Below are positions 1 through 64,000 of a stretch of 64,000 nt of DNA, piece after piece. Source of the stretch: Candidatus Gastranaerophilales bacterium (GTDB lineage Bacteria > Cyanobacteriota > Vampirovibrionia > Gastranaerophilales > Gastranaerophilaceae); assembly GCA_944323155.1 (NCBI GenBank), contig CALURL010000004.1, positions 1-64,000 of the forward strand, in the 5' to 3' direction. Under the pieces are notes generated by a model. That model was not told the DNA's origin. It searched no databases and was given only the letters and a program-made list of their open reading frames with translations. A program made the translations under genes and the position numbers. Position 1 is the stretch's first letter. Every line of letters starts with the position of its first letter.

Positions 1-1706
1 AAGCCTTTTGCTTCAAGTCTTTCAAGCAAGCCTTTGTATTCTCTTCTCAACTGTTCTTCTGATTTGATGTTAACTACAACACCGCCAACATCTGTTTTGT
101 GAGAGGTTGTTTTTGAAGTCATTTTCATTACAACAGGGTAACCGATTGAATTTCCTAGTTCAACAACTTCTTCTTCGTTTGTTGCAAGACCGTATTTGCA
201 AGCTCTGATTCCGTATGCTTGAAGTACATCAATTGATTCAAGAGTTGTAAGTTGAGCTCTGCCTTCTGCAAGGGAGTTTTTAATAATTTTTTCAACTTTA
301 GCTCTGTCAACATCGTAGCATGGAATTTTACCTTCAGGTCTTTCCATCCACAATCTTTGTTGATTTAATCTGTTTAAACCGTCAGCGGCTTCTTCTGCGT
401 ACATAAAGAATGGCATATTAACATTCATGTCTGAAAGTTTTGAGAAGAATTCACTCTTAGTCATGAATACACCAATAACCGGTTTTTCAGGATGTTCTGC
501 TTTAATTTCCATCAAAGCTTTTGCAACATCAATGTCTTTCAATCCTAAGAATGGAAGATAGATTGTAATAATCATATCAACATTTTCATCAGCAATAACA
601 GTTTCCAAAGTTTGTTTGTAGTGTTCGATTGGAGCTGAAGCAATCATATCAATAGGATTTTTTACAGATGCTGCTGCCGGTAAGAAACTTCTTAATTTTT
701 CTTTTGTAGCATCAGAAATTTTAGCCATTTGCATACCGTATTCGCAAACAGCGTCTGTTGCCATAATTCCAGGACCGCCTGAGTTTGTGATAATTGCTAC
801 TCTGTCGCCTTTTGGAATAGGACAATTTGCAAATACTTTTGCTGTTGCAAATAAGTTTTTCAAAGAGAATTCTCTAATAACACCTGATTGGTGAAGCAAT
901 GCTGCTGCTGCTTTATCTGCACCGGCTAAAGAACCTGTGTGTGATGAAGCTGCTGAAGCGCCTGCTGCTGATCTGCCTGCTTTTAATGCAAGAATTGGTT
1001 TTTTCTTTGTAATTCTTGATGCTAATTTTCTAAAGTTAGATGGATTTTGTATTGATTCCATATAAAGTAGAATTTGTTCAACGTCGTGATCATTTTCCCA
1101 GTATTCAAGAGCTGTTTCTGCGTTAACATCAGCCTGATTACCGATTGAAATGAATTGTGCAAAACCAAGATTTAAGTCTTTTAATATGTTCAAAATACCG
1201 CCGCCTAATGCGCCTGATTGAGATACAAAACCGATGTTTCCGCGTTCAGGTAAGCTTTCTGCAAAGCATCCGTCCATTCTGATTTCAGGGTTAGTATTTA
1301 CAACACCTAAGCAGTTTGGACCAACGCATCTCATGCCGTATTCTTTAATTTTTTCAACTAATTGTTTTTCAAGTTCAGCACCTTCAGCACCTGTTTCTTT
1401 GAAGCCTGCTGTGATTATACATAAACCTTTAATGCCTTTTTCATGGCACTGGTCGATTGTTGATAATACAAATTTTGCGTTAACAACGATTATTGCAAGA
1501 TCAACTTCACCTGGAACTTCCAAAACAGAAGTATAAGCTTGTAATCCTTCAATAATTCCGCCTTTTGGGTTTACAGGATAAATTTTCCCGTTGAATTTGT
1601 ATTCCTGTAATCTCTTCATAATATCAGAACCGATAGTGTGTTCTTTTGTGGACGCACCGATAACCGCTATTGATTTCGGTTTCATGATTTTGTCTAATAG
1701 AGTCAT
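1..1706 (-). CDS. Acetate/acyl-CoA ligase (ADP-forming), alpha-beta fusion, 3' end outside window
   Basis: This enzyme family converts acyl-CoA, ADP and phosphate to acid, CoA and ATP in the cytosol, a typical ATP-yielding step of fermentative anaerobes. Reading from the ATG at 1706 (preceded by AAAGGA), about 568 residues are visible. A CoA-binding Rossmann start (KSIAVIGAS, about residues 11-19) is followed by the succinyl-CoA-ligase-like domains, with GFVSQSGALG and the SHTGSLAG segment that in this family lies at the phosphohistidine site. The ATP-grasp half begins near the window edge, where SHKTDVGGV is visible. The family is usually about 700 residues, so roughly 130 residues are missing to the left. 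Family assignment is firm; the preferred acid cannot be told from sequence. Confidence 0.93.
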   Translation of the reverse strand, partial: MTLLDKIMKPKSIAVIGASTKEHTIGSDIMKRLQEYKFNGKIYPVNPKGGIIEGLQAYTSVLEVPGEVDLAIIVVNAKFVLSTIDQCHEKGIKGLCIITAGFKETGAEGAELEKQLVEKIKEYGMRCVGPNCLGVVNTNPEIRMDGCFAESLPERGNIGFVSQSGALGGGILNILKDLNLGFAQFISIGNQADVNAETALEYWENDHDVEQILLYMESIQNPSNFRKLASRITKKKPILALKAGRSAAGASAASSHTGSLAGADKAAAALLHQSGVIREFSLKNLFATAKVFANCPIPKGDRVAIITNSGGPGIMATDAVCEYGMQMAKISDATKEKLRSFLPAAASVKNPIDMIASAPIEHYKQTLETVIADENVDMIITIYLPFLGLKDIDVAKALMEIKAEHPEKPVIGVFMTKSEFFSKLSDMNVNMPFFMYAEEAADGLNRLNQQRLWMERPEGKIPCYDVDRAKVEKIIKNSLAEGRAQLTTLESIDVLQAYGIRACKYGLATNEEEVVELGNSIGYPVVMKMTSKTTSHKTDVGGVVVNIKSEEQLRREYKGLLERLEAKG

Positions 1707-1750
1707 TTTTCTGTCCTTTCTTTTGTTTGAAGTTATTTTATACTCTCTTT

Positions 1751-2149
1751 TTATTCTTTAATTTCCATTGTTTTTAAAAATTTTTCGCCTGCATTATCAA
1801 GGAATTTTTTTACTTTATCTTTAAATGTAGGTTTTGATTTTTGTAAATCTTCATAACTTTGGATTACTTCTTTCGCTGTATCTTCGTAAATATCAGCATC
1901 TTTGGGAATAACTGCTTCGACAAACATACCTTTTTTGCCTTGTCTGGCAATAATACTTACTGTATTTTGCTGATGATTTTGTTTTATAAACAGATCAAAA
2001 TTCTTATCTTTTATCATATTTTCAATAGATTTATATGCTTTTCCAAGATATTTGGCTGGTTCATAGCTTAAATCACCCGGGATAATATTTGTTTTTCCGT
2101 TAAAATTTGTTGAAGTAAATTGTGAACTATTCATTTTTTCTACACGCAT
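1751..2149 (-). CDS. Small hypothetical protein with N-terminal NFNGK motif
   Basis: A 132-residue soluble protein I do not recognise. I chose the ATG at 2149, which follows an AAAGGAA ribosome site; a longer reading from 2188 would overlap the upstream radical SAM gene and lacks a better site. Residues 14-19 read TNFNGK, one of several N-terminal [NS]-F-x-[GA] motifs in this window. The rest is mixed alpha/beta, ending in a lysine-rich amphipathic helix. It lies 22 bases downstream of the radical SAM gene on the same strand, so it is probably co-transcribed with it. There is no hydrophobic signal or membrane segment. Confidence 0.7.
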   Translation of the reverse strand: MRVEKMNSSQFTSTNFNGKTNIIPGDLSYEPAKYLGKAYKSIENMIKDKNFDLFIKQNHQQNTVSIIARQGKKGMFVEAVIPKDADIYEDTAKEVIQSYEDLQKSKPTFKDKVKKFLDNAGEKFLKTMEIKE

Positions 2150-2171
2150 AGAATTTCCTTTCAAAATTAAA

Positions 2172-2795
2172 TTAGTAACCGTTAACAATCCACTCTCTCA
2201 CACGGAATTTGGCACCTAAGTCATTTGCGATTTGTTCGCATTTTTCAAGGTCTAAGTGTTTGCCTTTGTATCCTTCCACAACGCTTGCGACAACTGATAT
2301 ATTTTCATCAGCGCAAGATTTTATAAACTTTTTCATCTCTTCATATGCTTCATCAAATTTAGGCTGTGAAAGTTCGTTATATTCTTCTTTTGTTGCTCCG
2401 TTAAGGCTTACTGAAAATTCATCAATAAGGCCTTTGAGTTCCGGCACAACATTTCTTTTATATACAAAATTCGCATGTCCATTTGTGTTAACGCGAATTT
2501 TAGATTCGGGGTAGTTATTTTTTATATATTTTGCGACTTCTTTTAACACATCAAGTTTCATCATAGGTTCGCCGTAGCCGCAGAATATAATTTCTTTAGA
2601 CGGGGTTTGTGCATAAATTTTTTCTAACTGTTCAATAACGTCTTTGGCTGTTGAATTTTCATTATCAAGCCATAATTCTTGACCTTTTACATCATTTTTG
2701 TCTTTTCTCAGGCAAAAAATACAATCATTTGTACATCTGTTTGTAAGATTTATATAAATTTTCCCGTCTAATGTATAAACTAAAATATTTGCCAT
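2172..2795 (-). CDS. Radical SAM protein, TatD-associated type
   Basis: A compact 207-residue radical SAM protein. The cluster motif is CTNDCIFC (CX3CX2C) near residues 22-29, followed by the glycine-rich IIFCGYGEPMM segment that binds SAM and then by VNTNGHAN and FSVSLNGATKEEYNEL, the usual order of radical SAM core strands. The length and the INLTNRCTNDCIFC opening resemble the small family that elsewhere sits beside or is fused to TatD nucleases; no TatD gene is seen here. It lacks the C-terminal extra iron-sulfur domain of SPASM enzymes. The substrate is unknown. It is probably the first gene of a two-gene unit with the small protein at 1751-2149. Confidence 0.85.
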   Translation of the reverse strand: MANILVYTLDGKIYINLTNRCTNDCIFCLRKDKNDVKGQELWLDNENSTAKDVIEQLEKIYAQTPSKEIIFCGYGEPMMKLDVLKEVAKYIKNNYPESKIRVNTNGHANFVYKRNVVPELKGLIDEFSVSLNGATKEEYNELSQPKFDEAYEEMKKFIKSCADENISVVASVVEGYKGKHLDLEKCEQIANDLGAKFRVREWIVNGY

Positions 2796-2963
2796 GACTA
2801 GCCTTTCAACATTAAAATTATGTCATGCGCAAAGTTATTTTACAAGTGATAATTAAAAACTTTCATCATAAATAAATTGTATTAAGTGTAATATTTTCAG
2901 AATGAAAGCTGCTGTAAGCAAAATTCGCGCAGACTTATGAATTTCGTTTAATTTATTCAATCC

Positions 2964-4565
2964 TTACTTCTTTTTCTCACCAGTGTAATCTGCTGTTCCC
3001 GGGAATTTGTCCTGTCCTGTTGTCATCTTTGTAATCCAGTATTGCATTTTTGGAATTAATGTAGACAAGAATAATGCTGACACTGCAAAACCAATACCCC
3101 AGTTGAATGAGTTTTTGATAAAGTTTTCACGGCAAGCCTTTTTGATAATTTCAGAATTAATTTCTTTTTTACCTTTTTTAGCTTTGTCAATAATTTTTAC
3201 AACATAATCGTAAACATCATTTTTCAGTTCTTCAAGGCTTTCACGCGGAACGAATTTGTAAGGATCGGTTGAAGCTCCTTGTTTTATTCTTACAAACGGA
3301 ATATCATCCTGAGTTGCTACCTGATAAATATTTTGAATAAATTCAGGCATGTTAATCTCGCCTTCTCTAAAGATATCTTTCACCTGATGTTTAGAAAGCA
3401 TTGCAACACCTTCGATTTCCGGCTGAAGTTTTGACATACGTCTTGCAAGGTCGCTGAATTTTGTTATTTCATCTTTGTTGAAGTGACCGCTGTTTTTCAG
3501 GTAATCTGTGAATTCATCAAGTGTAATTACTTTATCTTTGAATTTCGCATTTAGTTCCGGTGTAATCTTATAAGTGTTATTGTTATCGCCTAAGAATCCT
3601 TTTTCAAAGTCTTCAACACTCATTGAGCCGCCGTTTTCTTTTAAATAAGCTTCCATATGGTCACTTACCTGTTTGGCTGCTATCGGGTCAAGACGTCTTG
3701 GTTTTCCGTCTTCAAGAGAATTCAACCATCTGTTGATATTTGGCATACTGAACATATAGAAGTAAATTGAGGTCAAATCTCTGAAAAGTATTTCAGTTCT
3801 TTCGTGATCGTTTCTTGCAGAAACTGCACGGCCTCCTGCGATACCAACGTCGGTTGAAAGAAGCTGGTATTTTGAATTATTCTCGAAGTTATTTGCTAGT
3901 GTCAATAGTGTTTGAGTATTGCCAATACCGTTAAATGCAACTTGCTGTTTATCTTTGGTTTTATCTGAATTTATGAACGAATCCATATTTTTTTGCGGCA
4001 CTTGGTACTGCAATGGTTGTTGTGGTTGTCGAATATTATTATTTTGCTGCTGCGTATTTTCTTGATTTTGTGCGTTCTGTTTTCTTTTGGCTTGCAGAAC
4101 TTTTGTTATGTGCTGATTAATTTTTGGAACAACAAGTCCAACAAGTACGTTTGCAAGAATTATACTTGAGGTTATTTTTAGAAGTTTAAATTTCGCTATT
4201 TGTCTTTCTGTTAGTCCTGTTTTATCGGCTTTCAAAAAGTTTTTAAGCGGTTTTCTTAGTGCATCTTCTTCTACATCGAATTTTGTTGTGTGAAGATTGA
4301 GAAGTCTTTTGCCGATTTTATCGTTCATTTTGTTGAACACTTTTACACCGGCAAACCAGAAGGCTGCACCTATACTTTCTTCGGTAAATCTTTCTCTTGC
4401 TTCTTCATAGCCGCCTCTATTATATGCCTGAATTGTTCTGCCACCCGTTACAAAACATTCCAATAATATAAGCGGAGCTAAGCTTTTACTTGCCATCCCG
4501 CGGACAAAACGTCTTCCATAACTAAAATTCTGAATTGTTTGATTTGGAGTAACTTTTAATGTCAT
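2964..4565 (-). CDS. Lineage-specific multi-span membrane protein with N-terminal NFSYG motif
   Basis: A 533-residue protein of no family I can name. Residues 12-17 read QNFSYG, matching the N-terminal motif seen in other proteins here. Hydrophobic segments lie at about residues 28-42 and 128-147 and near the C terminus at about 490-512. A Gln/Asn-rich linker (about 165-195) separates the first membrane region from a large central domain with an EF-hand-like acidic segment (SGHFNKDEITKFSDL). The tail is short and lysine-rich. The gene is divergent from the smaller membrane protein at 4770, which has a similar build, so the pair may share the roughly 200-base AT-rich promoter region between them. 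Function unknown. Confidence 0.75.
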   Translation of the reverse strand: MTLKVTPNQTIQNFSYGRRFVRGMASKSLAPLILLECFVTGGRTIQAYNRGGYEEARERFTEESIGAAFWFAGVKVFNKMNDKIGKRLLNLHTTKFDVEEDALRKPLKNFLKADKTGLTERQIAKFKLLKITSSIILANVLVGLVVPKINQHITKVLQAKRKQNAQNQENTQQQNNNIRQPQQPLQYQVPQKNMDSFINSDKTKDKQQVAFNGIGNTQTLLTLANNFENNSKYQLLSTDVGIAGGRAVSARNDHERTEILFRDLTSIYFYMFSMPNINRWLNSLEDGKPRRLDPIAAKQVSDHMEAYLKENGGSMSVEDFEKGFLGDNNNTYKITPELNAKFKDKVITLDEFTDYLKNSGHFNKDEITKFSDLARRMSKLQPEIEGVAMLSKHQVKDIFREGEINMPEFIQNIYQVATQDDIPFVRIKQGASTDPYKFVPRESLEELKNDVYDYVVKIIDKAKKGKKEINSEIIKKACRENFIKNSFNWGIGFAVSALFLSTLIPKMQYWITKMTTGQDKFPGTADYTGEKKK

Positions 4566-4769
4566 ATTTATAACTTCACACTACTGTTCGAACATATTAC
4601 TTAATTGTTCTGAAAAAATTTTTTTGCCTTTTTATTTAACTTTTTTAATATATTGTTACATAGAAAGTGTATTTTTTACACAAATTTAAGAATTGTTAAT
4701 TTTAGTGCTAAAAATAACAATGTTTTTTATTCACTGTTTTTGTTAAAATGTGGAAGAAGGTTTGTAAAT

Positions 4770-5555
4770 ATGTTGATAAATTCTATAAGTAATTATAAAA
4801 TCCAAAGTTTCCAGGCAAAATCTAATAATAAATCAAAAAAAGAAGATAATTTAAGGCCAAAAGTTATAGCCACAACTGTTTTAGCAACAGGTGCAGCTTT
4901 TGCGGCTATTGCAAAAAAACAAGGATTTTCACTAAATCCTGCAAAAGTTTTAAAAACTCCTATAAAAGATTGGGCTTTATTTAAACTATACAATAAAAAA
5001 AGACCTGACAGTAAATTGGTAGAACTTGAAGGCCCGCAAATTATTACGCTTGCAGCTTCTTCTGTAGCTGGCGGATTGGCAGGCGGCTTAATTTTCGATG
5101 ATAAAAAATATGCTAAATCGAAGCTAAGAGAGTCAGTTAATCAGATGTTGGGCAATGTTTTAGTACCTATTTGCTGTGTCTGGGGAGCTTCTGAAATTTA
5201 TAAAAAATATAAAGCTAATATTTTAAAGGCTGTACCTCAGGTTAGTGAAAAAGGTGCTGTAACAAAATGTTTTAATAAAGTATTGAAGGCTTTGCCTGGC
5301 TCTGCAGCGACAATAGCTTCTCTTGGAGTTGGTATTTTAGCAGGAAATAGGGTCTCAAATTTTATTAACGAAAAAGTTTTCCACAAAAAGGTTGAAAGAA
5401 AAATTAAAACTTCAGATTTTGCTCCACACGTTGATGATTTAGGTATGGCAGTATCATTGATGGCTGAAAAGTCTGCAGCATCATCATTCATTCAACGAAT
5501 TGTTCCGGCATTCTTATGTGTGCCTGGTGTTGAAGTTGGTATGCATAAGGATTAA
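4770..5555 (+). CDS. Lineage-specific membrane protein with N-terminal SFQAK motif
   Basis: A 261-residue protein of unknown function. I take the ATG at 4770 with GAAGG about ten bases upstream; an in-frame start at 4653 would add 39 residues of low-complexity, unconvincing sequence. Residues 12-17 read QSFQAK, the N-terminal motif shared with neighbours. Three alanine/glycine-rich hydrophobic segments follow: VIATTVLATGAAFAAIA, the region around SSVAGGLAGGLIF, and ATIASLGVGILAGN. Lysine-rich loops separate them. Like its divergent neighbour it looks like an inner-membrane protein of this lineage; nothing in it indicates a catalytic role. Confidence 0.72.
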   Translation: MLINSISNYKIQSFQAKSNNKSKKEDNLRPKVIATTVLATGAAFAAIAKKQGFSLNPAKVLKTPIKDWALFKLYNKKRPDSKLVELEGPQIITLAASSVAGGLAGGLIFDDKKYAKSKLRESVNQMLGNVLVPICCVWGASEIYKKYKANILKAVPQVSEKGAVTKCFNKVLKALPGSAATIASLGVGILAGNRVSNFINEKVFHKKVERKIKTSDFAPHVDDLGMAVSLMAEKSAASSFIQRIVPAFLCVPGVEVGMHKD

Positions 5556-5573
5556 CTAAGAATTCTTAAAAAT

Positions 5574-7640
5574 TTATTCTTTTAGAATTTCTTCATACTG
5601 ACCGAGTTTTTCGATAATAGGCTGGAATTTGTTGTTTAATTCTTCAATTTTGTTTTTATCACCATTTGCGCCAACTTTAAGCATATCAAGTTTTGCCTGA
5701 ACTGCTATTTTCAAAACTTCTGGAATATTAATTGCTGTCGGGTTATCGCTTGCAAGATTTTCATAATATTTATCAATAAAATCCGGTGAAATTCTTAATT
5801 TCCAGTTGTCATCTCTATTTGTTCCGCCAACATTATAAATTACATCATCATCAACGATTCCAAGCAGATCTGCAAATGATATCTGGAATTTTTTAGTTGT
5901 TAAAAGTTCTGCAAATTTTGCTTTAACACGTTCTTTGTCATCGTTAGCAATCTTGTCTTTGAAATCATTTCGTTCTTCTATGCGTTCAGGATCCATGTTT
6001 AGATATCCTGCAAGGTAATCCGGATTCCAGCCGTTGTTATTTTTAGTCCAGTAATCTTTGTACTCGTTACCGTTTTCGTCTTTTTTAATTGCAAAACGTT
6101 TAATCATCTGTAAAGCCGGAATAGAATCGTGGGAGCCTATTAAATACCAATCATTTTCTCCGCCTGCTTGTGCCCTTGCCCATTCAAGTTGTTGTAATTT
6201 TGGAAGGTGCAAGTTTTCATAATATACTTTGCTAAATGCTTCAGGCTGGCTGCATAAATCTTCCCAAACAGGATCATTTGGCTCAAGTCCATGCTCTTTT
6301 AAAATCGGTAATACAATATCATTCATTATATTAGAATGATATGTTTTGTATCCGTCTTTATGAGTAAAATCGCATGAATAATTTTTGTAATCATCAAGAG
6401 GTTTGCCGTCTGGTGTTCGCATATTGGACATATATTCAGCATGAACAGGTGTTTTGTTTGGATCGTTAATGACATTTCCATTTTCATCATAAATTATACT
6501 GCTGTTATCGATTACGAATGGTTCTATTAGTCCCATAACGTGATCAATTCTTACATTTTCGCAGAATTCAAGTGCTGTATCGAGTTTGTCTTTCAAAAAT
6601 TCTCCGGCACGTCCTAATTCTCTGTTGTTTCCTTTAAATAATTTTCGTGGATGTAATATTGGACTATCCCACATTTGAGGATTTTTCATGTATTCATAAG
6701 CGCCTATTTGATATCCTTCTATAAATGCGTCACGGTAACGCCAGTGATCCATTTTTGAACAGCCTACAAGCATGTCACTGCAATATTTGAATCCAATTTT
6801 ATCGCGAAACTCTTTATTCTCTTTAATTTGTTTAGTGGCTATGAATTGCTCAAATTTATATTGTTCTATATCTTTTCTATTATCGTTATAGAGTTCATTA
6901 TATCTGATATTTGCGTCTAAATCCCCTTTTTTAACAAGTACAATAAGATTACGGTCAAGGTCATTATTCCAGTCCATGAATTCATCTGTTCCGTATTCAT
7001 TGGAAAGTGCGTTGAATATTCCTTCTTCGGTCAAACGTTTGTCATTGTGACTGTTATTTGCACTCAAGTATGCTTTGAATTCTTTGTTGAGTGCAATAGC
7101 TTCAGGCTGCCCTTTTTGGACATTTGCCTTGAAGTTGTTGAATGCTTTTGTCAGGGCTTTATCATAAAGACTGTTAGCAGCTTCAAAATCTGTATATACG
7201 TAATTTTTATCTGTGTGTTTTGGAGTTTCTAGATAATCATCAATATCATTATCAGATAAAAGATGCCCGTATTTATCGTTTGTAAGTTCTTCAATATCAA
7301 TAAATAGTCTGTTTTTTGCAAATGCAGACGATTGATATGGAGAATGCTCACCTTTTACTAATTCCCCGTTTGGTCCTAGTTGATTCCCATTAAAGCCATA
7401 TAGCGCAAGGAATTTTATATATTCATTCGCAGCTTTTCCGAATGGTGAACCTATATGAGAATCTTTACCTATTGCTGGAAAGCATGAACCATGAGTAATA
7501 ACCATGCGTTCTTTAGTTCCCATAGTGTCGTATGCAAGATTAATTGTCTTTTGCATATCTTTAGCTTCTTCTTCTGTAGGTTTTCTTTCAAAAGAAGGTT
7601 GATTGTTAAATATTCTTTTATCTACTCCTAGTACGCGCAT
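5574..7640 (-). CDS. 4-alpha-glucanotransferase-like protein (GH77 family)
   Basis: A 688-residue enzyme resembling amylomaltase, which moves maltodextrin segments during glycogen or maltodextrin turnover in the cytosol. Three active-site regions can be matched to MalQ: VRIDHVMGL near residue 365 carries the nucleophile aspartate, WEDLC near residue 460 is the likely acid/base glutamate position, and GSHDSIPAL near residue 503 corresponds to the HD transition-state pair. Family members are typically 500-700 residues, so the length fits. The N terminus (SFERK at residues 16-20) carries the lineage motif discussed in the findings rather than a signal peptide. It starts at ATG 7640 with AGGGG upstream. 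A second alpha-glucan enzyme with the same kind of N terminus lies at 53162. The GH77 call is by motif only and the sequence is divergent. Confidence 0.75.
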   Translation of the reverse strand: MRVLGVDKRIFNNQPSFERKPTEEEAKDMQKTINLAYDTMGTKERMVITHGSCFPAIGKDSHIGSPFGKAANEYIKFLALYGFNGNQLGPNGELVKGEHSPYQSSAFAKNRLFIDIEELTNDKYGHLLSDNDIDDYLETPKHTDKNYVYTDFEAANSLYDKALTKAFNNFKANVQKGQPEAIALNKEFKAYLSANNSHNDKRLTEEGIFNALSNEYGTDEFMDWNNDLDRNLIVLVKKGDLDANIRYNELYNDNRKDIEQYKFEQFIATKQIKENKEFRDKIGFKYCSDMLVGCSKMDHWRYRDAFIEGYQIGAYEYMKNPQMWDSPILHPRKLFKGNNRELGRAGEFLKDKLDTALEFCENVRIDHVMGLIEPFVIDNSSIIYDENGNVINDPNKTPVHAEYMSNMRTPDGKPLDDYKNYSCDFTHKDGYKTYHSNIMNDIVLPILKEHGLEPNDPVWEDLCSQPEAFSKVYYENLHLPKLQQLEWARAQAGGENDWYLIGSHDSIPALQMIKRFAIKKDENGNEYKDYWTKNNNGWNPDYLAGYLNMDPERIEERNDFKDKIANDDKERVKAKFAELLTTKKFQISFADLLGIVDDDVIYNVGGTNRDDNWKLRISPDFIDKYYENLASDNPTAINIPEVLKIAVQAKLDMLKVGANGDKNKIEELNNKFQPIIEKLGQYEEILKE

Positions 7641-7699
7641 ATTATTTTAAAACCCCTAAAATTATTTTTTGCTACTTTGTTTATGAAATTTATGAAATA

Positions 7700-9175
7700 T
7701 TAAATTTCTGCAAGAATTTCAATATTGCAATTACAGCCTACTTCTTCCCTTGCTAATACTGTAATATCATTAATATAATTTGAAAGCAAGGTGAATATCA
7801 AATGTCTGTATTCCAAAGGTACAAAGATTTTTGGTTTTGTTATATTTAATTGTTTTGATTTCTGGATTATTTTTTTAGCTAGTTTTTCTGCGAAATCAGC
7901 ATCAATTCTAACTACAGAGTCATCGTCTTCTTCAAAATTCGGCTCAAAATTTGATATTGTTTTTTCTGATATTTCAAAAGCCTGTATAATTCCGTCTTCA
8001 TTTATATTGTTGCGGCAAATCTGTCTTGACAGTGACAAACGGACTTTTTTTATTACATCGGATTTTGAACTGCTGTCAGCAAAATCGTTTATTTTTTCAA
8101 ATATATAGGTAATATCTTTTATGGAAATTTTTTCTTTAATAAGGCTTGTTAGAATATATCTCAAATCTGCAAGGGTTATAAAATCCGGAATAATATTTTC
8201 GACAAGAAAGACATTTTTGTCATTCACGATATCAACGTATTTGTCGAGTTCTTCGTAATCAAGCAGATCTTCAACGTATCTAATGCAGCAGAATTCCAAT
8301 GCCCGTGAAATAAATTGTGAACCTGTTAAGCCTTTTTGCCAGAAATCTTTTGCTTTATCTTTTTCTATCCAGATAATTTTTTTACCGGTAATTGTATCAA
8401 TATCTGTTTGTGCGTTTTTGCATTTTTTTTCTAGATTAATTTCGTCTTCAAAAAACATTATGTAATTTGGGTAAACACATGCTTTAAAGACATCAAGTCC
8501 GTGTATTTTTATGCTAAATTCGTATGGATTTAAAGTTTCATCATCATGGAAAATTATTTTTGGTATTATATAGCCAAGTTTTTCAGTTAAGTTTAACCTT
8601 GATTTTACGGTTTCTGCAACAAGTTCTTCTTCCGAGATATCCTGTTCAGGGTCTATGTAACCTAAAAGCTCTTCGCTTAAATGGATAGACAGTTTTTCTT
8701 CATGAAGCCTTGAATACATTTCATCCGGAGAGGTGGCTTTGGAAAGACTTTGTTTTAATTTTTCCAATTCTTCTAATGCTGCTGACATCTTATCGTTGAG
8801 TTTTTTTCTTCCGACAGAAGCAGGTGCTGCAACTTCCAATTCTTGCTTAATTTTTGAAATTTTTTCTTTTTGTGCACGCATTTTGGATTGGATTTCTATA
8901 CAGCTCTCGTAAGGTGAAAGCTTAGGGGATAACATTTTTTCCATCTTACTTTTAAATGATGAAATATTAATTATGTCGCTGTTTTCATTGTTTGTATCGG
9001 ATGACGCTTCACTCATAAAAATGCAATTACACATTATTCCATTATCGGTTTCAACCTCCTGCATACTATATAGCTCCCAGCCATTCATAGACATTTCATT
9101 AAGCAGGTTTTGAAGTTCCTGTATATTTTCACTGGAACAGGTTTTGATTACATATTGCATTTTTTTATTAAACAT
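7700..9175 (-). CDS. Soluble FlhA C-terminal domain fused to DUF4177-like domain
   Basis: A 491-residue protein with no membrane segment. Residues 1-55 resemble DUF4177 (a short alpha/beta domain with the NGWELYSMQEV core). A lysine-rich coiled coil follows at about 95-150. From about 190 onward it matches the cytosolic domain of FlhA/SctV, the export-gate ring of flagellar and type III systems: LGYIIPKIIFHDD, FSIKIHGLDVF, a region around LLDYEELDKY, FITLADLRYILTSLIKEKISIKDITYIFE and LSRQICR all follow FlhA_C order. The roughly 330-residue FlhA membrane half is absent. It starts 13 bases after udp and is probably co-transcribed with it. A FliI-type ATPase lies at 22792. FlhA_C similarity is clear; a role in export is inference. 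Confidence 0.82.
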   Translation of the reverse strand: MFNKKMQYVIKTCSSENIQELQNLLNEMSMNGWELYSMQEVETDNGIMCNCIFMSEASSDTNNENSDIINISSFKSKMEKMLSPKLSPYESCIEIQSKMRAQKEKISKIKQELEVAAPASVGRKKLNDKMSAALEELEKLKQSLSKATSPDEMYSRLHEEKLSIHLSEELLGYIDPEQDISEEELVAETVKSRLNLTEKLGYIIPKIIFHDDETLNPYEFSIKIHGLDVFKACVYPNYIMFFEDEINLEKKCKNAQTDIDTITGKKIIWIEKDKAKDFWQKGLTGSQFISRALEFCCIRYVEDLLDYEELDKYVDIVNDKNVFLVENIIPDFITLADLRYILTSLIKEKISIKDITYIFEKINDFADSSSKSDVIKKVRLSLSRQICRNNINEDGIIQAFEISEKTISNFEPNFEEDDDSVVRIDADFAEKLAKKIIQKSKQLNITKPKIFVPLEYRHLIFTLLSNYINDITVLAREEVGCNCNIEILAEI

Positions 9176-9188
9176 CTTTGACTCCTAA

Positions 9189-9962
9189 TTAATTAGCTTT
9201 GTCATTTGAAATTAATATTTTTAAAGCTTCTACTGCTGTTTTTATGGCTCTATCTGTATCATGCACAACAGGATTTTCAAGGTTTTGTTTTTCTCTTTCT
9301 TGATTTGCTACTGTTAAAAATACTGAGCCTGCTTTTACTTTTAAGGTGCTTGCAACAATAAATAATGCAGCAGATTCCATTTCAGAGGCCAGACAACCTA
9401 ATTTTTTCCAGGCTTCCCATTTATTAATAAGTTCATAACTTACCGGCATTCTATCTGGGGCATGCTGACCGTAGAATGAATCTTTACATTGAACAACGCC
9501 TGTATGATAAGTAAAATTTAAATTTTTTGCTGCTGATACAAGAGCGTTTGTAATATCAAGATTTGCAACTGCAGGAAATTCAATAGGTGCATATTCTTTA
9601 CTAGTTCCTTCCATTCTAATAGCACCTGTTGCAATTACAATATCGCCGCCTTTTACATTAATATCCATCCCGCCGCAGGTTCCGACGCGGATAAAAGTTG
9701 TTGCACCTACATTAACTAATTCTTCCATTGCAATTGAAGCAGAAGAACCTCCTATACCGGTTGAAGTTACGCTGACTTTTTCTCCGTTTAAATAGCCGGT
9801 ATAGGTAGTGAATTCTCTTCTGTCTGCAATTAATTTTGCATCATCAAAATATTCGGCAATTTTTTTGCAGCGTTTCGGATCGCCGGGCAAAATTACATAT
9901 TTCCCAACATCGCCTTCTTTTAAACCAATATGATATTGTTCGCCATTTTCCGAATATTGCAT
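9189..9962 (-). CDS. udp: Uridine phosphorylase
   Basis: A 257-residue nucleoside phosphorylase of the hexameric NP-I family, cleaving uridine with phosphate to uracil and ribose-1-phosphate for pyrimidine salvage. Visible signatures are the phosphate-site GDPKRC (about 27-32), the glycine-rich [16 protein letters not shown] segment with the family motif, RVGTCGGM, and SEMESAALF near residue 190, where the glutamates contact ribose. The length is standard. It lies 21 bases after the ompH gene and 13 bases before the FlhA_C fusion, so a bamA-ompH-udp-FlhA_C transcript is likely. The substrate could extend to other pyrimidine nucleosides. Confidence 0.92.
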
Positions 9963-9983
9963 GAATTTAATCCTTGCTAATTA

Positions 9984-10442
9984 TTAAAATTTACCTGTTT
10001 TCAATTTTTGGATAACAAGATCTGAAATATCAACTCCGCCAACAAAGATTACTCTATAATCTAAAATTGCATCGAGTTTTTGTTCTACAAGAACCTGTTT
10101 TGTTGCAGCTTGGATTTTATTATAAACCTGCTCTTCTTTGGAGGCTTTTAATTTCATGTAAGCTTCTTCTTTCATTTTGAATTCTTTAGCAGTTGCTTCT
10201 TCAAAATTTTGTTTTTGTAATGGTGTGCTTAAAGATTTATATTGTTTTTCTTTGTCAACCATGTATTGCTGCATTTCTAAGGCTTTTGCATCAATATCTT
10301 TTACAGCCTGTTGTGCAAATGGAAAATTTTCTTGTATTTTTTGATAATTAATGTATCCTATACCGCCAGCATAAGCCTGATTACCTAAAGTAATTAACAG
10401 TCCTGCTGCGAATGCTAATGCCGTAAATTTAAATTTTTTCAT
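9984..10442 (-). CDS. OmpH/Skp-family periplasmic chaperone
   Basis: A 152-residue exported protein. Residues 1-25 form a signal peptide (KFTALAFAAGLLITLG, then AYA before GGIGYINYQKI). The mature part opens with the beta strand typical of OmpH/Skp and then forms a long charged helical hairpin (about residues 50-125), as in the trimeric Skp that holds unfolded outer-membrane proteins in the periplasm. It follows bamA by 26 bases, the usual genomic pairing, with an AGGAGG-type ribosome site just before the start. No lpxD follows it here, unlike in Proteobacteria. Confidence 0.88.
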   Translation of the reverse strand: MKKFKFTALAFAAGLLITLGNQAYAGGIGYINYQKIQENFPFAQQAVKDIDAKALEMQQYMVDKEKQYKSLSTPLQKQNFEEATAKEFKMKEEAYMKLKASKEEQVYNKIQAATKQVLVEQKLDAILDYRVIFVGGVDISDLVIQKLKTGKF

Positions 10443-10468
10443 AAAACCTCCTGTTGTTTTTATTTATA

Positions 10469-12520
10469 TTAATATAATATATCACCTACACCAAAAGTAA
10501 AGTAACCGTTTCTGGAACCGTTATCTCCCGGATTTGTAAGCGGAATACCATAATCAATTGATAATGGACCCATTCCAGGAATGTACAATTTCAAACCAAC
10601 ACCTGCAGATACTGCATATAATGGTCTATCATACAAATCATTTGTGATAGTCGGATTAAATACCTTACCGGCATCTACCCAAACTGTAAATCGTAAGTTA
10701 TTAAGGAAATTAATTCTTGTTCTGTCTAAAAACGGTATTGGCGTTGCAAATTCTGCACTACCCATGATAAACGCATCACCTGTACCTACGCCGCTCATTT
10801 TAAAACCTCTGATAGTGTAAGGGCCGCCTAATCTATATGCCATTACTTCCGGCATGTTATCACCGTGAATTCTTCCGCCGCCTTTGGCTGTGAATGATAA
10901 GGATGATTTTTTACCGACAGGAATATATTGTTTTATCATACCGGTTAATTTACCGTGTGTTTTGTCAAAATCAATCAGTCCGAATTCTTCATCAAATCTT
11001 AAGCTTGCCATTGTACCTTTTCTTGTAACAGTTGCGCTGTCACGTGTATCATAAAGCAATGCAGGGCTTAAAGATAGGAATAAGCCGCCGTCAAGTTGTC
11101 TTGCACGTTCGGCAATTGGGACATTATATTTATTGTATAAGCTTGAAATTTTTGCAAAATCACCTTCTGACACATCAATATTTTCAACACCTAAAGAGAA
11201 TGTTGATGTTACATGTTTGTTAAATTTCATTCTATGAGCAACTGTTGCTTCTGCACCAACTCTACGTTCTATTGCAAGCGGGACCTGATAGCTGCCGAAG
11301 TCTCTATAGAAAATTTTACTCATCAATGATGTATCTGCGTTATAGAAATACGGTTCAAAGAAACTTAATTCAGCCTGAATATTCATACGGCGCTTGATAG
11401 ATGCATCATTAAGGATTACACCGGAACCTGCAATACCGTTCAAAGATAATCTTTGATTGCGGCCTCTAAAGTTGTTATCTGCAATACCTAAAGACCCGAA
11501 TACACCTGTTACAGAATCTATACCGCCGCCGACTGATATACTTGCAGTTCTTTGCTCTTCAACATTAATCGTAATGTTGTAGGTATCTGGATCTTCTCCG
11601 GACGGTTCAATTTCTCTTGTAACATCCTTGAATGCCTGAGTAGCATATAGTCTTACAAGGTCTTCTTTAAGAAGGTTTTCATTGTAAATCATGCCGGGTT
11701 CACTTAAGACATTTCTTTCAATTACAAAGTCTTTTGTTTTCTCATTTCCGGCTATGAGAATTTTGTTTATACGTCCTTCTTTAATACTAATGTTGACAGT
11801 TCCGTCAGGGTCATCGGTTACAGAATCTACGCGGGCTAAAATGTAGCCTTTTGAGGAATAGCATTCTTGGATTTTATTGATTGCGTCATTTATTTCGCTG
11901 ATATTTTGCGGTTTGCCTTTCATCGGCATGAGGTAGGCAAGAATTTCTTCTGTCGAAACAACAGAATTGCCTTCTATTGTGAAATCGGTTACGGGGGTAT
12001 TTTCTTCTACAATAATTTTTAAGGTAACAGTTCCGTCATTGTTATTTATTGGAATAGCCTTCATTTTTTCGGTAAAAAAGCCGAGTCTATATATTGCTTT
12101 AAGGTCACTTTGCAGCTGTGTTCTATTGTAGTAATCTCCTTTTTTCAGCTTCATTGTATCCAAAATAAGCTGTGGATCTGTGACATTTGCACCTAGAATT
12201 TCAATATTTTTAATTTGTTTTTGATTTTTTGTTTCGCTTACTGACGCAGAAGCAGTCGGGGATTCTTCTGTATTTTGGAATGTATTTGTATCTTGCTGTG
12301 TTTGAGTTGGAACAGTATAATCGCCTTCAAACTGATAGTCAGGAGCAGCATCTTGTGATGGCTGGTTATCAGCCGGGGTATTTGTTTGAACTTCTTCACT
12401 TTGCGGAGCATCTTTTTTATGCTTAAACCATTTCAGGCTAAATGCTTCTGCTGTCGTAGGATAAAATATCATTAATGACAGTACAATTAGTGTTATATAC
12501 AATTTCTTAATTGTATTCAA
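10469..12520 (-). CDS. bamA: BamA/Omp85-family outer-membrane assembly protein
   Basis: A 683-residue outer-membrane insertase. Residues 1-26 are a signal peptide (ending AEA), followed by a Pro/Gln-rich linker to about residue 95. I count three POTRA domains (about 102-175, 176-252 and 253-330), the number known for cyanobacterial and plastid Omp85, against five in Proteobacteria. The beta-barrel half runs to the end and contains YTIRGFKMSGVGTG near residue 570, the conserved [VI]RGF loop that reaches into the barrel lumen. It ends in an aromatic residue (Tyr), as barrels do. It is followed closely by the OmpH chaperone gene. Three POTRAs support the Cyanobacteria-related assignment. Confidence 0.92.
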   Translation of the reverse strand: MNTIKKLYITLIVLSLMIFYPTTAEAFSLKWFKHKKDAPQSEEVQTNTPADNQPSQDAAPDYQFEGDYTVPTQTQQDTNTFQNTEESPTASASVSETKNQKQIKNIEILGANVTDPQLILDTMKLKKGDYYNRTQLQSDLKAIYRLGFFTEKMKAIPINNNDGTVTLKIIVEENTPVTDFTIEGNSVVSTEEILAYLMPMKGKPQNISEINDAINKIQECYSSKGYILARVDSVTDDPDGTVNISIKEGRINKILIAGNEKTKDFVIERNVLSEPGMIYNENLLKEDLVRLYATQAFKDVTREIEPSGEDPDTYNITINVEEQRTASISVGGGIDSVTGVFGSLGIADNNFRGRNQRLSLNGIAGSGVILNDASIKRRMNIQAELSFFEPYFYNADTSLMSKIFYRDFGSYQVPLAIERRVGAEATVAHRMKFNKHVTSTFSLGVENIDVSEGDFAKISSLYNKYNVPIAERARQLDGGLFLSLSPALLYDTRDSATVTRKGTMASLRFDEEFGLIDFDKTHGKLTGMIKQYIPVGKKSSLSFTAKGGGRIHGDNMPEVMAYRLGGPYTIRGFKMSGVGTGDAFIMGSAEFATPIPFLDRTRINFLNNLRFTVWVDAGKVFNPTITNDLYDRPLYAVSAGVGLKLYIPGMGPLSIDYGIPLTNPGDNGSRNGYFTFGVGDILY

Positions 12521-12628
12521 GAATTATTGTCCTTAAAACTTTATTAAATACTATTCCAAAAATATTATATCATAAATTAAAAAAAGTGGAATATTTGAAG
12601 AAAAATTAATGATTTTAAATGAATGATT

Positions 12629-13441
12629 TTAACTTTCTAAAACTTTTTTGTATATATCATTTTTATTTAAACCATATAACTCAGAAAGGATTACAGAGAT
12701 TTCTTTGGCTTTAAAATTTTTATTTTTCAAAATGTTAATTTTTTCTTCAATATCAATATTCTGTTGAGAATTTTTGTCTCGAAATACTAAGCCTACAATT
12801 TCGCCTTTGAGAATATTGTTTTTAAAATACTCAATAACATTTTTTACATCATTAATTACTATTTCTTCAAAAACTTTTGTTAATTCACGTCCGACAGCGA
12901 CTTTTGCATCTGGCCGGAATTCTTTTATAACATCAAGTGTGTTAAGTATTCTGTTTGGAGAATCATAAAAAACTATGTCTGTTGATTTGTATTTTGATAA
13001 AAGGTTTCCTATTTGAGTTTTTGTTTTTGGTAAAAAACCTGTGAATACAAAATCTTCATTATCCCGTGATATTTGTGAAAGAAAAGTCGCAACAGCATTC
13101 GCGCCGGCAAGGGCAGTAATTTTTACGTTATGTTTTCTCAATTCTTTGACAAGAATAGCACCAGGATCGCAAAATAGAGGTGTTCCAGCATCTGACACAA
13201 GCGCCATGGTTTTGCCTGATTGAAGAAGGTCAAGAAAATATGCAACACGTTCTTTTTCATTGAACTTGTGGTAAGAAATACATTTTGTTTTTATATCAAA
13301 GTGGTTCAAAAGCTTTTGAGTAACGCGCATGTCTTCGCAGGCTATTATATCGACAGATTTAAGCGTATCTATAGCGCGTTTTGAAATATCGCCCAGATTT
13401 CCTATCGGTGTTGGAATAATGTAAAAATCGTATTCTTTCAT
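12629..13441 (-). CDS. rsmI: 16S rRNA (cytidine1402-2'-O)-methyltransferase RsmI
   Basis: A 270-residue SAM-dependent tetrapyrrole-methylase-fold enzyme that 2'-O-methylates C1402 in the decoding centre of 16S rRNA. Signatures are IIPTPIGNLGDISKRA at the N terminus, ACEDMRVTQKLL, SDAGTPLFCDPGAILVKEL and ALAGANAVATFLSQI, in family order, and the length is typical. There is no Shine-Dalgarno sequence; instead TGCTAAAAT ends six bases before the ATG, so the transcript probably begins at or next to the start codon. It stands alone between bamA and a sugar-binding lipoprotein gene. Confidence 0.94.
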   Translation of the reverse strand: MKEYDFYIIPTPIGNLGDISKRAIDTLKSVDIIACEDMRVTQKLLNHFDIKTKCISYHKFNEKERVAYFLDLLQSGKTMALVSDAGTPLFCDPGAILVKELRKHNVKITALAGANAVATFLSQISRDNEDFVFTGFLPKTKTQIGNLLSKYKSTDIVFYDSPNRILNTLDVIKEFRPDAKVAVGRELTKVFEEIVINDVKNVIEYFKNNILKGEIVGLVFRDKNSQQNIDIEEKINILKNKNFKAKEISVILSELYGLNKNDIYKKVLES

Positions 13442-13447
13442 ATTTTG

Positions 13448-13456
13448 ATTTTAGCA
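13448..13456 (-). promoter_or_regulatory. Extended -10 promoter for leaderless rsmI
   Basis: On the minus strand TGCTAAAAT is followed by six bases and then the rsmI ATG at 13441. The spacing places the transcription start at about the start codon. A TTGACA lies further upstream (13475-13480), but its 21-base spacer is longer than ideal, so the extended TGn element probably does the work. Confidence 0.5.
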
Positions 13457-13486
13457 TAAATTAATTTTATTTATTGTCAACATTTG

Positions 13487-14641
13487 TTAGTTGAATTTGT
13501 ATTCAAGTTGTTTTGATAATTTGTCGACAATTTCTTTGTAATTTACTGAAACCGGCGTTGGTTTTGAAGTCTCTATTACATCAAGAAATACTTTTGCATT
13601 CTTTGGCGCTTTGTTGTCAAGAAAATATTTTGAATTTGCAACATCTTTTCTTGCCGGAACTATAAGCCCGCTTTCACTAAATTTTTCAATACTTTCTTTT
13701 GATGAAAGATATTTTACAAGACGTTGGGCTTCTTTTGGGTGTTTGGTTGATTTTGCTATTGCCCAGCCCGAGGCATCAAGCGGAACTATACTGCCTTTAT
13801 CTCCTTTAGGAAACGGGACGATATCCCAGTTGAACTTTGCTTCGTCGCGGTATTTGGGAGTAAGCCATCTGCCTGAAAGGTGCATGGCAAGCTTTTCTTG
13901 TAAAAACATTTGCGCCATTGTTGCGCTTGCACTTTCTGATTTTAAAGGTGCTGCATGATATTTTTTTCTTAAATCAGAATAAAAATTCAATCCTTTTTGG
14001 CTTTCCGGTGTTTGAATAATCTCTTTTGATAAGTCGTCAGAAAGTATTCCGCCGCCTTCACTCATAAGGTACGGAAGGAAAAACATTGGATCTTCCTCAA
14101 AACTTATTGCGAATGTTTTTTTATCGGTTAATTCTTTTGAGATTTCTAAAAATTCGCTCATTGTCCAGTTTGCATCAGGATACGGAATATGTTTTTGATC
14201 AAAAATGTCTTTGTTGTAATAAATTACAAGATTTGAAACATCACGCGGAATTGCATATAATTTCCCTTTCCAACTCAGTGCATCAAGTGATTGTTTATAA
14301 AAAACATCATCGGGGCTCATTTCTTGTAGTAAGCCCGCATTTGCATAAATCGGCAAGTATAAATTATTCACAAAAATTACATCTGGTGCGGTGTTTGAAG
14401 CAAACAGAAGATGTATTTTTTGAAAATAATTCTGCGGAATATGCATAAAATCAATTTTTATGTCAGGATTATCTTTTTCAAAATCTTCTAATATCGGCTG
14501 CAGGATATCAATTTCTGATTTTGAGCCCCAGCTTGCAAACTGAATTACTGTTTTTGTAGAATCGACTTTTGTACAGCCGCTCAAAAAACAGGTGAGAAAT
14601 ATTAATAACATACAAAAACATTTTTTTATAATGCTTTTCAC
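13487..14641 (-). CDS. Extracellular solute-binding lipoprotein (ABC sugar transporter, family 1)
   Basis: A 384-residue substrate-binding protein. Residues 1-22 are a lipoprotein signal with lipobox LSGC (Cys23), so it should be membrane-anchored in the periplasm. The mature chain follows the MalE/UgpB pattern: QFASWGSKSEIDILQPILEDFEKDNPDIKID at the start (here in part), APDVIFVNNLYLPIYANAGLLQ, YAIPRDVSNLVIYYNKDIF, and LDASGWAIAKSTKHPKEAQRLVKYLSSKE toward the C terminus. It probably binds a sugar or oligosaccharide. No permease or ATPase genes are adjacent, so its partners are encoded elsewhere. Confidence 0.88.
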   Translation of the reverse strand: MKSIIKKCFCMLLIFLTCFLSGCTKVDSTKTVIQFASWGSKSEIDILQPILEDFEKDNPDIKIDFMHIPQNYFQKIHLLFASNTAPDVIFVNNLYLPIYANAGLLQEMSPDDVFYKQSLDALSWKGKLYAIPRDVSNLVIYYNKDIFDQKHIPYPDANWTMSEFLEISKELTDKKTFAISFEEDPMFFLPYLMSEGGGILSDDLSKEIIQTPESQKGLNFYSDLRKKYHAAPLKSESASATMAQMFLQEKLAMHLSGRWLTPKYRDEAKFNWDIVPFPKGDKGSIVPLDASGWAIAKSTKHPKEAQRLVKYLSSKESIEKFSESGLIVPARKDVANSKYFLDNKAPKNAKVFLDVIETSKPTPVSVNYKEIVDKLSKQLEYKFN

Positions 14642-14667
14642 TTAATCAGCTCTCTTTTATTCAATTG

Positions 14668-16917
14668 CTATAGTTCTATTAAAACGCCCATTTTATCATT
14701 ATTAACTTCTACAAGTGATTTAAAGCCATCAGCCTTTACCATATATACATTGTCATTGTCATGTCTTACTTGAATAGGTTTATCTATATTTTTATCGAAT
14801 TTTTTTAATACAAAAACCTCTTCATTAACTCGTCCGATAAGTGCAGATTTGCCGTCTAAATTTACGATATAAAAGCCTTTGTTATTATCAATATTGAAGC
14901 CTGATTTTACAATAAGCCCATTTATGTAAGATGTTTTTGATTCATTTCTTAATTTTTCAATCGGATTTGTTGTAATAGATTGCTGCGCTTCACTTTTTGC
15001 TGGCTGAGGCTGTTGAATATGAATATTTTTGATATCTGCTTTTTCGATTGGTTTTGATGATTTTACCGGCTCCATAATTCCAGCTTTAGCATGTTGTTGT
15101 TCAAGTGTTTCACGTATTTTTGATGAAATAGGGTTTGTTGCTTTTGACTGTTGTTTTGAGTTGTCAGCCTGTTCTTTGTCGAGTATTGAGAAAAACTCTT
15201 CTACAGATGACATTACATAATCATTTTCATTAATATTCATTTTTCTTGCCTTATGTTTTAATGCTTTTACTTCTGAAATATTAAGATTGGAATCTTTCAT
15301 TCTTCTTGGGTTTGAGTGAAGAATAGAATTTCCAAGTGTGATATTTTCTTGTTCTTGCGGTTTAATTGAAGGTGTATCATATTTTTTGAATCGGCTTCTT
15401 ATGTTGTCACGATGCGTCATTGCAAGTGAATCAGCAATTCCTTCATGTTCAAAGCCTTTTAGTTTTATGGTTTTTTGAAGTTGTTTGTGAATAACATTTT
15501 CTTCATTTTGAACTTCTACAATTTCCGGAGTAATTGCATTTGTTGGAACATTCATATCTTCAACCATTTGTTCAAGCTGCTGGCGTTTTTCATCAACTTC
15601 AACTGCAGGTTGTTTTATGAATGTATAATTTCCTTTATTAGGCCCTCTGGAAACTGGTTTGGCAGATGCATCAAGATATTTTTTGTATTTTTGCTGCCAG
15701 TTTAATTCCTTATCATTTACTATATTGTTATATTTTAATGTATTAAGTGAAGGCGGTTGAGATGCCAGATGGCTTAAAAATGACTGTTTAAGAAGTTTCT
15801 GGTTCCCAAATACAGCCTTAATAATATTTGCAATTACGATTAATCCTATAACAGGAATTAGAATAATCATTAAAATTGTAATCAAGTTTGCCGGCATTTT
15901 GTTTCCTAATGTATTTATTGCTGATTTGGCTTGTGTCATTATTGAACTTATCACAAGTGCAGGCGAAGGTAAAGACATTTGTTTTTTAGGTGTATCATTA
16001 ATATCTTTAACATTGTCTATGTTATTTACTTGTGCTAGTTCTTGTTGAATTGGTTGTTGTACTTCTTGATTTGTTTGAGAATTTTCTATCTGAGTTGAAG
16101 CTGGTGTTGTTGGAATTATATTGGCTAAGTTTTCTTCCACTATCGGATATTTATTTTCAACTCTTTCTTTAATTTTGTTTGTTTGTTTTTGAATATTTGA
16201 TGTAATTTGTTTTACATCATCAATTTTAGATTGAGTTTTTTCTGCAGTAACTGTTTTGGTTTCCTCTTTTTTAACAGTATTGGAAGCTATTTTTTGTTTA
16301 TCTGCTGGTGCTTTTTTTGTAACTTCTTTTTTTAGAGAAGTTTTTTGTTCTATTTTTTTAGGTTTTTCAGCTTCCTTAATTTTTGTAATAGGAGCTTTAT
16401 CTACAGTAATATTTGTTTTTTGAGGCTTAGATATTTTTTGTAGAGAATCATTTTTATTTTTACCGATATTATTTTTTATTGTATTAGCCTCTGCGATAAG
16501 AGTTTTATACTCCTGTTGTTCAGCAGTAACCGGGCCGGTTTTTGTTATTTTTGTGTTTATGTTAATCGGTTTTGTTGTAATCAGTGTAACTTTTGTATAA
16601 GCATTGCCGCTTTCATTAACACTTTTTACATCAACATGAGAAACTAAATCCTTTACACTTCCAAGATCTGGTGCTGTGTAGCCTGAGCTTGTAACTTTTG
16701 GCATCAAAACAACATATTTGTTATCTGATTTTTTTCTGACAACAACATTATCTTGATAAGGATTTGTTGTAAAAAATGTTAAATCAACAGCGTTGTTTGA
16801 TTTTTTGTGCAAGTCAAGCTGTACAAGATTGTTATCTTGTGCCAAAACTCCGCTTAAGCTTGAAAAAGCAAGCCCTAGCATTAAAGCTATTCCAAATATA
16901 TTGGATTTTTTTACCAT
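14668..16917 (-). CDS. Large exported/membrane protein with AMIN-like N-terminal domain
   Basis: A 749-residue protein without a family name I can give. Residues 1-26 form a signal peptide (ending VLA-QD). Residues 28-135 resemble an AMIN-type beta domain (VQLDLHKKSNNAVDLTFFTT, then YTKVTLITTKP), which in pilus and amidase proteins binds the periplasmic wall. A Lys/Thr/Gln-rich linker runs to about 340, a strong membrane segment lies at about 344-370 (ITILMIILIPVIGLIVIA), and a roughly 370-residue hydrophilic region follows with a small beta domain at the end. An envelope-spanning structural role, perhaps with the pili, is possible but unproven. Confidence 0.7.
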   Translation of the reverse strand: MVKKSNIFGIALMLGLAFSSLSGVLAQDNNLVQLDLHKKSNNAVDLTFFTTNPYQDNVVVRKKSDNKYVVLMPKVTSSGYTAPDLGSVKDLVSHVDVKSVNESGNAYTKVTLITTKPININTKITKTGPVTAEQQEYKTLIAEANTIKNNIGKNKNDSLQKISKPQKTNITVDKAPITKIKEAEKPKKIEQKTSLKKEVTKKAPADKQKIASNTVKKEETKTVTAEKTQSKIDDVKQITSNIQKQTNKIKERVENKYPIVEENLANIIPTTPASTQIENSQTNQEVQQPIQQELAQVNNIDNVKDINDTPKKQMSLPSPALVISSIMTQAKSAINTLGNKMPANLITILMIILIPVIGLIVIANIIKAVFGNQKLLKQSFLSHLASQPPSLNTLKYNNIVNDKELNWQQKYKKYLDASAKPVSRGPNKGNYTFIKQPAVEVDEKRQQLEQMVEDMNVPTNAITPEIVEVQNEENVIHKQLQKTIKLKGFEHEGIADSLAMTHRDNIRSRFKKYDTPSIKPQEQENITLGNSILHSNPRRMKDSNLNISEVKALKHKARKMNINENDYVMSSVEEFFSILDKEQADNSKQQSKATNPISSKIRETLEQQHAKAGIMEPVKSSKPIEKADIKNIHIQQPQPAKSEAQQSITTNPIEKLRNESKTSYINGLIVKSGFNIDNNKGFYIVNLDGKSALIGRVNEEVFVLKKFDKNIDKPIQVRHDNDNVYMVKADGFKSLVEVNNDKMGVLIEL

Positions 16918-17040
16918 TTTCTACCGTTAGTTAATTTTTCCCTATAATATATATAATACTTGTAGATGTAAAAAATTGCCAAATTCTTAATAAATTGATA
17001 AATTTGTGTTACAATTATTAAAGAAATAAGGTGAAATATT

Positions 17041-17931
17041 ATGAAAAGCGGATTTACAGCGATAATAGGACGTCCAAATGTCGGCAAATCAACATTATTA
17101 AACCAAATTTTAGGACAAAAAATTGTTATTGCCACAGACAAGGCGCAGACGACAAGAAAAAGAATTAAAGGAATATACACAACAGAGCAGGGACAAATTG
17201 TTTTTATTGATACTCCAGGTGTGCATAAACCTTTAAATAAATTAGGTGAATTTCTTCTTGATGAGGCGAAAATTGCCGTTCCTGATGCTGATTTAATTTT
17301 ATTTTTAGTTGACGGCTCTGAACCTGCTGGCAAGGGCGATAAATGGATTGCTCAAAATATTTTGAAAACAGATATTCCTGTAGTAATTGTGATGAATAAA
17401 GTTGACAAAATAAAAAAAATGGATAAGGTTGAGCAAAATCTTCTGACATATAAAACTTTATTTGATAAAAACTATCCTGTTGTAAGGGTTTCTGCGAAAA
17501 CAGGACGTAATATTGATACTTTAATCAGAAATATTTATAAATATCTTCCGGAAGGTGATTTGCTTTATCCAGAAGATGTTGTCACGGAAGAGACTATGCG
17601 TGATGTTACAGAAGAGGTTGTGAGAGAAAAAATTCTTCTGAATACTTCAGACGAAATTCCGCATTCTGTTGCTGTAAAAATTGAAAGTTATACAGAAAGT
17701 GACGAGATTGATAGAATTTATGCAACAATTTATTGCGAAACAAAAAGCCAGAAAGGTATTTTGATAGGTAAAGGCGGCAGTTTGCTGAAAAAAATAGGTA
17801 CAGAAGCACGCCAGGAGCTTGAAAAAATTGTTGAAAAAAAGGTTTTTCTAGGGCTTCAAGTTAGAGTTGAAAAAGATTGGCGCAAAAAGCAAAACGCCTT
17901 AAAGAATTTCGGTTACGAGCAGGAAAAATAA
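17041..17931 (+). CDS. era: GTPase Era
   Basis: A 296-residue GTPase needed for 30S maturation; it binds the 3' end of 16S rRNA. The GTPase motifs are in order: GRPNVGKST (about 10-18), the switch region with TTRKR, DTPG near 59, and NKVD near 122. The C-terminal KH RNA-binding domain is seen as GILIGKGGSLLKKIGTEARQELE. Length and order are standard. The ATG at 17041 follows AAGGTG. It is transcribed divergently from the AMIN-like protein gene and converges on the GNAT-like gene 6 bases downstream. Confidence 0.96.
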   Translation: MKSGFTAIIGRPNVGKSTLLNQILGQKIVIATDKAQTTRKRIKGIYTTEQGQIVFIDTPGVHKPLNKLGEFLLDEAKIAVPDADLILFLVDGSEPAGKGDKWIAQNILKTDIPVVIVMNKVDKIKKMDKVEQNLLTYKTLFDKNYPVVRVSAKTGRNIDTLIRNIYKYLPEGDLLYPEDVVTEETMRDVTEEVVREKILLNTSDEIPHSVAVKIESYTESDEIDRIYATIYCETKSQKGILIGKGGSLLKKIGTEARQELEKIVEKKVFLGLQVRVEKDWRKKQNALKNFGYEQEK

Positions 17932-17937
17932 ATATTT

Positions 17938-18609
17938 TTATAATTCAAGCTTATTTAATAAGTTAACTTGTTCTTTTTCATTTGAAGGAGTTGTTGTAAT
18001 TATTTTGTTAAGCTCAGCCATTGTCTGTTTGGTATTTTCTCTGTTTGTACGCATTGCAACCAGATAATTTTCTCCGCCAATTTGCTTAAAGCCAAGTTTC
18101 ATATATTTTGATACGGTGCTGAATGGCCCGTTTAATATCGCAGTCAAATCTATGATATTCGCTTTTCCGGATAAAAAATCGCTGAACATCTGTTTAAATA
18201 ATGTTTGTCCGGCAAGTGTTACTTTTTTCCCTGTTTCAACAGGCCAGGTGCAAATACAGTCAATATAATATTTGTTTTTACCTGGAAGATAGGTAATTAT
18301 TCCGCATGGTTTATTATTTGTTGCAGCAATTACACATTTTCTATCCTGTGAATCAGCTTTATCAAGTGCAAGGTTAAGCATTTCCTGCCATCTGTCATAT
18401 TCTTGTCTTGTGATTTTTTCACTTGGCATTAATTCTTTTACGTTAACACTTTCTCTTAATTGTTTTAAAAATGCCTTATCTTTTTTGGTAATTTCGTATA
18501 AATCAATACTTGTTTCTACATTTTTAATGCAATTTGTTGACTTTGCAAGACGAATTCCTGCAAAGTTGGGTTTGGCGTTATACATACTGGTTTTAGGTAT
18601 TAATTGCAT
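17938..18609 (-). CDS. GNAT-like acetyltransferase with N-terminal NFAG motif
   Basis: A 223-residue protein. Residues 14-18 read PNFAG, the lineage N-terminal motif. The body looks like a GNAT fold: CVIAATNNKPCGIITYLPG gives the central strands, YIDCICTWPVETGKKVTLAGQTLFKQM fits the acyl-CoA strand and helix, and FSTVSKYMKLGFKQIGG resembles the C-terminal GNAT helix and strand. The canonical Q/R-x-x-G-x-G/A loop is not clean, so activity is uncertain. The ATG at 18609 follows AAGGAA. It converges on era. The acceptor substrate is unknown. Confidence 0.6.
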   Translation of the reverse strand: MQLIPKTSMYNAKPNFAGIRLAKSTNCIKNVETSIDLYEITKKDKAFLKQLRESVNVKELMPSEKITRQEYDRWQEMLNLALDKADSQDRKCVIAATNNKPCGIITYLPGKNKYYIDCICTWPVETGKKVTLAGQTLFKQMFSDFLSGKANIIDLTAILNGPFSTVSKYMKLGFKQIGGENYLVAMRTNRENTKQTMAELNKIITTTPSNEKEQVNLLNKLEL

Positions 18610-18687
18610 ATACTATTCCTTTTTGTATTTAAAAGAAAGTATATGAATACAAAAATTTGACTAAAATTTAAGTTTTTTTAAGATGAA

Positions 18688-18879
18688 TTATTTTCGTTTT
18701 TCAAATTTTATATCATAACCTAGTATATCAGCAATTTCACGTACAGTTTCAAAACGAATAGTTTTACTTCTTAATTTGTTTGACAGATTCTGCACGCTTA
18801 TATCCAATTTTTTTGCTACATCTTGCATCGTGATATTTTCTCTGGCAAGTAGTGATTTTATATCTTCTCGAATGCTCAT
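18688..18879 (-). CDS. Small Cro/CI-type HTH protein
   Basis: A 63-residue DNA-binding protein consisting almost only of a helix-turn-helix domain: REDIKSLLARENITMQDVAKKLDISVQNLSNKL covers the first helices (given in part as the HTH core), and VREIADILGYDIKFEKR ends it. I prefer the ATG at 18879; the reading from 18900 adds seven residues without a ribosome site. It is divergent from the small acidic protein at 18999, and a TTGACA at 18908 on the plus strand lies between them, so it may regulate itself and its neighbour. Confidence 0.75.
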   Translation of the reverse strand: MSIREDIKSLLARENITMQDVAKKLDISVQNLSNKLRSKTIRFETVREIADILGYDIKFEKRK

Positions 18880-18998
18880 AAAAAAATTATATATATACAT
18901 TTAATACTTGACAAATGTATGTAAAAGATTTATTGTTATTCATGTATTTATTTAAAATTAAACTAAATAATGTAAATAATTTTAAGAAAGGTAAAAAC

Positions 18999-19190
18999 AT
19001 GGATGAAAATGATGTTGTTGAAAAGTTCCAAAATTTATTATGTCTTGTTGAAACATTAGATGATTCTTTGGAATTCTGTTGGAATGAAGGTATGCAAGGA
19101 TATCACCAATATAAGTTATCTAAAATAATTAAAAGAGAGTTTTATAATTTATTGGAAGAATTAGACCCTGATTATATGACCAGTTTGTAG
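18999..19190 (+). CDS. Small acidic hypothetical protein
   Basis: A 63-residue acidic protein starting at the ATG at 18999, which has AAGAAAGG upstream. An in-frame start at 18915 would add 28 residues lacking a ribosome site. It contains two cysteines and a Trp/Tyr-rich middle (EFCWNEGMQGYHQY). The gene is divergent from the small HTH gene, and its last 19 bases overlap, tail to tail, the end of the response regulator gene. Function unknown. Confidence 0.6.
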   Translation: MDENDVVEKFQNLLCLVETLDDSLEFCWNEGMQGYHQYKLSKIIKREFYNLLEELDPDYMTSL

Positions 19191-19867
19191 CCGCCGCCGT
19201 AAATCGTTTCTATATATTTTTTCCCGTCTGATATTTTATCCAATTTTGTTCTTAAATGTCTTATATGAACCCTTATTGTTTCAATATCGTCATCCGGTGA
19301 ATAGCCCCATACTTCTTTTAGTAATTGTGAAGATGATACCATTGTTCCATGATTTTGGAATAACAAATTAAATATCTCAAATTCAATGGGAGTAAGTTTT
19401 GCTGTTTTATCCTTTATTTTTACGCTATAAGCTTCCGGTAAAATCGTAATATCTCCAAGTGTTAAAAGTTCTCTTGTTGATGCACTTTCAGGAATCTGGT
19501 GTGTTCTTTTTAAAAGCGCTCTTACTCTAACCTGCAACTCTTCCATTTCAAAAGGTTTAACCAGATAATCATCAACTCCGATATCAAAGCCTTTAACTTT
19601 GTCATTAATTTGAGAAAGAGCGGTAAGCATTAAAATCGGAATATTTTTAGTCGAATCGTTTTTTCGAATTCTTTGCGCAACAGTATATCCGTCAACTTCC
19701 GGCATCATTACATCAAGAATTACAACTGACGGCAGTTCCTGTTTGCATAATGCAAAACCTTTTATCCCGTCAAAGGCTTGTATAACTTTATAACCGCATA
19801 ATTCAAGATTTACTTTTATAAGCTCATTTATGGCTGAATCATCATCAATAACTAAAATTTTATTCAT
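19172..19867 (-). CDS. OmpR/PhoB-family response regulator
   Basis: A 231-residue two-component regulator. The receiver domain (1-120) has the acidic pair DDD near residue 8, the phosphoacceptor in VVILDVMMPEVDGY (about Asp52), the conserved Thr in ILMLTA and the Lys in LVKPF. The winged-helix domain (about 130-231) shows KLTPIEFEIFNLL, IETIRVHIRHLRTKL and the terminal YIETIYGGGYKLVI wing. No histidine kinase gene is adjacent, so it is an orphan here, as are several cyanobacterial OmpR-type regulators. Its targets cannot be read from the sequence. Confidence 0.93.
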   Translation of the reverse strand: MNKILVIDDDSAINELIKVNLELCGYKVIQAFDGIKGFALCKQELPSVVILDVMMPEVDGYTVAQRIRKNDSTKNIPILMLTALSQINDKVKGFDIGVDDYLVKPFEMEELQVRVRALLKRTHQIPESASTRELLTLGDITILPEAYSVKIKDKTAKLTPIEFEIFNLLFQNHGTMVSSSQLLKEVWGYSPDDDIETIRVHIRHLRTKLDKISDGKKYIETIYGGGYKLVI

Positions 19868-20108
19868 ATCTGAATTCTATATTTAAAAGAAAAAAAATAC
19901 AATATATAATGTTAAAAAATATTAATAAAAATAGTACGTTCGATTAATTCAATTTGCCTGGCTTTTCGGCATATTGTGTTGATAAGATTTGTAAATTTCT
20001 AAATAAAAAGTGTAAATTTTACAAATTTTTGAATTTTTATTGTAATATGTTAATTGCGTAACAGCAATTTGTAGTAGATAAGTATACATTTATAAGGAGG
20101 CACATGAA

Positions 20109-20564
20109 TTGGCAATAACTTCACCTTTTACAGCATTTCAGGAAAACGGTAAAAAAGAAATCCACTTAGGACAACATGTTTTAGCAGAATTTTTTGAATG
20201 TGACCCAAATACATTAAACAGTATTGATAAAGTAGAAAAATATATGGTGGATGCCGCCCTTGAATGTGGTGCGACTATTGTCCAAAAATGTTTCCATATG
20301 TTTAACCCCTACGGAGTTTCAGGTGTTGTAATTATTTCTGAAAGCCATTTGGCTATACACACTTGGCCTGAACTGGGTTATGCAGCGGTTGATTTATTCA
20401 CTTGCGGCGATAAATGCGACCCGAAAGTTTCTTATGAATTTTTGAAAAAAATGTTTAACTCTAAAAAAGCTTCATTTACTGAATTAAAAAGAGGTATTAT
20501 TGATGAAGCTACGATGAAGGTTGCTGAAAAACCTTTTGAAATTATGCAGCAACTGGAAGATTAA
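20109..20564 (+). CDS. speD: S-adenosylmethionine decarboxylase proenzyme
   Basis: A 151-residue bacterial-type AdoMetDC, supplying decarboxylated SAM for spermidine synthesis. It self-cleaves between Glu78 and Ser79 (SESHLAIHTWPE); Ser79 becomes the pyruvoyl cofactor. His84 and Cys99 (FTCGD) match the processing and catalytic residues of the Thermotoga enzyme. I take the TTG at 20109: it has AAGGAGG at good spacing. The closer ATG at 20104 reads only four codons before a stop in another frame. No speE is adjacent. A strong terminator follows at 20622. Confidence 0.93.
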   Translation: MAITSPFTAFQENGKKEIHLGQHVLAEFFECDPNTLNSIDKVEKYMVDAALECGATIVQKCFHMFNPYGVSGVVIISESHLAIHTWPELGYAAVDLFTCGDKCDPKVSYEFLKKMFNSKKASFTELKRGIIDEATMKVAEKPFEIMQQLED

Positions 20565-20621
20565 CAAAGACTCCTTTCTAGACCTTGGCTTGTAAGGTCA
20601 AGGGCTAATATTTATGATATT

Positions 20622-20662
20622 AATACGATAATCATCTATTTGATTATCGTATTCTTTTTCTT
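20622..20662 (+). terminator. Rho-independent terminator of speD
   Basis: A perfect 13-base-pair stem (20622-20634 with 20641-20653) closes a six-base loop and is followed by CTTTTTCTTT. Confidence 0.9.
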
Positions 20663-20743
20663 TGTAAAAACATGTAAATAATTTGACTTTTTTGCATGAC
20701 AAAATTTCCTGGATAGAATATTATTTTATTATCCAGGGAGGTT

Positions 20744-21226
20744 ATGATGCTGGAAGATATAATAGAAAGAAAATCTAATTTTGATTTGACATCCAAGAGT
20801 GCTTTTTCTAGAGAAGATGAAGTCTTTACTTCTCGTTCTTATGCCGCACTTCTTGCAAAAAATATTATACCTTATTCACACAGAAAAATCGCAGATAATT
20901 ATGTTATTATAAAGCGTGTATTTAAATTTCAGGCTGTTATGCCAAGAATTACTAATTCTGAACGTGCTTTGCTTGCAAAATATGATTTTAATACACTGGA
21001 ATATACTACAGTAAAGCAGATGTATGAAGAACTTGCTTTGTTACAAAAGTGGGCTGTATCCGGTGATGAAAATCTTAAAAAAGATGCGGATATGCTTCTT
21101 GATATCAGAACTAAAGAATTGAAATTTATTGTTGCAAATAGTTATGCAAATATTTCCAATGAAATTTATAAGGGCTATGTGGCTCTTGAAAACTATTTCC
21201 AGGAAATAAGCAAGTATACCGAGTAA
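20744..21226 (+). CDS. Hypothetical protein, mostly helical
   Basis: A 160-residue soluble protein that I do not recognise. AGGGAGG precedes two ATGs in tandem (20744 and 20747). The middle (ITNSERALLAKYDFNTLEYTTVKQMYEELALL, seen as two helices) and the end (ISNEIYKGYVALENYFQEISK) are helical and charged. There are no membrane segments or cysteine motifs. It is a single-gene unit, bounded by the speD terminator upstream and its own terminator at 21240. Confidence 0.7.
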   Translation: MMLEDIIERKSNFDLTSKSAFSREDEVFTSRSYAALLAKNIIPYSHRKIADNYVIIKRVFKFQAVMPRITNSERALLAKYDFNTLEYTTVKQMYEELALLQKWAVSGDENLKKDADMLLDIRTKELKFIVANSYANISNEIYKGYVALENYFQEISKYTE

Positions 21227-21239
21227 AACTGAAATAGAT

Positions 21240-21267
21240 AAAAGCGGTCTTTAAAAGCCGCTTTTTT
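21240..21267 (+). terminator. Rho-independent terminator
   Basis: The stem AAAGCGG (21241-21247) with CCGCTTT (21258-21264) is followed by a T run. It ends the 20744 gene and lies just before the convergent XRE gene. Confidence 0.85.
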
Positions 21268-21588
21268 AGTCGTTAATTGTTGCTTTTATTAGTTTGTATA
21301 TTGTTTCAATTTTTTCTCTGTCTTTGAGATTTTGAATATCTGAAATTATTTCTTTGATTAAATCTTCTGTTGGCTTAATATGTTCTATTGTAAATAATTC
21401 TGCACTGGAAACATTAAGTAAGGAAATGATTTTTTCAAGAGTGTCTGCAGTCAAAAAATTTTCACCGGTTTCAATTCCGCTTAGTGTGCGCGGTGCGATA
21501 TCAATTTTTCTGCAAATTGTTCCTGTGTAAAACCTCTTTTTTGTCTTAATCTTTTTATTTTTGCACCAAGTTGTTTTTTTATATTCAC
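21266..21588 (-). pseudogene. XRE-family HTH regulator broken by a one-base frameshift
   Basis: From GTG 21588, with GAGGT upstream, the reading is a normal XRE start: KKQLGAKIKRLRQKRGFTQE, then QFAEK. The frame is then lost at the T5 run at 21505-21509 (A5 on the coding strand). The other frame continues perfectly with IDIAPRTLSGIETGENFLTA and a helical C-terminal domain to 21266. One added A in that run would restore a protein of about 108 residues with an intact helix-turn-helix. This may be a real inactivating mutation, a switchable homopolymer or a sequencing slip. An apparent 122-residue reading through 21634 is an artefact of the shift. Confidence 0.85.
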
Positions 21589-21853
21589 GATATTTAACCT
21601 CTAATTTATTGTAAAAGATTAGCTTATGTTTCAAAATGAGATTAAATTGATTAATTCTAATAAATATTGCTATGTAGTTTCATATTTTTGATTAATATAT
21701 TAATAAATGTAAAGCACTGAAAGTATTATCATAAAAGCTGTTTTTAAAAATTTTGATATTTAATATCTTATTTTATGCAATTTATGAAATTAAAATGTTT
21801 TTATATAAATGTGATTGAACTCACAAGAGTAGTATAAAAATAAGGAGGATTTT

Positions 21854-22141
21854 ATGACAATGGATGTTAATGGTGCCGCAGGTAAAGTTTCAATTGGGGC
21901 AATAACAGGTATGACTAGTGGTCTAATTAATTCTGATGAAACAAAGTCTGATAGTGCAAAAATAAAAGATAGTATTTTTTCAACTCCAAAAAATGATAAA
22001 AATGATCTAAAAATTCAACAGCATAGAGCAGAAGAGGTTGCCAAAGGGGCTGCAGCCGGTGGAATTATTGGCGGTTTGGAAATTCTGACAACAAACAGTA
22101 AAGTCAATAATGATGGTAAAAAACTGGATGTAAAACAATAA
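21854..22141 (+). CDS. Small hypothetical protein with glycine-rich segments
   Basis: A 95-residue protein starting at ATG 21854 with AAGGAGG upstream. Two Gly/Ala-rich stretches (GKVSIGAITGMTSGLI near 10-25 and AKGAAAGGIIGGLEIL near 62-78) flank a lysine/aspartate-rich polar middle. The second resembles a glycine-zipper helix of the kind that inserts into or packs on membranes. It has its own upstream region of about 220 bases and a strong terminator after it. Function unknown. Confidence 0.7.
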   Translation: MTMDVNGAAGKVSIGAITGMTSGLINSDETKSDSAKIKDSIFSTPKNDKNDLKIQQHRAEEVAKGAAAGGIIGGLEILTTNSKVNNDGKKLDVKQ

Positions 22142-22172
22142 AAAAACGAGGGATTATATCCCTCGTTTTTTA
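22141..22172. terminator. Bidirectional terminator between small protein gene and rpsP
   Basis: Stem AACGAGGGA (22145-22153) with TCCCTCGTT (22159-22167), flanked by an A run on the left and a T run on the right, so it can serve both converging genes. Confidence 0.9.
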
Positions 22173-22185
22173 TATATTTTTTTAA

Positions 22186-22581
22186 TTAAGCATTAGCTTC
22201 TTCAGCCGGAGCTTCTTCGCTAGCAGCAGCTTCCGCAGCGGCTTTAGCTTCAGCTTCTGCAGCAGCCTTTGCCTCTGCTTCTGCTTGAGCCTTAGCTTGA
22301 GCTTTTTTAGAAAGTTTTACTGTTTCTTTTTTAACGTAATTTAAAGTGCCGTCATCGTTGCAGTTTTTAATCAAGTAAGCAACAGTTTCTGTAGGCTGAG
22401 CACCTTTTTTTATCCAATCTAAAGCTGTAGCTTTATCAAGTTTCATAACTTTAGTTTTAGGATTATAGTGGCCTAATTCTTGAATAGGTCTTCCATCACG
22501 TTTAGTTGTTGAGTTGATTACGATAATTCTGTATGTAGGGTTCTTTTTAGCACCCAATCTTTTTAATCTGATTTTTAACAT
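22186..22581 (-). CDS. rpsP: 30S ribosomal protein S16 with Ala/Glu-rich C-terminal tail
   Basis: A 131-residue S16, a 30S assembly protein. The core (1-85) has the standard motifs KIRLKRLGAKKNPTYRIIV, RDGRPIQELGHYNPK and LDWIKKGAQPTETV. An extra C-terminal tail of about 40 residues follows, nearly all Ala, Glu and Lys (KAQAEAEAKAAAEAEAKAAA, then further Ala/Glu), which is low-complexity and likely helical or disordered. rimM, trmD and ffh, the usual neighbours, are absent; the gene is monocistronic. A GC-rich untranslated region lies upstream. Confidence 0.96.
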   Translation of the reverse strand: MLKIRLKRLGAKKNPTYRIIVINSTTKRDGRPIQELGHYNPKTKVMKLDKATALDWIKKGAQPTETVAYLIKNCNDDGTLNYVKKETVKLSKKAQAKAQAEAEAKAAAEAEAKAAAEAAASEEAPAEEANA

Positions 22582-22613
22582 TTTATTTTTCCCTTATTTT
22601 TGTTGTATTCTTA

Positions 22614-22690
22614 TCGGGGATATCATCCAACGCAGCCGCCGCTTTGTATGCCAGCCCCTTGAGCAAGGCTAAGAGGAATTGCCCTGTTCC
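22614..22690 (-). other. GC-rich, possibly structured leader upstream of rpsP
   Basis: About 75 bases of clearly GC-rich sequence lie in an AT-rich gap between rpsP and the divergent FliI-type ATPase gene. Short self-complementary parts are visible (for example CCTTG-AGC-AAGG at 22656-22667 on the plus strand, and GGGG/CCCC ends in the minus-strand transcript). It could be an autoregulatory rpsP leader or a small RNA. I could not match it to SRP RNA, 6S RNA or a tRNA. Confidence 0.35.
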
Positions 22691-22756
22691 ATTTATATCA
22701 AAACATAAATATATTCAATTATCAAGCCATTTTTAAGAAATATATATTGTAACAAT

Positions 22757-22784
22757 TTGATTATTTGGTCAAAATGATTATAAT
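22757..22784 (+). promoter_or_regulatory. Promoter for leaderless FliI-type ATPase gene
   Basis: TTGATT (22757-22762), a 16-base spacer and a perfect TATAAT (22779-22784) end seven bases before the ATG at 22792. The predicted transcription start is therefore at the start codon, and there is no Shine-Dalgarno sequence. Confidence 0.6.
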
Positions 22785-22791
22785 AATTTAT

Positions 22792-24138
22792 ATGAAGGGT
22801 TTGGATACAAGCAGTTTAGATGATTTAAAATTACGTGTTCATAAAAAACTAGAGGAAACAGAATTATACCGGTTTAAAGGAACTGTTTCCAAACTTTTAG
22901 GTTTGACAGTTGAGGTTAAGCTGCCAGGATTAAAGATTGGTGATTTGTGTTATATTGAGACTTATGACGGTAAGCAAAAACCGGCTGAGGTTGTTGCATT
23001 TAAAGGCGAAGCCGCGCAGTTGCTTTTGTTATATGATGGAGAAGGCATTGGTCAGGGAAGCTTAGTAACTACTACAGGGCGTCCGATTATTATTCCTGTT
23101 GGAGATTTCTTGTTGGGAAGGCTTATTAATCCAATGGGCGAACCAATTGATGATAAGCCTTTAGATACAACAGGAGCAGTTTGGCGTCCTATTGAGGGAC
23201 CTCCTCCGGGGCCTTTTGAAAGACCTATTATTACGGAAATGTTTTCGACAGGTGTTCGCGCAATAGACAGTTGTATGACAATGGGCTGTGGTCAGCGTTT
23301 AGGTTTATTTGCAGGATCTGGTGTAGGTAAAAGTACGCTTTTGGGTATGATTGCAAGAAATTCAGACGCAGATGTAAACGTTATGGCGCTGATTGGAGAA
23401 CGCGGCCGTGAAGTAAAAGAATTTGTTGAAGATTCTCTTGGTGAAGAAGGTATGAAAAAGTCTGTACTGGTTTGTTCAACCGGTGACCAGCCGCCTCTAA
23501 TCAGGCAGAAAGCTTTACTTACTGCTACTGCTGTGTGTGAATATTTTAGAGATCAGGGTAAAAAAGTTTTTCTTATGACAGATACAGTTACCCGTTGCGC
23601 TATGGCAGGGCGTGAAGTAGGATTGTCAATCGGAGAGCCTCCTACTATGAAAGGTTATCCGCCTTCAATCTTTTCATGGCTGCAAAAAGTTCTTGAACGC
23701 GCGGGAAATTCTCCGAAAGGCTCAATTACAGCATTATATACAGTTTTAATGGAAGGTGATGACATTTCAGACCCGATTGTAGATATTGTCCGCGGGATTG
23801 TTGACGGGCACATTTTCCTATCAAGAAAAGTTGCCGAGATGAACCATTACCCTGCAATTGACGTTTTAGGAAGTATTTCAAGGCTTATGTCTGCTATTGC
23901 TACTCCCGAACACAAAGAAGCTGCCGGTAAAATGAGAAAAATTATGGCAATGTATCGAGAAAATAAGGATTTGATTGATGTAGGTATGTATCAGCCTGGG
24001 ACTAACCCGAAACTTGATATTGCAATTGAAATGATGCCAAAAGTTAACGCATTTTTGCAGCAGAGAACTTCTGATCTCGTAAGTATGGATACAACAATAA
24101 GCACTCTTATTGATATGATGAAAGATGTAGATATTTAA
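22792..24138 (+). CDS. fliI: FliI/SctN-type flagellar or type III export ATPase
   Basis: A 448-residue F1-beta-like ATPase of the FliI/YscN/SctN group. From the ATG at 22792, Walker A is AGSGVGKST at about residues 174-182, followed by NVMALIGERGREVKEF, the Walker B strand KVFLMTDTVTR and EVGLSIGEPPTMKGYPPSIF, all characteristic of export ATPases rather than ATP synthase beta. An alternative TTG at 22765 lies inside the promoter. No fliH, fliJ, fliG, fliF or flhB gene is nearby; zupT follows. With the soluble FlhA_C fusion at 7700 it may belong to a reduced export device. The ATPase family is firm, the system is not. Confidence 0.9.
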   Translation: MKGLDTSSLDDLKLRVHKKLEETELYRFKGTVSKLLGLTVEVKLPGLKIGDLCYIETYDGKQKPAEVVAFKGEAAQLLLLYDGEGIGQGSLVTTTGRPIIIPVGDFLLGRLINPMGEPIDDKPLDTTGAVWRPIEGPPPGPFERPIITEMFSTGVRAIDSCMTMGCGQRLGLFAGSGVGKSTLLGMIARNSDADVNVMALIGERGREVKEFVEDSLGEEGMKKSVLVCSTGDQPPLIRQKALLTATAVCEYFRDQGKKVFLMTDTVTRCAMAGREVGLSIGEPPTMKGYPPSIFSWLQKVLERAGNSPKGSITALYTVLMEGDDISDPIVDIVRGIVDGHIFLSRKVAEMNHYPAIDVLGSISRLMSAIATPEHKEAAGKMRKIMAMYRENKDLIDVGMYQPGTNPKLDIAIEMMPKVNAFLQQRTSDLVSMDTTISTLIDMMKDVDI

Positions 24139-24176
24139 TTTGTTCGTGGTAATATTATTTTTGGAGGAATAGTGAA

Positions 24177-24977
24177 ATGGTATTACCACAGAATTTTGGT
24201 TTAGCAATGCTAATTACCCTGTTTGCAGGTTTAACAACTGCAATCGGCGGTGCTGTAGCGTTTATTGTTAAGAAAGATAATTTGAAAGCTCTATCAGTCG
24301 GACTCGGTTTTTCGGCTGGTGTTATGATATTTCTTTCTTTTACTGATATTATTCCTGAAGCAGGTGAAATGCTTTCCAAAAATTTTCCGAATACACATGA
24401 ATGGCTTGTGTTTTCAGGTTTTATAATCGGAATTGTTGTTGCAATATTAATAGATTACTTTTTACCTGATCACATAGATCCGGATGAACTTTTAGAACCA
24501 GATGCTCCTTGTAAGCATAATCATAAAATAAAAAGAGCAGGATTGTTGACCGCAATTGCAATATGTGTGCATAATTTCCCAGAAGGAATGGCTACATTTT
24601 TAACTACTACGCAGAATATAACTTTAGGTTTGTCCGTTGGGCTGGCTATTGCAATTCATAATATTCCGGAAGGTATTGCAGTAGCGCTTCCTATATATCA
24701 TGTTACAGGAAAACGCCGTTATGCAATGCTTTATGCTGCGTTATCCGGAATTACTGAACCTATCGGGGCTTTAATTGGAATGTTCTTGTTCAGCCTGTTT
24801 ATTCCACAAATTCTTGTTGGAATTTTACTCGCTGCAGTTGCTGGTATAATGATTTATTTATCATTTGATACGCTGCTTCCGCTTGCAAGAGAATACGGAA
24901 ACTGGCATTTATCAATGGTAGGTATTGTTTCTGGAATGCTATTTATATGGATAGGCTTAATATTACTGGGTATGTAG
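24177..24977 (+). CDS. zupT: ZIP-family zinc/divalent metal transporter ZupT
   Basis: A 266-residue inner-membrane protein with about eight hydrophobic segments, importing zinc and other divalent metals. The two metal-binding helices carry the family signatures HNFPEGMA and HNIPEGIA, and a histidine-containing loop (KHNHKIKRAG) lies between spans 3 and 4. Length and motif order match bacterial ZupT. GGAGG precedes the ATG at 24177, and the gene starts 38 bases after the FliI-type ATPase, so it may be co-transcribed with it. Confidence 0.93.
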   Translation: MVLPQNFGLAMLITLFAGLTTAIGGAVAFIVKKDNLKALSVGLGFSAGVMIFLSFTDIIPEAGEMLSKNFPNTHEWLVFSGFIIGIVVAILIDYFLPDHIDPDELLEPDAPCKHNHKIKRAGLLTAIAICVHNFPEGMATFLTTTQNITLGLSVGLAIAIHNIPEGIAVALPIYHVTGKRRYAMLYAALSGITEPIGALIGMFLFSLFIPQILVGILLAAVAGIMIYLSFDTLLPLAREYGNWHLSMVGIVSGMLFIWIGLILLGM

Positions 24978-24996
24978 TTAAATTGTAGAGGTATGA

Positions 24997-26067
24997 ATGT
25001 CTAATTTATCTAATCTATTTGATTTTGGCAGAAATTTATATGCAATGCCATCTTACATGTCAAATTCCGGTAAAGCTATGATACCTCTTCGTTACTTTTT
25101 TGAATTAACATACCGGTGTAATTTACAGTGTCCTTATTGTTATGTTGGAAGTGACAGAAATAAAGAAGAACTTACAACTGATGAATGGTTTAAGATTATT
25201 GAGCAAATTCCGTTTTATTCATTCGTAACTCTTGTTGGCGGTGAACCGTTAATTAGAAAAGATTTTATAGACATCTTGCTGAAAACAGCTAAAAAGACAA
25301 TGGGCAAACTTAATGTTGTCTCAAACGGAATTTTGATTAATGATGATATAATCGACGCTTTTATAAAAAGTAAAATGATGCTTTTATCAGTTTCTCTAGA
25401 TGGTTTCGGGAAAAATCATGACTTCAATAGGGCAAAAGACGGTATATGGGATAAAATTATGAATAATTTTGATAACATGAATTCCCGTAAAAAACGTCCG
25501 ATGATTGATATTAAGACAATTGTTCTTGAAAATAACCTTGATGATTTGCCAAAACTTTACAAGATGTGTGATGAAAAAAATTTTAATTTTTTATCAATAT
25601 CGTTTTTGAGAAATAACAATTTAAAACAAAATTCTGTTCTTTTCGATACTTTTGTTCCTGAGTTTAATGCAAATTATCCGATAGAAAAATACTTTGATAT
25701 GGAGCATTTTAAGGAAGTTTATAAGGAATTGATGAGTTTATCTAAAAAGTCAAAAGTTCAGATACGTTTTTCTCCAAAATTTGAGTATGCAAAAGACCCT
25801 CTGGCAAAAATTGAAGAATTTTTTAATACACCTTCTGATAAACCTGTGTCAGAGATTTATAAGCCGTGTATGTATCCGTATTCTAATATGATGATAAATC
25901 CTCATGGCGATGTTTATCCTTGTTTATCTCAGAGAATAGGTAATGTTAAAGATATGTCTTTAATAGATGTATTCAATCTTCCGCACTACAGATGTTTCCG
26001 AAAAAATCTTAAGGCTGCAAAGGTTTTCGGCGCTTGCCAGATGTGCTGCGAATTATGTGTAAAATAG
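24997..26067 (+). CDS. Radical SAM protein with SPASM-type C terminus
   Basis: A 356-residue radical SAM enzyme. The cluster motif is CNLQCPYC (about residues 38-45), followed by TLVGGEPLIRKDF and VSNGILIND. The C-terminal part has a cysteine pattern of SPASM type (CMYPYSNMMINPHGDVYPCLSQ region, then CR and CQMCCELC), which holds extra iron-sulfur clusters and is common in peptide-modifying maturases and in coenzyme PqqE/MoaA-like enzymes. No short precursor peptide gene is evident next to it, so the substrate is unknown. It starts 19 bases after zupT. Confidence 0.87.
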   Translation: MSNLSNLFDFGRNLYAMPSYMSNSGKAMIPLRYFFELTYRCNLQCPYCYVGSDRNKEELTTDEWFKIIEQIPFYSFVTLVGGEPLIRKDFIDILLKTAKKTMGKLNVVSNGILINDDIIDAFIKSKMMLLSVSLDGFGKNHDFNRAKDGIWDKIMNNFDNMNSRKKRPMIDIKTIVLENNLDDLPKLYKMCDEKNFNFLSISFLRNNNLKQNSVLFDTFVPEFNANYPIEKYFDMEHFKEVYKELMSLSKKSKVQIRFSPKFEYAKDPLAKIEEFFNTPSDKPVSEIYKPCMYPYSNMMINPHGDVYPCLSQRIGNVKDMSLIDVFNLPHYRCFRKNLKAAKVFGACQMCCELCVK

Positions 26068-26155
26068 TTTTTTGTCCATGAAATTGTTGACATGAGTGCA
26101 TGTATATTTTATTGGGGACTTTTATTATTTGAAAAATAGTTTATACTGATAATGT

Positions 26156-26257
26156 AAACGGTTAAGGCTCAAACCCTTTGATGGTAAAGCTGTTTGCCGT
26201 TTGAATAGGGAGAAGTGTTATTATTATGCTTACACTCAGACCTTAATAAAAGGGTTT
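26156..26257 (+). promoter_or_regulatory. Possible structured leader with competing hairpins
   Basis: AAACGG (26156-26161) and CAAAC (26170-26174) can pair with the contiguous GTTTGCCGTTT (26192-26202). Alternatively AAACCCTTT (26171-26179) can pair perfectly with AAAGGGTTT (26249-26257). The two foldings exclude each other. A six-codon reading frame with its own AGGGAG site (ATG 26226) lies between the arms. This looks like a switchable leader for the gene at 26281; no known riboswitch class was recognised. Confidence 0.35.
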
Positions 26258-26281
26258 TGTGTTAATCTTGTGGAGACATAA

Positions 26282-26680
26282 ATGGGATATATTCATTGCT
26301 GTGGTGCTTTGCACAAGACAAGGACATATAAGCTTGCGCCGCAGACAGAATTTTTAGTGTGTGAAGTAGACTATCTTTCAAAATGTCCGGTATGCGGGCA
26401 TACTGTTGTCCAACTTACAAGAATTGATAAAAACAAAAATTTATCTGTTATAAGAAAGGTAAATACTAAGGCTAAAAAATTTTTTCAAAAACTAAAAAGC
26501 CAATTTATTTATGAAATTCGTTCGTATAATTATTCATCAAATTCGAGTAGTGATTTTTACCTTAACTACAATGAATATGGTGTGAAAAAACGCTGTTATT
26601 CAAATCTTAGTTCATTGAAGATAGGTTTAACAGAAAATAAAGATTTAAAATCAATAGATGTTATAAATGTCAAAAATTAA
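26282..26680 (+). CDS. Small zinc-ribbon-like protein at the edge of the virion cassette
   Basis: A 132-residue protein starting MGYIHCCGALHKTRTYKL. Cys6-Cys7 and a later CPVCGH (about residues 38-43), together with other cysteine and histidine residues, suggest a small zinc ribbon. The rest is basic and serine/asparagine-rich, without a known domain. It follows a roughly 210-base leader region and is closed by a terminator at 26706. Small zinc-ribbon proteins are common at the edges of phage modules, so I treat it as the first gene of, or next to, the virion cassette. Confidence 0.6.
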   Translation: MGYIHCCGALHKTRTYKLAPQTEFLVCEVDYLSKCPVCGHTVVQLTRIDKNKNLSVIRKVNTKAKKFFQKLKSQFIYEIRSYNYSSNSSSDFYLNYNEYGVKKRCYSNLSSLKIGLTENKDLKSIDVINVKN

Positions 26681-26705
26681 TCCTTTTACTATCTTACTCA
26701 TTAGC

Positions 26706-26733
26706 AGGAAGCTTATGCTTCCTCTTTCTTTTT
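26706..26733 (+). terminator. Rho-independent terminator
   Basis: AGGAAGC (26706-26712), loop TTAT, GCTTCCT (26717-26723), then CTTTCTTTTT. It separates the zinc-ribbon-like gene from the LuxR-type HTH gene. Confidence 0.85.
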
Positions 26734-26821
26734 AATGAAACAGGAAATATTATGAAAGTTAAATAATTCTTTTTTAGTAAGCTAGTATAAGACTAACCAA
26801 AATATAAATAAAGGAATTAAG

Positions 26822-27034
26822 ATGAGTTTATCACCAAAGGAAATTCAGGTATTGACTTTGGTTGCATTGGGTTATTCAGATAAAGAAATCTGTAGTGAAT
26901 TGAAGATTAAATATGGCACGGTCAGAACGTATATTGATAGAATAGTGTTAAAGCTTAATGCAAAAAACAGAACCCATGCAGCCATATTATATATAATCAA
27001 TCATCCTGAATGGAGTGTAAATTTTTCAAGGTAA
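26822..27034 (+). CDS. LuxR/GerE-type HTH regulator, HTH only
   Basis: A 70-residue protein made only of a LuxR-type DNA-binding domain: LSPKEIQVLTLVALGYSDKE, then a turn and KYGTVRTYIDRIVLKLNAKNRTHAAIL, the standard four-helix pattern with the recognition helix in the middle. It has no receiver or sensor domain. The ATG at 26822 follows AAGGAATTAAG. It ends just before the amidase gene, so it is the first gene of the virion transcript and a plausible activator of it. Confidence 0.82.
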   Translation: MSLSPKEIQVLTLVALGYSDKEICSELKIKYGTVRTYIDRIVLKLNAKNRTHAAILYIINHPEWSVNFSR

Positions 27035-27036
27035 AT

Positions 27037-27534
27037 ATGAAAAGAATAATAATACATTGGACAGCAGGAGGTCACTATCCGACTGCTAGTGAACTTTTTT
27101 ATTATCATTTTTTGATTGATAAGGATGGAAAGTATTACCGTGGCAAGTTTAGGCCAAGTGATAACGAAAACTGTAAGCCGGCAAGTTATGCACCCCACAC
27201 AGGAGGCGGTAATACCGGCTCAATAGGCGTTGCATTATGCGGAATGTCAGGGTTTAAGAATAAGAAGAAAATTGGGAATTATCCTATTACAAAAATTCAG
27301 TTTGAGTCAGCTATGAAATTGTGTGCTGAACTTTGTTTAGAGTATAAAATTCCTGTTACAGGACAAACCATTATGACACATTATGAATTTGGTCTTAAAC
27401 ATCCTAAAACATCCAGTGCCGGGAAAATAGATATAATATTTATTCCTCCTTATCCCTGGGTAGAAAGGCAAGAGGCGGGAAGCTTTATTAGAGCAAAGAT
27501 TAAGTGGTATTTATTAAAGTTAAAAGGAGATTAA
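27037..27534 (+). CDS. N-acetylmuramoyl-L-alanine amidase (phage-type endolysin)
   Basis: A 165-residue peptidoglycan amidase of the Amidase_2/PGRP fold. It cuts the bond between MurNAc and the stem peptide. The metal-site elements are IIIHWTAGG (His near residue 7), YAPHTGGGNTGSIGVALCGM, and a third element around THYEFGLKHP and GKID. I use the ATG at 27037, two bases after the HTH gene stop and preceded by AAGG; an upstream in-frame start at 27010 overlaps the HTH gene. It has no signal peptide, so release would need a holin. In a virion cassette it could act in lysis or in entry. Confidence 0.85.
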   Translation: MKRIIIHWTAGGHYPTASELFYYHFLIDKDGKYYRGKFRPSDNENCKPASYAPHTGGGNTGSIGVALCGMSGFKNKKKIGNYPITKIQFESAMKLCAELCLEYKIPVTGQTIMTHYEFGLKHPKTSSAGKIDIIFIPPYPWVERQEAGSFIRAKIKWYLLKLKGD

Positions 27535-27535
27535 T

Positions 27536-29065
27536 ATGTCAGAAATATCTTTTTATAATTTATCCGGTGGTATAAACTTAGCCGCGACTAAAACAGAGTT
27601 AGGTTTAGATACAAAAAAAATATATTGGTCAGATTCTAAAAATATAGAAATTTTATCAAATAAAGGCATTGTAAAACAAAAGGGTAATGTTATATTTTTT
27701 GAACTTCCAGTACCAGAAAAAATAACAAGTATAACAGAGATGGTTTCAAAACCCAATAATAAGCTTGTAATTACAACTGTTTCAGGCAAAATTTATGTTT
27801 ATAATAATCAAATTGGGCAGGCGGTTTTATTAGACAAAACATTAAATGGTGAAAAGCCAAGGTTTGTTAATTTTTTAAACGGCTTGGTTGGGATTTCAGA
27901 ATCAGACGGGCTTTTTTATATAAAAGACAACGGGAATAATAATTACGAAGTTTTGGAATGCGACTTAAAAGATTCATCTGATGAACTTGTTACTGATGCT
28001 GTTATTACAGTATTTAGAGGCAGAATATTTGTCGCAAAAGATGCAACGATTTATTATTCTGCGCTTGGAACTTATGATGATTTTGAAACTGAAAATGATG
28101 CAGGCTATATAAGAAATTTTCATACAGATACTGATGAAATTACTGCATTAAAACCATACAGGGATTATCTTGCAATATACAAAAGGAATAAAGTGTATTT
28201 GTTATCAGGAACTACTCCTGAAGATTTTGCAATTCAGCCGTTTGCAGATAAAGGTTCATACTCTGCCGATGCAATTGTAAATGTTAATAACAAACAGTAT
28301 TTTTTGAGTGACGGAATATTTGCATTGGAGCAGGTTGGGGAATTAAATCAAATCCAGTTAGGTTCTGAAATTACATCCAATATTCGTCCAGAATTTGAAC
28401 ACTTTACATATACAGGTCTGGCAAATGCATTTTGTATTCACTATCCTAAAAAAAATCAGGTCTGGTACTTTTTTCCGTATATGAATGATGAATATTTTCA
28501 TACAATTTGGATTAATGATTATGTTAATAAATCCTGGTTCAAGCGGGTTTTACCTCAGGATATAACGTGTGCAGCCAGTTATAACGGAGATATTTTAACA
28601 GCAGATTCATCAGGCTGCATTTATAAGGAAGATACAGGAAACACCTTTGACGGGCAAGCAATAGAATTTATGTGGAAATCTCCATTTCTTGCAATAACAC
28701 AGGCTCATCACAGGAAAACAATCGATGAATTTTATTTTATTTTGGATAATTCTTATGATAATGATTTTAATTTTTCTATATACAAGGATTATGACAGTGA
28801 GTTTTCTGATGATGTAGAGCACATATATTGTTATCACGAAGAACATTTTATGTGGGGAGACGATACATCTGATGCAAAATCAAATGAATGCTGGCCTGTT
28901 GATAATGCAATGTATCCAATATGGGCGGTTAATACAGATGTTATGGAAAAAGCAGAAATCTCAGAAGCCAATTATTCAATACAGCTTTGTATCGAAGGAA
29001 ATGAAATAACAAGTTCCTGTGCAATAATAGGACTTCATTTTAAAGAAATATATAACGATGATTAA
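27536..29065 (+). CDS. Phage tail-hub/head-completion protein, P22 gp10-like beta-propeller
   Basis: A 509-residue beta-rich protein. It starts NLSGGINLAATKTEL and then repeats blades of about 45-50 residues (for example NKLVITTVSGKIYVYNNQ, RIFVAKDATIYYSALG, YLAIYKRNKVYLLSGTTP, KQYFLSDGIFALEQVG), as do P22 gp10-type hub proteins that close the portal after packaging. An acidic, aromatic C-terminal beta domain follows. AAGGAG precedes the ATG at 27536. It is placed directly before the coat gene. The propeller pattern is visible; the exact gp10 equivalence is inference. Confidence 0.6.
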   Translation: MSEISFYNLSGGINLAATKTELGLDTKKIYWSDSKNIEILSNKGIVKQKGNVIFFELPVPEKITSITEMVSKPNNKLVITTVSGKIYVYNNQIGQAVLLDKTLNGEKPRFVNFLNGLVGISESDGLFYIKDNGNNNYEVLECDLKDSSDELVTDAVITVFRGRIFVAKDATIYYSALGTYDDFETENDAGYIRNFHTDTDEITALKPYRDYLAIYKRNKVYLLSGTTPEDFAIQPFADKGSYSADAIVNVNNKQYFLSDGIFALEQVGELNQIQLGSEITSNIRPEFEHFTYTGLANAFCIHYPKKNQVWYFFPYMNDEYFHTIWINDYVNKSWFKRVLPQDITCAASYNGDILTADSSGCIYKEDTGNTFDGQAIEFMWKSPFLAITQAHHRKTIDEFYFILDNSYDNDFNFSIYKDYDSEFSDDVEHIYCYHEEHFMWGDDTSDAKSNECWPVDNAMYPIWAVNTDVMEKAEISEANYSIQLCIEGNEITSSCAIIGLHFKEIYNDD

Positions 29066-29127
29066 TAAAAAAGCCACCACTCATTATTTAAGTACAACAA
29101 TAATTTAACCAAGAAAGGAAACAAAAC

Positions 29128-29988
29128 ATGACAGAAAACGCTTACTCTGCATTTATTCCAGAGATATGGAGCCAAAAACTTAATGCAATGTTGGAAAAAG
29201 AATGCGTTATGCTTCAATGTGTAAACAGAAATTATGAAGGCGAAATTAAAAATCAAGGTGATAAAGTAAAAATTATTACACCTGCAGAAGTTGCTATTTC
29301 AACATTAAGTACAAGTAATATTTCATATAGTGAACTTGCACCAACATCAATGGATTTGGTAATTGATCAGAAAAAATTCTTTGCATTTAAAATTAATGAT
29401 GTTGCGCAGGTTCAAGCAAATACTGATATTATGGAAGCTCACTTGAAAAATGCTAAAAAAGCAATTGAAGAAGTTCAAGATGCTTACCTTCTATCACAAC
29501 ATACAAATGTAGATTCAAAAAATATTGTAGGAAGTGACTCAGCTCCAATTGCACTGGATAAGACAACAATTTATGAACAGTTTGTAAAACTTGCTTTGGC
29601 ATTGAAAAATTCAGATGCCGTATCTGCAACAAAACGCCCGTGGGTTGTAATTAACCCGACAATTGAATCATATCTATTACAAAGCAGTGAATTTATCGGC
29701 GCATATAAAGTTGCAGATGAAACACTAAGAGAAGGCGCAATTGGCAGAATTGCAGGCATGGATGTACTTGTAAGTACAAATTTAACTGCAACATCTAATA
29801 AATTCTATGTTTTAGCCGGTACAAACGATGCAATTACATTTGCCTCTCAGTTAGCAAAAATTGAAAGCTTAAGAGACAAAGATTCATTCTCTGACCTGGT
29901 TAGAGGTTTATATTTGTACGGTGCAAAAACAGTTCAGCCAAAAGCACTTGCAAAAATGGTTGTCAAAGATCCTTCTGCTGCAGCATAA
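29128..29988 (+). CDS. Major capsid protein (HK97 fold, P22-coat-like)
   Basis: A 286-residue coat protein. The N terminus (FIPEIWSQKLNAMLEKECVM) and NRNYEGEIKNQGDKVKIITP are the typical opening of this phage coat family, followed by the DLVIDQKKFFAFKINDVAQ E-loop/spine region and the A-domain-like segments around GRIAGMDVLVSTNL. The sequence is full length with no disruption. AAGAAAGGA precedes ATG 29128. It is followed by a perfect hairpin at 30041 and by the scaffold candidate. Together with the portal and terminase genes, this identifies the region as a capsid-forming unit. Confidence 0.85.
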   Translation: MTENAYSAFIPEIWSQKLNAMLEKECVMLQCVNRNYEGEIKNQGDKVKIITPAEVAISTLSTSNISYSELAPTSMDLVIDQKKFFAFKINDVAQVQANTDIMEAHLKNAKKAIEEVQDAYLLSQHTNVDSKNIVGSDSAPIALDKTTIYEQFVKLALALKNSDAVSATKRPWVVINPTIESYLLQSSEFIGAYKVADETLREGAIGRIAGMDVLVSTNLTATSNKFYVLAGTNDAITFASQLAKIESLRDKDSFSDLVRGLYLYGAKTVQPKALAKMVVKDPSAAA

Positions 29989-30040
29989 TTTGTGAAAATT
30001 AAATAAGTTAAATATAAATATTTACCCTGATCAAAATAAA

Positions 30041-30074
30041 AGTGTATCCTTGAATAATTTTTCAAGGATACACT
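30041..30074 (+). terminator. Perfect 12-bp inverted repeat after the coat gene
   Basis: AGTGTATCCTTG (30041-30052) and CAAGGATACACT (30063-30074) form a perfect stem with a ten-base loop. The 3' side has only a weak T run (CCATTTTG), so it may be an attenuator or an mRNA-stabilising stem that keeps coat mRNA abundant, rather than a full terminator. Confidence 0.65.
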
Positions 30075-30100
30075 CCATTTTGAGAAGAAAGGATATACTG

Positions 30101-30349
30101 ATGTTTACTAAACTTAAAAGAACAATAAAAGAACTTGCTAAACAGGCAGTTTATCTGGCTGAAAAAACTCTGAGCGGTGAAGACGGAAAAAGAAAAAAAC
30201 AGATGGCACTTGAATACATAATATCTAATATTCCGGTATTTGCGCCTTTTAAAAAGATTATTGCAAAACTTCTTTCGGATTTTATAGATGATGCAATAGA
30301 ACTTTCTGTTTTGACAATGAAATCTTTATCGCACGGATTTGAACAATAA
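30101..30349 (+). CDS. Small virion-cassette protein, possible holin-like
   Basis: An 82-residue basic protein. I start at ATG 30101, which has GAAAGGA upstream; an in-frame start at 30050 lies inside the hairpin. A lysine-rich N terminus is followed by an amphipathic segment (ALEYIISNIPVFAPFKKIIA) and an acidic helix. The middle is moderately hydrophobic but not a clear membrane span. It lies between the coat and scaffold genes. It could be a small head or holin-like protein; function is not certain. Confidence 0.5.
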   Translation: MFTKLKRTIKELAKQAVYLAEKTLSGEDGKRKKQMALEYIISNIPVFAPFKKIIAKLLSDFIDDAIELSVLTMKSLSHGFEQ

Positions 30350-30358
30350 GGAGAAATA

Positions 30359-31072
30359 ATGAATATGCAAGATAAAAAGAATGCACAATTAATGAATACA
30401 AATTCTTCAAATATTTCATCAAATGCCGTTTACCAGCAGACACTGGCGGATGCATTACAAACAAGTGAGGCAGCAAAGCCAAATCAAGCTGCTTCTTCTT
30501 CAATGTCAGATGCAGAAAACCAGATAAAACAAATGGCGCTAAAGGATATTCAACAAATCGAGAACATGATTAATTCAGGTGTTGTAAGTCCGGAACAAGG
30601 ACAAAATTTAATGAATTATGTAGTGAATAAAGCGTATAATGAAGTGAAACAACAAAAAGGGCTTTCAACACAGCAACCTGTTCAAAATTCTGTGCCTGCC
30701 GCGGGTTATCTTAATAACCTCGACAATCCTGAATTTTTTCAACAGGATGGAAGAAATCAAGTTCTTGAATATTTGAAAAATTCTTATCCCACTGTTGGTA
30801 AAGATGAAATGTCTCAAATTATTAATATGATAACAGGAGTTGAAAACTCTGCAATACAGAGATATTTGAGAAAGCAGGAGCACGATAAAGCACTAATGAA
30901 TGCAAATGAAGCTGCAAAACAGAGATTAATTGCAAATGCGCAAAAATCCAATGCAGGAAACGGAACCGGAGTGATTTTTACTCGTGAGCAAATCGGCAAA
31001 ATGAGTGGTGCAGAATTTGCAAAAAATGAACGTCTAATTATGGATCAGTTAAAAAGAGGTCTTATTCGTTAG
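30359..31072 (+). CDS. Putative capsid scaffold protein
   Basis: A 237-residue, Gln/Asn-rich, helical protein without cysteine. The N-terminal 55 residues are low complexity, the middle is predicted helical, and the C-terminal 30 residues contain FTREQIGKMSGAEFAKNERL, a motif I know from phage scaffolding proteins that bind coat at their C terminus. AAGGAG precedes ATG 30359. It lies just after the coat gene, whereas in P22-like phages the scaffold precedes it. The role is inferred from position, composition and this C-terminal motif. Confidence 0.65.
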   Translation: MNMQDKKNAQLMNTNSSNISSNAVYQQTLADALQTSEAAKPNQAASSSMSDAENQIKQMALKDIQQIENMINSGVVSPEQGQNLMNYVVNKAYNEVKQQKGLSTQQPVQNSVPAAGYLNNLDNPEFFQQDGRNQVLEYLKNSYPTVGKDEMSQIINMITGVENSAIQRYLRKQEHDKALMNANEAAKQRLIANAQKSNAGNGTGVIFTREQIGKMSGAEFAKNERLIMDQLKRGLIR

Positions 31073-31101
31073 AATTTTGTGAATTTATAATCTTTAAGCG
31101 G

Positions 31102-31129
31102 GCAGCCTTTTTATTAGGCTGCTTTGTTT
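31102..31129 (+). terminator. Hairpin terminator after scaffold gene
   Basis: GCAGCCT (31102-31108) pairs with AGGCTGC (31116-31122), followed by TTTGTTT. Confidence 0.75.
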
Positions 31130-31157
31130 AAAGATGTTAAAAAGATTAGGAGAAAAC

Positions 31158-31796
31158 ATGAATTATTTGGAGATTGTTAATAAATGTCTGATTGAGCTTA
31201 ATTACAAACAGGTAAATGCTTTTTCGGAATTAATAAAAAATGATCATAAAAAATTAAAAAATATAATAAATGTTATAAATGCAGAACTGTGTAATTTTGA
31301 TAACTGGAATTTTTTGCTTCGTAAGTCTGTTTTACATCTTTCAAAAGGCGAAACAGAAATTGATAACACAATTGCCGGAAGAATAGAATCTTTAATTGCA
31401 GACGGAAATGTTCTTGAATATTATGAAGATTTTGAAAAATTCTTTACAAATACACAGCCTTCTAATACATACAGTATTTTTAACAATAAAATTTTGCTGC
31501 CGGAATATGATAGAGATATTGATATAGATGTAATTTATTACACAAAGAATTGTGCTGTAAATGAATCAGGTGAAGAAATTCTCGAATTGACAGATGGAAC
31601 TGATGAATCTTTAATCCCCATGCCTTTTGCAGAGCCTTTACTTGTGTATGGCGCATGTATGAGATTAAAAGGAAATCCGCAGCATGTAAGATTTAATTAC
31701 TGGTATGGCATGTATAAAGATGCACTTGCAAACCTTCGTGCAAAGGTTTCAATAACTACTGATGATATTCCGACAATCAAGACTCACAGAAGGTAA
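31158..31796 (+). CDS. Head-tail adaptor-like protein
   Basis: A 212-residue protein. The ATG at 31158 has TTAGGAG upstream and is preferred to ATG 31134, which lacks a site. The opening MNYLEIVNKCLIELNYKQVN and the strong Trp/Tyr content (DNWNFLLR, FNYWYGMYKDALANLRAK near the C terminus) resemble the P22 gp4-type ring proteins that attach under the portal. It is located between scaffold and small terminase. The adaptor call is by build and context only. Confidence 0.55.
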   Translation: MNYLEIVNKCLIELNYKQVNAFSELIKNDHKKLKNIINVINAELCNFDNWNFLLRKSVLHLSKGETEIDNTIAGRIESLIADGNVLEYYEDFEKFFTNTQPSNTYSIFNNKILLPEYDRDIDIDVIYYTKNCAVNESGEEILELTDGTDESLIPMPFAEPLLVYGACMRLKGNPQHVRFNYWYGMYKDALANLRAKVSITTDDIPTIKTHRR

Positions 31797-31961
31797 AAAT
31801 CAGAATTTCGGACAAAAAAAACAGGAAGTAATTTCATTTCCCCCCTGTTAAGATTTACACTAGCCGAAATATAAATAGCATGCTTATTATACAATTTTTT
31901 TCAAAAAAACACAAATATTTATAAGAAATGTTAATAATTTTAATAAAAGAATAAAACAATA

Positions 31962-32399
31962 ATGAAAAATTTAACTCAACAGCAAAAACAATTTGTATTT
32001 GAATATATAAATTCTCTTGATGGAGAGTATTCTGCAAAGAAAGCCGGTTACAAAGCAAAGGATTTGAAATCTGTCGCAAACAGATTACTTTCTGACAAAA
32101 TAATTGTTAATGAAATTAAATTACAAATCCAAAAACAAATATCTTCGTTAAGAGTTCACAAAGGATATGTTATACAAAAACTTTTGCAGATTGCGGAATT
32201 TTCTCTGGAGGAGGAGGATATTCTTGATAAAGACGGAGGTTATACAGGCAAGAAAAAATTACGTGACACATCTGCAGGTCTAAAAGCGCTTGAAAGTCTC
32301 TGTAAATATCTTGGATTTTCTTCTAATAACAAAGAAGAGGATGAATACAATCAAGCAAAAATTATAACTATTTCGAATTTAGATGATGAAAAAATTTAG
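31962..32399 (+). CDS. Phage terminase small subunit
   Basis: A 145-residue protein matching the small terminase pattern: LTQQQKQFVFEYINSLDGEYSAKKAGYK (seen as an N-terminal HTH), followed by ANRLLSDKIIVNEIK, a coiled oligomerisation region and an acidic tail. This subunit recognises viral or host DNA and delivers it to the large subunit for packaging. ATG 31962 lies about 165 bases after the adaptor gene, in AT-rich DNA with an AACAGG...CCTGTT repeat at 31820-31849. Its DNA target cannot be predicted from this window. Confidence 0.82.
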   Translation: MKNLTQQQKQFVFEYINSLDGEYSAKKAGYKAKDLKSVANRLLSDKIIVNEIKLQIQKQISSLRVHKGYVIQKLLQIAEFSLEEEDILDKDGGYTGKKKLRDTSAGLKALESLCKYLGFSSNNKEEDEYNQAKIITISNLDDEKI

Positions 32400-32411
32400 A
32401 GGAAAGTTATT

Positions 32412-32771
32412 ATGAAGAATCAGGAAAATGTAGAAAAAATGCTTCTTGAAGGTGCATCATTAGAAGATTTAATAAGGATGAAAATAGAAGAAGAATTTAA
32501 AAATGAAGCTGAAAAATTGAAACATAAGCCTCAAAAAATTACTTATACGGAAATATCAAAGGTTCCTGAAAAGTATATTTTTTCTAAGAATTCTGTATTC
32601 AAAGTTTTCAATAAAAGAACTAAAAACGAATCTTATATAAACGGAGTTCAAGCAGAAGCCCTTTTAGGAATTCAATATAACGTGCGCGAACAAATATTGA
32701 AAGGTTTGCTGAGCGCGTTTATCACAGAAGATGCATATGTAAGATTTGAGAAAGCTGATGTCTGGGAATAA
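32412..32771 (+). CDS. Virion-cassette hypothetical protein
   Basis: A 119-residue charged protein beginning with a helical, glutamate-rich region (EDLIRMKIEEEFKNEAEKL) and a basic C-terminal domain (FKVFNKRTKNESYINGVQAE, GIQYNVREQILKGLL). No family recognised. GAGGAAAG precedes ATG 32412. Its stop overlaps the next start by one base, so it is translationally coupled to the GNAT gene. Confidence 0.65.
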   Translation: MKNQENVEKMLLEGASLEDLIRMKIEEEFKNEAEKLKHKPQKITYTEISKVPEKYIFSKNSVFKVFNKRTKNESYINGVQAEALLGIQYNVREQILKGLLSAFITEDAYVRFEKADVWE

Positions 32772-33295
32772 TGATTGAATTTTTAAATATAACAATAAAA
32801 CGTAATACTGGACATTACGAAAATACCAAATATTTTACCGAAGTTATGTTTTTATATTTAAGATATGCGAAATTTTTGGATGATGATTACGCTCTGAACG
32901 GACAGTCTTTTTATGAATATTTCTGCGGGCTTGTCGAAAGGTTAAGCCCTTTTTTCTGGGTAATTTTGTATGACGGAAAGGTCTCCGGATTTGTTTTTCT
33001 TGACAATATAATCGGCGACAGCAGCCGCCTTCATTCGGCGGAACTTACAACTTGTTTTCATAAAGAATTCTGGGGCAGTTATACAAAATACTGCGCAAAG
33101 TTATTTTTAAATCACTGTTTTAATCGTCTAAAATTCAAAAAAATTAAAGCGCTTATTTATCCGCAAAATTTCAGAGTAAAAACACTATTGAAAGCAAGCG
33201 GTTTTCAAAAAGAAGGATATCTTAAATCAGAAACGCTAAAAGATAATAAATTGCAGGATATTGAAATATATTCTGTACTAAATCAGGAAAGGTAA
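32771..33295 (+). CDS. GNAT-family acetyltransferase inside the virion cassette
   Basis: A 174-residue GNAT-fold protein. FFWVILYDGKVSGFVFLDNI gives the central beta strands, AKLFLNHCFNRLKFKKIKALIYPQNFRVKTLLKASGF (seen in part) follows the acetyl-CoA helix and the usual C-terminal asparagine helix, ending QKEGYLK. The typical pyrophosphate loop is weak. It overlaps the preceding stop by one base and precedes the portal gene by 5 bases. Some phage structural operons carry such genes, perhaps to modify virion or host proteins; the target is unknown. Confidence 0.7.
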   Translation: MIEFLNITIKRNTGHYENTKYFTEVMFLYLRYAKFLDDDYALNGQSFYEYFCGLVERLSPFFWVILYDGKVSGFVFLDNIIGDSSRLHSAELTTCFHKEFWGSYTKYCAKLFLNHCFNRLKFKKIKALIYPQNFRVKTLLKASGFQKEGYLKSETLKDNKLQDIEIYSVLNQER

Positions 33296-33300
33296 TTTTT

Positions 33301-34977
33301 ATGAAAATAGAAACTGAAGATTTAACTCAAAAATTAAATGAAACAGATGCAATTTATTTGACAGGCAGTATCGCTGAGAAATATGACAAATTTGAAGATG
33401 AGCGTACTGCACAGTTGAATGATATTCGTCTTGTAAGAGATGCAATATATAACACTGACATCCCAAAATTGAACGGCTGGGACAATAAGATTGAACTGCC
33501 GGATATTTATGAGCTTGCTCAAACATTAAAATCTCATATCAGCGAGAATTTATATTCACATCCTGATGCAATGTTTGATGTTACAGGAACTACGCCTCAA
33601 ACACAGGCTTTTGCAAACAGGCAAAAAGCAATGCTTGTCAATACATTCGAGCAGATGAATATTGAAAATGAAATAGAAAAAGTTATTGATGGAATTGTTG
33701 AAACAGGCGAGGCAACCTTATTTGTCGGCTGGGAAACTAAAATTAAATCAACAAGGCGTGCAAAAACTTTTGAAGAAGAACTTATGCACCCTGAAACAAA
33801 AGGCGGTTTTGTAATTGAAGATAAAGTTACATACGATAATGCAAGAATTAAACATATTAAAGCTGAAGATTTTGTTTTTGATAAATATAATCGTGATAAC
33901 TGGGATTCTTGCGCAAAAATTTATCGTACTTATGCTTCGCTCGAGGATATATTCTCTGACAAATCAAATAACTGTCTTACTGAAGAAAAAACGGAAGAAT
34001 TGAAAGGAGTGGTGGCAAATAAAAAATCACGCAGCAGCCTAAGCGCCAATAGAGCTGTTGACGGTAATAAACTTGAAATTTTAGAATACTGGGGAGATAT
34101 TGAATTATCAGACGGAAAGGTTTTGAAAAACTGGCTGGTTGTTGTTGCCGCAAGAAAAGAAATTATCCGATTTGAACCGAATCCGTTTATCATAAATCCT
34201 TTTATCCACGCAAATATTATAGAATCACCGCATACTTTAAGAGGAGTTTCTCCATTACGTGTGGCGTTGATATTAAATAATATAGCTTCAACTATTTTGA
34301 ATAAACAAATAGATGCTCTTGCATTAATGATGAATCCTCCATATCTTGCGCCGAAAGGCTGTTTTAAAGGTCAGCAGGATGTCAAGCCGGGGAAAATTAT
34401 TGAATATGATGCCGCTTTAATGCCGACTCAGCCAATTCCTTTATCTTTTGATAAAGCTATGGTCGGCTGGGATTTCTTGAATTATTTCAAATCAACAATA
34501 GAAAGCGCTACAGGAATTTTCAAAAATATGGCGGGAAATATTCAAAATGCACAGCGTACGGCAACAGAATTAAATTATTCCGTAAGCGGTCAGGAAGCAA
34601 GATTAAACATGCTTCTTGATACAATTAACAGAAAAATTGTTGTTCCTATGGTTGAGAAAACTGCAGAAATTATTTCTTATTTTAAACTCGGTAAAGAGTT
34701 AATAGGAACAAACGACAGAGGCAAAACTATGTTTGTTGAAATTGACGATGATGTTAGAAATGCCAATTACATTTATCGTTATGGGGATAGAAAAGCCTCT
34801 TTTGAAAGAAAACTTCGATTGAAAGAGTTATTTGAAGTTGTTCAATCATTTGCAAATGTTCCGGAGGTTGAGGAACAGATTAACTGGCTTGAATGTTTCA
34901 AATTTGCTTTGGAACAATACGGAATTGAAAACGCAAATAATTTTCTTTTGAACAAAGACGATGAAATCCAAAAGTAA
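33301..34977 (+). CDS. Phage portal protein
   Basis: A 558-residue portal of the P22/podovirus type, forming the dodecameric ring through which DNA is packed. Features are the N-terminal wing (YDKFEDERTAQLNDIRLVRD, then DNKIELPDIYELAQTLKSHI), a stem/clip region (IDGIVETGEATLFVGWE), ESPHTLRGVSPLRVALILNN, and a long helical C-terminal crown region with QNAQRTATELNYSVSGQEARL, typical of portals. No disruption is seen. The gene lies 5 bases after the GNAT gene and 113 bases before the large terminase. Confidence 0.85.
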   Translation: MKIETEDLTQKLNETDAIYLTGSIAEKYDKFEDERTAQLNDIRLVRDAIYNTDIPKLNGWDNKIELPDIYELAQTLKSHISENLYSHPDAMFDVTGTTPQTQAFANRQKAMLVNTFEQMNIENEIEKVIDGIVETGEATLFVGWETKIKSTRRAKTFEEELMHPETKGGFVIEDKVTYDNARIKHIKAEDFVFDKYNRDNWDSCAKIYRTYASLEDIFSDKSNNCLTEEKTEELKGVVANKKSRSSLSANRAVDGNKLEILEYWGDIELSDGKVLKNWLVVVAARKEIIRFEPNPFIINPFIHANIIESPHTLRGVSPLRVALILNNIASTILNKQIDALALMMNPPYLAPKGCFKGQQDVKPGKIIEYDAALMPTQPIPLSFDKAMVGWDFLNYFKSTIESATGIFKNMAGNIQNAQRTATELNYSVSGQEARLNMLLDTINRKIVVPMVEKTAEIISYFKLGKELIGTNDRGKTMFVEIDDDVRNANYIYRYGDRKASFERKLRLKELFEVVQSFANVPEVEEQINWLECFKFALEQYGIENANNFLLNKDDEIQK

Positions 34978-35090
34978 ACTGAATCTATTAGTCTATTCTC
35001 TGCCGTCCCTTTCAGGTTCTTTTCCGACTCCTCATGCATAAATGACCATTTCTATTCCAAGGGGCGGCTTTTTCTTGCAGGTAAAAAGTT

Positions 35091-36380
35091 ATGGAGTATA
35101 AGTTATTAAAAGCGCAGCGGGAATTTTTGGAAATTCCTCATAATTACAGTTTGGATATTGCGGTATATCAAGGCGGATATGGTTCCGGCAAAACTTTTGC
35201 AGGATCTCTTCTTGGAATATTGTTATGTTTGAAGTTCCCCGGTGTCCGCGGGCTTGTCGGGGCACAGACTTACACACTTGTTCGTGATACTACTTTGCAG
35301 ACTTACTTTGAACATCTTGACAATATTGGTTTTCGCGATGGATTTGATTATGAATGGTCATCTTCTTTGCAGAAACTCACGTTCAAAAACGGGTCTGAAA
35401 TTTTATTCAGACATTTTGATGAACCTAATAAATTAAAATCTTTAAACCTTGGATTTGTAGAGATAGAAGAAATGTCTGATATTCCTTATGAAACATTTAA
35501 GATGTTATTAGGCCGTATGCGGCAGAGGGTTAAAAAAACTTGGAAAAATTTTACATACAGAATTTTCGGGCATACAAATCCGGAAATGCACAGGGGTTGG
35601 GTTTATAAAACCTTTGTTGAGAATACTGCACCGAATTATCGTTTAATTACCGCTCCGACAACACAGAATATTTATCTCCCTGAAGGGTTTTGCGAAGAGC
35701 TTAAAAAGTTATATGATGAACATTATTATAATATTTTTGTTCTTGCGCAAAACGGCGATTACAATAACGGGCTTGTGGTGAAAGATTTTACTGATGAAAA
35801 TGTGAAATCTATAACTTACCAGCAGGATATGGATTTACATATAAGCTGTGATTTTAATGTTGATCCGATGTCATGGGTTTTAGCGCATAAAACTGATGAC
35901 AAGGTTTTTTATTTTGATGAAATTGTTTTGGAGAACACTACAACTTCAAAAGCGTGCGATGAATTTTTCAGGAGATACCCCAGTCATAAGGGAAAAATTA
36001 TTGTTAATGGAGATGCCTCCGGCGACAATAGAAGCTGTACAAGTGAATATACGAATTATGTAATTATCAAGAAAAAACTTCTTCAATACGGCTATGATGT
36101 TGAAATTCAAATAAAAGCATTTAATCCTCCGATAAAAAACAGGGTTATGGCGTTTAATTCTAAGGTTCGTTCAGCCGAAGGGGAAGTTTGTCTGTTTGTT
36201 GATAAAAAGTGTGAAAAACTTCTTTATAACATTTATAACCTCAGATATAAAGAAGGGACTTCCAAAATTGATATTCCGACATATCAGCAGATTAAGCAGA
36301 CAAAAGAGTTGAAATTTCTTTCACATCCGTTTGATGCTGCGTCTTATCTTGTTGATTTTTATTGGCCGATAACTTTATAA
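35091..36380 (+). CDS. Phage terminase large subunit
   Basis: A 429-residue packaging motor with both activities apparently intact. The ATPase has Walker A GGYGSGKT (about residues 28-35) and Walker B GFVEIEEMSD. The RNase H-like nuclease has its three acidic positions in ISCDFNVDP, IVNGDASGD and HPFDAASYLV. The length is normal for the PBSX/Terminase_3-like group. ATG 35091 follows AGGTAAAAAGTT. Intact catalytic motifs argue that the cassette is functional or only recently inactivated. Confidence 0.9.
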   Translation: MEYKLLKAQREFLEIPHNYSLDIAVYQGGYGSGKTFAGSLLGILLCLKFPGVRGLVGAQTYTLVRDTTLQTYFEHLDNIGFRDGFDYEWSSSLQKLTFKNGSEILFRHFDEPNKLKSLNLGFVEIEEMSDIPYETFKMLLGRMRQRVKKTWKNFTYRIFGHTNPEMHRGWVYKTFVENTAPNYRLITAPTTQNIYLPEGFCEELKKLYDEHYYNIFVLAQNGDYNNGLVVKDFTDENVKSITYQQDMDLHISCDFNVDPMSWVLAHKTDDKVFYFDEIVLENTTTSKACDEFFRRYPSHKGKIIVNGDASGDNRSCTSEYTNYVIIKKKLLQYGYDVEIQIKAFNPPIKNRVMAFNSKVRSAEGEVCLFVDKKCEKLLYNIYNLRYKEGTSKIDIPTYQQIKQTKELKFLSHPFDAASYLVDFYWPITL

Positions 36381-36392
36381 GGAAAAATTATT

Positions 36393-37046
36393 ATGGAAAC
36401 AGAATTAAAAAGATTGCATTACAAATCAAATATTTTGAAGCGTCTTTGTATTCATACAAATGATATGTCTGTAGGAAAAATCGGAACTGATTTGCCGCAT
36501 GGCTGGCATGTTGTGGAAGCGGAATACAATCCGAAAACAAATTTTAAATGTATGATTTACAGGAACAAAAACCAAGTTGTTTTTAGTTTTGCCGGAACTG
36601 ATAAAAAAAGTATTCTAGATCATGCTGCAAACATTCAAATGTGTTTTGGCACAATTAACAACCAGATGAAAAAGGCAAATGAGTTTTTTCAGGTTATGAA
36701 AAGACGTTATGTGAGAATTTTTGATGAGGTTACGCTTGTTGGACATTCAGAAGGCGGAAGCGAGGCAACATTTGCAGGTGTTTTGAATAATATCGAGACA
36801 GTTACTTTTAATACTTATGGTATCTCTAAGAAACTAATACTAAAAGACAAAGATTATACCAATTTAATTACGAACTACAGAAGCCCGCATGATATAGTTT
36901 CAAAATTACGCATAAATCCGGGCCGAACTTTTATAATCCCCTCAGACTCAGGTTTTTTGCGAGCTCACAGTATAAAAAATATGGGAAATTGCCTTGATGC
37001 AATTCCTGTAGAAATTTATAAAAAGAAGCATTTTTTGTTTAGATAA
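36393..37046 (+). CDS. Lipase-like alpha/beta hydrolase
   Basis: A 217-residue alpha/beta hydrolase of the class 3 lipase/Mbeg1-like type. The nucleophile elbow is VTLVGHSEGG (Ser near residue 118); the likely acid is in RSPHDIVSKL and the histidine in AHSIKNMGN. VVFSFAGTDKKS is the conserved strand before the nucleophile. No signal peptide. AAGGAAAA precedes ATG 36393, 12 bases after the terminase. In a virion cassette it may help membrane lysis or act on host lipids during exit or entry. Confidence 0.75.
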   Translation: METELKRLHYKSNILKRLCIHTNDMSVGKIGTDLPHGWHVVEAEYNPKTNFKCMIYRNKNQVVFSFAGTDKKSILDHAANIQMCFGTINNQMKKANEFFQVMKRRYVRIFDEVTLVGHSEGGSEATFAGVLNNIETVTFNTYGISKKLILKDKDYTNLITNYRSPHDIVSKLRINPGRTFIIPSDSGFLRAHSIKNMGNCLDAIPVEIYKKKHFLFR

Positions 37047-37054
37047 GGAAAATT

Positions 37055-37285
37055 ATGGAAAGTTTATTGCATTATTCACCGATATTGATAGCGATTATGG
37101 TATTTTTAATTCAGCAAAGGATTGTTGTAACGCCTGAAATGCTTGAGAAAAAACATAGAGAAATTATTGAGGAAATTGAAGAAAAATTTGTCACACTCAA
37201 TAGTTTCAAAGATTTGAAATATCAGTTTTCTGAAGTAAAAGAAAAAATTGATAAAATGTATGATTTGCTGATAGATTTGAAATAA
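37055..37285 (+). CDS. Small one-span protein with coiled coil at the end of the virion cassette
   Basis: A 76-residue protein with a single N-terminal hydrophobic segment (PILIAIMVFLI, residues 9-19) and a long charged coiled coil (EKKHREIIEEIEEKF onward). AAGGAAAA precedes the ATG. This topology fits a pinholin, a spanin-type protein or a lysis regulator. It is the last gene in the same-strand run; a 117-base gap follows before the next unit. Confidence 0.6.
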   Translation: MESLLHYSPILIAIMVFLIQQRIVVTPEMLEKKHREIIEEIEEKFVTLNSFKDLKYQFSEVKEKIDKMYDLLIDLK

Positions 37286-37402
37286 TGTTAACAAATGTAA
37301 CATGGATGTTTTATATATTAAAGATTTCTCTATAAATAGCCGTAGACATGAATATCAGGAATATATGTTACTAAGAAATTAACGAAAGGAAAGCGGCAAA
37401 CA

Positions 37403-39034
37403 ATGGGATTGGCAGCTTCACAAGCAAGATTTTTAGCCATAACTGCAAGAAAAGCAAGTTGTGAATTTCAATCTATGCAACTCGCTCAAGAGAAGCTTTC
37501 CCTTACTCGTGCCTTAGCTAACGCTACACAGAAATACCAAAACTCATTAAATCAAACAAAATTAGTTTGGGATATGGATGGAACAACGGGTACTGCAGCT
37601 GCAACCGGACAAACATATGATTTAACATATGATGTTATGATGACACCGTCTGCTCTGAATAGTTATGATCCGTATTTTATAACATCAAGAACAGGTAAGA
37701 TTGTTCTTAATTCTGCAATGGCAAAAGCTGCAGAAGCCGCAGGTATAGCCCGTGACGGTTCTACTATTCCTGATGAGAGTGGTTTTTATAAATTTTTGGA
37801 ATGTATGGGACAAAATGGTGCTATAGCACCTTCAACAGTTACAACTTTGTCTGCAGGTTATGATATTGAGGGAACTCATCATTCCTATTACATCCCTGAT
37901 GCAGGTATTGGCGGTGAACCTATTGATAAGACTGGCGCAAATGCTATGACTATTGGTACAATGTTGGTCTATATAAAGGATAAATTAGAAGAAGAACCTT
38001 ATGATTCCAGCTGGACTTCTGGTGGAGGTACGGCAGAACCATTTGGTAATAAAGCAACGTTTAAATTAGAAAATCTTTACGCAAGTTATGACAGCTCAAA
38101 TGCTGATAAACAAGCTATATTTATAAATTCAACAAAATATAATAAAGCAGATGACAGCTTTGATTTATTGGATTTGCTAAGCGGTAATGTTACTTATGTC
38201 GCTCAGGAAGGACTTGGTGAACAAGAAGCCAAAGATGCGATTATTGCTGTTGCTGATAAAGTTATTGATTCTATAAAAGGATTATTTGCTGATGATATTC
38301 AAAATAGTCAGGCTATGGCTTCTGCTGAAACTCAGTTAAAAGATCTTCTCAATGGTACAATTATAGATTTAGGCGGTACAAGAGGCGGTTATACTAATGA
38401 TGCAAGCAAGATTAATGATAGCGCAAATGCATATAACGTAATTGTAAAAACTGACGGAACATATGGTATAAGTTTATCTAATATGGCAAGTGCATTCTTG
38501 ACATATTATGCGCTGATTTGCGGTGAATATGATGTTCCTTATAATGTTCGTAACAGAGTTGATGATTCTGATTTGGTAACAGAAGATCCTAACTATTATT
38601 ACGTTCTGAGAAACGAAGATGCTGTAACTGAAAAAGATATGTTACTCGGAAACTTTTACAGTATGATGTACAACAATATCTGTAAAACAGGCTGGACAAC
38701 AGCATCAGGTAATGTTGATGATAAAGAATATCTTTCTCATGCAATTAAAAATGGTCAGTTATTCATATCATCTTTGAATACGGATAATACATATTATCAA
38801 GATCCATATACATTCAATGGTCATGTTATTGAAGTTACTGATGAAGATGCGATTACTCAGGCAGAACTTGAATATGAACAAACAAAATCTACTCTTAACT
38901 ATAAAGAAGAACAACTTGAATTAGATATGAAAAATATTGATACCGAAATATCAGCCCTAACAACTGAATATGATACAGTTAAGAACTTGATAAGCAAGAA
39001 TGTAGAAAAAGTATTTACAATGTTTAGTTCATAA
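37403..39034 (+). CDS. Unknown protein with flagellin-like terminal helices
   Basis: A 543-residue protein I cannot assign to a named family. The N terminus (MGLAASQARFLAITARKASC) and residues to about 60 form an amphipathic helix without a Sec signal. The middle is a Ser/Thr/Asp/Gly-rich domain of low hydrophobicity, and residues 480-543 form a long coiled coil (LELDMKNIDTEISALTTEYD). Helical ends around a variable beta-rich centre are the plan of flagellar axial and hook-associated proteins. AAAGGA precedes ATG 37403. With a FliI-type ATPase and FlhA_C elsewhere, it is a candidate export substrate; this is inference. Confidence 0.7.
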   Translation: MGLAASQARFLAITARKASCEFQSMQLAQEKLSLTRALANATQKYQNSLNQTKLVWDMDGTTGTAAATGQTYDLTYDVMMTPSALNSYDPYFITSRTGKIVLNSAMAKAAEAAGIARDGSTIPDESGFYKFLECMGQNGAIAPSTVTTLSAGYDIEGTHHSYYIPDAGIGGEPIDKTGANAMTIGTMLVYIKDKLEEEPYDSSWTSGGGTAEPFGNKATFKLENLYASYDSSNADKQAIFINSTKYNKADDSFDLLDLLSGNVTYVAQEGLGEQEAKDAIIAVADKVIDSIKGLFADDIQNSQAMASAETQLKDLLNGTIIDLGGTRGGYTNDASKINDSANAYNVIVKTDGTYGISLSNMASAFLTYYALICGEYDVPYNVRNRVDDSDLVTEDPNYYYVLRNEDAVTEKDMLLGNFYSMMYNNICKTGWTTASGNVDDKEYLSHAIKNGQLFISSLNTDNTYYQDPYTFNGHVIEVTDEDAITQAELEYEQTKSTLNYKEEQLELDMKNIDTEISALTTEYDTVKNLISKNVEKVFTMFSS

Positions 39035-39126
39035 TAATAAAGATTTCCTTAAGATATATAACAAATTTTCCTTGTCCATGCTAGTATTGTAATAGAAATA
39101 CCAGTTACGGAGAGGAAAATTTTTTT

Positions 39127-41763
39127 ATGATAAGTCTATTATTAAAGTTGTTGGGCGATCCTAACGAAAAAAAAGTTAAACGAATAATGCCGATTATTGA
39201 GCATATTAACGCTCTTGAACCTCAGTTTGAAAAATTAACTGATGAAGAATTGAGGGCTAAAACTGATGAATTCAAAGAAATTCTTGCAAAACGTCCAACA
39301 TCAAAAGACTTTAATACAGATAGAAAATTAGAAAAAGAAGCGTTGGATAAGATTTTACCGGAAGCATTCGCAACAGTTAGAGAAGCCGGAAAAAGAGTCT
39401 TGAATATGCGCCATTTTGATGTACAGTTAATTGGCGGATACTTCTTGCACAACGGGCATATCGCAGAAATGAGAACCGGTGAAGGTAAAACTCTTGTTGC
39501 AACTTTACCTGCATATTTGAATGCCCTAACCGGTAAAGGTGTTCATGTTATTACCGTAAACGATTATCTGGCACAGCGTGACAGCGAATGGATGGGAAAA
39601 ATTTATAAATTCCTCGGACTTTCTGTTGGCGTAATTCTCTCCGGCGGCAGAACAGCAGATGATTTTGAAAAGAAAAAACAAGCCTATAATTGCGATATTA
39701 CTTATGGTACTAACAACGAATTCGGCTTTGATTACCTTAGAGATAATATGGCTAGCAGTATGGAAATGCTTGTTCAAAGACCTTATAATTATGCAATCAT
39801 AGATGAAGTCGATAGTATTTTGATTGATGAAGCCAGAACCCCGCTTATTATTAGCGGCAGACTTGAAAAATCCGCTGAAACTTATCAAATGATGGCAAAA
39901 GTTGCTCCTCAGCTTCAAAAGAATGTTGATTATGAAGTTGATGAAAAAAATAAAAATATTATTCTCACAGAAGAAGGTATTGACAGAGCGCAAGAAATTA
40001 TCGGCGTAAAAGATTTGTTTGATATTAATACTCAATACGCACATCATCTTTTGCAAGCTTTGAAAGCAAAAGAATTATTCGTTAGAGATACAGATTATGT
40101 GATTAAAAACGGTGAAGTAATGATTGTCGATGAATTCACAGGACGTTTAATGGAAGGCAGACGCTGGTCAGACGGACTTCATCAGGCTATTGAAGCTAAA
40201 GAAGGGGTTAAAATTCAGGACGAAACTCAAACTCTTGCCTCTATTACTTTCCAGAATTTATTCAGACTTTACCCGAAACTTTCAGGTATGACTGGTACTG
40301 CAATGACAGAAGAAGCTGAGTTCGGTAAAATTTATAACCTTGAAGTTACAACAATTCCGACTAATAAACCTGATATCAGAATAAATTACCCTGATGTAAT
40401 CTACAAAACAGAGGTCGCAAAATACAATGCAGTTGTAGAAGATATAATACAAATGCATAAAATTGGCCGTCCTGTTCTTGTTGGAACAATCAGTATTGAA
40501 AAATCTGAATATGTTTCATCATTACTTACAAAACGCGGCATTAAACATAACGTATTGAATGCAAAACATCACGCCAAAGAGGCATACATTATTGCACAGG
40601 CAGGCCGTGTTGGTGCTGTTACAATTGCAACGAATATGGCAGGCCGCGGTACTGATATTCTGTTAGGTGGTAATGCTGAATATCTTGCTAAAGAAAAACT
40701 CGATTCTTTAGGTTTGGAAGAAGATTCAGAAGAATATAACACGAAAAAAGATGAACTTTTGGCAGAAGCACGAAAAGTTACAGAAGAAGAGCACGCTAAA
40801 GTCGTAGAACTTGGCGGTTTACACGTAATTGGTACGGAACGCCATGAGTCGCGTCGTATAGATAACCAGTTAAGAGGCCGTGCTGCACGTCAGGGGGATC
40901 CCGGATCAACAAGATTTTTCTTATCTTTACAAGACAATTTGATGAGAATTTTCGGAGGCGACAAAATTACAGCATTAATGAACATGCTCAATGTTGAAGA
41001 AGATATGGCGATTGAAAATACGCTTATTACACGACAAATTCAATCTGCTCAGAAAAAAGTTGAAACTTACCATTTTGATATAAGAAAAAGCGTTCTTGAA
41101 TATGACGATGTTATGAATATCCAGCGTGAAAAATTCTACGCTCAACGCCGTAAAGTTCTTGCCGGTAAAAATTTGTCGGAAGATATATATTACATGATTG
41201 AACGTGAAATCGACAGGCTGCTTAGAAGTTATATTTCGCCGGAACAAGCTCCGGAAGAGTATATTTATGAGGATTTGGAAACTATGATTAAAGAACTTCA
41301 TTCTATAATTCCTCAATTGTCGTTCTTTGAAGTAAAAGATGTTCAAAATATGCGTTTTGAAGCTGTTTATAACAAATTGAAAGAGTTTGCGATAAATGCC
41401 TATAGAACTCATGAACAGGAAGTTATAGACTTTTATAATGACGTTGTTTCTAAATACGATCCGAATTTTGAACCTCAGGTTGCTTTTTCTGATAACAATG
41501 TAATTCGTAACCTCGAAAAAGATATTTTATTACGTGTTGTTGATAACAAATGGATTGACCATCTTCACAATATTGATATGCTAAGAGAAGGTATAGGTTT
41601 GCGTGCGTACGGTCAAAAAGATCCTTTGATTGAATATAAGCGTGAAGCATACGATATGTTCAATAAAATGATGTATGAAATTCAAGGTGATACCGTAAAA
41701 CATCTATTCAGAACAAAATTTGGTATTCAAATAATGAACGGCCCTGATGAAGAAATGGCATAA
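39127..41763 (+). CDS. secA: Protein translocase subunit SecA
   Basis: An 878-residue SecA, the motor that pushes preproteins through SecYEG. Walker A lies in [16 protein letters not shown] (about 113-128), followed by [54 protein letters not shown] and the second-motor motifs [11 protein letters not shown] and [18 protein letters not shown]. The C terminus stops at GPDEEMA, without the zinc-binding SEC-C tail found in many SecAs; this is normal in some lineages. GGAGAGG precedes ATG 39127. It is immediately upstream of the first G-tract pilin gene. Confidence 0.97.
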
Positions 41764-41838
41764 TGAACTTTTATACTCTTGAAAATTATTGAAGAATCTT
41801 CTATAATTTCACTATCAATAAAAGAGAGGAGCGAATTT

Positions 41839-42734
41839 ATGAAAAGATTTAACTTGAAAAACCTAGTCGGGGGGGGGGCACGCGCCTAGCGCGGATTCCA
41901 GCCACTTGCCAAAAATATAACATATGCTATAACGGTGATATGGTACATCACTATTATAGCAAAAAAGCATTTACTTTAGCGGAAGTCTTAATTACTCTCG
42001 GTGTAATCGGGATTGTTGCAGCCTTAACACTTCCGACGCTTATTGGAAAATATCAGGAAAAACAATGGGTAACCGGTTTTTTGCGTATATATTCAATGTT
42101 AGATAACGCATATCGAATGGCTCAGATAGAAAATGGTACTTATGAAAATTGGGGAGCGGGAGTTACTTACAAATATGATACCAATGGACATATTTCTGGT
42201 AGGAGTGGAGCAGACCATGTTGCAGTTTATAACACAATGATAAAACCTTACTTCAATATAAATCAGGCCTGGGAAAAAAGTGGCAGAAAGAACTGTATGC
42301 CTGAAAAATCATACACATTGGATGGGAAAGAGTATACGTCAAATTTCGATAGTTCAGTATCTTCTGCAACTCCTGCAGTAAGTTTAGTTTCCGGTGAGTG
42401 TATTCTTATATCATCAGCAGCACATGGCGGAGAGTTTTTTGTTGATATAAATTCTAAAAAAGGACCGAATACTTTAGGAAAAGACCAGTTTTTATTTTCA
42501 TTTGATTTATTCACTCCGACAAGAATAAAACCCGGTTATATAGAGCCTTGGTGGACTGATAGAGCAAGTTATTGTGATTTCAGAGATGCACACGGCTGGA
42601 ATGCTGGTTTATCTTGTGGTTTTTGGATTGCAAGAAATAAAAATATGGATTATCTGCATATGTCATATGAGGAATTAGAAGATGCCTGGGGAAAACAAAT
42701 AATGCAATCTTATGGGCCATATTATGGCTGGTAA
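41839..42734 (+). CDS. Type IV pilin-like protein A, leader out of frame at a G10 tract
   Basis: GAGAGGAG precedes ATG 41839, whose frame runs through G10 and stops at TAG 41887 after 16 residues ending GGGARA. The pilin body lies in another frame that is open from before the tract and carries KKAFTLAEVLITLGVIGIVA, a class III prepilin signal cleaved before Phe. One more G, or two fewer, would join them into about 299 residues with a leader of about 44. Here an in-frame ATG at 41940 could also start a short ten-residue leader (MVHHYYSKKA). The mature domain has VDINSKKGPNTLGKD and a C-terminal cysteine pair, both shared with pilins B and C. It would be assembled or retracted with PilT. Confidence 0.85.
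41869..41878 (+). repeat. G10 homopolymer in pilin A leader
   Basis: Ten G in a row in AT-rich DNA, 30 bases after the start codon. The pilin body is in frame only for G8 or G11. Confidence 0.95.
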
Positions 42735-42759
42735 TTGTAATAAATATAAATTTATAATT

Positions 42760-42792
42760 AAAACCTCCCTATTTTTATAGGGAGGTTTTTTA
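42760..42792. terminator. Bidirectional terminator between pilin A and lysS
   Basis: A 12-base-pair stem (AAAACCTCCCTA with TAGGGAGGTTTT) has a T run on the right and an A run on the left, placed between two converging genes. Confidence 0.9.
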
Positions 42793-42810
42793 AATAAGAT
42801 TTGAAATTAA

Positions 42811-44343
42811 TTAGTCTCTATGTCTCATCGTTGGAAATGCAATAACATCTCTGATAGACGGAGAGTTTGTTAACAACATAACTAATCTGTCTATTCCAAT
42901 ACCAAGACCGCCTGCAGGAGGCATTCCGTGTTCCAGTGCACAGATAAAGTCTTCGTCAATAGACATTGCTTCTTCATCACCGTTTACTTTAGCTAATGCT
43001 TGTGCTTCAAATCTCATTCTCTGGTCAATCGGGTCAGTTAATTCTGAAAATGCGTTTGCAATTTCCCAGCCGTTAACTCTTGTCTCAAAACGTTCTGTTA
43101 ATCTGTCGTTGTCTCTGTGAACTTTTGCAAGAGGTGATATATCACGCGGATAATCAATAATATGAACCGGCTGGATTAGGGTTGGTTCAACTTTTTCTTC
43201 AAAAATCAAGTCGATAACCTGTCCCCAGTTATCGCATTCATCAGCGTTAACTCCTACTGATTTTGCTTTTTCTTTTGCATCTGTTACTGTGAATACTGTA
43301 TTAAAATCAATTCCTGTAGCTTCTTTTACCGCCCCCAGCATTGTTTTTCTATCCCATGGAGGAGTCAAATCTATTTCATTATCTCCATATTGGATTTTCA
43401 TTGTGCCGAGAACTTCTTGCGCAATTGTACTTACAAGGTTTTCTGTAAGCACCATCATTTCGTTGTAATCAACATATGCCTGATAAAGCTCCATCATTGT
43501 AAATTCTGGATTGTGACGTGTATCAATACCTTCGTTGCGGAAACTTCTGTTAATTTCAAATATTTTTTCAGATAATCCGCCTACCATAAGTCTTTTTAGG
43601 TACAATTCCGGCGCAATTCTTAAATACATATCCATATCAAGTGCGTTGTGATGTGTGATAAACGGTTTTGCGTTTGCGCCTCCTGCCTGCGGGTGAAGCA
43701 TAGGGGTTTCTACTTCTAAAAAGCCTTGAGCAGTTAAGTAATTTCTTATTTTTTGAATTATTAAACTTCTTTTTCTAAAAGTATCGCGGACATCCTGATT
43801 AACAATTAAATCAACATATCTTTGGCGATATTTAGTTTCAACGTCTGTTAGGCCGTGAAAGTTTTGTAATTCTTCCATTTTTTCTTTGCTGATTTGTTTG
43901 TTAGGCAAAGGAAGAAGTGATTTTGATAATAATTTTAGAGATTGTGATTTTATAGAAAGTTCTCCGCGCGGAGTTCTTCTGATTGTCCCTGTAAAACCTA
44001 CGATATCACCGATATCAATAAGTTTCAGAATTTTCATTTGATCTTCCGGCAAATTTTCTTTATGTGAAAAAATTTGGATTTTACCTGAAGCATCCATCAG
44101 GTCAATAAACATTCCTGTATTACGGATTGCCATAACGCGGCCTGCTACAGAATATTTGTCATCTGTTTCAACACCAGCTTCAAGGTCTTTGTATTTTTCT
44201 TGCAAATCTGCTGCATCAATATCTTTGTCAAACGAATAAGGGTATGGATTTACACCTTTATCCGCGAGGTCTGCAAGTTTTTGTATTCTTGTTTGTCTTA
44301 TTTGTTCTTTAGAAGAACTTGCTTCATGAGTTTGTTGTGCCAT
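42811..44343 (-). CDS. lysS: Lysyl-tRNA synthetase, class II
   Basis: A 510-residue LysRS that charges tRNA-Lys. The N-terminal OB-fold anticodon-binding domain (about 50-160) contains YSVAGRVMAIRNTGMF and FTGTIRRTPRGELSI. Class II motif 1 lies near FLEVETPMLHPQAGG, motif 2 near FEINRSFRNEGIDTRHNPEF, and motif 3 is GLGIGIDRLVMLLT near the end. The length is standard. AAGGAAG precedes ATG 44343. It is bracketed by two pilin genes on the opposite strand. Confidence 0.97.
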   Translation of the reverse strand: MAQQTHEASSSKEQIRQTRIQKLADLADKGVNPYPYSFDKDIDAADLQEKYKDLEAGVETDDKYSVAGRVMAIRNTGMFIDLMDASGKIQIFSHKENLPEDQMKILKLIDIGDIVGFTGTIRRTPRGELSIKSQSLKLLSKSLLPLPNKQISKEKMEELQNFHGLTDVETKYRQRYVDLIVNQDVRDTFRKRSLIIQKIRNYLTAQGFLEVETPMLHPQAGGANAKPFITHHNALDMDMYLRIAPELYLKRLMVGGLSEKIFEINRSFRNEGIDTRHNPEFTMMELYQAYVDYNEMMVLTENLVSTIAQEVLGTMKIQYGDNEIDLTPPWDRKTMLGAVKEATGIDFNTVFTVTDAKEKAKSVGVNADECDNWGQVIDLIFEEKVEPTLIQPVHIIDYPRDISPLAKVHRDNDRLTERFETRVNGWEIANAFSELTDPIDQRMRFEAQALAKVNGDEEAMSIDEDFICALEHGMPPAGGLGIGIDRLVMLLTNSPSIRDVIAFPTMRHRD

Positions 44344-44487
44344 TTTTACTTCCTTTATGTTGTAAAATCTTATACTTAAATTTTATCATAAACAAAACAC
44401 TTAACAAGTTTGCATTAATGTTTAAAGTCTTGCAAAATGTTAAAAATGTTTTATAATAAGGAAGTTACCAAATTGAAAGGAGAGAAA

Positions 44488-45212
44488 ATGAAAAAAATTA
44501 ATTTTAAACACGCTCACGGGGGGGGGGCACGCGCGTAGAGCGGTTTTTCACCTTTAAATGGCCGGCATTTACCCTGGCGGAAGTTTTAATTACATTAGGA
44601 ATTATTGGGGTTGTTTCATCGCTTACAATGCCGACGTTGATAGCAAGTTCTAGAAAAAGCGAGTATTCTGCAAGACTAAAAAAATACTTTAGTACAATGA
44701 ATCAGGCAATTATAATATATAATCAAGATAAAAATATGCTGCCTGAAGATTGGATAGTACCGGACGAGGATTCCCTTGAAACTTTTTGGAATACACATTT
44801 CGCACCGTATTTTAAAAACATTGTATATACAGGAACAGAAAAGAGTGATTTTACATCAGGAAAATCTGGAATAGTTGTTAAATTTGGAGATGGCTCAAGT
44901 ATGTCAATGGTTAGAGGAGGTGCAGCTGTTGATATATTATATGATGTAAATGGCGATAAGGCGCCAAATCAATGGGGAAGAGATATTCATAAGTTTATTT
45001 TAGAGAAAGGAAATTTTTCGGCATATGGCTGGGCTGCAGATATAGGTGAAGGCGGTTTATATGACGAAGATGAAGATGGTAATAAATTTACTACAGATAT
45101 GGATGATAGAGATAATGTTTTACGTCTATGCAAACAATCAGGCAGTTATTGCAGTCGGTTGCTGCAGCTAGATGGCTGGGAATTCAAAGATGATTACCCT
45201 TATAAGATATAA
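44488..45212 (+). CDS. Type IV pilin-like protein B, leader out of frame at a G10 tract
   Basis: AAAGGAGAG precedes ATG 44488. That frame crosses G10 and stops at TAG 44536 (16 residues ending GGGARA). The pilin frame is open from just after the tract and reads WPAFTLAEVLITLGIIGVVS, a prepilin site cleaved before Phe. No ATG, GTG or TTG lies in that frame between the tract and the signal, so full pilin needs a frame change: G8 or G11 gives about 242 residues with a leader of about 27. An ATG at 44628 would cut off the signal. The mature part has YDVNGDKAPNQWGRD and a C-terminal Cys pair with GWEFKDDYPY. pilT is the next gene, convergent. Confidence 0.88.
44518..44527 (+). repeat. G10 homopolymer in pilin B leader
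   Basis: Ten G in a row, 30 bases after the start codon, at the same position and in the same register as in pilin A. Confidence 0.95.
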
Positions 45213-45243
45213 AAAAGTCCCCTTATTAAGGGGACTTTTTTTA
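45211..45243. terminator. Bidirectional terminator between pilin B and pilT
   Basis: A perfect stem (AAAAAAGTCCCCTT with AAGGGGACTTTTTT) has a three-base loop, with A and T runs on each side. Confidence 0.92.
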
Positions 45244-46305
45244 TTGCATTAATCGTTTTAACTCATCCGGTCTTGATGATCTTGAAAGAGCATCTTCTAT
45301 TGTGATTAATTTTTGTTTATAAAGGTTTGCCAATGCCATTTCAAGAGTCTGCATGCCTAAGCCCTGGTTCATCTGAATTGTAGAATAAATTTGGGCTGCT
45401 TTTGCTTCACGAATAAGGTTTGCAATAGCAGGTGTTACAAGCATGATTTCCTGTGCCATTACACGGCCTTTTTTAGTGCCGTCAGGTTGTACTTTTTGTA
45501 ATAGCGTTTGTGAAAATACTGCAACAAGTGAGTTCGCAAGCTGTACACGAATCTGCTGTTGTTGACCTTCCGGAAATACGTCGATGATACGGTCGATAGT
45601 TTGTGCTGCTGATGAGGTGTGCAATGTTCCGAATACTAAGTGACCTGTTTCTGCAGCAGTCAGCGCTAAAGCAATTGTTTCGTGGTCACGCATCTCACCT
45701 ACCAGAATGATATCCGGATCTTCACGAAGTGCTGATTTCAATGCGTTTGCAAACGATCTTGTATCCATTCCTAACTCACGCTGGTGAATTATACTTTGTT
45801 TTGACGTGTGAACGAATTCTATCGGATCTTCAATTGTTAGAATGTGTTCAGCTCTGTTTGAGTTTATATAGTCAATCATCGCAGCAAGTGTTGTTGATTT
45901 ACCTGAACCTGTAGGACCTGTTACAAGAATTAAGCCTCTTGGTTTGTCTGCTGTTTTTCTTACAATTTCAGGCAAACCGAGTTTATCAAATGACGGAACT
46001 ACTGATGTAATCGTTCTGAATGCCGCTGCATAGTTGCCTTTATCTTTGTAAAAATTTACCCTGAAACGGCTTAAACCTTCAATACCGTATGAAAAGTCAA
46101 GTTCCCAGTTTTGTTCAAGAGTACGTCTTTGTTCATTTGAAAGCATCGGGAAAAGCAATGTCTCAACATCATCCGGACTTAATGGCGGATAATCATATCT
46201 TTGTAACTTACCGTCAATACGTGCTGCAGGTGGTAGTCCGCTTGAAATGTGTAAGTCGGAACCGCCGTCTGCTACTAATTTCTCTAATAGTTCTTCAATC
46301 AGCAT
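45241..46305 (-). CDS. pilT: Type IV pilus retraction ATPase PilT
   Basis: A 354-residue hexameric ATPase that drives pilus retraction. Walker A is GPTGSGKST (about 133-141), the Asp and His boxes follow (EDPIEFVHTSKQ; FGTLHTSSAAQTID), Walker B is in DPDIILVGEMRD, and the PilT-specific C-terminal region has AIANLIREAKAAQIYSTIQ, a slight variant of the AIRNLIRE retraction motif. The length is standard. It lies next to pilin B and close to pilin A, so these pilins probably belong to a retractile pilus. It forms an operon with the 83-residue gene upstream (14 bases apart). Confidence 0.95.
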   Translation of the reverse strand: MLIEELLEKLVADGGSDLHISSGLPPAARIDGKLQRYDYPPLSPDDVETLLFPMLSNEQRRTLEQNWELDFSYGIEGLSRFRVNFYKDKGNYAAAFRTITSVVPSFDKLGLPEIVRKTADKPRGLILVTGPTGSGKSTTLAAMIDYINSNRAEHILTIEDPIEFVHTSKQSIIHQRELGMDTRSFANALKSALREDPDIILVGEMRDHETIALALTAAETGHLVFGTLHTSSAAQTIDRIIDVFPEGQQQQIRVQLANSLVAVFSQTLLQKVQPDGTKKGRVMAQEIMLVTPAIANLIREAKAAQIYSTIQMNQGLGMQTLEMALANLYKQKLITIEDALSRSSRPDELKRLMQ

Positions 46306-46319
46306 AATTCTTTACCTAC

Positions 46320-46571
46320 CTATTCTTTAAAATTCATAATTGCATCAGCATCTTTCATTGCCATTTCTATAAGAATATAAGTCATATATGCACCTAATGC
46401 TACAGCTTTTGGATCTAAGTCCGTATTATTTGCAGCTTCTATTATTGCAGTGTTTATCTCCGGATTTTCTTCTTTAAGATAATGGATCATTTTTTTTCGC
46501 CAGGCCGGCATATCTTTAAAGATTTCACCAAAGACCATAGCTGCATTCTCTTCTGAAATTATAGGTATCAT
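46320..46571 (-). CDS. Small hypothetical protein upstream of pilT
   Basis: An 83-residue soluble acidic helical protein (AAMVFGEIFKDMPAWRKKMI, then INTAIIEAANNTDLDPKAVA and AYMTYILIEMAMKDADAIM). No family recognised and no signal peptide. It starts from ATG 46571 with a weak AAGGAAT site and lies 14 bases upstream of pilT, so it is probably co-transcribed with pilT. It may be a pilus-related accessory factor, based on position alone. Confidence 0.65.
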   Translation of the reverse strand: MIPIISEENAAMVFGEIFKDMPAWRKKMIHYLKEENPEINTAIIEAANNTDLDPKAVALGAYMTYILIEMAMKDADAIMNFKE

Positions 46572-46665
46572 ATAATTATTCCTTATATATCCAACTGTAT
46601 ATCCGTTATTATATAAGAAATTTTAATAATAGTCTATAGCAAAACAATAAATCATATATTTGAGG

Positions 46666-46671
46666 TATAAT
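46666..46671 (+). promoter_or_regulatory. -10 element for leaderless recF
   Basis: A perfect TATAAT ends six bases before the ATG at 46678, which puts the transcription start on the start codon. The -35 region is not consensus. Confidence 0.45.
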
Positions 46672-46677
46672 CTTGAT

Positions 46678-47784
46678 ATGAGATTAAGGGATTTAAGGCT
46701 GAAAAATTACAGGAACTGCAAGGATATTGAGCTTAATTTTGACTCTGATAAAGTTCTTATTATAGGTAAAAATGCTCAAGGGAAAACTAATATTTTGGAA
46801 AGTATTTATTTTCTCTCTGCTTTAAAAAGCCCGAGGACTGCTAATAATCTTGAATTAATTAATTTTGAGGCTGGCGGCTGTGAAATTAATACTAATATGA
46901 TTAAGGCAGAAACCGAAGTTGAACTTGATTTTTCATACAACAAAGAAAAGAAACGCGAGCTAAGGATTAACAGAGTCAAGACAACGCCTAAAAATTTTAA
47001 ATCAGTTTTAAAAACTGTTCTTTTTTCAACTTCTGATTTGCTGCTTTTGCGCGGAAATCCTTCTGATAGGCGTGATTGGCTTGATAGGGCGATTTCTCAA
47101 ATTTATCCAGCGTATGATGAAAGACTTTCAAAGTATGATAAAATAAGAATTCAAAAAAATAATTGTCTTAAAGAGTTTTTGAAAACAGGGGTTTGTAATG
47201 ATACGCTTTTAGAGGTTTACAATGAGCAATTGGTGATTACAGGAAGTAATATTATTTATCTTAGAAAGAAATTTTTGAAAGAAATTGAAAAAATTGCTAA
47301 AGAAAAACATTTGATAATCAGTGAAACTGAAAATTTGAGAATAGCTTATGATTGTTCATTTTTAAAGGGTGGAGAAAACGAAATCGAAGAAATTGCTGCT
47401 GCTTTCAGATGTTCGCTGGATGAAAGACATCTTGAAGAGATGCGCAGAGGGCAATCTTGCGTCGGACCTCACAGGGATGATGTTATTTTTTATATAAATG
47501 GCAATGAGGCGACAAAATTTGCTTCTCAAGGGCAGCAAAGAACTGTTGTCCTTGCTTTAAAACTATCTGAACTTGATATTATTACAGAGAAAACCGGTGA
47601 TGAACCTGTTTTGCTTCTGGATGATGTTCTTGCAGAACTTGACGATATCAGGCAGAATTATCTTTTAAAGTCTATTAATAACAGAACGCAAACTATTATC
47701 ACTTCTGTTGATACAATCCTTTTTGAAGACGAATTTTTGAAGGATGTAAAGATTTACAAAATAGAAAACGGGCATATTTTATAA
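46678..47784 (+). CDS. recF: DNA repair protein RecF
   Basis: A 368-residue SMC-like ATPase that loads RecA at gaps through RecOR. It starts MRLRDLRLKNYRNCKDIEL, has Walker A GKNAQGKT (about 31-38), the arginine-rich NPSDRRDWLDRAISQIYP region, the signature FASQGQQRTVVLALKL and Walker B LLLDDVLAELD. I take ATG 46678; a TTG at 46660 lies inside the promoter. It is not next to dnaA, dnaN or gyrB, its usual neighbours in other bacteria. Its end overlaps the convergent yraN gene by six bases. Confidence 0.95.
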   Translation: MRLRDLRLKNYRNCKDIELNFDSDKVLIIGKNAQGKTNILESIYFLSALKSPRTANNLELINFEAGGCEINTNMIKAETEVELDFSYNKEKKRELRINRVKTTPKNFKSVLKTVLFSTSDLLLLRGNPSDRRDWLDRAISQIYPAYDERLSKYDKIRIQKNNCLKEFLKTGVCNDTLLEVYNEQLVITGSNIIYLRKKFLKEIEKIAKEKHLIISETENLRIAYDCSFLKGGENEIEEIAAAFRCSLDERHLEEMRRGQSCVGPHRDDVIFYINGNEATKFASQGQQRTVVLALKLSELDIITEKTGDEPVLLLDDVLAELDDIRQNYLLKSINNRTQTIITSVDTILFEDEFLKDVKIYKIENGHIL

Positions 47785-48126
47785 ATAAACATTTTTTAAA
47801 TGTTCTATTTTTATTTCAGGTTTTAGAGTAATCCCTATAACATCAATTCTGTAATCTTTTATTTTGTGTTCGGTTGTGTAATTTAGTGCTCCCTGTCTGA
47901 TATGTTCATATTTTGTTTTTGTAATTGCTTCAAAAGGAGTTCCATATGCATTGTTTTTTCTTGTTTTAACTTCTACAAAAACGGTGGTATTCTTATGTTT
48001 TGCAATAATATCAATTTCGCAAAATCTTGAGTAATGTTTGTTCCGTTCAAGAATTTCATATCCCTGCTTTTCTAAGTACCGGCATGCAAGATCTTCTCCT
48101 GCATCGCCCAATTTTCTGCTATTCAT
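47779..48126 (-). CDS. YraN/UPF0102 family protein, nuclease-like
   Basis: A 115-residue protein of the YraN family with an endonuclease-like core. The conserved parts are GEDLACRYLEKQGYEILERN, CEIDIIAK and VFVEVKTRKN, which give the E, D and ExK positions of the PD-(D/E)XK fold, and GTPFEAITKTKYEHIRQGA. Biochemical function is still poorly defined for the family. It overlaps the queF stop by one base (TAATG), so it is translationally coupled to it. Confidence 0.9.
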   Translation of the reverse strand: MNSRKLGDAGEDLACRYLEKQGYEILERNKHYSRFCEIDIIAKHKNTTVFVEVKTRKNNAYGTPFEAITKTKYEHIRQGALNYTTEHKIKDYRIDVIGITLKPEIKIEHLKNVYL

Positions 48127-49025
48127 TATTGTTTAATGCTTCCTCTTGCAAATTTTGTTGTATCAATTAAGTTATAAACATCATATATTACACAATTCTT
48201 ACTCCATCGCGCAGGACAAATATCAATCCCGCCTCGCCTTGTATATAAAGCGGTTATAAATATTTCATCGTCTTTGTCAAGTATGTCGTAAAGCCTTTTG
48301 TAAATCATTTCACAGCATTCTTCGTGAAAATGGAATTCAGAACGAAATGAGCTTAAGTATTTTACCAAACTGTCCTCTAAAATATGTTTAGATGATTTGT
48401 AATAAAGGAATAAATCTCCAAAATCCGGCTGATGTGTAACTCTGCAGTTTGAACGCAGCGAGTCGAATTTTAAATAATAACTTTGTTTTTCTTCGGTTTC
48501 TTTTGTTTCTAAAAGTTCGGGTGCTTCTTTAAATTTTTCGACTTTAAGAGTTTTTTCATCAACAAAGTTCATTATGTTTGAAAAATCGCTGAAAATATCA
48601 ATCCGTTGTGTGTTATTTTCAAAAAAGTTTGTGCTAACTTCTGTATGAAGTTTTTCGCTTAAATCATTTTCAATAATATTTTTGCAGATTTCGAGGCATT
48701 CGTTTACGGTTGCGCCAAATTTTGACATGTTGAATGAGTTTAAATAAAGCTTGAGAGATTTTGATTCTACAAGGAACTCGCTATTGCAATTATATTTGAG
48801 TTTCAAAAGCCGTGTAACAGGAATTCCGTTTTCGCTCATCGCAGAGAATTCGTAAGCGTGCCAAATATCATAACCGACAAATGGCAGATTATCGTCTAGA
48901 ATTTCATATTGTTTTCTGTTTTCACACCTTGGAATTGCAACGAGAAGTTTAGGGTTATAATTTTCACTTCCTTCAGATTTTTTCCCGAGGTGCGTTGATG
49001 CAAGTTTATCTGTTATATTTATCAT
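48126..49025 (-). CDS. queF: NADPH-dependent 7-cyano-7-deazaguanine reductase QueF
   Basis: A 299-residue, two-domain (long-form) QueF that reduces preQ0 to preQ1 for queuosine in tRNA. The N-terminal half has FVGYDIWHAYEFSAMSENGI and LVESKSLKLYLNSFNMS; the C-terminal half has the T-fold region with SNCRVTHQPDFGD (catalytic-type Cys), FHFHEECCEMIY (the conserved substrate-binding Glu), and TRRGGIDICPARW. The length suits the bimodular type of Gram-negative bacteria. It leads a two-gene unit with yraN. Confidence 0.92.
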   Translation of the reverse strand: MINITDKLASTHLGKKSEGSENYNPKLLVAIPRCENRKQYEILDDNLPFVGYDIWHAYEFSAMSENGIPVTRLLKLKYNCNSEFLVESKSLKLYLNSFNMSKFGATVNECLEICKNIIENDLSEKLHTEVSTNFFENNTQRIDIFSDFSNIMNFVDEKTLKVEKFKEAPELLETKETEEKQSYYLKFDSLRSNCRVTHQPDFGDLFLYYKSSKHILEDSLVKYLSSFRSEFHFHEECCEMIYKRLYDILDKDDEIFITALYTRRGGIDICPARWSKNCVIYDVYNLIDTTKFARGSIKQ

Positions 49026-49162
49026 TTTTACCTTTTTGTTTTAATGTTAACAAAAGCATGTGAAGCTGTAAATATTAAGATTTATTTCGTCTATATAAAA
49101 GTTTAGGAAATAAATATTTTTGTTTTGTGTTTATATATGTGTAGGTTAAAAGTAGGAAATTT

Positions 49163-50062
49163 ATGTCTGTACAATCTCCATTTAATTCTTTTAAACTGGT
49201 TGATTCACAGCCCGCAAATAAAGCGCGGGAAAATAATGCTGTTCAGACAAAAATTGAGACACCAAAAATCGCTAATACTAATAATCCCAATAATGATTCT
49301 TTTGTAAGTCCTAAAAATAATGATAAAAGACAGGCAAATGTGTTGTGGTATATAGGAACAGCTATTGTAACTGCCGCTGCTTTAGGGATTTTAGGCGCTA
49401 AAGGTTTTCTTGGCAAGAAAGTTCAGGGCTGGTTTTCAAAACTTAAACCTGAAGATAAAAGTAAGATTGGAAGTTTTGAACGTGTAAAAACGGCTTTTGG
49501 TAAAAATTACGAAGATACATTGAAAGAATTAAAAAAACAGGGCTATGAGGTTCAATTTTCAAATTTTAACGGATTGTCTGTAATTGCTTATAAAAATAAA
49601 AAAGGTGATAATATTTTTTTAGGTTTTGCGTCCGAAAATAAAGGTGTCCTAAACGCAGTTACGGTTTTGCATAAAAACTCTTCAACCAGAACTGATATGT
49701 CAATTAAAGACGGTAATACTATTGTTAAATCAACACACTGGTTTGATGGATTATTTACAAATAAATCTTATAATACAACAAAACAGGGTTTTGAAGAACT
49801 TCAGACATTCCGTATTACAGATTTAGGACAACAGGTAAATCCTCTTTATGCAAAAGAATTTCGTAACGGAGGATTTATTGAAATGGTTTGTCCTGATAAT
49901 GGAGTAAGGTTTGTTCATAAATTTGTTAACGGTGAACATAAATTCTGGAAATTCCATCCGGATATTATGCCAAAAACATATATTTCAGAAGATGATTATA
50001 AAATGGCTTTATTTGATTTGTACACAGCAACCGGTAAAAAGCTTAATATAAAATTAAAATAA
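49163..50062 (+). CDS. Membrane-anchored hypothetical protein
   Basis: A 299-residue protein starting at ATG 49163 with TAGGAAA upstream. A short polar N terminus (MSVQSPFNSFKLVDSQ, a weak form of the lineage motif), an Asn-rich stretch and one membrane span (WYIGTAIVTAAALGILGA, about 60-77) precede a 220-residue domain with the feel of a beta-rich binding domain (FLGFASENKGVLNAVTVLHK, THWFDGLFTNKSY). No family recognised. A terminator follows at 50061. Function unknown. Confidence 0.72.
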   Translation: MSVQSPFNSFKLVDSQPANKARENNAVQTKIETPKIANTNNPNNDSFVSPKNNDKRQANVLWYIGTAIVTAAALGILGAKGFLGKKVQGWFSKLKPEDKSKIGSFERVKTAFGKNYEDTLKELKKQGYEVQFSNFNGLSVIAYKNKKGDNIFLGFASENKGVLNAVTVLHKNSSTRTDMSIKDGNTIVKSTHWFDGLFTNKSYNTTKQGFEELQTFRITDLGQQVNPLYAKEFRNGGFIEMVCPDNGVRFVHKFVNGEHKFWKFHPDIMPKTYISEDDYKMALFDLYTATGKKLNIKLK

Positions 50063-50093
50063 AAAGACCTGACATTTATCAGGTCTTTTTTTA
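50061..50093. terminator. Bidirectional terminator between 49163 gene and DAACS transporter
   Basis: A perfect 12-base-pair stem (AAAAAGACCTGA with TCAGGTCTTTTT), flanked by A and T runs, between converging genes. Confidence 0.9.
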
Positions 50094-50109
50094 TAAAATT
50101 AAGCTGCTG

Positions 50110-51429
50110 TTATGCAATGTCTTCATATTTTGTCGGATCATTGAACAGTTCATAATTAATTTCGTTTTCATTATCTGCAATTGCCGCAACAACTACTGTG
50201 TCTGATGTTACATTAACCAATGTTCTCATCATATCTGTAATTCTTTCGATTGTGAATAGGAATGCAAAACCTGCAACAAGTTGTTCCGGACTCAAGCCCA
50301 TTCCATTAAGAATTAAGGCAATAGTGATTAATCCGGCACCTGGAATTCCTGCACAAGTTGATGATGCAATCATTGCAAGCAGGCAGATTTGAATTAATAA
50401 AAATGGAGTGAGTGTTACGCCATATGCCTGAATTAAAAATATTACGGCAACTGTTTGTAACAATGCTGTACCATCCATATTCAAAGTTGCACCAAGCGGA
50501 AGTACAAAGCTTGATATTTTGTGAGAAATTCCTCGTTTTTCACAGCAGGCTATTGTCAATGGCAATGTCGCTGATGAACTTGCTGTTCCGAATGCTACCA
50601 TCATTGCTTCTGCTACTGCAGAATATAAAGTTACAATTGATACTTTTGAGAAGAATTTCAAAAATAGCGGATAAACCACAAATAATTGAATTGCAAAACC
50701 TAATGCCAATACAAGCAGATATTTGGAAATACTTGCAAAAATATCAATTCCAAAACTTGAAACAGCACTTGCTGTCAGGGCAAATACACCAGGAGCGGCA
50801 AAAAACATTATCCAATCAGTAATCTTCATTGTCGCGGCAAAAACTGATTCAAAGAAAGATACAATCGGTCTGTTTACGTCGCCGACTTTTGCAAGTGCTA
50901 TTGCAAACAATAGTACAAATACAATTATTGGCACCATATTGCCTGAGGCAAATGCCTGAAAAGGATTATTTGGTACAAAACTTAGGATTAAATTTAATGT
51001 ATTCTGCTGTTGAGCCATTGCAGTTGCAACAGTATCTTGTACTGCGGTTGCAGTATGGGCATTTATATAATGTGCTGCACCTAAGCCTGGTTTCATTAAC
51101 AATGCAAGGATGGCACCTATTGATACTGCGGCTGCGGTGATTATTGTATAGTAAACTATCATTTTACTTCCAAATTTACTAAGCTGTTTGTTATCACCAA
51201 TACTCGTAATGCCTATTATTATTGCAGATACTACAAGCGGGATTACAACCATTTGTATTAGTCTGATGAATACCTGTCCTATAAATGTTAATATAGCCGA
51301 TACATATACGTAATCCCGTCCATGTAAAAATATTCCGACTATAATACCTAAAATAATCCCGAAAAATATATGCCAGTTTCTTTTTATCCCAAGTCCCAGA
51401 GCTATCAGGATTTGCATGTGTAATTTCAT
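50110..51429 (-). CDS. Dicarboxylate/amino acid:cation symporter (DAACS/SLC1 family)
   Basis: A 439-residue sodium- or proton-coupled importer of glutamate/aspartate or C4-dicarboxylates. About eight spans and two re-entrant hairpins: AFGTASSSATLPLTIACC is HP1 with its serine-rich tip, LPLGATLNMDGTAL is the NMDGT cation site in TM7, and STCAGIPGAGLITIAL is HP2. Further on, AFLFTIERITDMMRTLVNVT carries the TM8 substrate residues. The length is standard. It is monocistronic and starts with AAGAGG before the ATG. The exact substrate cannot be decided. Confidence 0.93.
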   Translation of the reverse strand: MKLHMQILIALGLGIKRNWHIFFGIILGIIVGIFLHGRDYVYVSAILTFIGQVFIRLIQMVVIPLVVSAIIIGITSIGDNKQLSKFGSKMIVYYTIITAAAVSIGAILALLMKPGLGAAHYINAHTATAVQDTVATAMAQQQNTLNLILSFVPNNPFQAFASGNMVPIIVFVLLFAIALAKVGDVNRPIVSFFESVFAATMKITDWIMFFAAPGVFALTASAVSSFGIDIFASISKYLLVLALGFAIQLFVVYPLFLKFFSKVSIVTLYSAVAEAMMVAFGTASSSATLPLTIACCEKRGISHKISSFVLPLGATLNMDGTALLQTVAVIFLIQAYGVTLTPFLLIQICLLAMIASSTCAGIPGAGLITIALILNGMGLSPEQLVAGFAFLFTIERITDMMRTLVNVTSDTVVVAAIADNENEINYELFNDPTKYEDIA

Positions 51430-51614
51430 ATAAATAACCTCTTATATCTTTTTCAGTATCGTAACTTGTTTAGTATACTACTTTTTTTATTAAATATCAA
51501 ATATTTTAAAGAAAAATCGTAGGTTTGAGGGAGAAATATCAGTGTTTTATTGTGATGTTGTTTGTGGTAAGATAATCTTAAGTTAAATAGTAATTGAAAA
51601 AAGGAATTGATATA

Positions 51615-52709
51615 ATGTTAAGAACAGGTATTGTAGGATTGCCTAATGTTGGAAAATCAACTTTATTTAATGCTTTGACAAGCGCCAAAAACGCACAGAG
51701 TGCAAATTATCCTTTTTGCACAATAGAGCCGAATGTCGGTGTTGTAACTGTCCCGGATGAAAGATTACAAGTTCTTTCAGATTTATGTAAAGCTAAAGAA
51801 ATTATTCCCACCGCAATTGAATTTGTTGACATTGCAGGGCTTGTTAAGGGGGCAAGCAAAGGTGAAGGGCTTGGTAACCAATTCTTGCATAATATTAGAG
51901 AAGTTGATGCAATAATTCAGGTTGTTCGTTGTTTTGACGATCCTAATACTATTCACGTATCAGGAAAAGTTGATCCTATTGAAGATATCGAAATTATTAA
52001 TACAGAATTGGCGCTTGCAGATTTGGCGTCTGTTGAAAAAAGAAAAGGACGTATTGCAAAACAGGCAAAAGGCGGAGATAAAGATGCTGTTTTAGAAGAC
52101 AAAGTTCTTGATAAATTGTCTGAACTTCTTTCTGAAGGAACATTTATTAAAATTAGCGACCATTTTGAAGGCGATGAAATTCCGCTTGTAAAACAGCTTA
52201 ATCTTATGTCTACTAAACCTGTAATTTATGCTGCTAATGTTTCTGAAAGCGATTTGAAATCTGGTAACAATTATACAAAACTTGTTCAAGAATATGCTGA
52301 CAAGCACAATGCTGAAATGGTTATTATTTCTGCAAAAATTGAAGAAGAACTCGCTGAACTAGGTGATGAATCTTTAGAATATCTTAAAGAGTTAGGTGTT
52401 GATGACAGTGGTATTAACAGAATGATAAAATCTGTTTATCATCTTTTGAATTTGAGAACATTTATTACTGCAGGCGAAAAAGAAGTTCATGCCTGGACTA
52501 TCCCCGCAGGTGCAAAAGCCCCGCAGGCTGCCGGTGTCATTCATACTGATTTTGAAAAAGGGTTTATCAGAGCTGAAATTACACCTTATGAGGAATTTGT
52601 TAAAAATGGTTCCTACGCGGCTTGCAAAGATAAAGGTGTAACAAGGCTTGAAGGCAAAGATTATGTTGTCCAAGATGGCGATATTGTGCATTTCAGATTT
52701 GCCGTGTAA
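51615..52709 (+). CDS. ychF: Redox-regulated ATPase/GTPase YchF
   Basis: A 364-residue OBG-family P-loop protein. G1 is GIVGLPNVGKSTLFNALT (about 4-21), switch and G3 show NYPFCTIEPNVGVVTVPD and VDIAGLVKGASKGEGLGNQF, and the C-terminal TGS domain is seen in AWTIPAGAKAPQAAGVIHTD. It associates with the ribosome and prefers ATP in studied cases. I take ATG 51615 with AAAAAAGGA upstream; the frame opens earlier at a TTG (51594) that has no site. Confidence 0.95.
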   Translation: MLRTGIVGLPNVGKSTLFNALTSAKNAQSANYPFCTIEPNVGVVTVPDERLQVLSDLCKAKEIIPTAIEFVDIAGLVKGASKGEGLGNQFLHNIREVDAIIQVVRCFDDPNTIHVSGKVDPIEDIEIINTELALADLASVEKRKGRIAKQAKGGDKDAVLEDKVLDKLSELLSEGTFIKISDHFEGDEIPLVKQLNLMSTKPVIYAANVSESDLKSGNNYTKLVQEYADKHNAEMVIISAKIEEELAELGDESLEYLKELGVDDSGINRMIKSVYHLLNLRTFITAGEKEVHAWTIPAGAKAPQAAGVIHTDFEKGFIRAEITPYEEFVKNGSYAACKDKGVTRLEGKDYVVQDGDIVHFRFAV

Positions 52710-52712
52710 TTT

Positions 52713-53036
52713 TTAATGACCTTTACAGCTTAAATTTAACCCTATTACTCCTGCAATAATAAGAATTAATGAAAAAATCTTAAGCAGGCTGATATCTTCA
52801 TGGAAAAATACAATTCCGATTGCTGCAATTATTGATAAGCCAGCAGCACTCCATATTGCATAAGCTATACCCATATCAATAGTTTTCAATGCAAATGACA
52901 AAAGTATAAAACAGGTAATGTAAGAAATTGTTGTTCCTATAGTAGGCATTAATTGAGAAAATCCGTTAGAAAGTTTCATAAATGTTGTGCCTAATATTTC
53001 AAATAAGATTGCTAAAAATAGATATAACCAGCTCAT
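52713..53036 (-). CDS. SMR-family multidrug efflux protein (Qac/EmrE type)
   Basis: A 107-residue four-span exporter that works as an antiparallel dimer using the proton gradient. The first helix has the essential Glu (AILFEILGTTFMKLSNGF), and GIAYAIWSAAGLSIIAAIGIVFF is the third/fourth helix pattern of the Qac subtype rather than the guanidinium (Gdx) subtype. GGAGGA precedes ATG 53036. A long dyad overlapping a TATAAT lies upstream and may be a repressor site. Confidence 0.92.
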   Translation of the reverse strand: MSWLYLFLAILFEILGTTFMKLSNGFSQLMPTIGTTISYITCFILLSFALKTIDMGIAYAIWSAAGLSIIAAIGIVFFHEDISLLKIFSLILIIAGVIGLNLSCKGH

Positions 53037-53053
53037 TATTTCCTCCGGTATCT

Positions 53054-53091
53054 CTTTCTGCTGTAATTTCTATATTAATTATAGCAGAAAG
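53054..53091 (-). promoter_or_regulatory. Dyad-symmetric operator candidate over the SMR promoter
   Basis: CTTTCTGCT (53054-53062 on the plus strand) and AGCAGAAAG (53083-53091) are perfect arms that continue inward for five more pairs after one mismatch. The minus-strand TATAAT lies at 53078-53083, at the edge of one arm, so a bound dimeric repressor would block the promoter. Confidence 0.5.
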
Positions 53092-53161
53092 CATTAAGCG
53101 GTAGAGCCGTAAAACTTCTGTTTTTGTTAATAATTTTTTACATATTAATGTGCTAAAAAAT

Positions 53162-56100
53162 TTATTTAGATGTTAACAAAAGCTTTGTTCCTTGATTTTC
53201 TTTATTTGATTTATTTTCATAAGGTTTAGACACAAAGTTATATTGCGGATTATACAATACACGTCTGCCGTTAAAGGATGGTGTATATTCTTCTTTTTTA
53301 CCAACTTCCATTTCAGGCATATGGTAAAGTACAAGTATTGTATCTTTAAATTCAATATTGCCGTCTTTTGTATTCGGTCCGTAATAACGTTTCAAGAAAT
53401 ATTTGCCATTGAATTCTCTAACAACATATTTCTCATTTTTATCATATCCGTTTGCAAATATTAAACCTGGTTTCAAACCTGCTGCAAGTCCTACTTGAGC
53501 ATTTTTAGTGCCTTCTGAAAGGTCAATTCTTTCAAGTTTAATCTGCTGAGGATCATACTTATCTTCATAATTTCCGACTATGCCGGCTGTACTGAATAAT
53601 GATATTGCCATTGCACCGTCTGGACTTTGTCTTAAGACTCCGTTAATCTTTTTACCGTTTTTGTCTGACATCGGATTCAATGTATATGGAGCACCGTCGT
53701 TAAGTGCGTGCATTTCATGACGTTTACGGAAGGCAAACAACAAATCAAGAGCCTTTTTCTTTTCATAAATAAAATCTTTGTAATCTGCTGCTTTATCATT
53801 TACCCAATCGTGGTGCAGGAATGCACGGTTTTGTAAAAATATGTTTTTCGTTTTGGTTTCATAACCTGTTGCACCGAGTTCGTCACCTGCAAATAATGTC
53901 GGGTTACCAGGCAGTGCTACAAGGTATTTCATTACTCCAAGCAACTTTGTATATGCAGGTTCAAGTATTGTTTCAAAAGTTTCATTTATAATTTCTTTTC
54001 TTTCATTTGGATTAAGTCTTAAACCATGAGCATATTCAGCCTGTTCCATAACTGCTTCTATTGTTTTATCAAAAGGTTTTACCCCAAAAGCTTCCGGTTC
54101 AATCCTATCACCTTTGAACTTACCTTTGGCTAAATCTGCAACCGCAAGTTCTATTTTAGACCATAACTCTTTTTGTTTATCAGATTCACCATATTTTTTT
54201 ACAAGTGTTTTACCAAAGCCGGAGCGTAAAGATTCTCCCATTGCAATGGCTTTGCTGTCAATATCATGCCAATTGTAGTTATTTATGTCAGCCTGTTCAT
54301 TGTGCAATACTTTTAAGGCTCTTTTTCGGAATTCATAAGTTTCGCCCTGTTTTTTTGAGTCTTGATTATTCAAATCTGCATAGAACATTGGCATATCTAC
54401 TGCCATACAGTGAAGTGCTCTCGGTACGTCATGGTTGCCTAGTACAGTGTAAGCATACATAATTGAAGCTAAGCTGCCTGAGCGTAAGTATTCTTTTTTC
54501 TCATCATTAACTGTTCCTATCAAAATATTGAATAATCTTGTGGCATCGCCTATAGCACCTCCATATCCGCCATATTGATCATATTCAAATGTTTTGGTGA
54601 ATATGCCCAAGATATCTTTGAAGAAATATCCATAGTTTGCCATTGTTGTAAATCCTGTTTTATTAAGGATTTGTCTTTCAGATTCTTTGTGCCAAGGATA
54701 TTTTGATGTTTCAGGTGAGCCGCTTTCGTGCTGGATAGGATAAACATCTGTTATTTCGGCTGCTATATATGAATTTGGATTTTCTTGAAGAACTCCTTCA
54801 TTAAATCTTTTCCAGAAATCAATAACAGTATCCCAGGTTTGTTCAAAGTTCATTGACTGACCGCGTAGTGCATTGATATCTGCAATATCTTTTGTTGCAT
54901 CAATTCTCCAGTCCAAACCTGCTTGAGTTCTATCTATTATCATTTCTGCAAGTTTATAACTTTCAATATTAGTCCCGCGAATTGATTTGATTAAAGCATT
55001 GGTTAATTTTGTTTTGTCCTGTCTTGAAAATTTCGGAATATTTTTTTCTATACGATTTAATAGTTGATTTGCTTCATTTGCCGGACTATCTGCAATTATG
55101 TTAATTTCTTCAAGAGATGTCTTTTTCAATTTCTTATAATTGTAACTTATTTCTCCAGTATTTTCATCTACATACATTTCTGCATCAGGATAGATTGATT
55201 TAATAATAGCAAATTTCGCAATTTCCTGAGTTAAAAGAGGTATTAGGTAGCGTCCGAAAGTGGTTGAATTTACATCATCTCTTATTGGCGTTCCATCTGG
55301 TAATTCTTTTAATTTTGTATTTATAATATCTAAAATTTCTTTTGCGAAATTACTCATTTCATGTTTGTAGATATGATTCATTTTCTTAAAAGTAGCTTGA
55401 TATTCAGGGGCTACTGAATATTTGTTGTTTATGAAATCAAATCTTGATAAACCTAATTCTTCAGGAGAATCTGCTCTTTTGCTTATATATGGTGAAGCTA
55501 GAACAGCAACAATATCGTCGCCTAATTCTACTGAATCTAATGGCATATCCATTAAGCCTGCTTCTACTATTTCATCAAAACTGTTACGTTCAAATGTTTT
55601 TGGCGTTTTTAAATCATATTCGTTATCCAAAACATTAGCAACAACGTCTTTATTCAATGTAAGCATTAAATCTTTAGGGAATATTTTTCCATTGCTTTTA
55701 TTCATTATAAGTTTATAATAAGCATCTGCAGGTGTTTTTACACTTGGATCATTTTGTAAAAGAGCTTTTATTTCTGATTTTTTGAGGTTTTGCGCAATAT
55801 TGGTCATTAAAATTTGTTTAGTTTTCTTTGTCCAGTATTTGCCTGATGAAATTACATAGTCTTGAACTTCGTAATTTTTCTTCTCAAGAAGACTCATCAT
55901 TTCATTACGCTCTTTGGTTGAAAGAGTTTTTTTAAGGTTTTCTGTATCTGTGTGGGAGTATGCATAGTTTAATTTGATAATATCTGCATTGGCATCCCAG
56001 GTTTCAATACCACTTTCGAATTTTTCTTCGAATTCAAAGTTTTCGAATTTCGTAAGCATTCTTGTTGCTTCGTAACTGTCGAGTTTTATAGGCTTTTTAG

Positions 56101-57427
56101 CATGTTTATTGTATTCCATTAAGTTTTCCATATTTTGTTCATAAGTTTTTTCATTTATTGGAAAACTATATGGAATGATTGTATCGTTGTGATTATTTAG
56201 TTCAAAGATATTATCTGTATTTAATTTGTCATAAGATTTGATTAACTCATTCGGGTTTAGTTTTGAAGGGTCTTTAATTAATCTTCTGTCATAAACCTGA
56301 ATATATGTTGGTTTGTGTGGGTCTCTATGGTTTCTTTTCCTTTTAATTTTTCCATTTTCCTGATAGTATGTATATTCTCCGTTAACTAGTCTGTGAGCAA
56401 CGTTTGGATTTTCTTTTTTATCGGTCATATTTTTCCCGAAGATACCCAGGGTAAACGGGCTGTCTTGGAGTGCATATACTCTGAACCAATAGAAATATGG
56501 AGATCTTTCACCCCATTTAAGAATATGTTTAAAGTGAATACCTTCTAAACCTTCGTTTACAAACGCACCGTCTGATACGAAATTTATACCTTTAGCGAAC
56601 ATTTTTCTTTGTAGTGACGCATAATTATTTATGCTGCCAAGAGAAAGAGCTGTCTGCATACAGTTTTTATTCCAGTAAGCGTGTGCAGTTAGACTATCAT
56701 CTGTGAATATTGGAGTAGATATAATTCTTGAATAGTTATCAAACTTACCTGCTTCTACATCTTTTTCCAGACCTGCAAGTGAGCCGCCCATTTTGTTTAC
56801 GGCTGTTTTTACTGAGCTTTTTGCCTCTTTGTAGTGTTGATTTTTTTCAATTTTAGTTTGTTCAGAATCTCTGTCGTTATACGTCCACATTACGTTATAG
56901 TTATCAGGAAGCACAAGTTTCATTGCACCGCCTTTAGCCACTTTTGAACCGTTTCCGTAGACGATATTGTAAACATCATAACCCATTTTGGATTTTGACG
57001 TATTATCTATTACGTTACCGGCATCAACACGGAAAAATGTATTTCCTGGATTATTTTTTTCAACAAATTTGTAATGATATGCAAAAGACGCACCGTCGTT
57101 AAGACCGAATTCATCAGCAAGGTTAATTTTATTTAGGCCTGAAGTGATTTTAAAGCCTTTTTCTCCATTGTAGTTTTTATTTTTACGGTAGTTTTTTCTA
57201 AATTCTCGTGCTGGGGCAATATCTTTTATATAAGGATATTCGCTGTTCGGGTCAGATTTTACACGGTAAACTTCAAGATAACAATCGTATCTGTTATCAT
57301 CAAAAGGATAACTGAATTCATATTCTAAACCGCCGAAATCATTTTTTACCGGTTTATAACCTTCAAAGTTTATCTTGTTCTGTTTTTTGTTGTGTAATTC
57401 CGAATTTAAATTTAAATTAACCTTCAC
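53162..57427 (-). CDS. Giant alpha-amylase-family (GH13) protein with N-terminal NFEGYK motif
   Basis: A very long, 1421-residue GH13-type enzyme against the usual 450-700. I use GTG 57427, seven bases after AAGGAG; a GTG at 57433 is too close to it. Near residue 840, DWRIDATKDIADI supplies the nucleophile Asp and its Arg; near 890, AAEITDVYP supplies the acid/base Glu; near 1000, LGNHDVPRAL is the histidine-aspartate region; LPGNPTLFAGDELGATGYE also fits. The catalytic set therefore appears intact. Residues 19-25 read INFEGYK, the lineage motif, and no signal peptide is seen. The roughly 800 residues before the catalytic core have no domain I can name. It probably acts on glycogen or related glucans in the cell. 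Confidence 0.85.
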   Translation of the reverse strand: MKVNLNLNSELHNKKQNKINFEGYKPVKNDFGGLEYEFSYPFDDNRYDCYLEVYRVKSDPNSEYPYIKDIAPAREFRKNYRKNKNYNGEKGFKITSGLNKINLADEFGLNDGASFAYHYKFVEKNNPGNTFFRVDAGNVIDNTSKSKMGYDVYNIVYGNGSKVAKGGAMKLVLPDNYNVMWTYNDRDSEQTKIEKNQHYKEAKSSVKTAVNKMGGSLAGLEKDVEAGKFDNYSRIISTPIFTDDSLTAHAYWNKNCMQTALSLGSINNYASLQRKMFAKGINFVSDGAFVNEGLEGIHFKHILKWGERSPYFYWFRVYALQDSPFTLGIFGKNMTDKKENPNVAHRLVNGEYTYYQENGKIKRKRNHRDPHKPTYIQVYDRRLIKDPSKLNPNELIKSYDKLNTDNIFELNNHNDTIIPYSFPINEKTYEQNMENLMEYNKHAKKPIKLDSYEATRMLTKFENFEFEEKFESGIETWDANADIIKLNYAYSHTDTENLKKTLSTKERNEMMSLLEKKNYEVQDYVISSGKYWTKKTKQILMTNIAQNLKKSEIKALLQNDPSVKTPADAYYKLIMNKSNGKIFPKDLMLTLNKDVVANVLDNEYDLKTPKTFERNSFDEIVEAGLMDMPLDSVELGDDIVAVLASPYISKRADSPEELGLSRFDFINNKYSVAPEYQATFKKMNHIYKHEMSNFAKEILDIINTKLKELPDGTPIRDDVNSTTFGRYLIPLLTQEIAKFAIIKSIYPDAEMYVDENTGEISYNYKKLKKTSLEEINIIADSPANEANQLLNRIEKNIPKFSRQDKTKLTNALIKSIRGTNIESYKLAEMIIDRTQAGLDWRIDATKDIADINALRGQSMNFEQTWDTVIDFWKRFNEGVLQENPNSYIAAEITDVYPIQHESGSPETSKYPWHKESERQILNKTGFTTMANYGYFFKDILGIFTKTFEYDQYGGYGGAIGDATRLFNILIGTVNDEKKEYLRSGSLASIMYAYTVLGNHDVPRALHCMAVDMPMFYADLNNQDSKKQGETYEFRKRALKVLHNEQADINNYNWHDIDSKAIAMGESLRSGFGKTLVKKYGESDKQKELWSKIELAVADLAKGKFKGDRIEPEAFGVKPFDKTIEAVMEQAEYAHGLRLNPNERKEIINETFETILEPAYTKLLGVMKYLVALPGNPTLFAGDELGATGYETKTKNIFLQNRAFLHHDWVNDKAADYKDFIYEKKKALDLLFAFRKRHEMHALNDGAPYTLNPMSDKNGKKINGVLRQSPDGAMAISLFSTAGIVGNYEDKYDPQQIKLERIDLSEGTKNAQVGLAAGLKPGLIFANGYDKNEKYVVREFNGKYFLKRYYGPNTKDGNIEFKDTILVLYHMPEMEVGKKEEYTPSFNGRRVLYNPQYNFVSKPYENKSNKENQGTKLLLTSK

Positions 57428-57605
57428 TGCCACACTCCTTACTACTTAATTTATAACTCAAGTGAAGATTTATTTTTGTCAAAATATGGGATTTAATTAA
57501 CAATTTTTTACAAAAGTTCAAAGTCTGTTTACAAAATATTCAGGTTTCTTGATATTTGGAATTTATAATTTATAATGTTTTTCGTGTAAAAGATACAATT
57601 TATAA

Positions 57606-59852
<2,247 letters not shown>

Positions 59853-59860
<8 letters not shown>

Positions 59861-60929
59861 TTTCACCTGTTCCTTTTTCTTCTGCAAGAAGTCTTTCCAT
59901 TTTTTTGTTGTGCATAATTGATGATATAAATGCCGCAACAATAAACGCAAGCCCAATTAAACCTGTTACAACTTCAGGAACTTCTTTTACTGTAGATACA
60001 AGCATTAGACAAGCTAATGCACCGATTGCCCAGTGTGCTCCGTGTTCAAGGTACAAAAATTTCGCCAGAGTTTTCTTTTCAACGAGCATTATAGTTAAAG
60101 ATCTAACAAACATCGCACCTATCGCAAGTCCGATTGTAATAATTATAATATCTTTGCTTAATGCAAAAGCCCCAAGAACCCCGTCAAGTGAGAATGATGC
60201 ATCAATAAGTTCCAGATAAATAAAGCTTACCAGTCCCGTGCACCCTGCTGATTGAGCAGAACACTTTAAAGCTCTCATTTCTTCGTGTTTTTCAAGGTAA
60301 TGTGTGAATCCGTCTATTAATAAATATGTTATAATCCCGCAAATTCCTGCCAGAGTTACGTGAAGTTTGTAATCTTCGGATACAAAGTTTTGTGTCACAA
60401 GAAGCATTAAAAGAGAAATAACTATTTCAATACCTTTAAGGTGATCTAAATGGGAAAGCCAGTTTTCAAGCGGTTTAATCCAGTGAACTTCTTTTTCGTG
60501 GTTGAAGAAATAATTTAAGAAAAGCATAATCAAAAACATTCCGCCAAAAGCTACGATTGGTGCGTGCGTTTGATGAAGATAATGTGCATATTGATTGGAA
60601 TCGCTAACTGCAATTCGTGCAACTTCTGCCATGCTGATTTTGGCAAAAATTGATACAACCAGAAGCGGGAATAAAAATCTCATACCGAAAACTGCAATAA
60701 CAATACCCCATGTCAGGAATCTATGACGCCAGACATGTGACATTTTTTCTAGTTTCATTGCATTAACAACTGCATTGTCAAATGACAAGCTGACTTCTAA
60801 AACACCAAGGACAATCGCAATAAAAACGCAGGTTAAACCGCTTCCCATATGAACATGTTCACCCCACAAATATGCGGTTATGAGTCCGAATATTGTTATT
60901 AAATAAGACCCTAAAAAGTATTCTAGCAT
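59853..60929 (-). CDS. TerC/DUF475-family integral membrane protein
   Basis: A 358-residue inner-membrane protein with about nine hydrophobic segments. Two repeated acidic signatures, VSLSFDNAVVNA (about 46-57) and IDASFSLDGVLGAFALS (about 235-251), are those of TerC-like proteins, which bind or move metal ions such as Mn and Ca. A His-rich stretch (YAHYLHQTHAP) lies between. GGAGG precedes ATG 60929. It is coupled to a glycosyltransferase gene, an unusual pairing. Ion specificity is not known. Confidence 0.88.
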
Positions 60930-61062
60930 TTATTCCTCCAAAATTTTTTTTATCTTTTCCTTATTAATACTATAAAATATTGTTTTTAGCAATTTTATTG
61001 CATTTTGCAACAGAATAGTTTATAATTTTTGTGTTCATAGAATTTATAAGGAGGGAGATTAT

Positions 61063-61862
61063 ATGCAAAATCAACATAGATACGCTTACGGGGGGGGGGC
61101 AAAGGCCTAGAACGTGTTTTAGTTCATAAGAGTTGTAGCAGGGGCTGCACTTTATACGCAATAAAAGAATCTAAAAGAAAAACAGCATTTACCCTGGCAG
61201 AAGTCTTAATTACATTGGGGATTATTGGAGTAGTTGCTGCTTTGACTTTGCCTGTTTTAATTGGTAAATATAGAGCAAAAGTTTTAAGAGTAAAGTTTTT
61301 ACAGGCAAATACAATTGTGCAGGATAGCGTAACTAGAATGCGCGGTGACGAAGTTGACTTAAATGCAGTAATAAATAAACGTGATTCTTCTGTCATAAAA
61401 AAATATTTTAAAAATGGCGATTGTGTTTTGCCTAAAGATGTAAAAGAAGTAAACTATAAAAATTATTATGAAACACGATTCGCTGTGAACGCTGTTGGAA
61501 CACTATTAATGCAGCCATATTGTTTGGCAAATGGTATGACTTTGTGGTTTGTACAATTAAAAGAACTAAGTATGCCGGGGGATTGGACTTCTGAGTGGGT
61601 AGACACTAATTCTTCTCTCATTGCGGTTGATATTAACGGCTGGCAGCAAAGACCTAATGTGTATGGGAAGGATGTTTTTTTCTGGTTTTATAATGGTAAT
61701 ACCGGTGCAGTTGCTCCAACTGGAGAGGCATTTAATATTGTATCAAATGTTTCCGATTTTTATAAAGATTGTCCTTCCTCTGAAAGTTTTGCTGAAGCTG
61801 GAGCAGGTTGTACTTCCACGGCATTGAGCGATCCGTATTATTTTGATAAATTGAAATTGTGA
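61063..61862 (+). CDS. Type IV pilin-like protein C, leader out of frame at a G10 tract
   Basis: AAGGAGG precedes ATG 61063. That frame crosses G10 and stops at TAG 61108 (15 residues ending GGGAKA). The pilin body frame is open from the tract and reads KTAFTLAEVLITLGIIGVVA, a prepilin signal cleaved before Phe. No usual start codon lies in that frame between the tract and the signal, so G8 or G11 (about 267 residues with a leader of about 41) or slippage is needed. The mature domain has AVDINGWQQRPNVYGKD, the same D-x-N...PN..G.D loop as pilins A and B, and C-terminal cysteines. It lies 16 kb from the other two and from pilT. Confidence 0.88.
61090..61099 (+). repeat. G10 homopolymer in pilin C leader
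   Basis: Ten G in a row, 27 bases after the start codon, in the same register as in pilins A and B. Confidence 0.95.
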
Positions 61863-61915
61863 TTTAAAAATTGATGTATAGAAGAAAATTTTTAACTTTT
61901 GTTCAAAATAAAGAA

Positions 61916-61957
61916 AATATCTGATATAAATTTATATCAGATATTTTTTATTTTTTA
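61916..61957 (+). terminator. Terminator after pilin C
   Basis: A perfect 15-base-pair inverted repeat (61916-61930 with 61931-61945) without spare loop bases, followed by a long T-rich run. Confidence 0.85.
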
Positions 61958-61993
61958 GTGTAAATTTATATGCACATCTCAGATTACCTATAT

Positions 61994-62021
61994 TTGAAAA
62001 AAATTTTGTTCCTGTTATAAT
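61994..62021 (+). promoter_or_regulatory. Promoter for leaderless prfA
   Basis: TTGAAA (61994-61999), a 16-base spacer and TATAAT (62016-62021), six bases before the ATG at 62028. The predicted transcript starts at the ATG, and no Shine-Dalgarno sequence is present. Confidence 0.6.
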
Positions 62022-62027
62022 CGAGTT

Positions 62028-63110
62028 ATGAAAGATATGTTAGACAAAATTCTTCAAATTGAGAAGAAATATAATGAATTAGGGATTACACTCTCAGATC
62101 CTGCTGTTATTCAGGATTATAACAGGTTTAAAGAGCTTTCTAAACAGAGAAAGTCTATGGAAGAAACCGTAGAATTATACTATGCCTGGAAAAAAGCAGT
62201 TGACGCTATTGACGAAGCCAAAGAATTGATTAAAGGCGAAACAGATGAAGATATGAAGGCTTATCTTAAAGCTGAAATGGAAGCTAATGAAGCCAAACTT
62301 CCTGAATATGAAGAAAAAATGAAAGTTCTTCTTCTTCCGCGCGATCCGATGGATGATAAAGATATTATGCTTGAAATCAGAGGCGGTGCAGGAGGCGATG
62401 AAGCAAATATTTTTGCAGGCGATCTTGCAAGAATGTATATGAGATACGCTGATAAGCAAGGCTGGCAAACGCAAGTTCTGTCAAAGACTGAATGCGAAGC
62501 CGGCGGAGTTTCTGAAATTATTATTTCAATGAAAGGTGATAGTATATATTCTAAATTGAAATATGAATCAGGTGTTCATAGAGTTCAAAGAGTTCCTGCA
62601 ACAGAATCTCAAGGACGTGTTCACACATCAACAGCAACAGTTGCTGTTATGCCTGAAGTTGACGACGTTGAGGTTGAACTGAATATGAACGATGTTGAAA
62701 TTACAACAGCACGTTCAGGCGGTGCAGGCGGTCAAAATGTTAATAAAGTTGAAACCGCAGCCAGAGTGTTCCACAAACCTACAGGAATTATGATTTTCTG
62801 TACAGAAGAACGCTCGCAGCTTCAAAATAAAGAACGTGCTTTACAAATCCTTAAAGCCAAACTTTATGATATGGAAGTTCAAAAACAAATGAAGGAAATT
62901 ACAGACCTTCGCCGCTCACAAGTAGGCACGGGCGACAGAAGTGAACGTATTAGAACGTATAATTTCCCGCAAGGCCGTCTGACTGACCATAGAATTAACC
63001 ATAACTTAAATGTTTGGACTGTTATTGATGGTGATTTGGATGAGCTGATTAATTTGCTTATGGAACACGATCAGAAATTGAAACTTGAAAAACTTGCACA
63101 GGTGAATTGA
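62028..63110 (+). CDS. prfA: Peptide chain release factor 1
   Basis: A 360-residue RF1 that ends translation at UAA and UAG. The catalytic GGQ motif is in [16 protein letters not shown] (about 228-243). The stop-codon recognition region includes [19 protein letters not shown], where the PAT-type anticodon-like motif of RF1 occurs. The length is standard. prmC, the methyltransferase for this Gln, is not adjacent. It is followed after 7 bases by ylxR and then infB, without the usual nusA. Confidence 0.96.
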
Positions 63111-63117
63111 GGTTTTA

Positions 63118-63363
63118 GTGTCAGAACGTAAATGCGTGGCATGCGGTCAAATTAAAAATCGCGATGAAATGATAAAAATTACAAAAGAACATGTTCACGG
63201 AAACGTTATTCTAAACCCGAATTCTAAAACATTTGGCAGATCTGTATATCTTTGTTATAATAAATCTTGTATAGAAGCTGCTTTGAAAAAAAATAAACTT
63301 CAGAAAATTCTAAAAGCAGAAATTCCTGAAGAGTTGAAAGGGAAATTACTAAATGAGTTTTGA
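63118..63363 (+). CDS. ylxR: YlxR/DUF448 family RNA-binding protein
   Basis: An 81-residue basic protein of the YlxR family, usually between nusA and infB. RKCVACGQIKNRDEMIKIT is the signature N terminus, and FGRSVYLCYNKSCIEAALKKNKL is the conserved end. It starts with GTG 63118, with GAGG upstream, 7 bases after prfA. It overlaps infB by eleven bases. In other bacteria it binds RNA or RNase P RNA and affects gene expression; its role here is not known. Confidence 0.9.
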   Translation: MSERKCVACGQIKNRDEMIKITKEHVHGNVILNPNSKTFGRSVYLCYNKSCIEAALKKNKLQKILKAEIPEELKGKLLNEF

Positions 63364-64000
63364 GACAATAAGAATAAATGAAATAGCAAAAGAATTGGGT
63401 ATGACAAGCAAAGAAATTATTGAAAAGCTTGCCCAAATGTCAATTACAGGAAAAACTCATTCTAGTACAATTACAATGGAGCAATATAACAGATTGAAAG
63501 ATTTTATTAAAAGTGGCGGAGTCAAAGAAGTTAAGAAGCCAAAAGCTTTTGTTGTAAAAAAAGCAAAAGCTCCGGAAGTTCAAGAAATTCACGAGAAAAA
63601 AGAAGAGGCTACTGCCAAGGTTGAAGAGAAAAAAGCGACTGTTATTGAAAAACCTAAGCGTCCTCAAATAGAAATTGTAAAACCTCAAAACAAGTTAGAA
63701 ATAGTTAGACGTGCTCCTCAAAAAACTCAAATTTCTGATACAAAAACTCAATCTTCTGAAAAGAAGCCTTTTGTTAAAAATGAAGAAGGCAGAAAATTCC
63801 CTCCGCGTCAGGATAGGGCTGAAAGAGGAGAAAGAAAACCTTTCCCTGCAAAAAGACAGGGTGCTAAAGACGCAGATGCTCCTAAAAGACCTGCGGCATC
63901 AACAGAAAAGAAACCAATTCAGCGTCATATAATTTCTCAGGATATTTATGAAAATAAAGGATCTTCTAGAAAACGTACAGGCGTAGATCCTAAGAAAAAA
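63353..64000 (+). CDS. infB: Translation initiation factor IF-2, N-terminal part, cut by window end
   Basis: The first 216 codons of IF-2. IRINEIAKELGMTSKEIIEK (about 6-25) is the conserved N-terminal subdomain, followed by a long Lys/Glu/Pro-rich, low-complexity linker as usual before the GTPase core, which lies beyond the window. The ATG at 63353 overlaps the end of ylxR and is preceded by AAAGGGAAA. No second start inside the linker was examined. Confidence 0.92.
   Translation, partial: MSFETIRINEIAKELGMTSKEIIEKLAQMSITGKTHSSTITMEQYNRLKDFIKSGGVKEVKKPKAFVVKKAKAPEVQEIHEKKEEATAKVEEKKATVIEKPKRPQIEIVKPQNKLEIVRRAPQKTQISDTKTQSSEKKPFVKNEEGRKFPPRQDRAERGERKPFPAKRQGAKDADAPKRPAASTEKKPIQRHIISQDIYENKGSSRKRTGVDPKKK

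Follow-up and report, generated by a model that had tools for sequence, protein, structure and literature searches.

Flagella and injectisomes have a docking ring built from the cytosolic domain of FlhA (FlhA_C), which normally shares a single polypeptide with the membrane half of the protein. One gene in the window, by which we mean the whole 64,000-nucleotide stretch of Gastranaerophilales DNA analysed here, departs from this arrangement, and the first-pass annotation had read it as an FlhA_C domain in which a short DUF4177-like domain and a coiled coil replace the membrane half. What might such a protein do, and with which machinery? In the following, SOL denotes this soluble FlhA_C paralogue, G000 the genome of the window (1.79 Mb, 99.7% complete) and T1 the flagellin-less, flagellum-type export gene set of G000 and its order.

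An FlhA cytosolic domain without a membrane half

SOL is encoded by an ORF of 491 aa with an ATG start and a Shine-Dalgarno sequence (AGGAG), and comprises the following parts:

7700..9175, minus strand: SOL, soluble FlhA_C paralogue (ORF; Pfam, NCBIfam and PDB matches; AlphaFold2 model)
9008..9175, minus strand: DUF4177-like beta-alpha-beta-beta domain, residues 1-56 (DUF4177 in 21 of 42 orthologues; model)
8732..8914, minus strand: predicted helical (coiled-coil) hairpin in the place of the membrane domain, residues 88-148 (model)
8693..8731, minus strand: FlhA linker motif (S/N)P..MY.(K/R)L, residues 149-161 (group alignment)
8468..8695, minus strand: first part of D1, residues 161-236 (alignment to E. 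coli FlhA 362-434; fold match)
8324..8467, minus strand: D2, residues 237-284 (alignment; D260, equivalent to D456, kept; T263 replaces F459)
8330..8362, minus strand: SOL-specific D2 motif K(T/A)KD(F/Y)W.KG, residues 272-282 (absent from full-length FlhA)
8264..8323, minus strand: second part of D1, residues 285-304 (R291 at the T490 position)
8027..8263, minus strand: D3, most conserved, residues 305-383 (53% mean identity within SOL)
7703..8026, minus strand: D4, least conserved, residues 384-491 (31% mean identity within SOL)

The Pfam FHIPEP profile (PF00771) matches SOL residues 133-480 with 158.9 bits (E=2.5e-46) and covers profile positions 304-653 of 657 only, which correspond to the cytosolic half; the N-terminal, gate-forming membrane domain is missing. 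The NCBIfam FlhA model also matches (E=1.6e-43), with SOL scoring 149 (FlhA) and 92 bits (SctV), under the equivalog cut-offs of 772 and 692, and a PDB sequence search recovered FlhA_C of B. subtilis (E=1.8e-22). Since the maximum hydropathy over 19 residues is only 1.35, SOL has no membrane segment. Homology to full-length FlhA begins at residue ~126, just after the last membrane helix of T1 FlhA, and the FlhA positions R391, W465, E547, E559, R579 and R655 are conserved in the alignment.

An AlphaFold2 model built on an alignment of 42 SOL members (A1) has a mean pLDDT of 82.6 and contains the complete FlhA_C fold (D1-D4) in residues 145-491. It matches every solved full FlhA_C or SctV_C structure listed with Z of 22-30 over ~300-340 residues, far above unrelated entries, and the best match is a PDB FlhA_C (Z 29.9 over 339 residues). 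SOL thus shares the D1-D4 fold and linker of the FlhA/SctV cytoplasmic domain, whereas it differs from FlhA/SctV in its lack of a membrane domain, its DUF4177-like domain and coiled coil, its altered chaperone dimple and GYXLI motif, and its long branch in the tree. Profile, hydropathy and model therefore bear out the presence of an FlhA_C fold without a membrane half.

The N-terminal domain is modelled as strands 6-14, 34-43 and 46-56 with a helix at 18-30; residues 59-80 are disordered, and the hairpin helices span 88-115 and 121-148. DUF4177 (PF13783) matches weakly in SOL itself (E=0.047, 14.4 bits against a gathering cut-off of 25), and it is found in 21 of the 42 orthologues at E<=0.1, at best with E=3.2e-4. 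An LLN.M...GWELY-type motif is general across the N-terminal domain of the orthologues, and several invariant SOL residues fall within this domain. A PDB sequence search with the profile of this domain gave no matches, and Foldseek with its model alone against the PDB gave none of significance (best E=0.036, common alpha-beta arrangements only). The orthologue matches and the modelled hairpin uphold the proposed replacement of the membrane half. SOL is therefore a real and conserved protein of unusual architecture, a variant of FlhA_C and not a separate kind. As it lacks the membrane half, it falls short of what defines an export gate, and may well nonetheless cooperate with one.

A flagellum-type export gene set without flagellin

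A genome-wide search identified flhB and fliPQR in G000, and a full-length membrane FlhA (C5:63696-65672). The latter lies in the order FliE-FliF-(340-aa protein)-FliH-FlhA. The 340-aa protein (L033:16479-17501) occupies the place of FliG, has no Pfam FliG match and gives a sub-threshold MgtE_N match (E=0.055); it is possibly a far-diverged FliG. A further cluster reads FliMN-FliO-FliP-FliQ-(126-aa protein)-FliR, in which the 126-aa protein between FliQ and FliR (L040:8990-9370) carries a T2SS-T3SS_pil_N (secretin N-terminal) domain; a weak homologue occupies the same position in G035. G000 also encodes FlhB together with FliJ and an FlgE/F/G-type protein, and FlgF, FlgG, FlgB and FlgC together with a FliA-like sigma factor (assigned by eye). 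The T1 genes are scattered over C5, C14, C20 and C22 (L033, L040, L069, L070) and the window, which contributes the ATPase:

22765..24138, plus strand: FliI/SctN-family ATPase of T1 (TIGR01026, 546.9 bits, below the FliI and SctN equivalog cut-offs)

T1 thus combines the export gate, MS ring, ATPase and rod genes by which flagellar sets are recognized. Neither Flagellin_N nor FlgI (P-ring) was found in G000, and among 24 genomes tested FlgI is confined to those with flagellin. Flagellin-bearing relatives encode T1 and, in addition, a second, flagellar set, so that FliP (~217 and ~260 aa), FlhB, high-scoring FliI and full FlhA are doubled. In one relative (G041) the T1 genes form a single cluster, FlgF-G-B-C-..-FliE-F-..-H-FlhA-FliI. 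For FlhA, FliI, FlhB, FliP, FliR and FliF of T1, flagellar models score above Sct models, with FlhA, FliI, FliR and FliF under the equivalog cut-offs; this speaks against a non-flagellar (Sct) injectisome. Three further families of the class (f9, f14, f15), all without SOL, have a T1 FlhA too, at 62-66% identity. The T1 FliE-FlhA operon is preceded, at a distance of about 5 kb and with other genes in between, by genes for a group of uncharacterised proteins of 90-417 aa, several of them rich in coiled coils (L034:4126-8907), which are possible T1 substrates or chaperones.

With a complete-looking T1 set in G000, SOL is not the lone type III gene of its genome. According to the first-pass annotation, a full membrane FlhA with other flagellar genes elsewhere would leave SOL a paralogue of minor interest. 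Such an FlhA and such genes are indeed present, but the set lacks flagellin. This lessens the surprise of SOL, though not fully, because of the missing flagellin and because SOL is a separate, conserved paralogue found across the order.

Earlier work took the flagellin-less sets of this lineage for flagella that are incomplete or in decay (PMC3787301, PMC4040986). Among the 13 flagellar genes common to the first four genomes, flhA is listed twice, once within a flgG-flgC-fliF-fliH-flhA-fliI cluster and once by itself (PMC3787301), and the lone flhA may be SOL. Our literature searches found no paper that treats the flagellin-less set as a secretion system, and nothing relevant on soluble FlhA paralogues or type III systems of these bacteria. 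T1 looks like a distinct, conserved export apparatus of the whole order that stands beside a true flagellum in motile relatives, and not like a decaying flagellum; it would presumably secrete substrates. Gene sets reported as decaying flagella may accordingly merit a view as conserved export apparatus. A parallel exists in Chlamydia, which has the flagellar paralogues FliI, FlhA and FliF though it is non-flagellated (PMC2830194). As here, flagellum-type export proteins occur in a non-flagellated bacterium, whereas, unlike SOL, FlhA of Chlamydia is reported to be a membrane protein, and the bacterium has a separate injectisome besides (PMC2830194).

Distribution, ancestry and remodelled sites of SOL

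SOL was found in 54 of 58 Gastranaerophilales genomes searched (34-79% identity; not found in G004, G005, G032 and G055) and in all 99 order genomes drawn for a second search, which answers the earlier call to examine conservation of the fusion across the lineage. Among the genomes sampled, other families of the class gave weaker full-length FlhA-type matches or none, and none had the SOL form. The named records are Candidatus Gastranaerophilales or Melainabacteria metagenome-assembled genomes, chiefly from animal gut. For a close pair, dN/dS is 0.045/1.50 = 0.03, which indicates purifying selection. A chance match or pseudogene is ruled out by these values together with the FHIPEP match. That SOL might be a remnant of flhA, decaying or wrongly assembled, a reading to which the missing membrane half and nothing else points, is hardly credible: order-wide conservation of the same architecture and the low dN/dS contradict it, SOL has its own start and Shine-Dalgarno sequence, and a full-length flhA is present elsewhere in G000.

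In 19 genomes SOL is accompanied by a single FliP of T1 type and no flagellin, so SOL is independent of the flagellum, and a part in the true flagellum only is ruled out. T1 in turn does not need SOL, as T1 genes are present without it in G004 (98% complete), G005 (93% complete) and families f9, f14 and f15. No genome with SOL and without all T1 genes was found among those searched; in G006 (75% complete), SOL and T1 FliP were found and T1 FlhA was not.

In a maximum-likelihood tree of the cytosolic region of FlhA, all 42 SOL sequences group together on a long branch (bootstrap 100) and join the T1 FlhA sequences from the order and from f9, f14 and f15 (UFBoot 99), whereas flagellar FlhA forms a clade of its own (97); FastTree agrees. 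The tree places SOL outside the group of order T1 plus f9/f14/f15, and a position as sister to order T1 was not rejected (AU p=0.115). By these sequence trees, SOL is shown to share ancestry with the T1 FlhA lineage. Its nearest relatives are thus the full-length T1 FlhA proteins (~703 aa) of the same genomes, which have the same linker motif (NP..MY.RLG) and, unlike SOL, keep the membrane half, Thr490, an aromatic residue at 459 and Gly368.

In Salmonella FlhA, chaperones bind a dimple with D456, F459 and T490, linker residues E351, W354 and D356 make ring contacts with D1/D3 of the adjacent subunit, and the GYXLI motif at 368-372 underlies the motion of the domains (PMC8166844, PMC10965912). 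Across the 42 SOL sequences, the D456 equivalent is kept (D260; 40/42), F459 is replaced by T/S (T263; 37/42) and T490 by R/K (R291; 31/42, R24 and K7); the hydrophobic dimple for flagellar chaperones is altered, and the GYXLI switch is replaced. The latter site reads SEELL (residues 167-171) in SOL, with S in 38/42 (G368), E in 32/42, E in 41/42 (R370), then mostly L/I and L. T1 FlhA has D/E, an aromatic residue (459), T/S (490) and G (368) at these sites. The chaperone cleft, one of the points singled out for comparison by the first-pass annotation, is therefore remodelled. Linker residues P150 (41/42) and M153 (37/42) are common to SOL and T1 FlhA and differ from E. coli and the flagellar set, and the D2 motif, with W279 in 42/42 and G282 in 41/42, does not occur in full-length FlhA. 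Mean identity within SOL is 53% in D3, 47/42% in the two parts of D1, 42% in D2 and 31% in D4; against T1 FlhA it is 37% in D3 and 19% in D4. The alignment thus shows that SOL retains the ring-building parts D1, D3 and T1-type linker motif while the known chaperone pocket is altered, although the conservation of D1 and D3 could instead reflect fold stability alone. These replacements bear on the notion that SOL is a free FlhA_C ring docking ordinary flagellar chaperones (FlgN/FliS/FliT type) as FlhA does. The complete D1-D4 fold and retained D260 would suit it, yet F459 and T490 are lost in SOL and their counterparts kept in T1 FlhA, and SOL persists in flagellin-less genomes, which together make it highly unlikely.

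Several relatives encode extra small proteins (212-335 aa) with D1 and D3, without D2 and usually without D4 (L206:7037-7684 and 8804-9520, L207:1972-2979, L208:1924-2562, L209:1567-2424, L210:1982-2620), and one derivative of 593 aa (L205:3042-4823) that likewise drops D2 but retains D4 and has a membrane helix (by eye). They are apparently derived from T1 FlhA and are sporadic in the order; none was found in G000. It thus seems to be the ring-forming half that is reused, and its occurrence by itself in relatives would agree with contacts to the FlhA ring.

Genomic neighbourhood and candidate roles

The gene upstream of SOL lies on the same strand and is probably on the same transcript:

9189..9962, minus strand: udp (ORF; 13 bp upstream of SOL)

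In G000 and many relatives SOL lies within a bamA-ompH-udp run. This run had been recognized from the window alone, whereas the FliI-family ATPase 13.6 kb away in the same window had been overlooked. Directly upstream of SOL, 17 of 30 family-f1 loci carry a gene for a pyrimidine-nucleoside phosphorylase: in 11 genomes it is udp, and in 6 the same enzymatic place is taken by a second such enzyme (named by eye) that appears unrelated (window 9189-9962, L011, L018, L019, L021, L024, L028). None of the genomes examined has SOL and T1 genes in a common operon, and a search for an operon partner conserved across families found none. The context in other families is wholly different: in G041 SOL lies 146 bp ahead of FliJ-FliK-FlgD-FlgE (named by eye except FlgE), and in both G041 and G046 it adjoins flagellar export genes.

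Our preferred reading, held tentatively and at somewhat less than even confidence, is that SOL serves the flagellin-less, flagellum-derived type III apparatus T1 from the cytosol, as an accessory platform or adaptor compatible with ring formation. SOL would sit beneath the nonameric T1 FlhA ring or mix into it via D1/D3 and the linker, and its remodelled D2 and N-terminal DUF4177/coiled-coil module would offer a different docking surface for a lineage-specific partner. It would thus recruit or sort substrates and not itself be the membrane gate. The fold, the T1 ancestry, the conservation, the co-residence with T1 and the flagellin independence of SOL speak for a role in T1; the missing operon linkage and the T1 genomes without SOL count against it. 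A bolder form, which we consider rather doubtful, is a two-part FlhA in which the membrane gate is complemented by a second, cytosolic component, either an FlhA_C ring or a subunit of mixed rings, which has a rebuilt docking surface and whose DUF4177/coiled-coil part recruits lineage-specific cargo. If true, the export gate of a rod-bearing, flagellin-less apparatus would have a sorting platform that can be detached from it. The near-universal presence of a cytosolic FlhA_C across a gut order allows one to ask whether docking is separable from the gate.

A precedent for a soluble half is FlhX of epsilonproteobacteria, a soluble homologue of the FlhB C-terminal domain that is kept beside the membrane protein. 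Like SOL, it is a cytosolic paralogue of just the cytoplasmic half of an export-gate protein; unlike SOL, it derives from FlhB and not FlhA, and we know of no added DUF4177/coiled-coil module in FlhX.

SOL could alternatively act as a regulator or decoy that binds T1 FlhA (via D1/D3/linker) or chaperone-substrate complexes in the cytosol and keeps the apparatus off until needed. The lost GYXLI switch (G368>S, R370>E) and dimple (F459>T, T490>R) suit a non-exporting partner, the D1+D3 mini proteins of relatives resemble bare interaction modules, and some genomes manage without SOL. However, its near-universal presence and slow evolution exceed what is expected of a dispensable brake, and the invariant residues in the DUF4177 domain argue that SOL is more than an interface mimic; we regard this role as unlikely. 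A small share of probability is likewise reserved for a function outside secretion, such as nucleoside salvage or envelope biogenesis with the FlhA_C fold reused as a scaffold, because of the missing operon link to T1 and the frequent phosphorylase neighbours, often within bamA-ompH. Against such a function stand the different contexts in other families, the flagellar export neighbours in G041 and G046, the conservation of the ring domains, and the fact that SOL was not found in any genome fully without T1 genes.

Elsewhere in the window, the region at about 26300-41800 appears prophage-like by eye: a single plus-strand run there contains amidase, capsid-like, portal-like and terminase-like ORFs.
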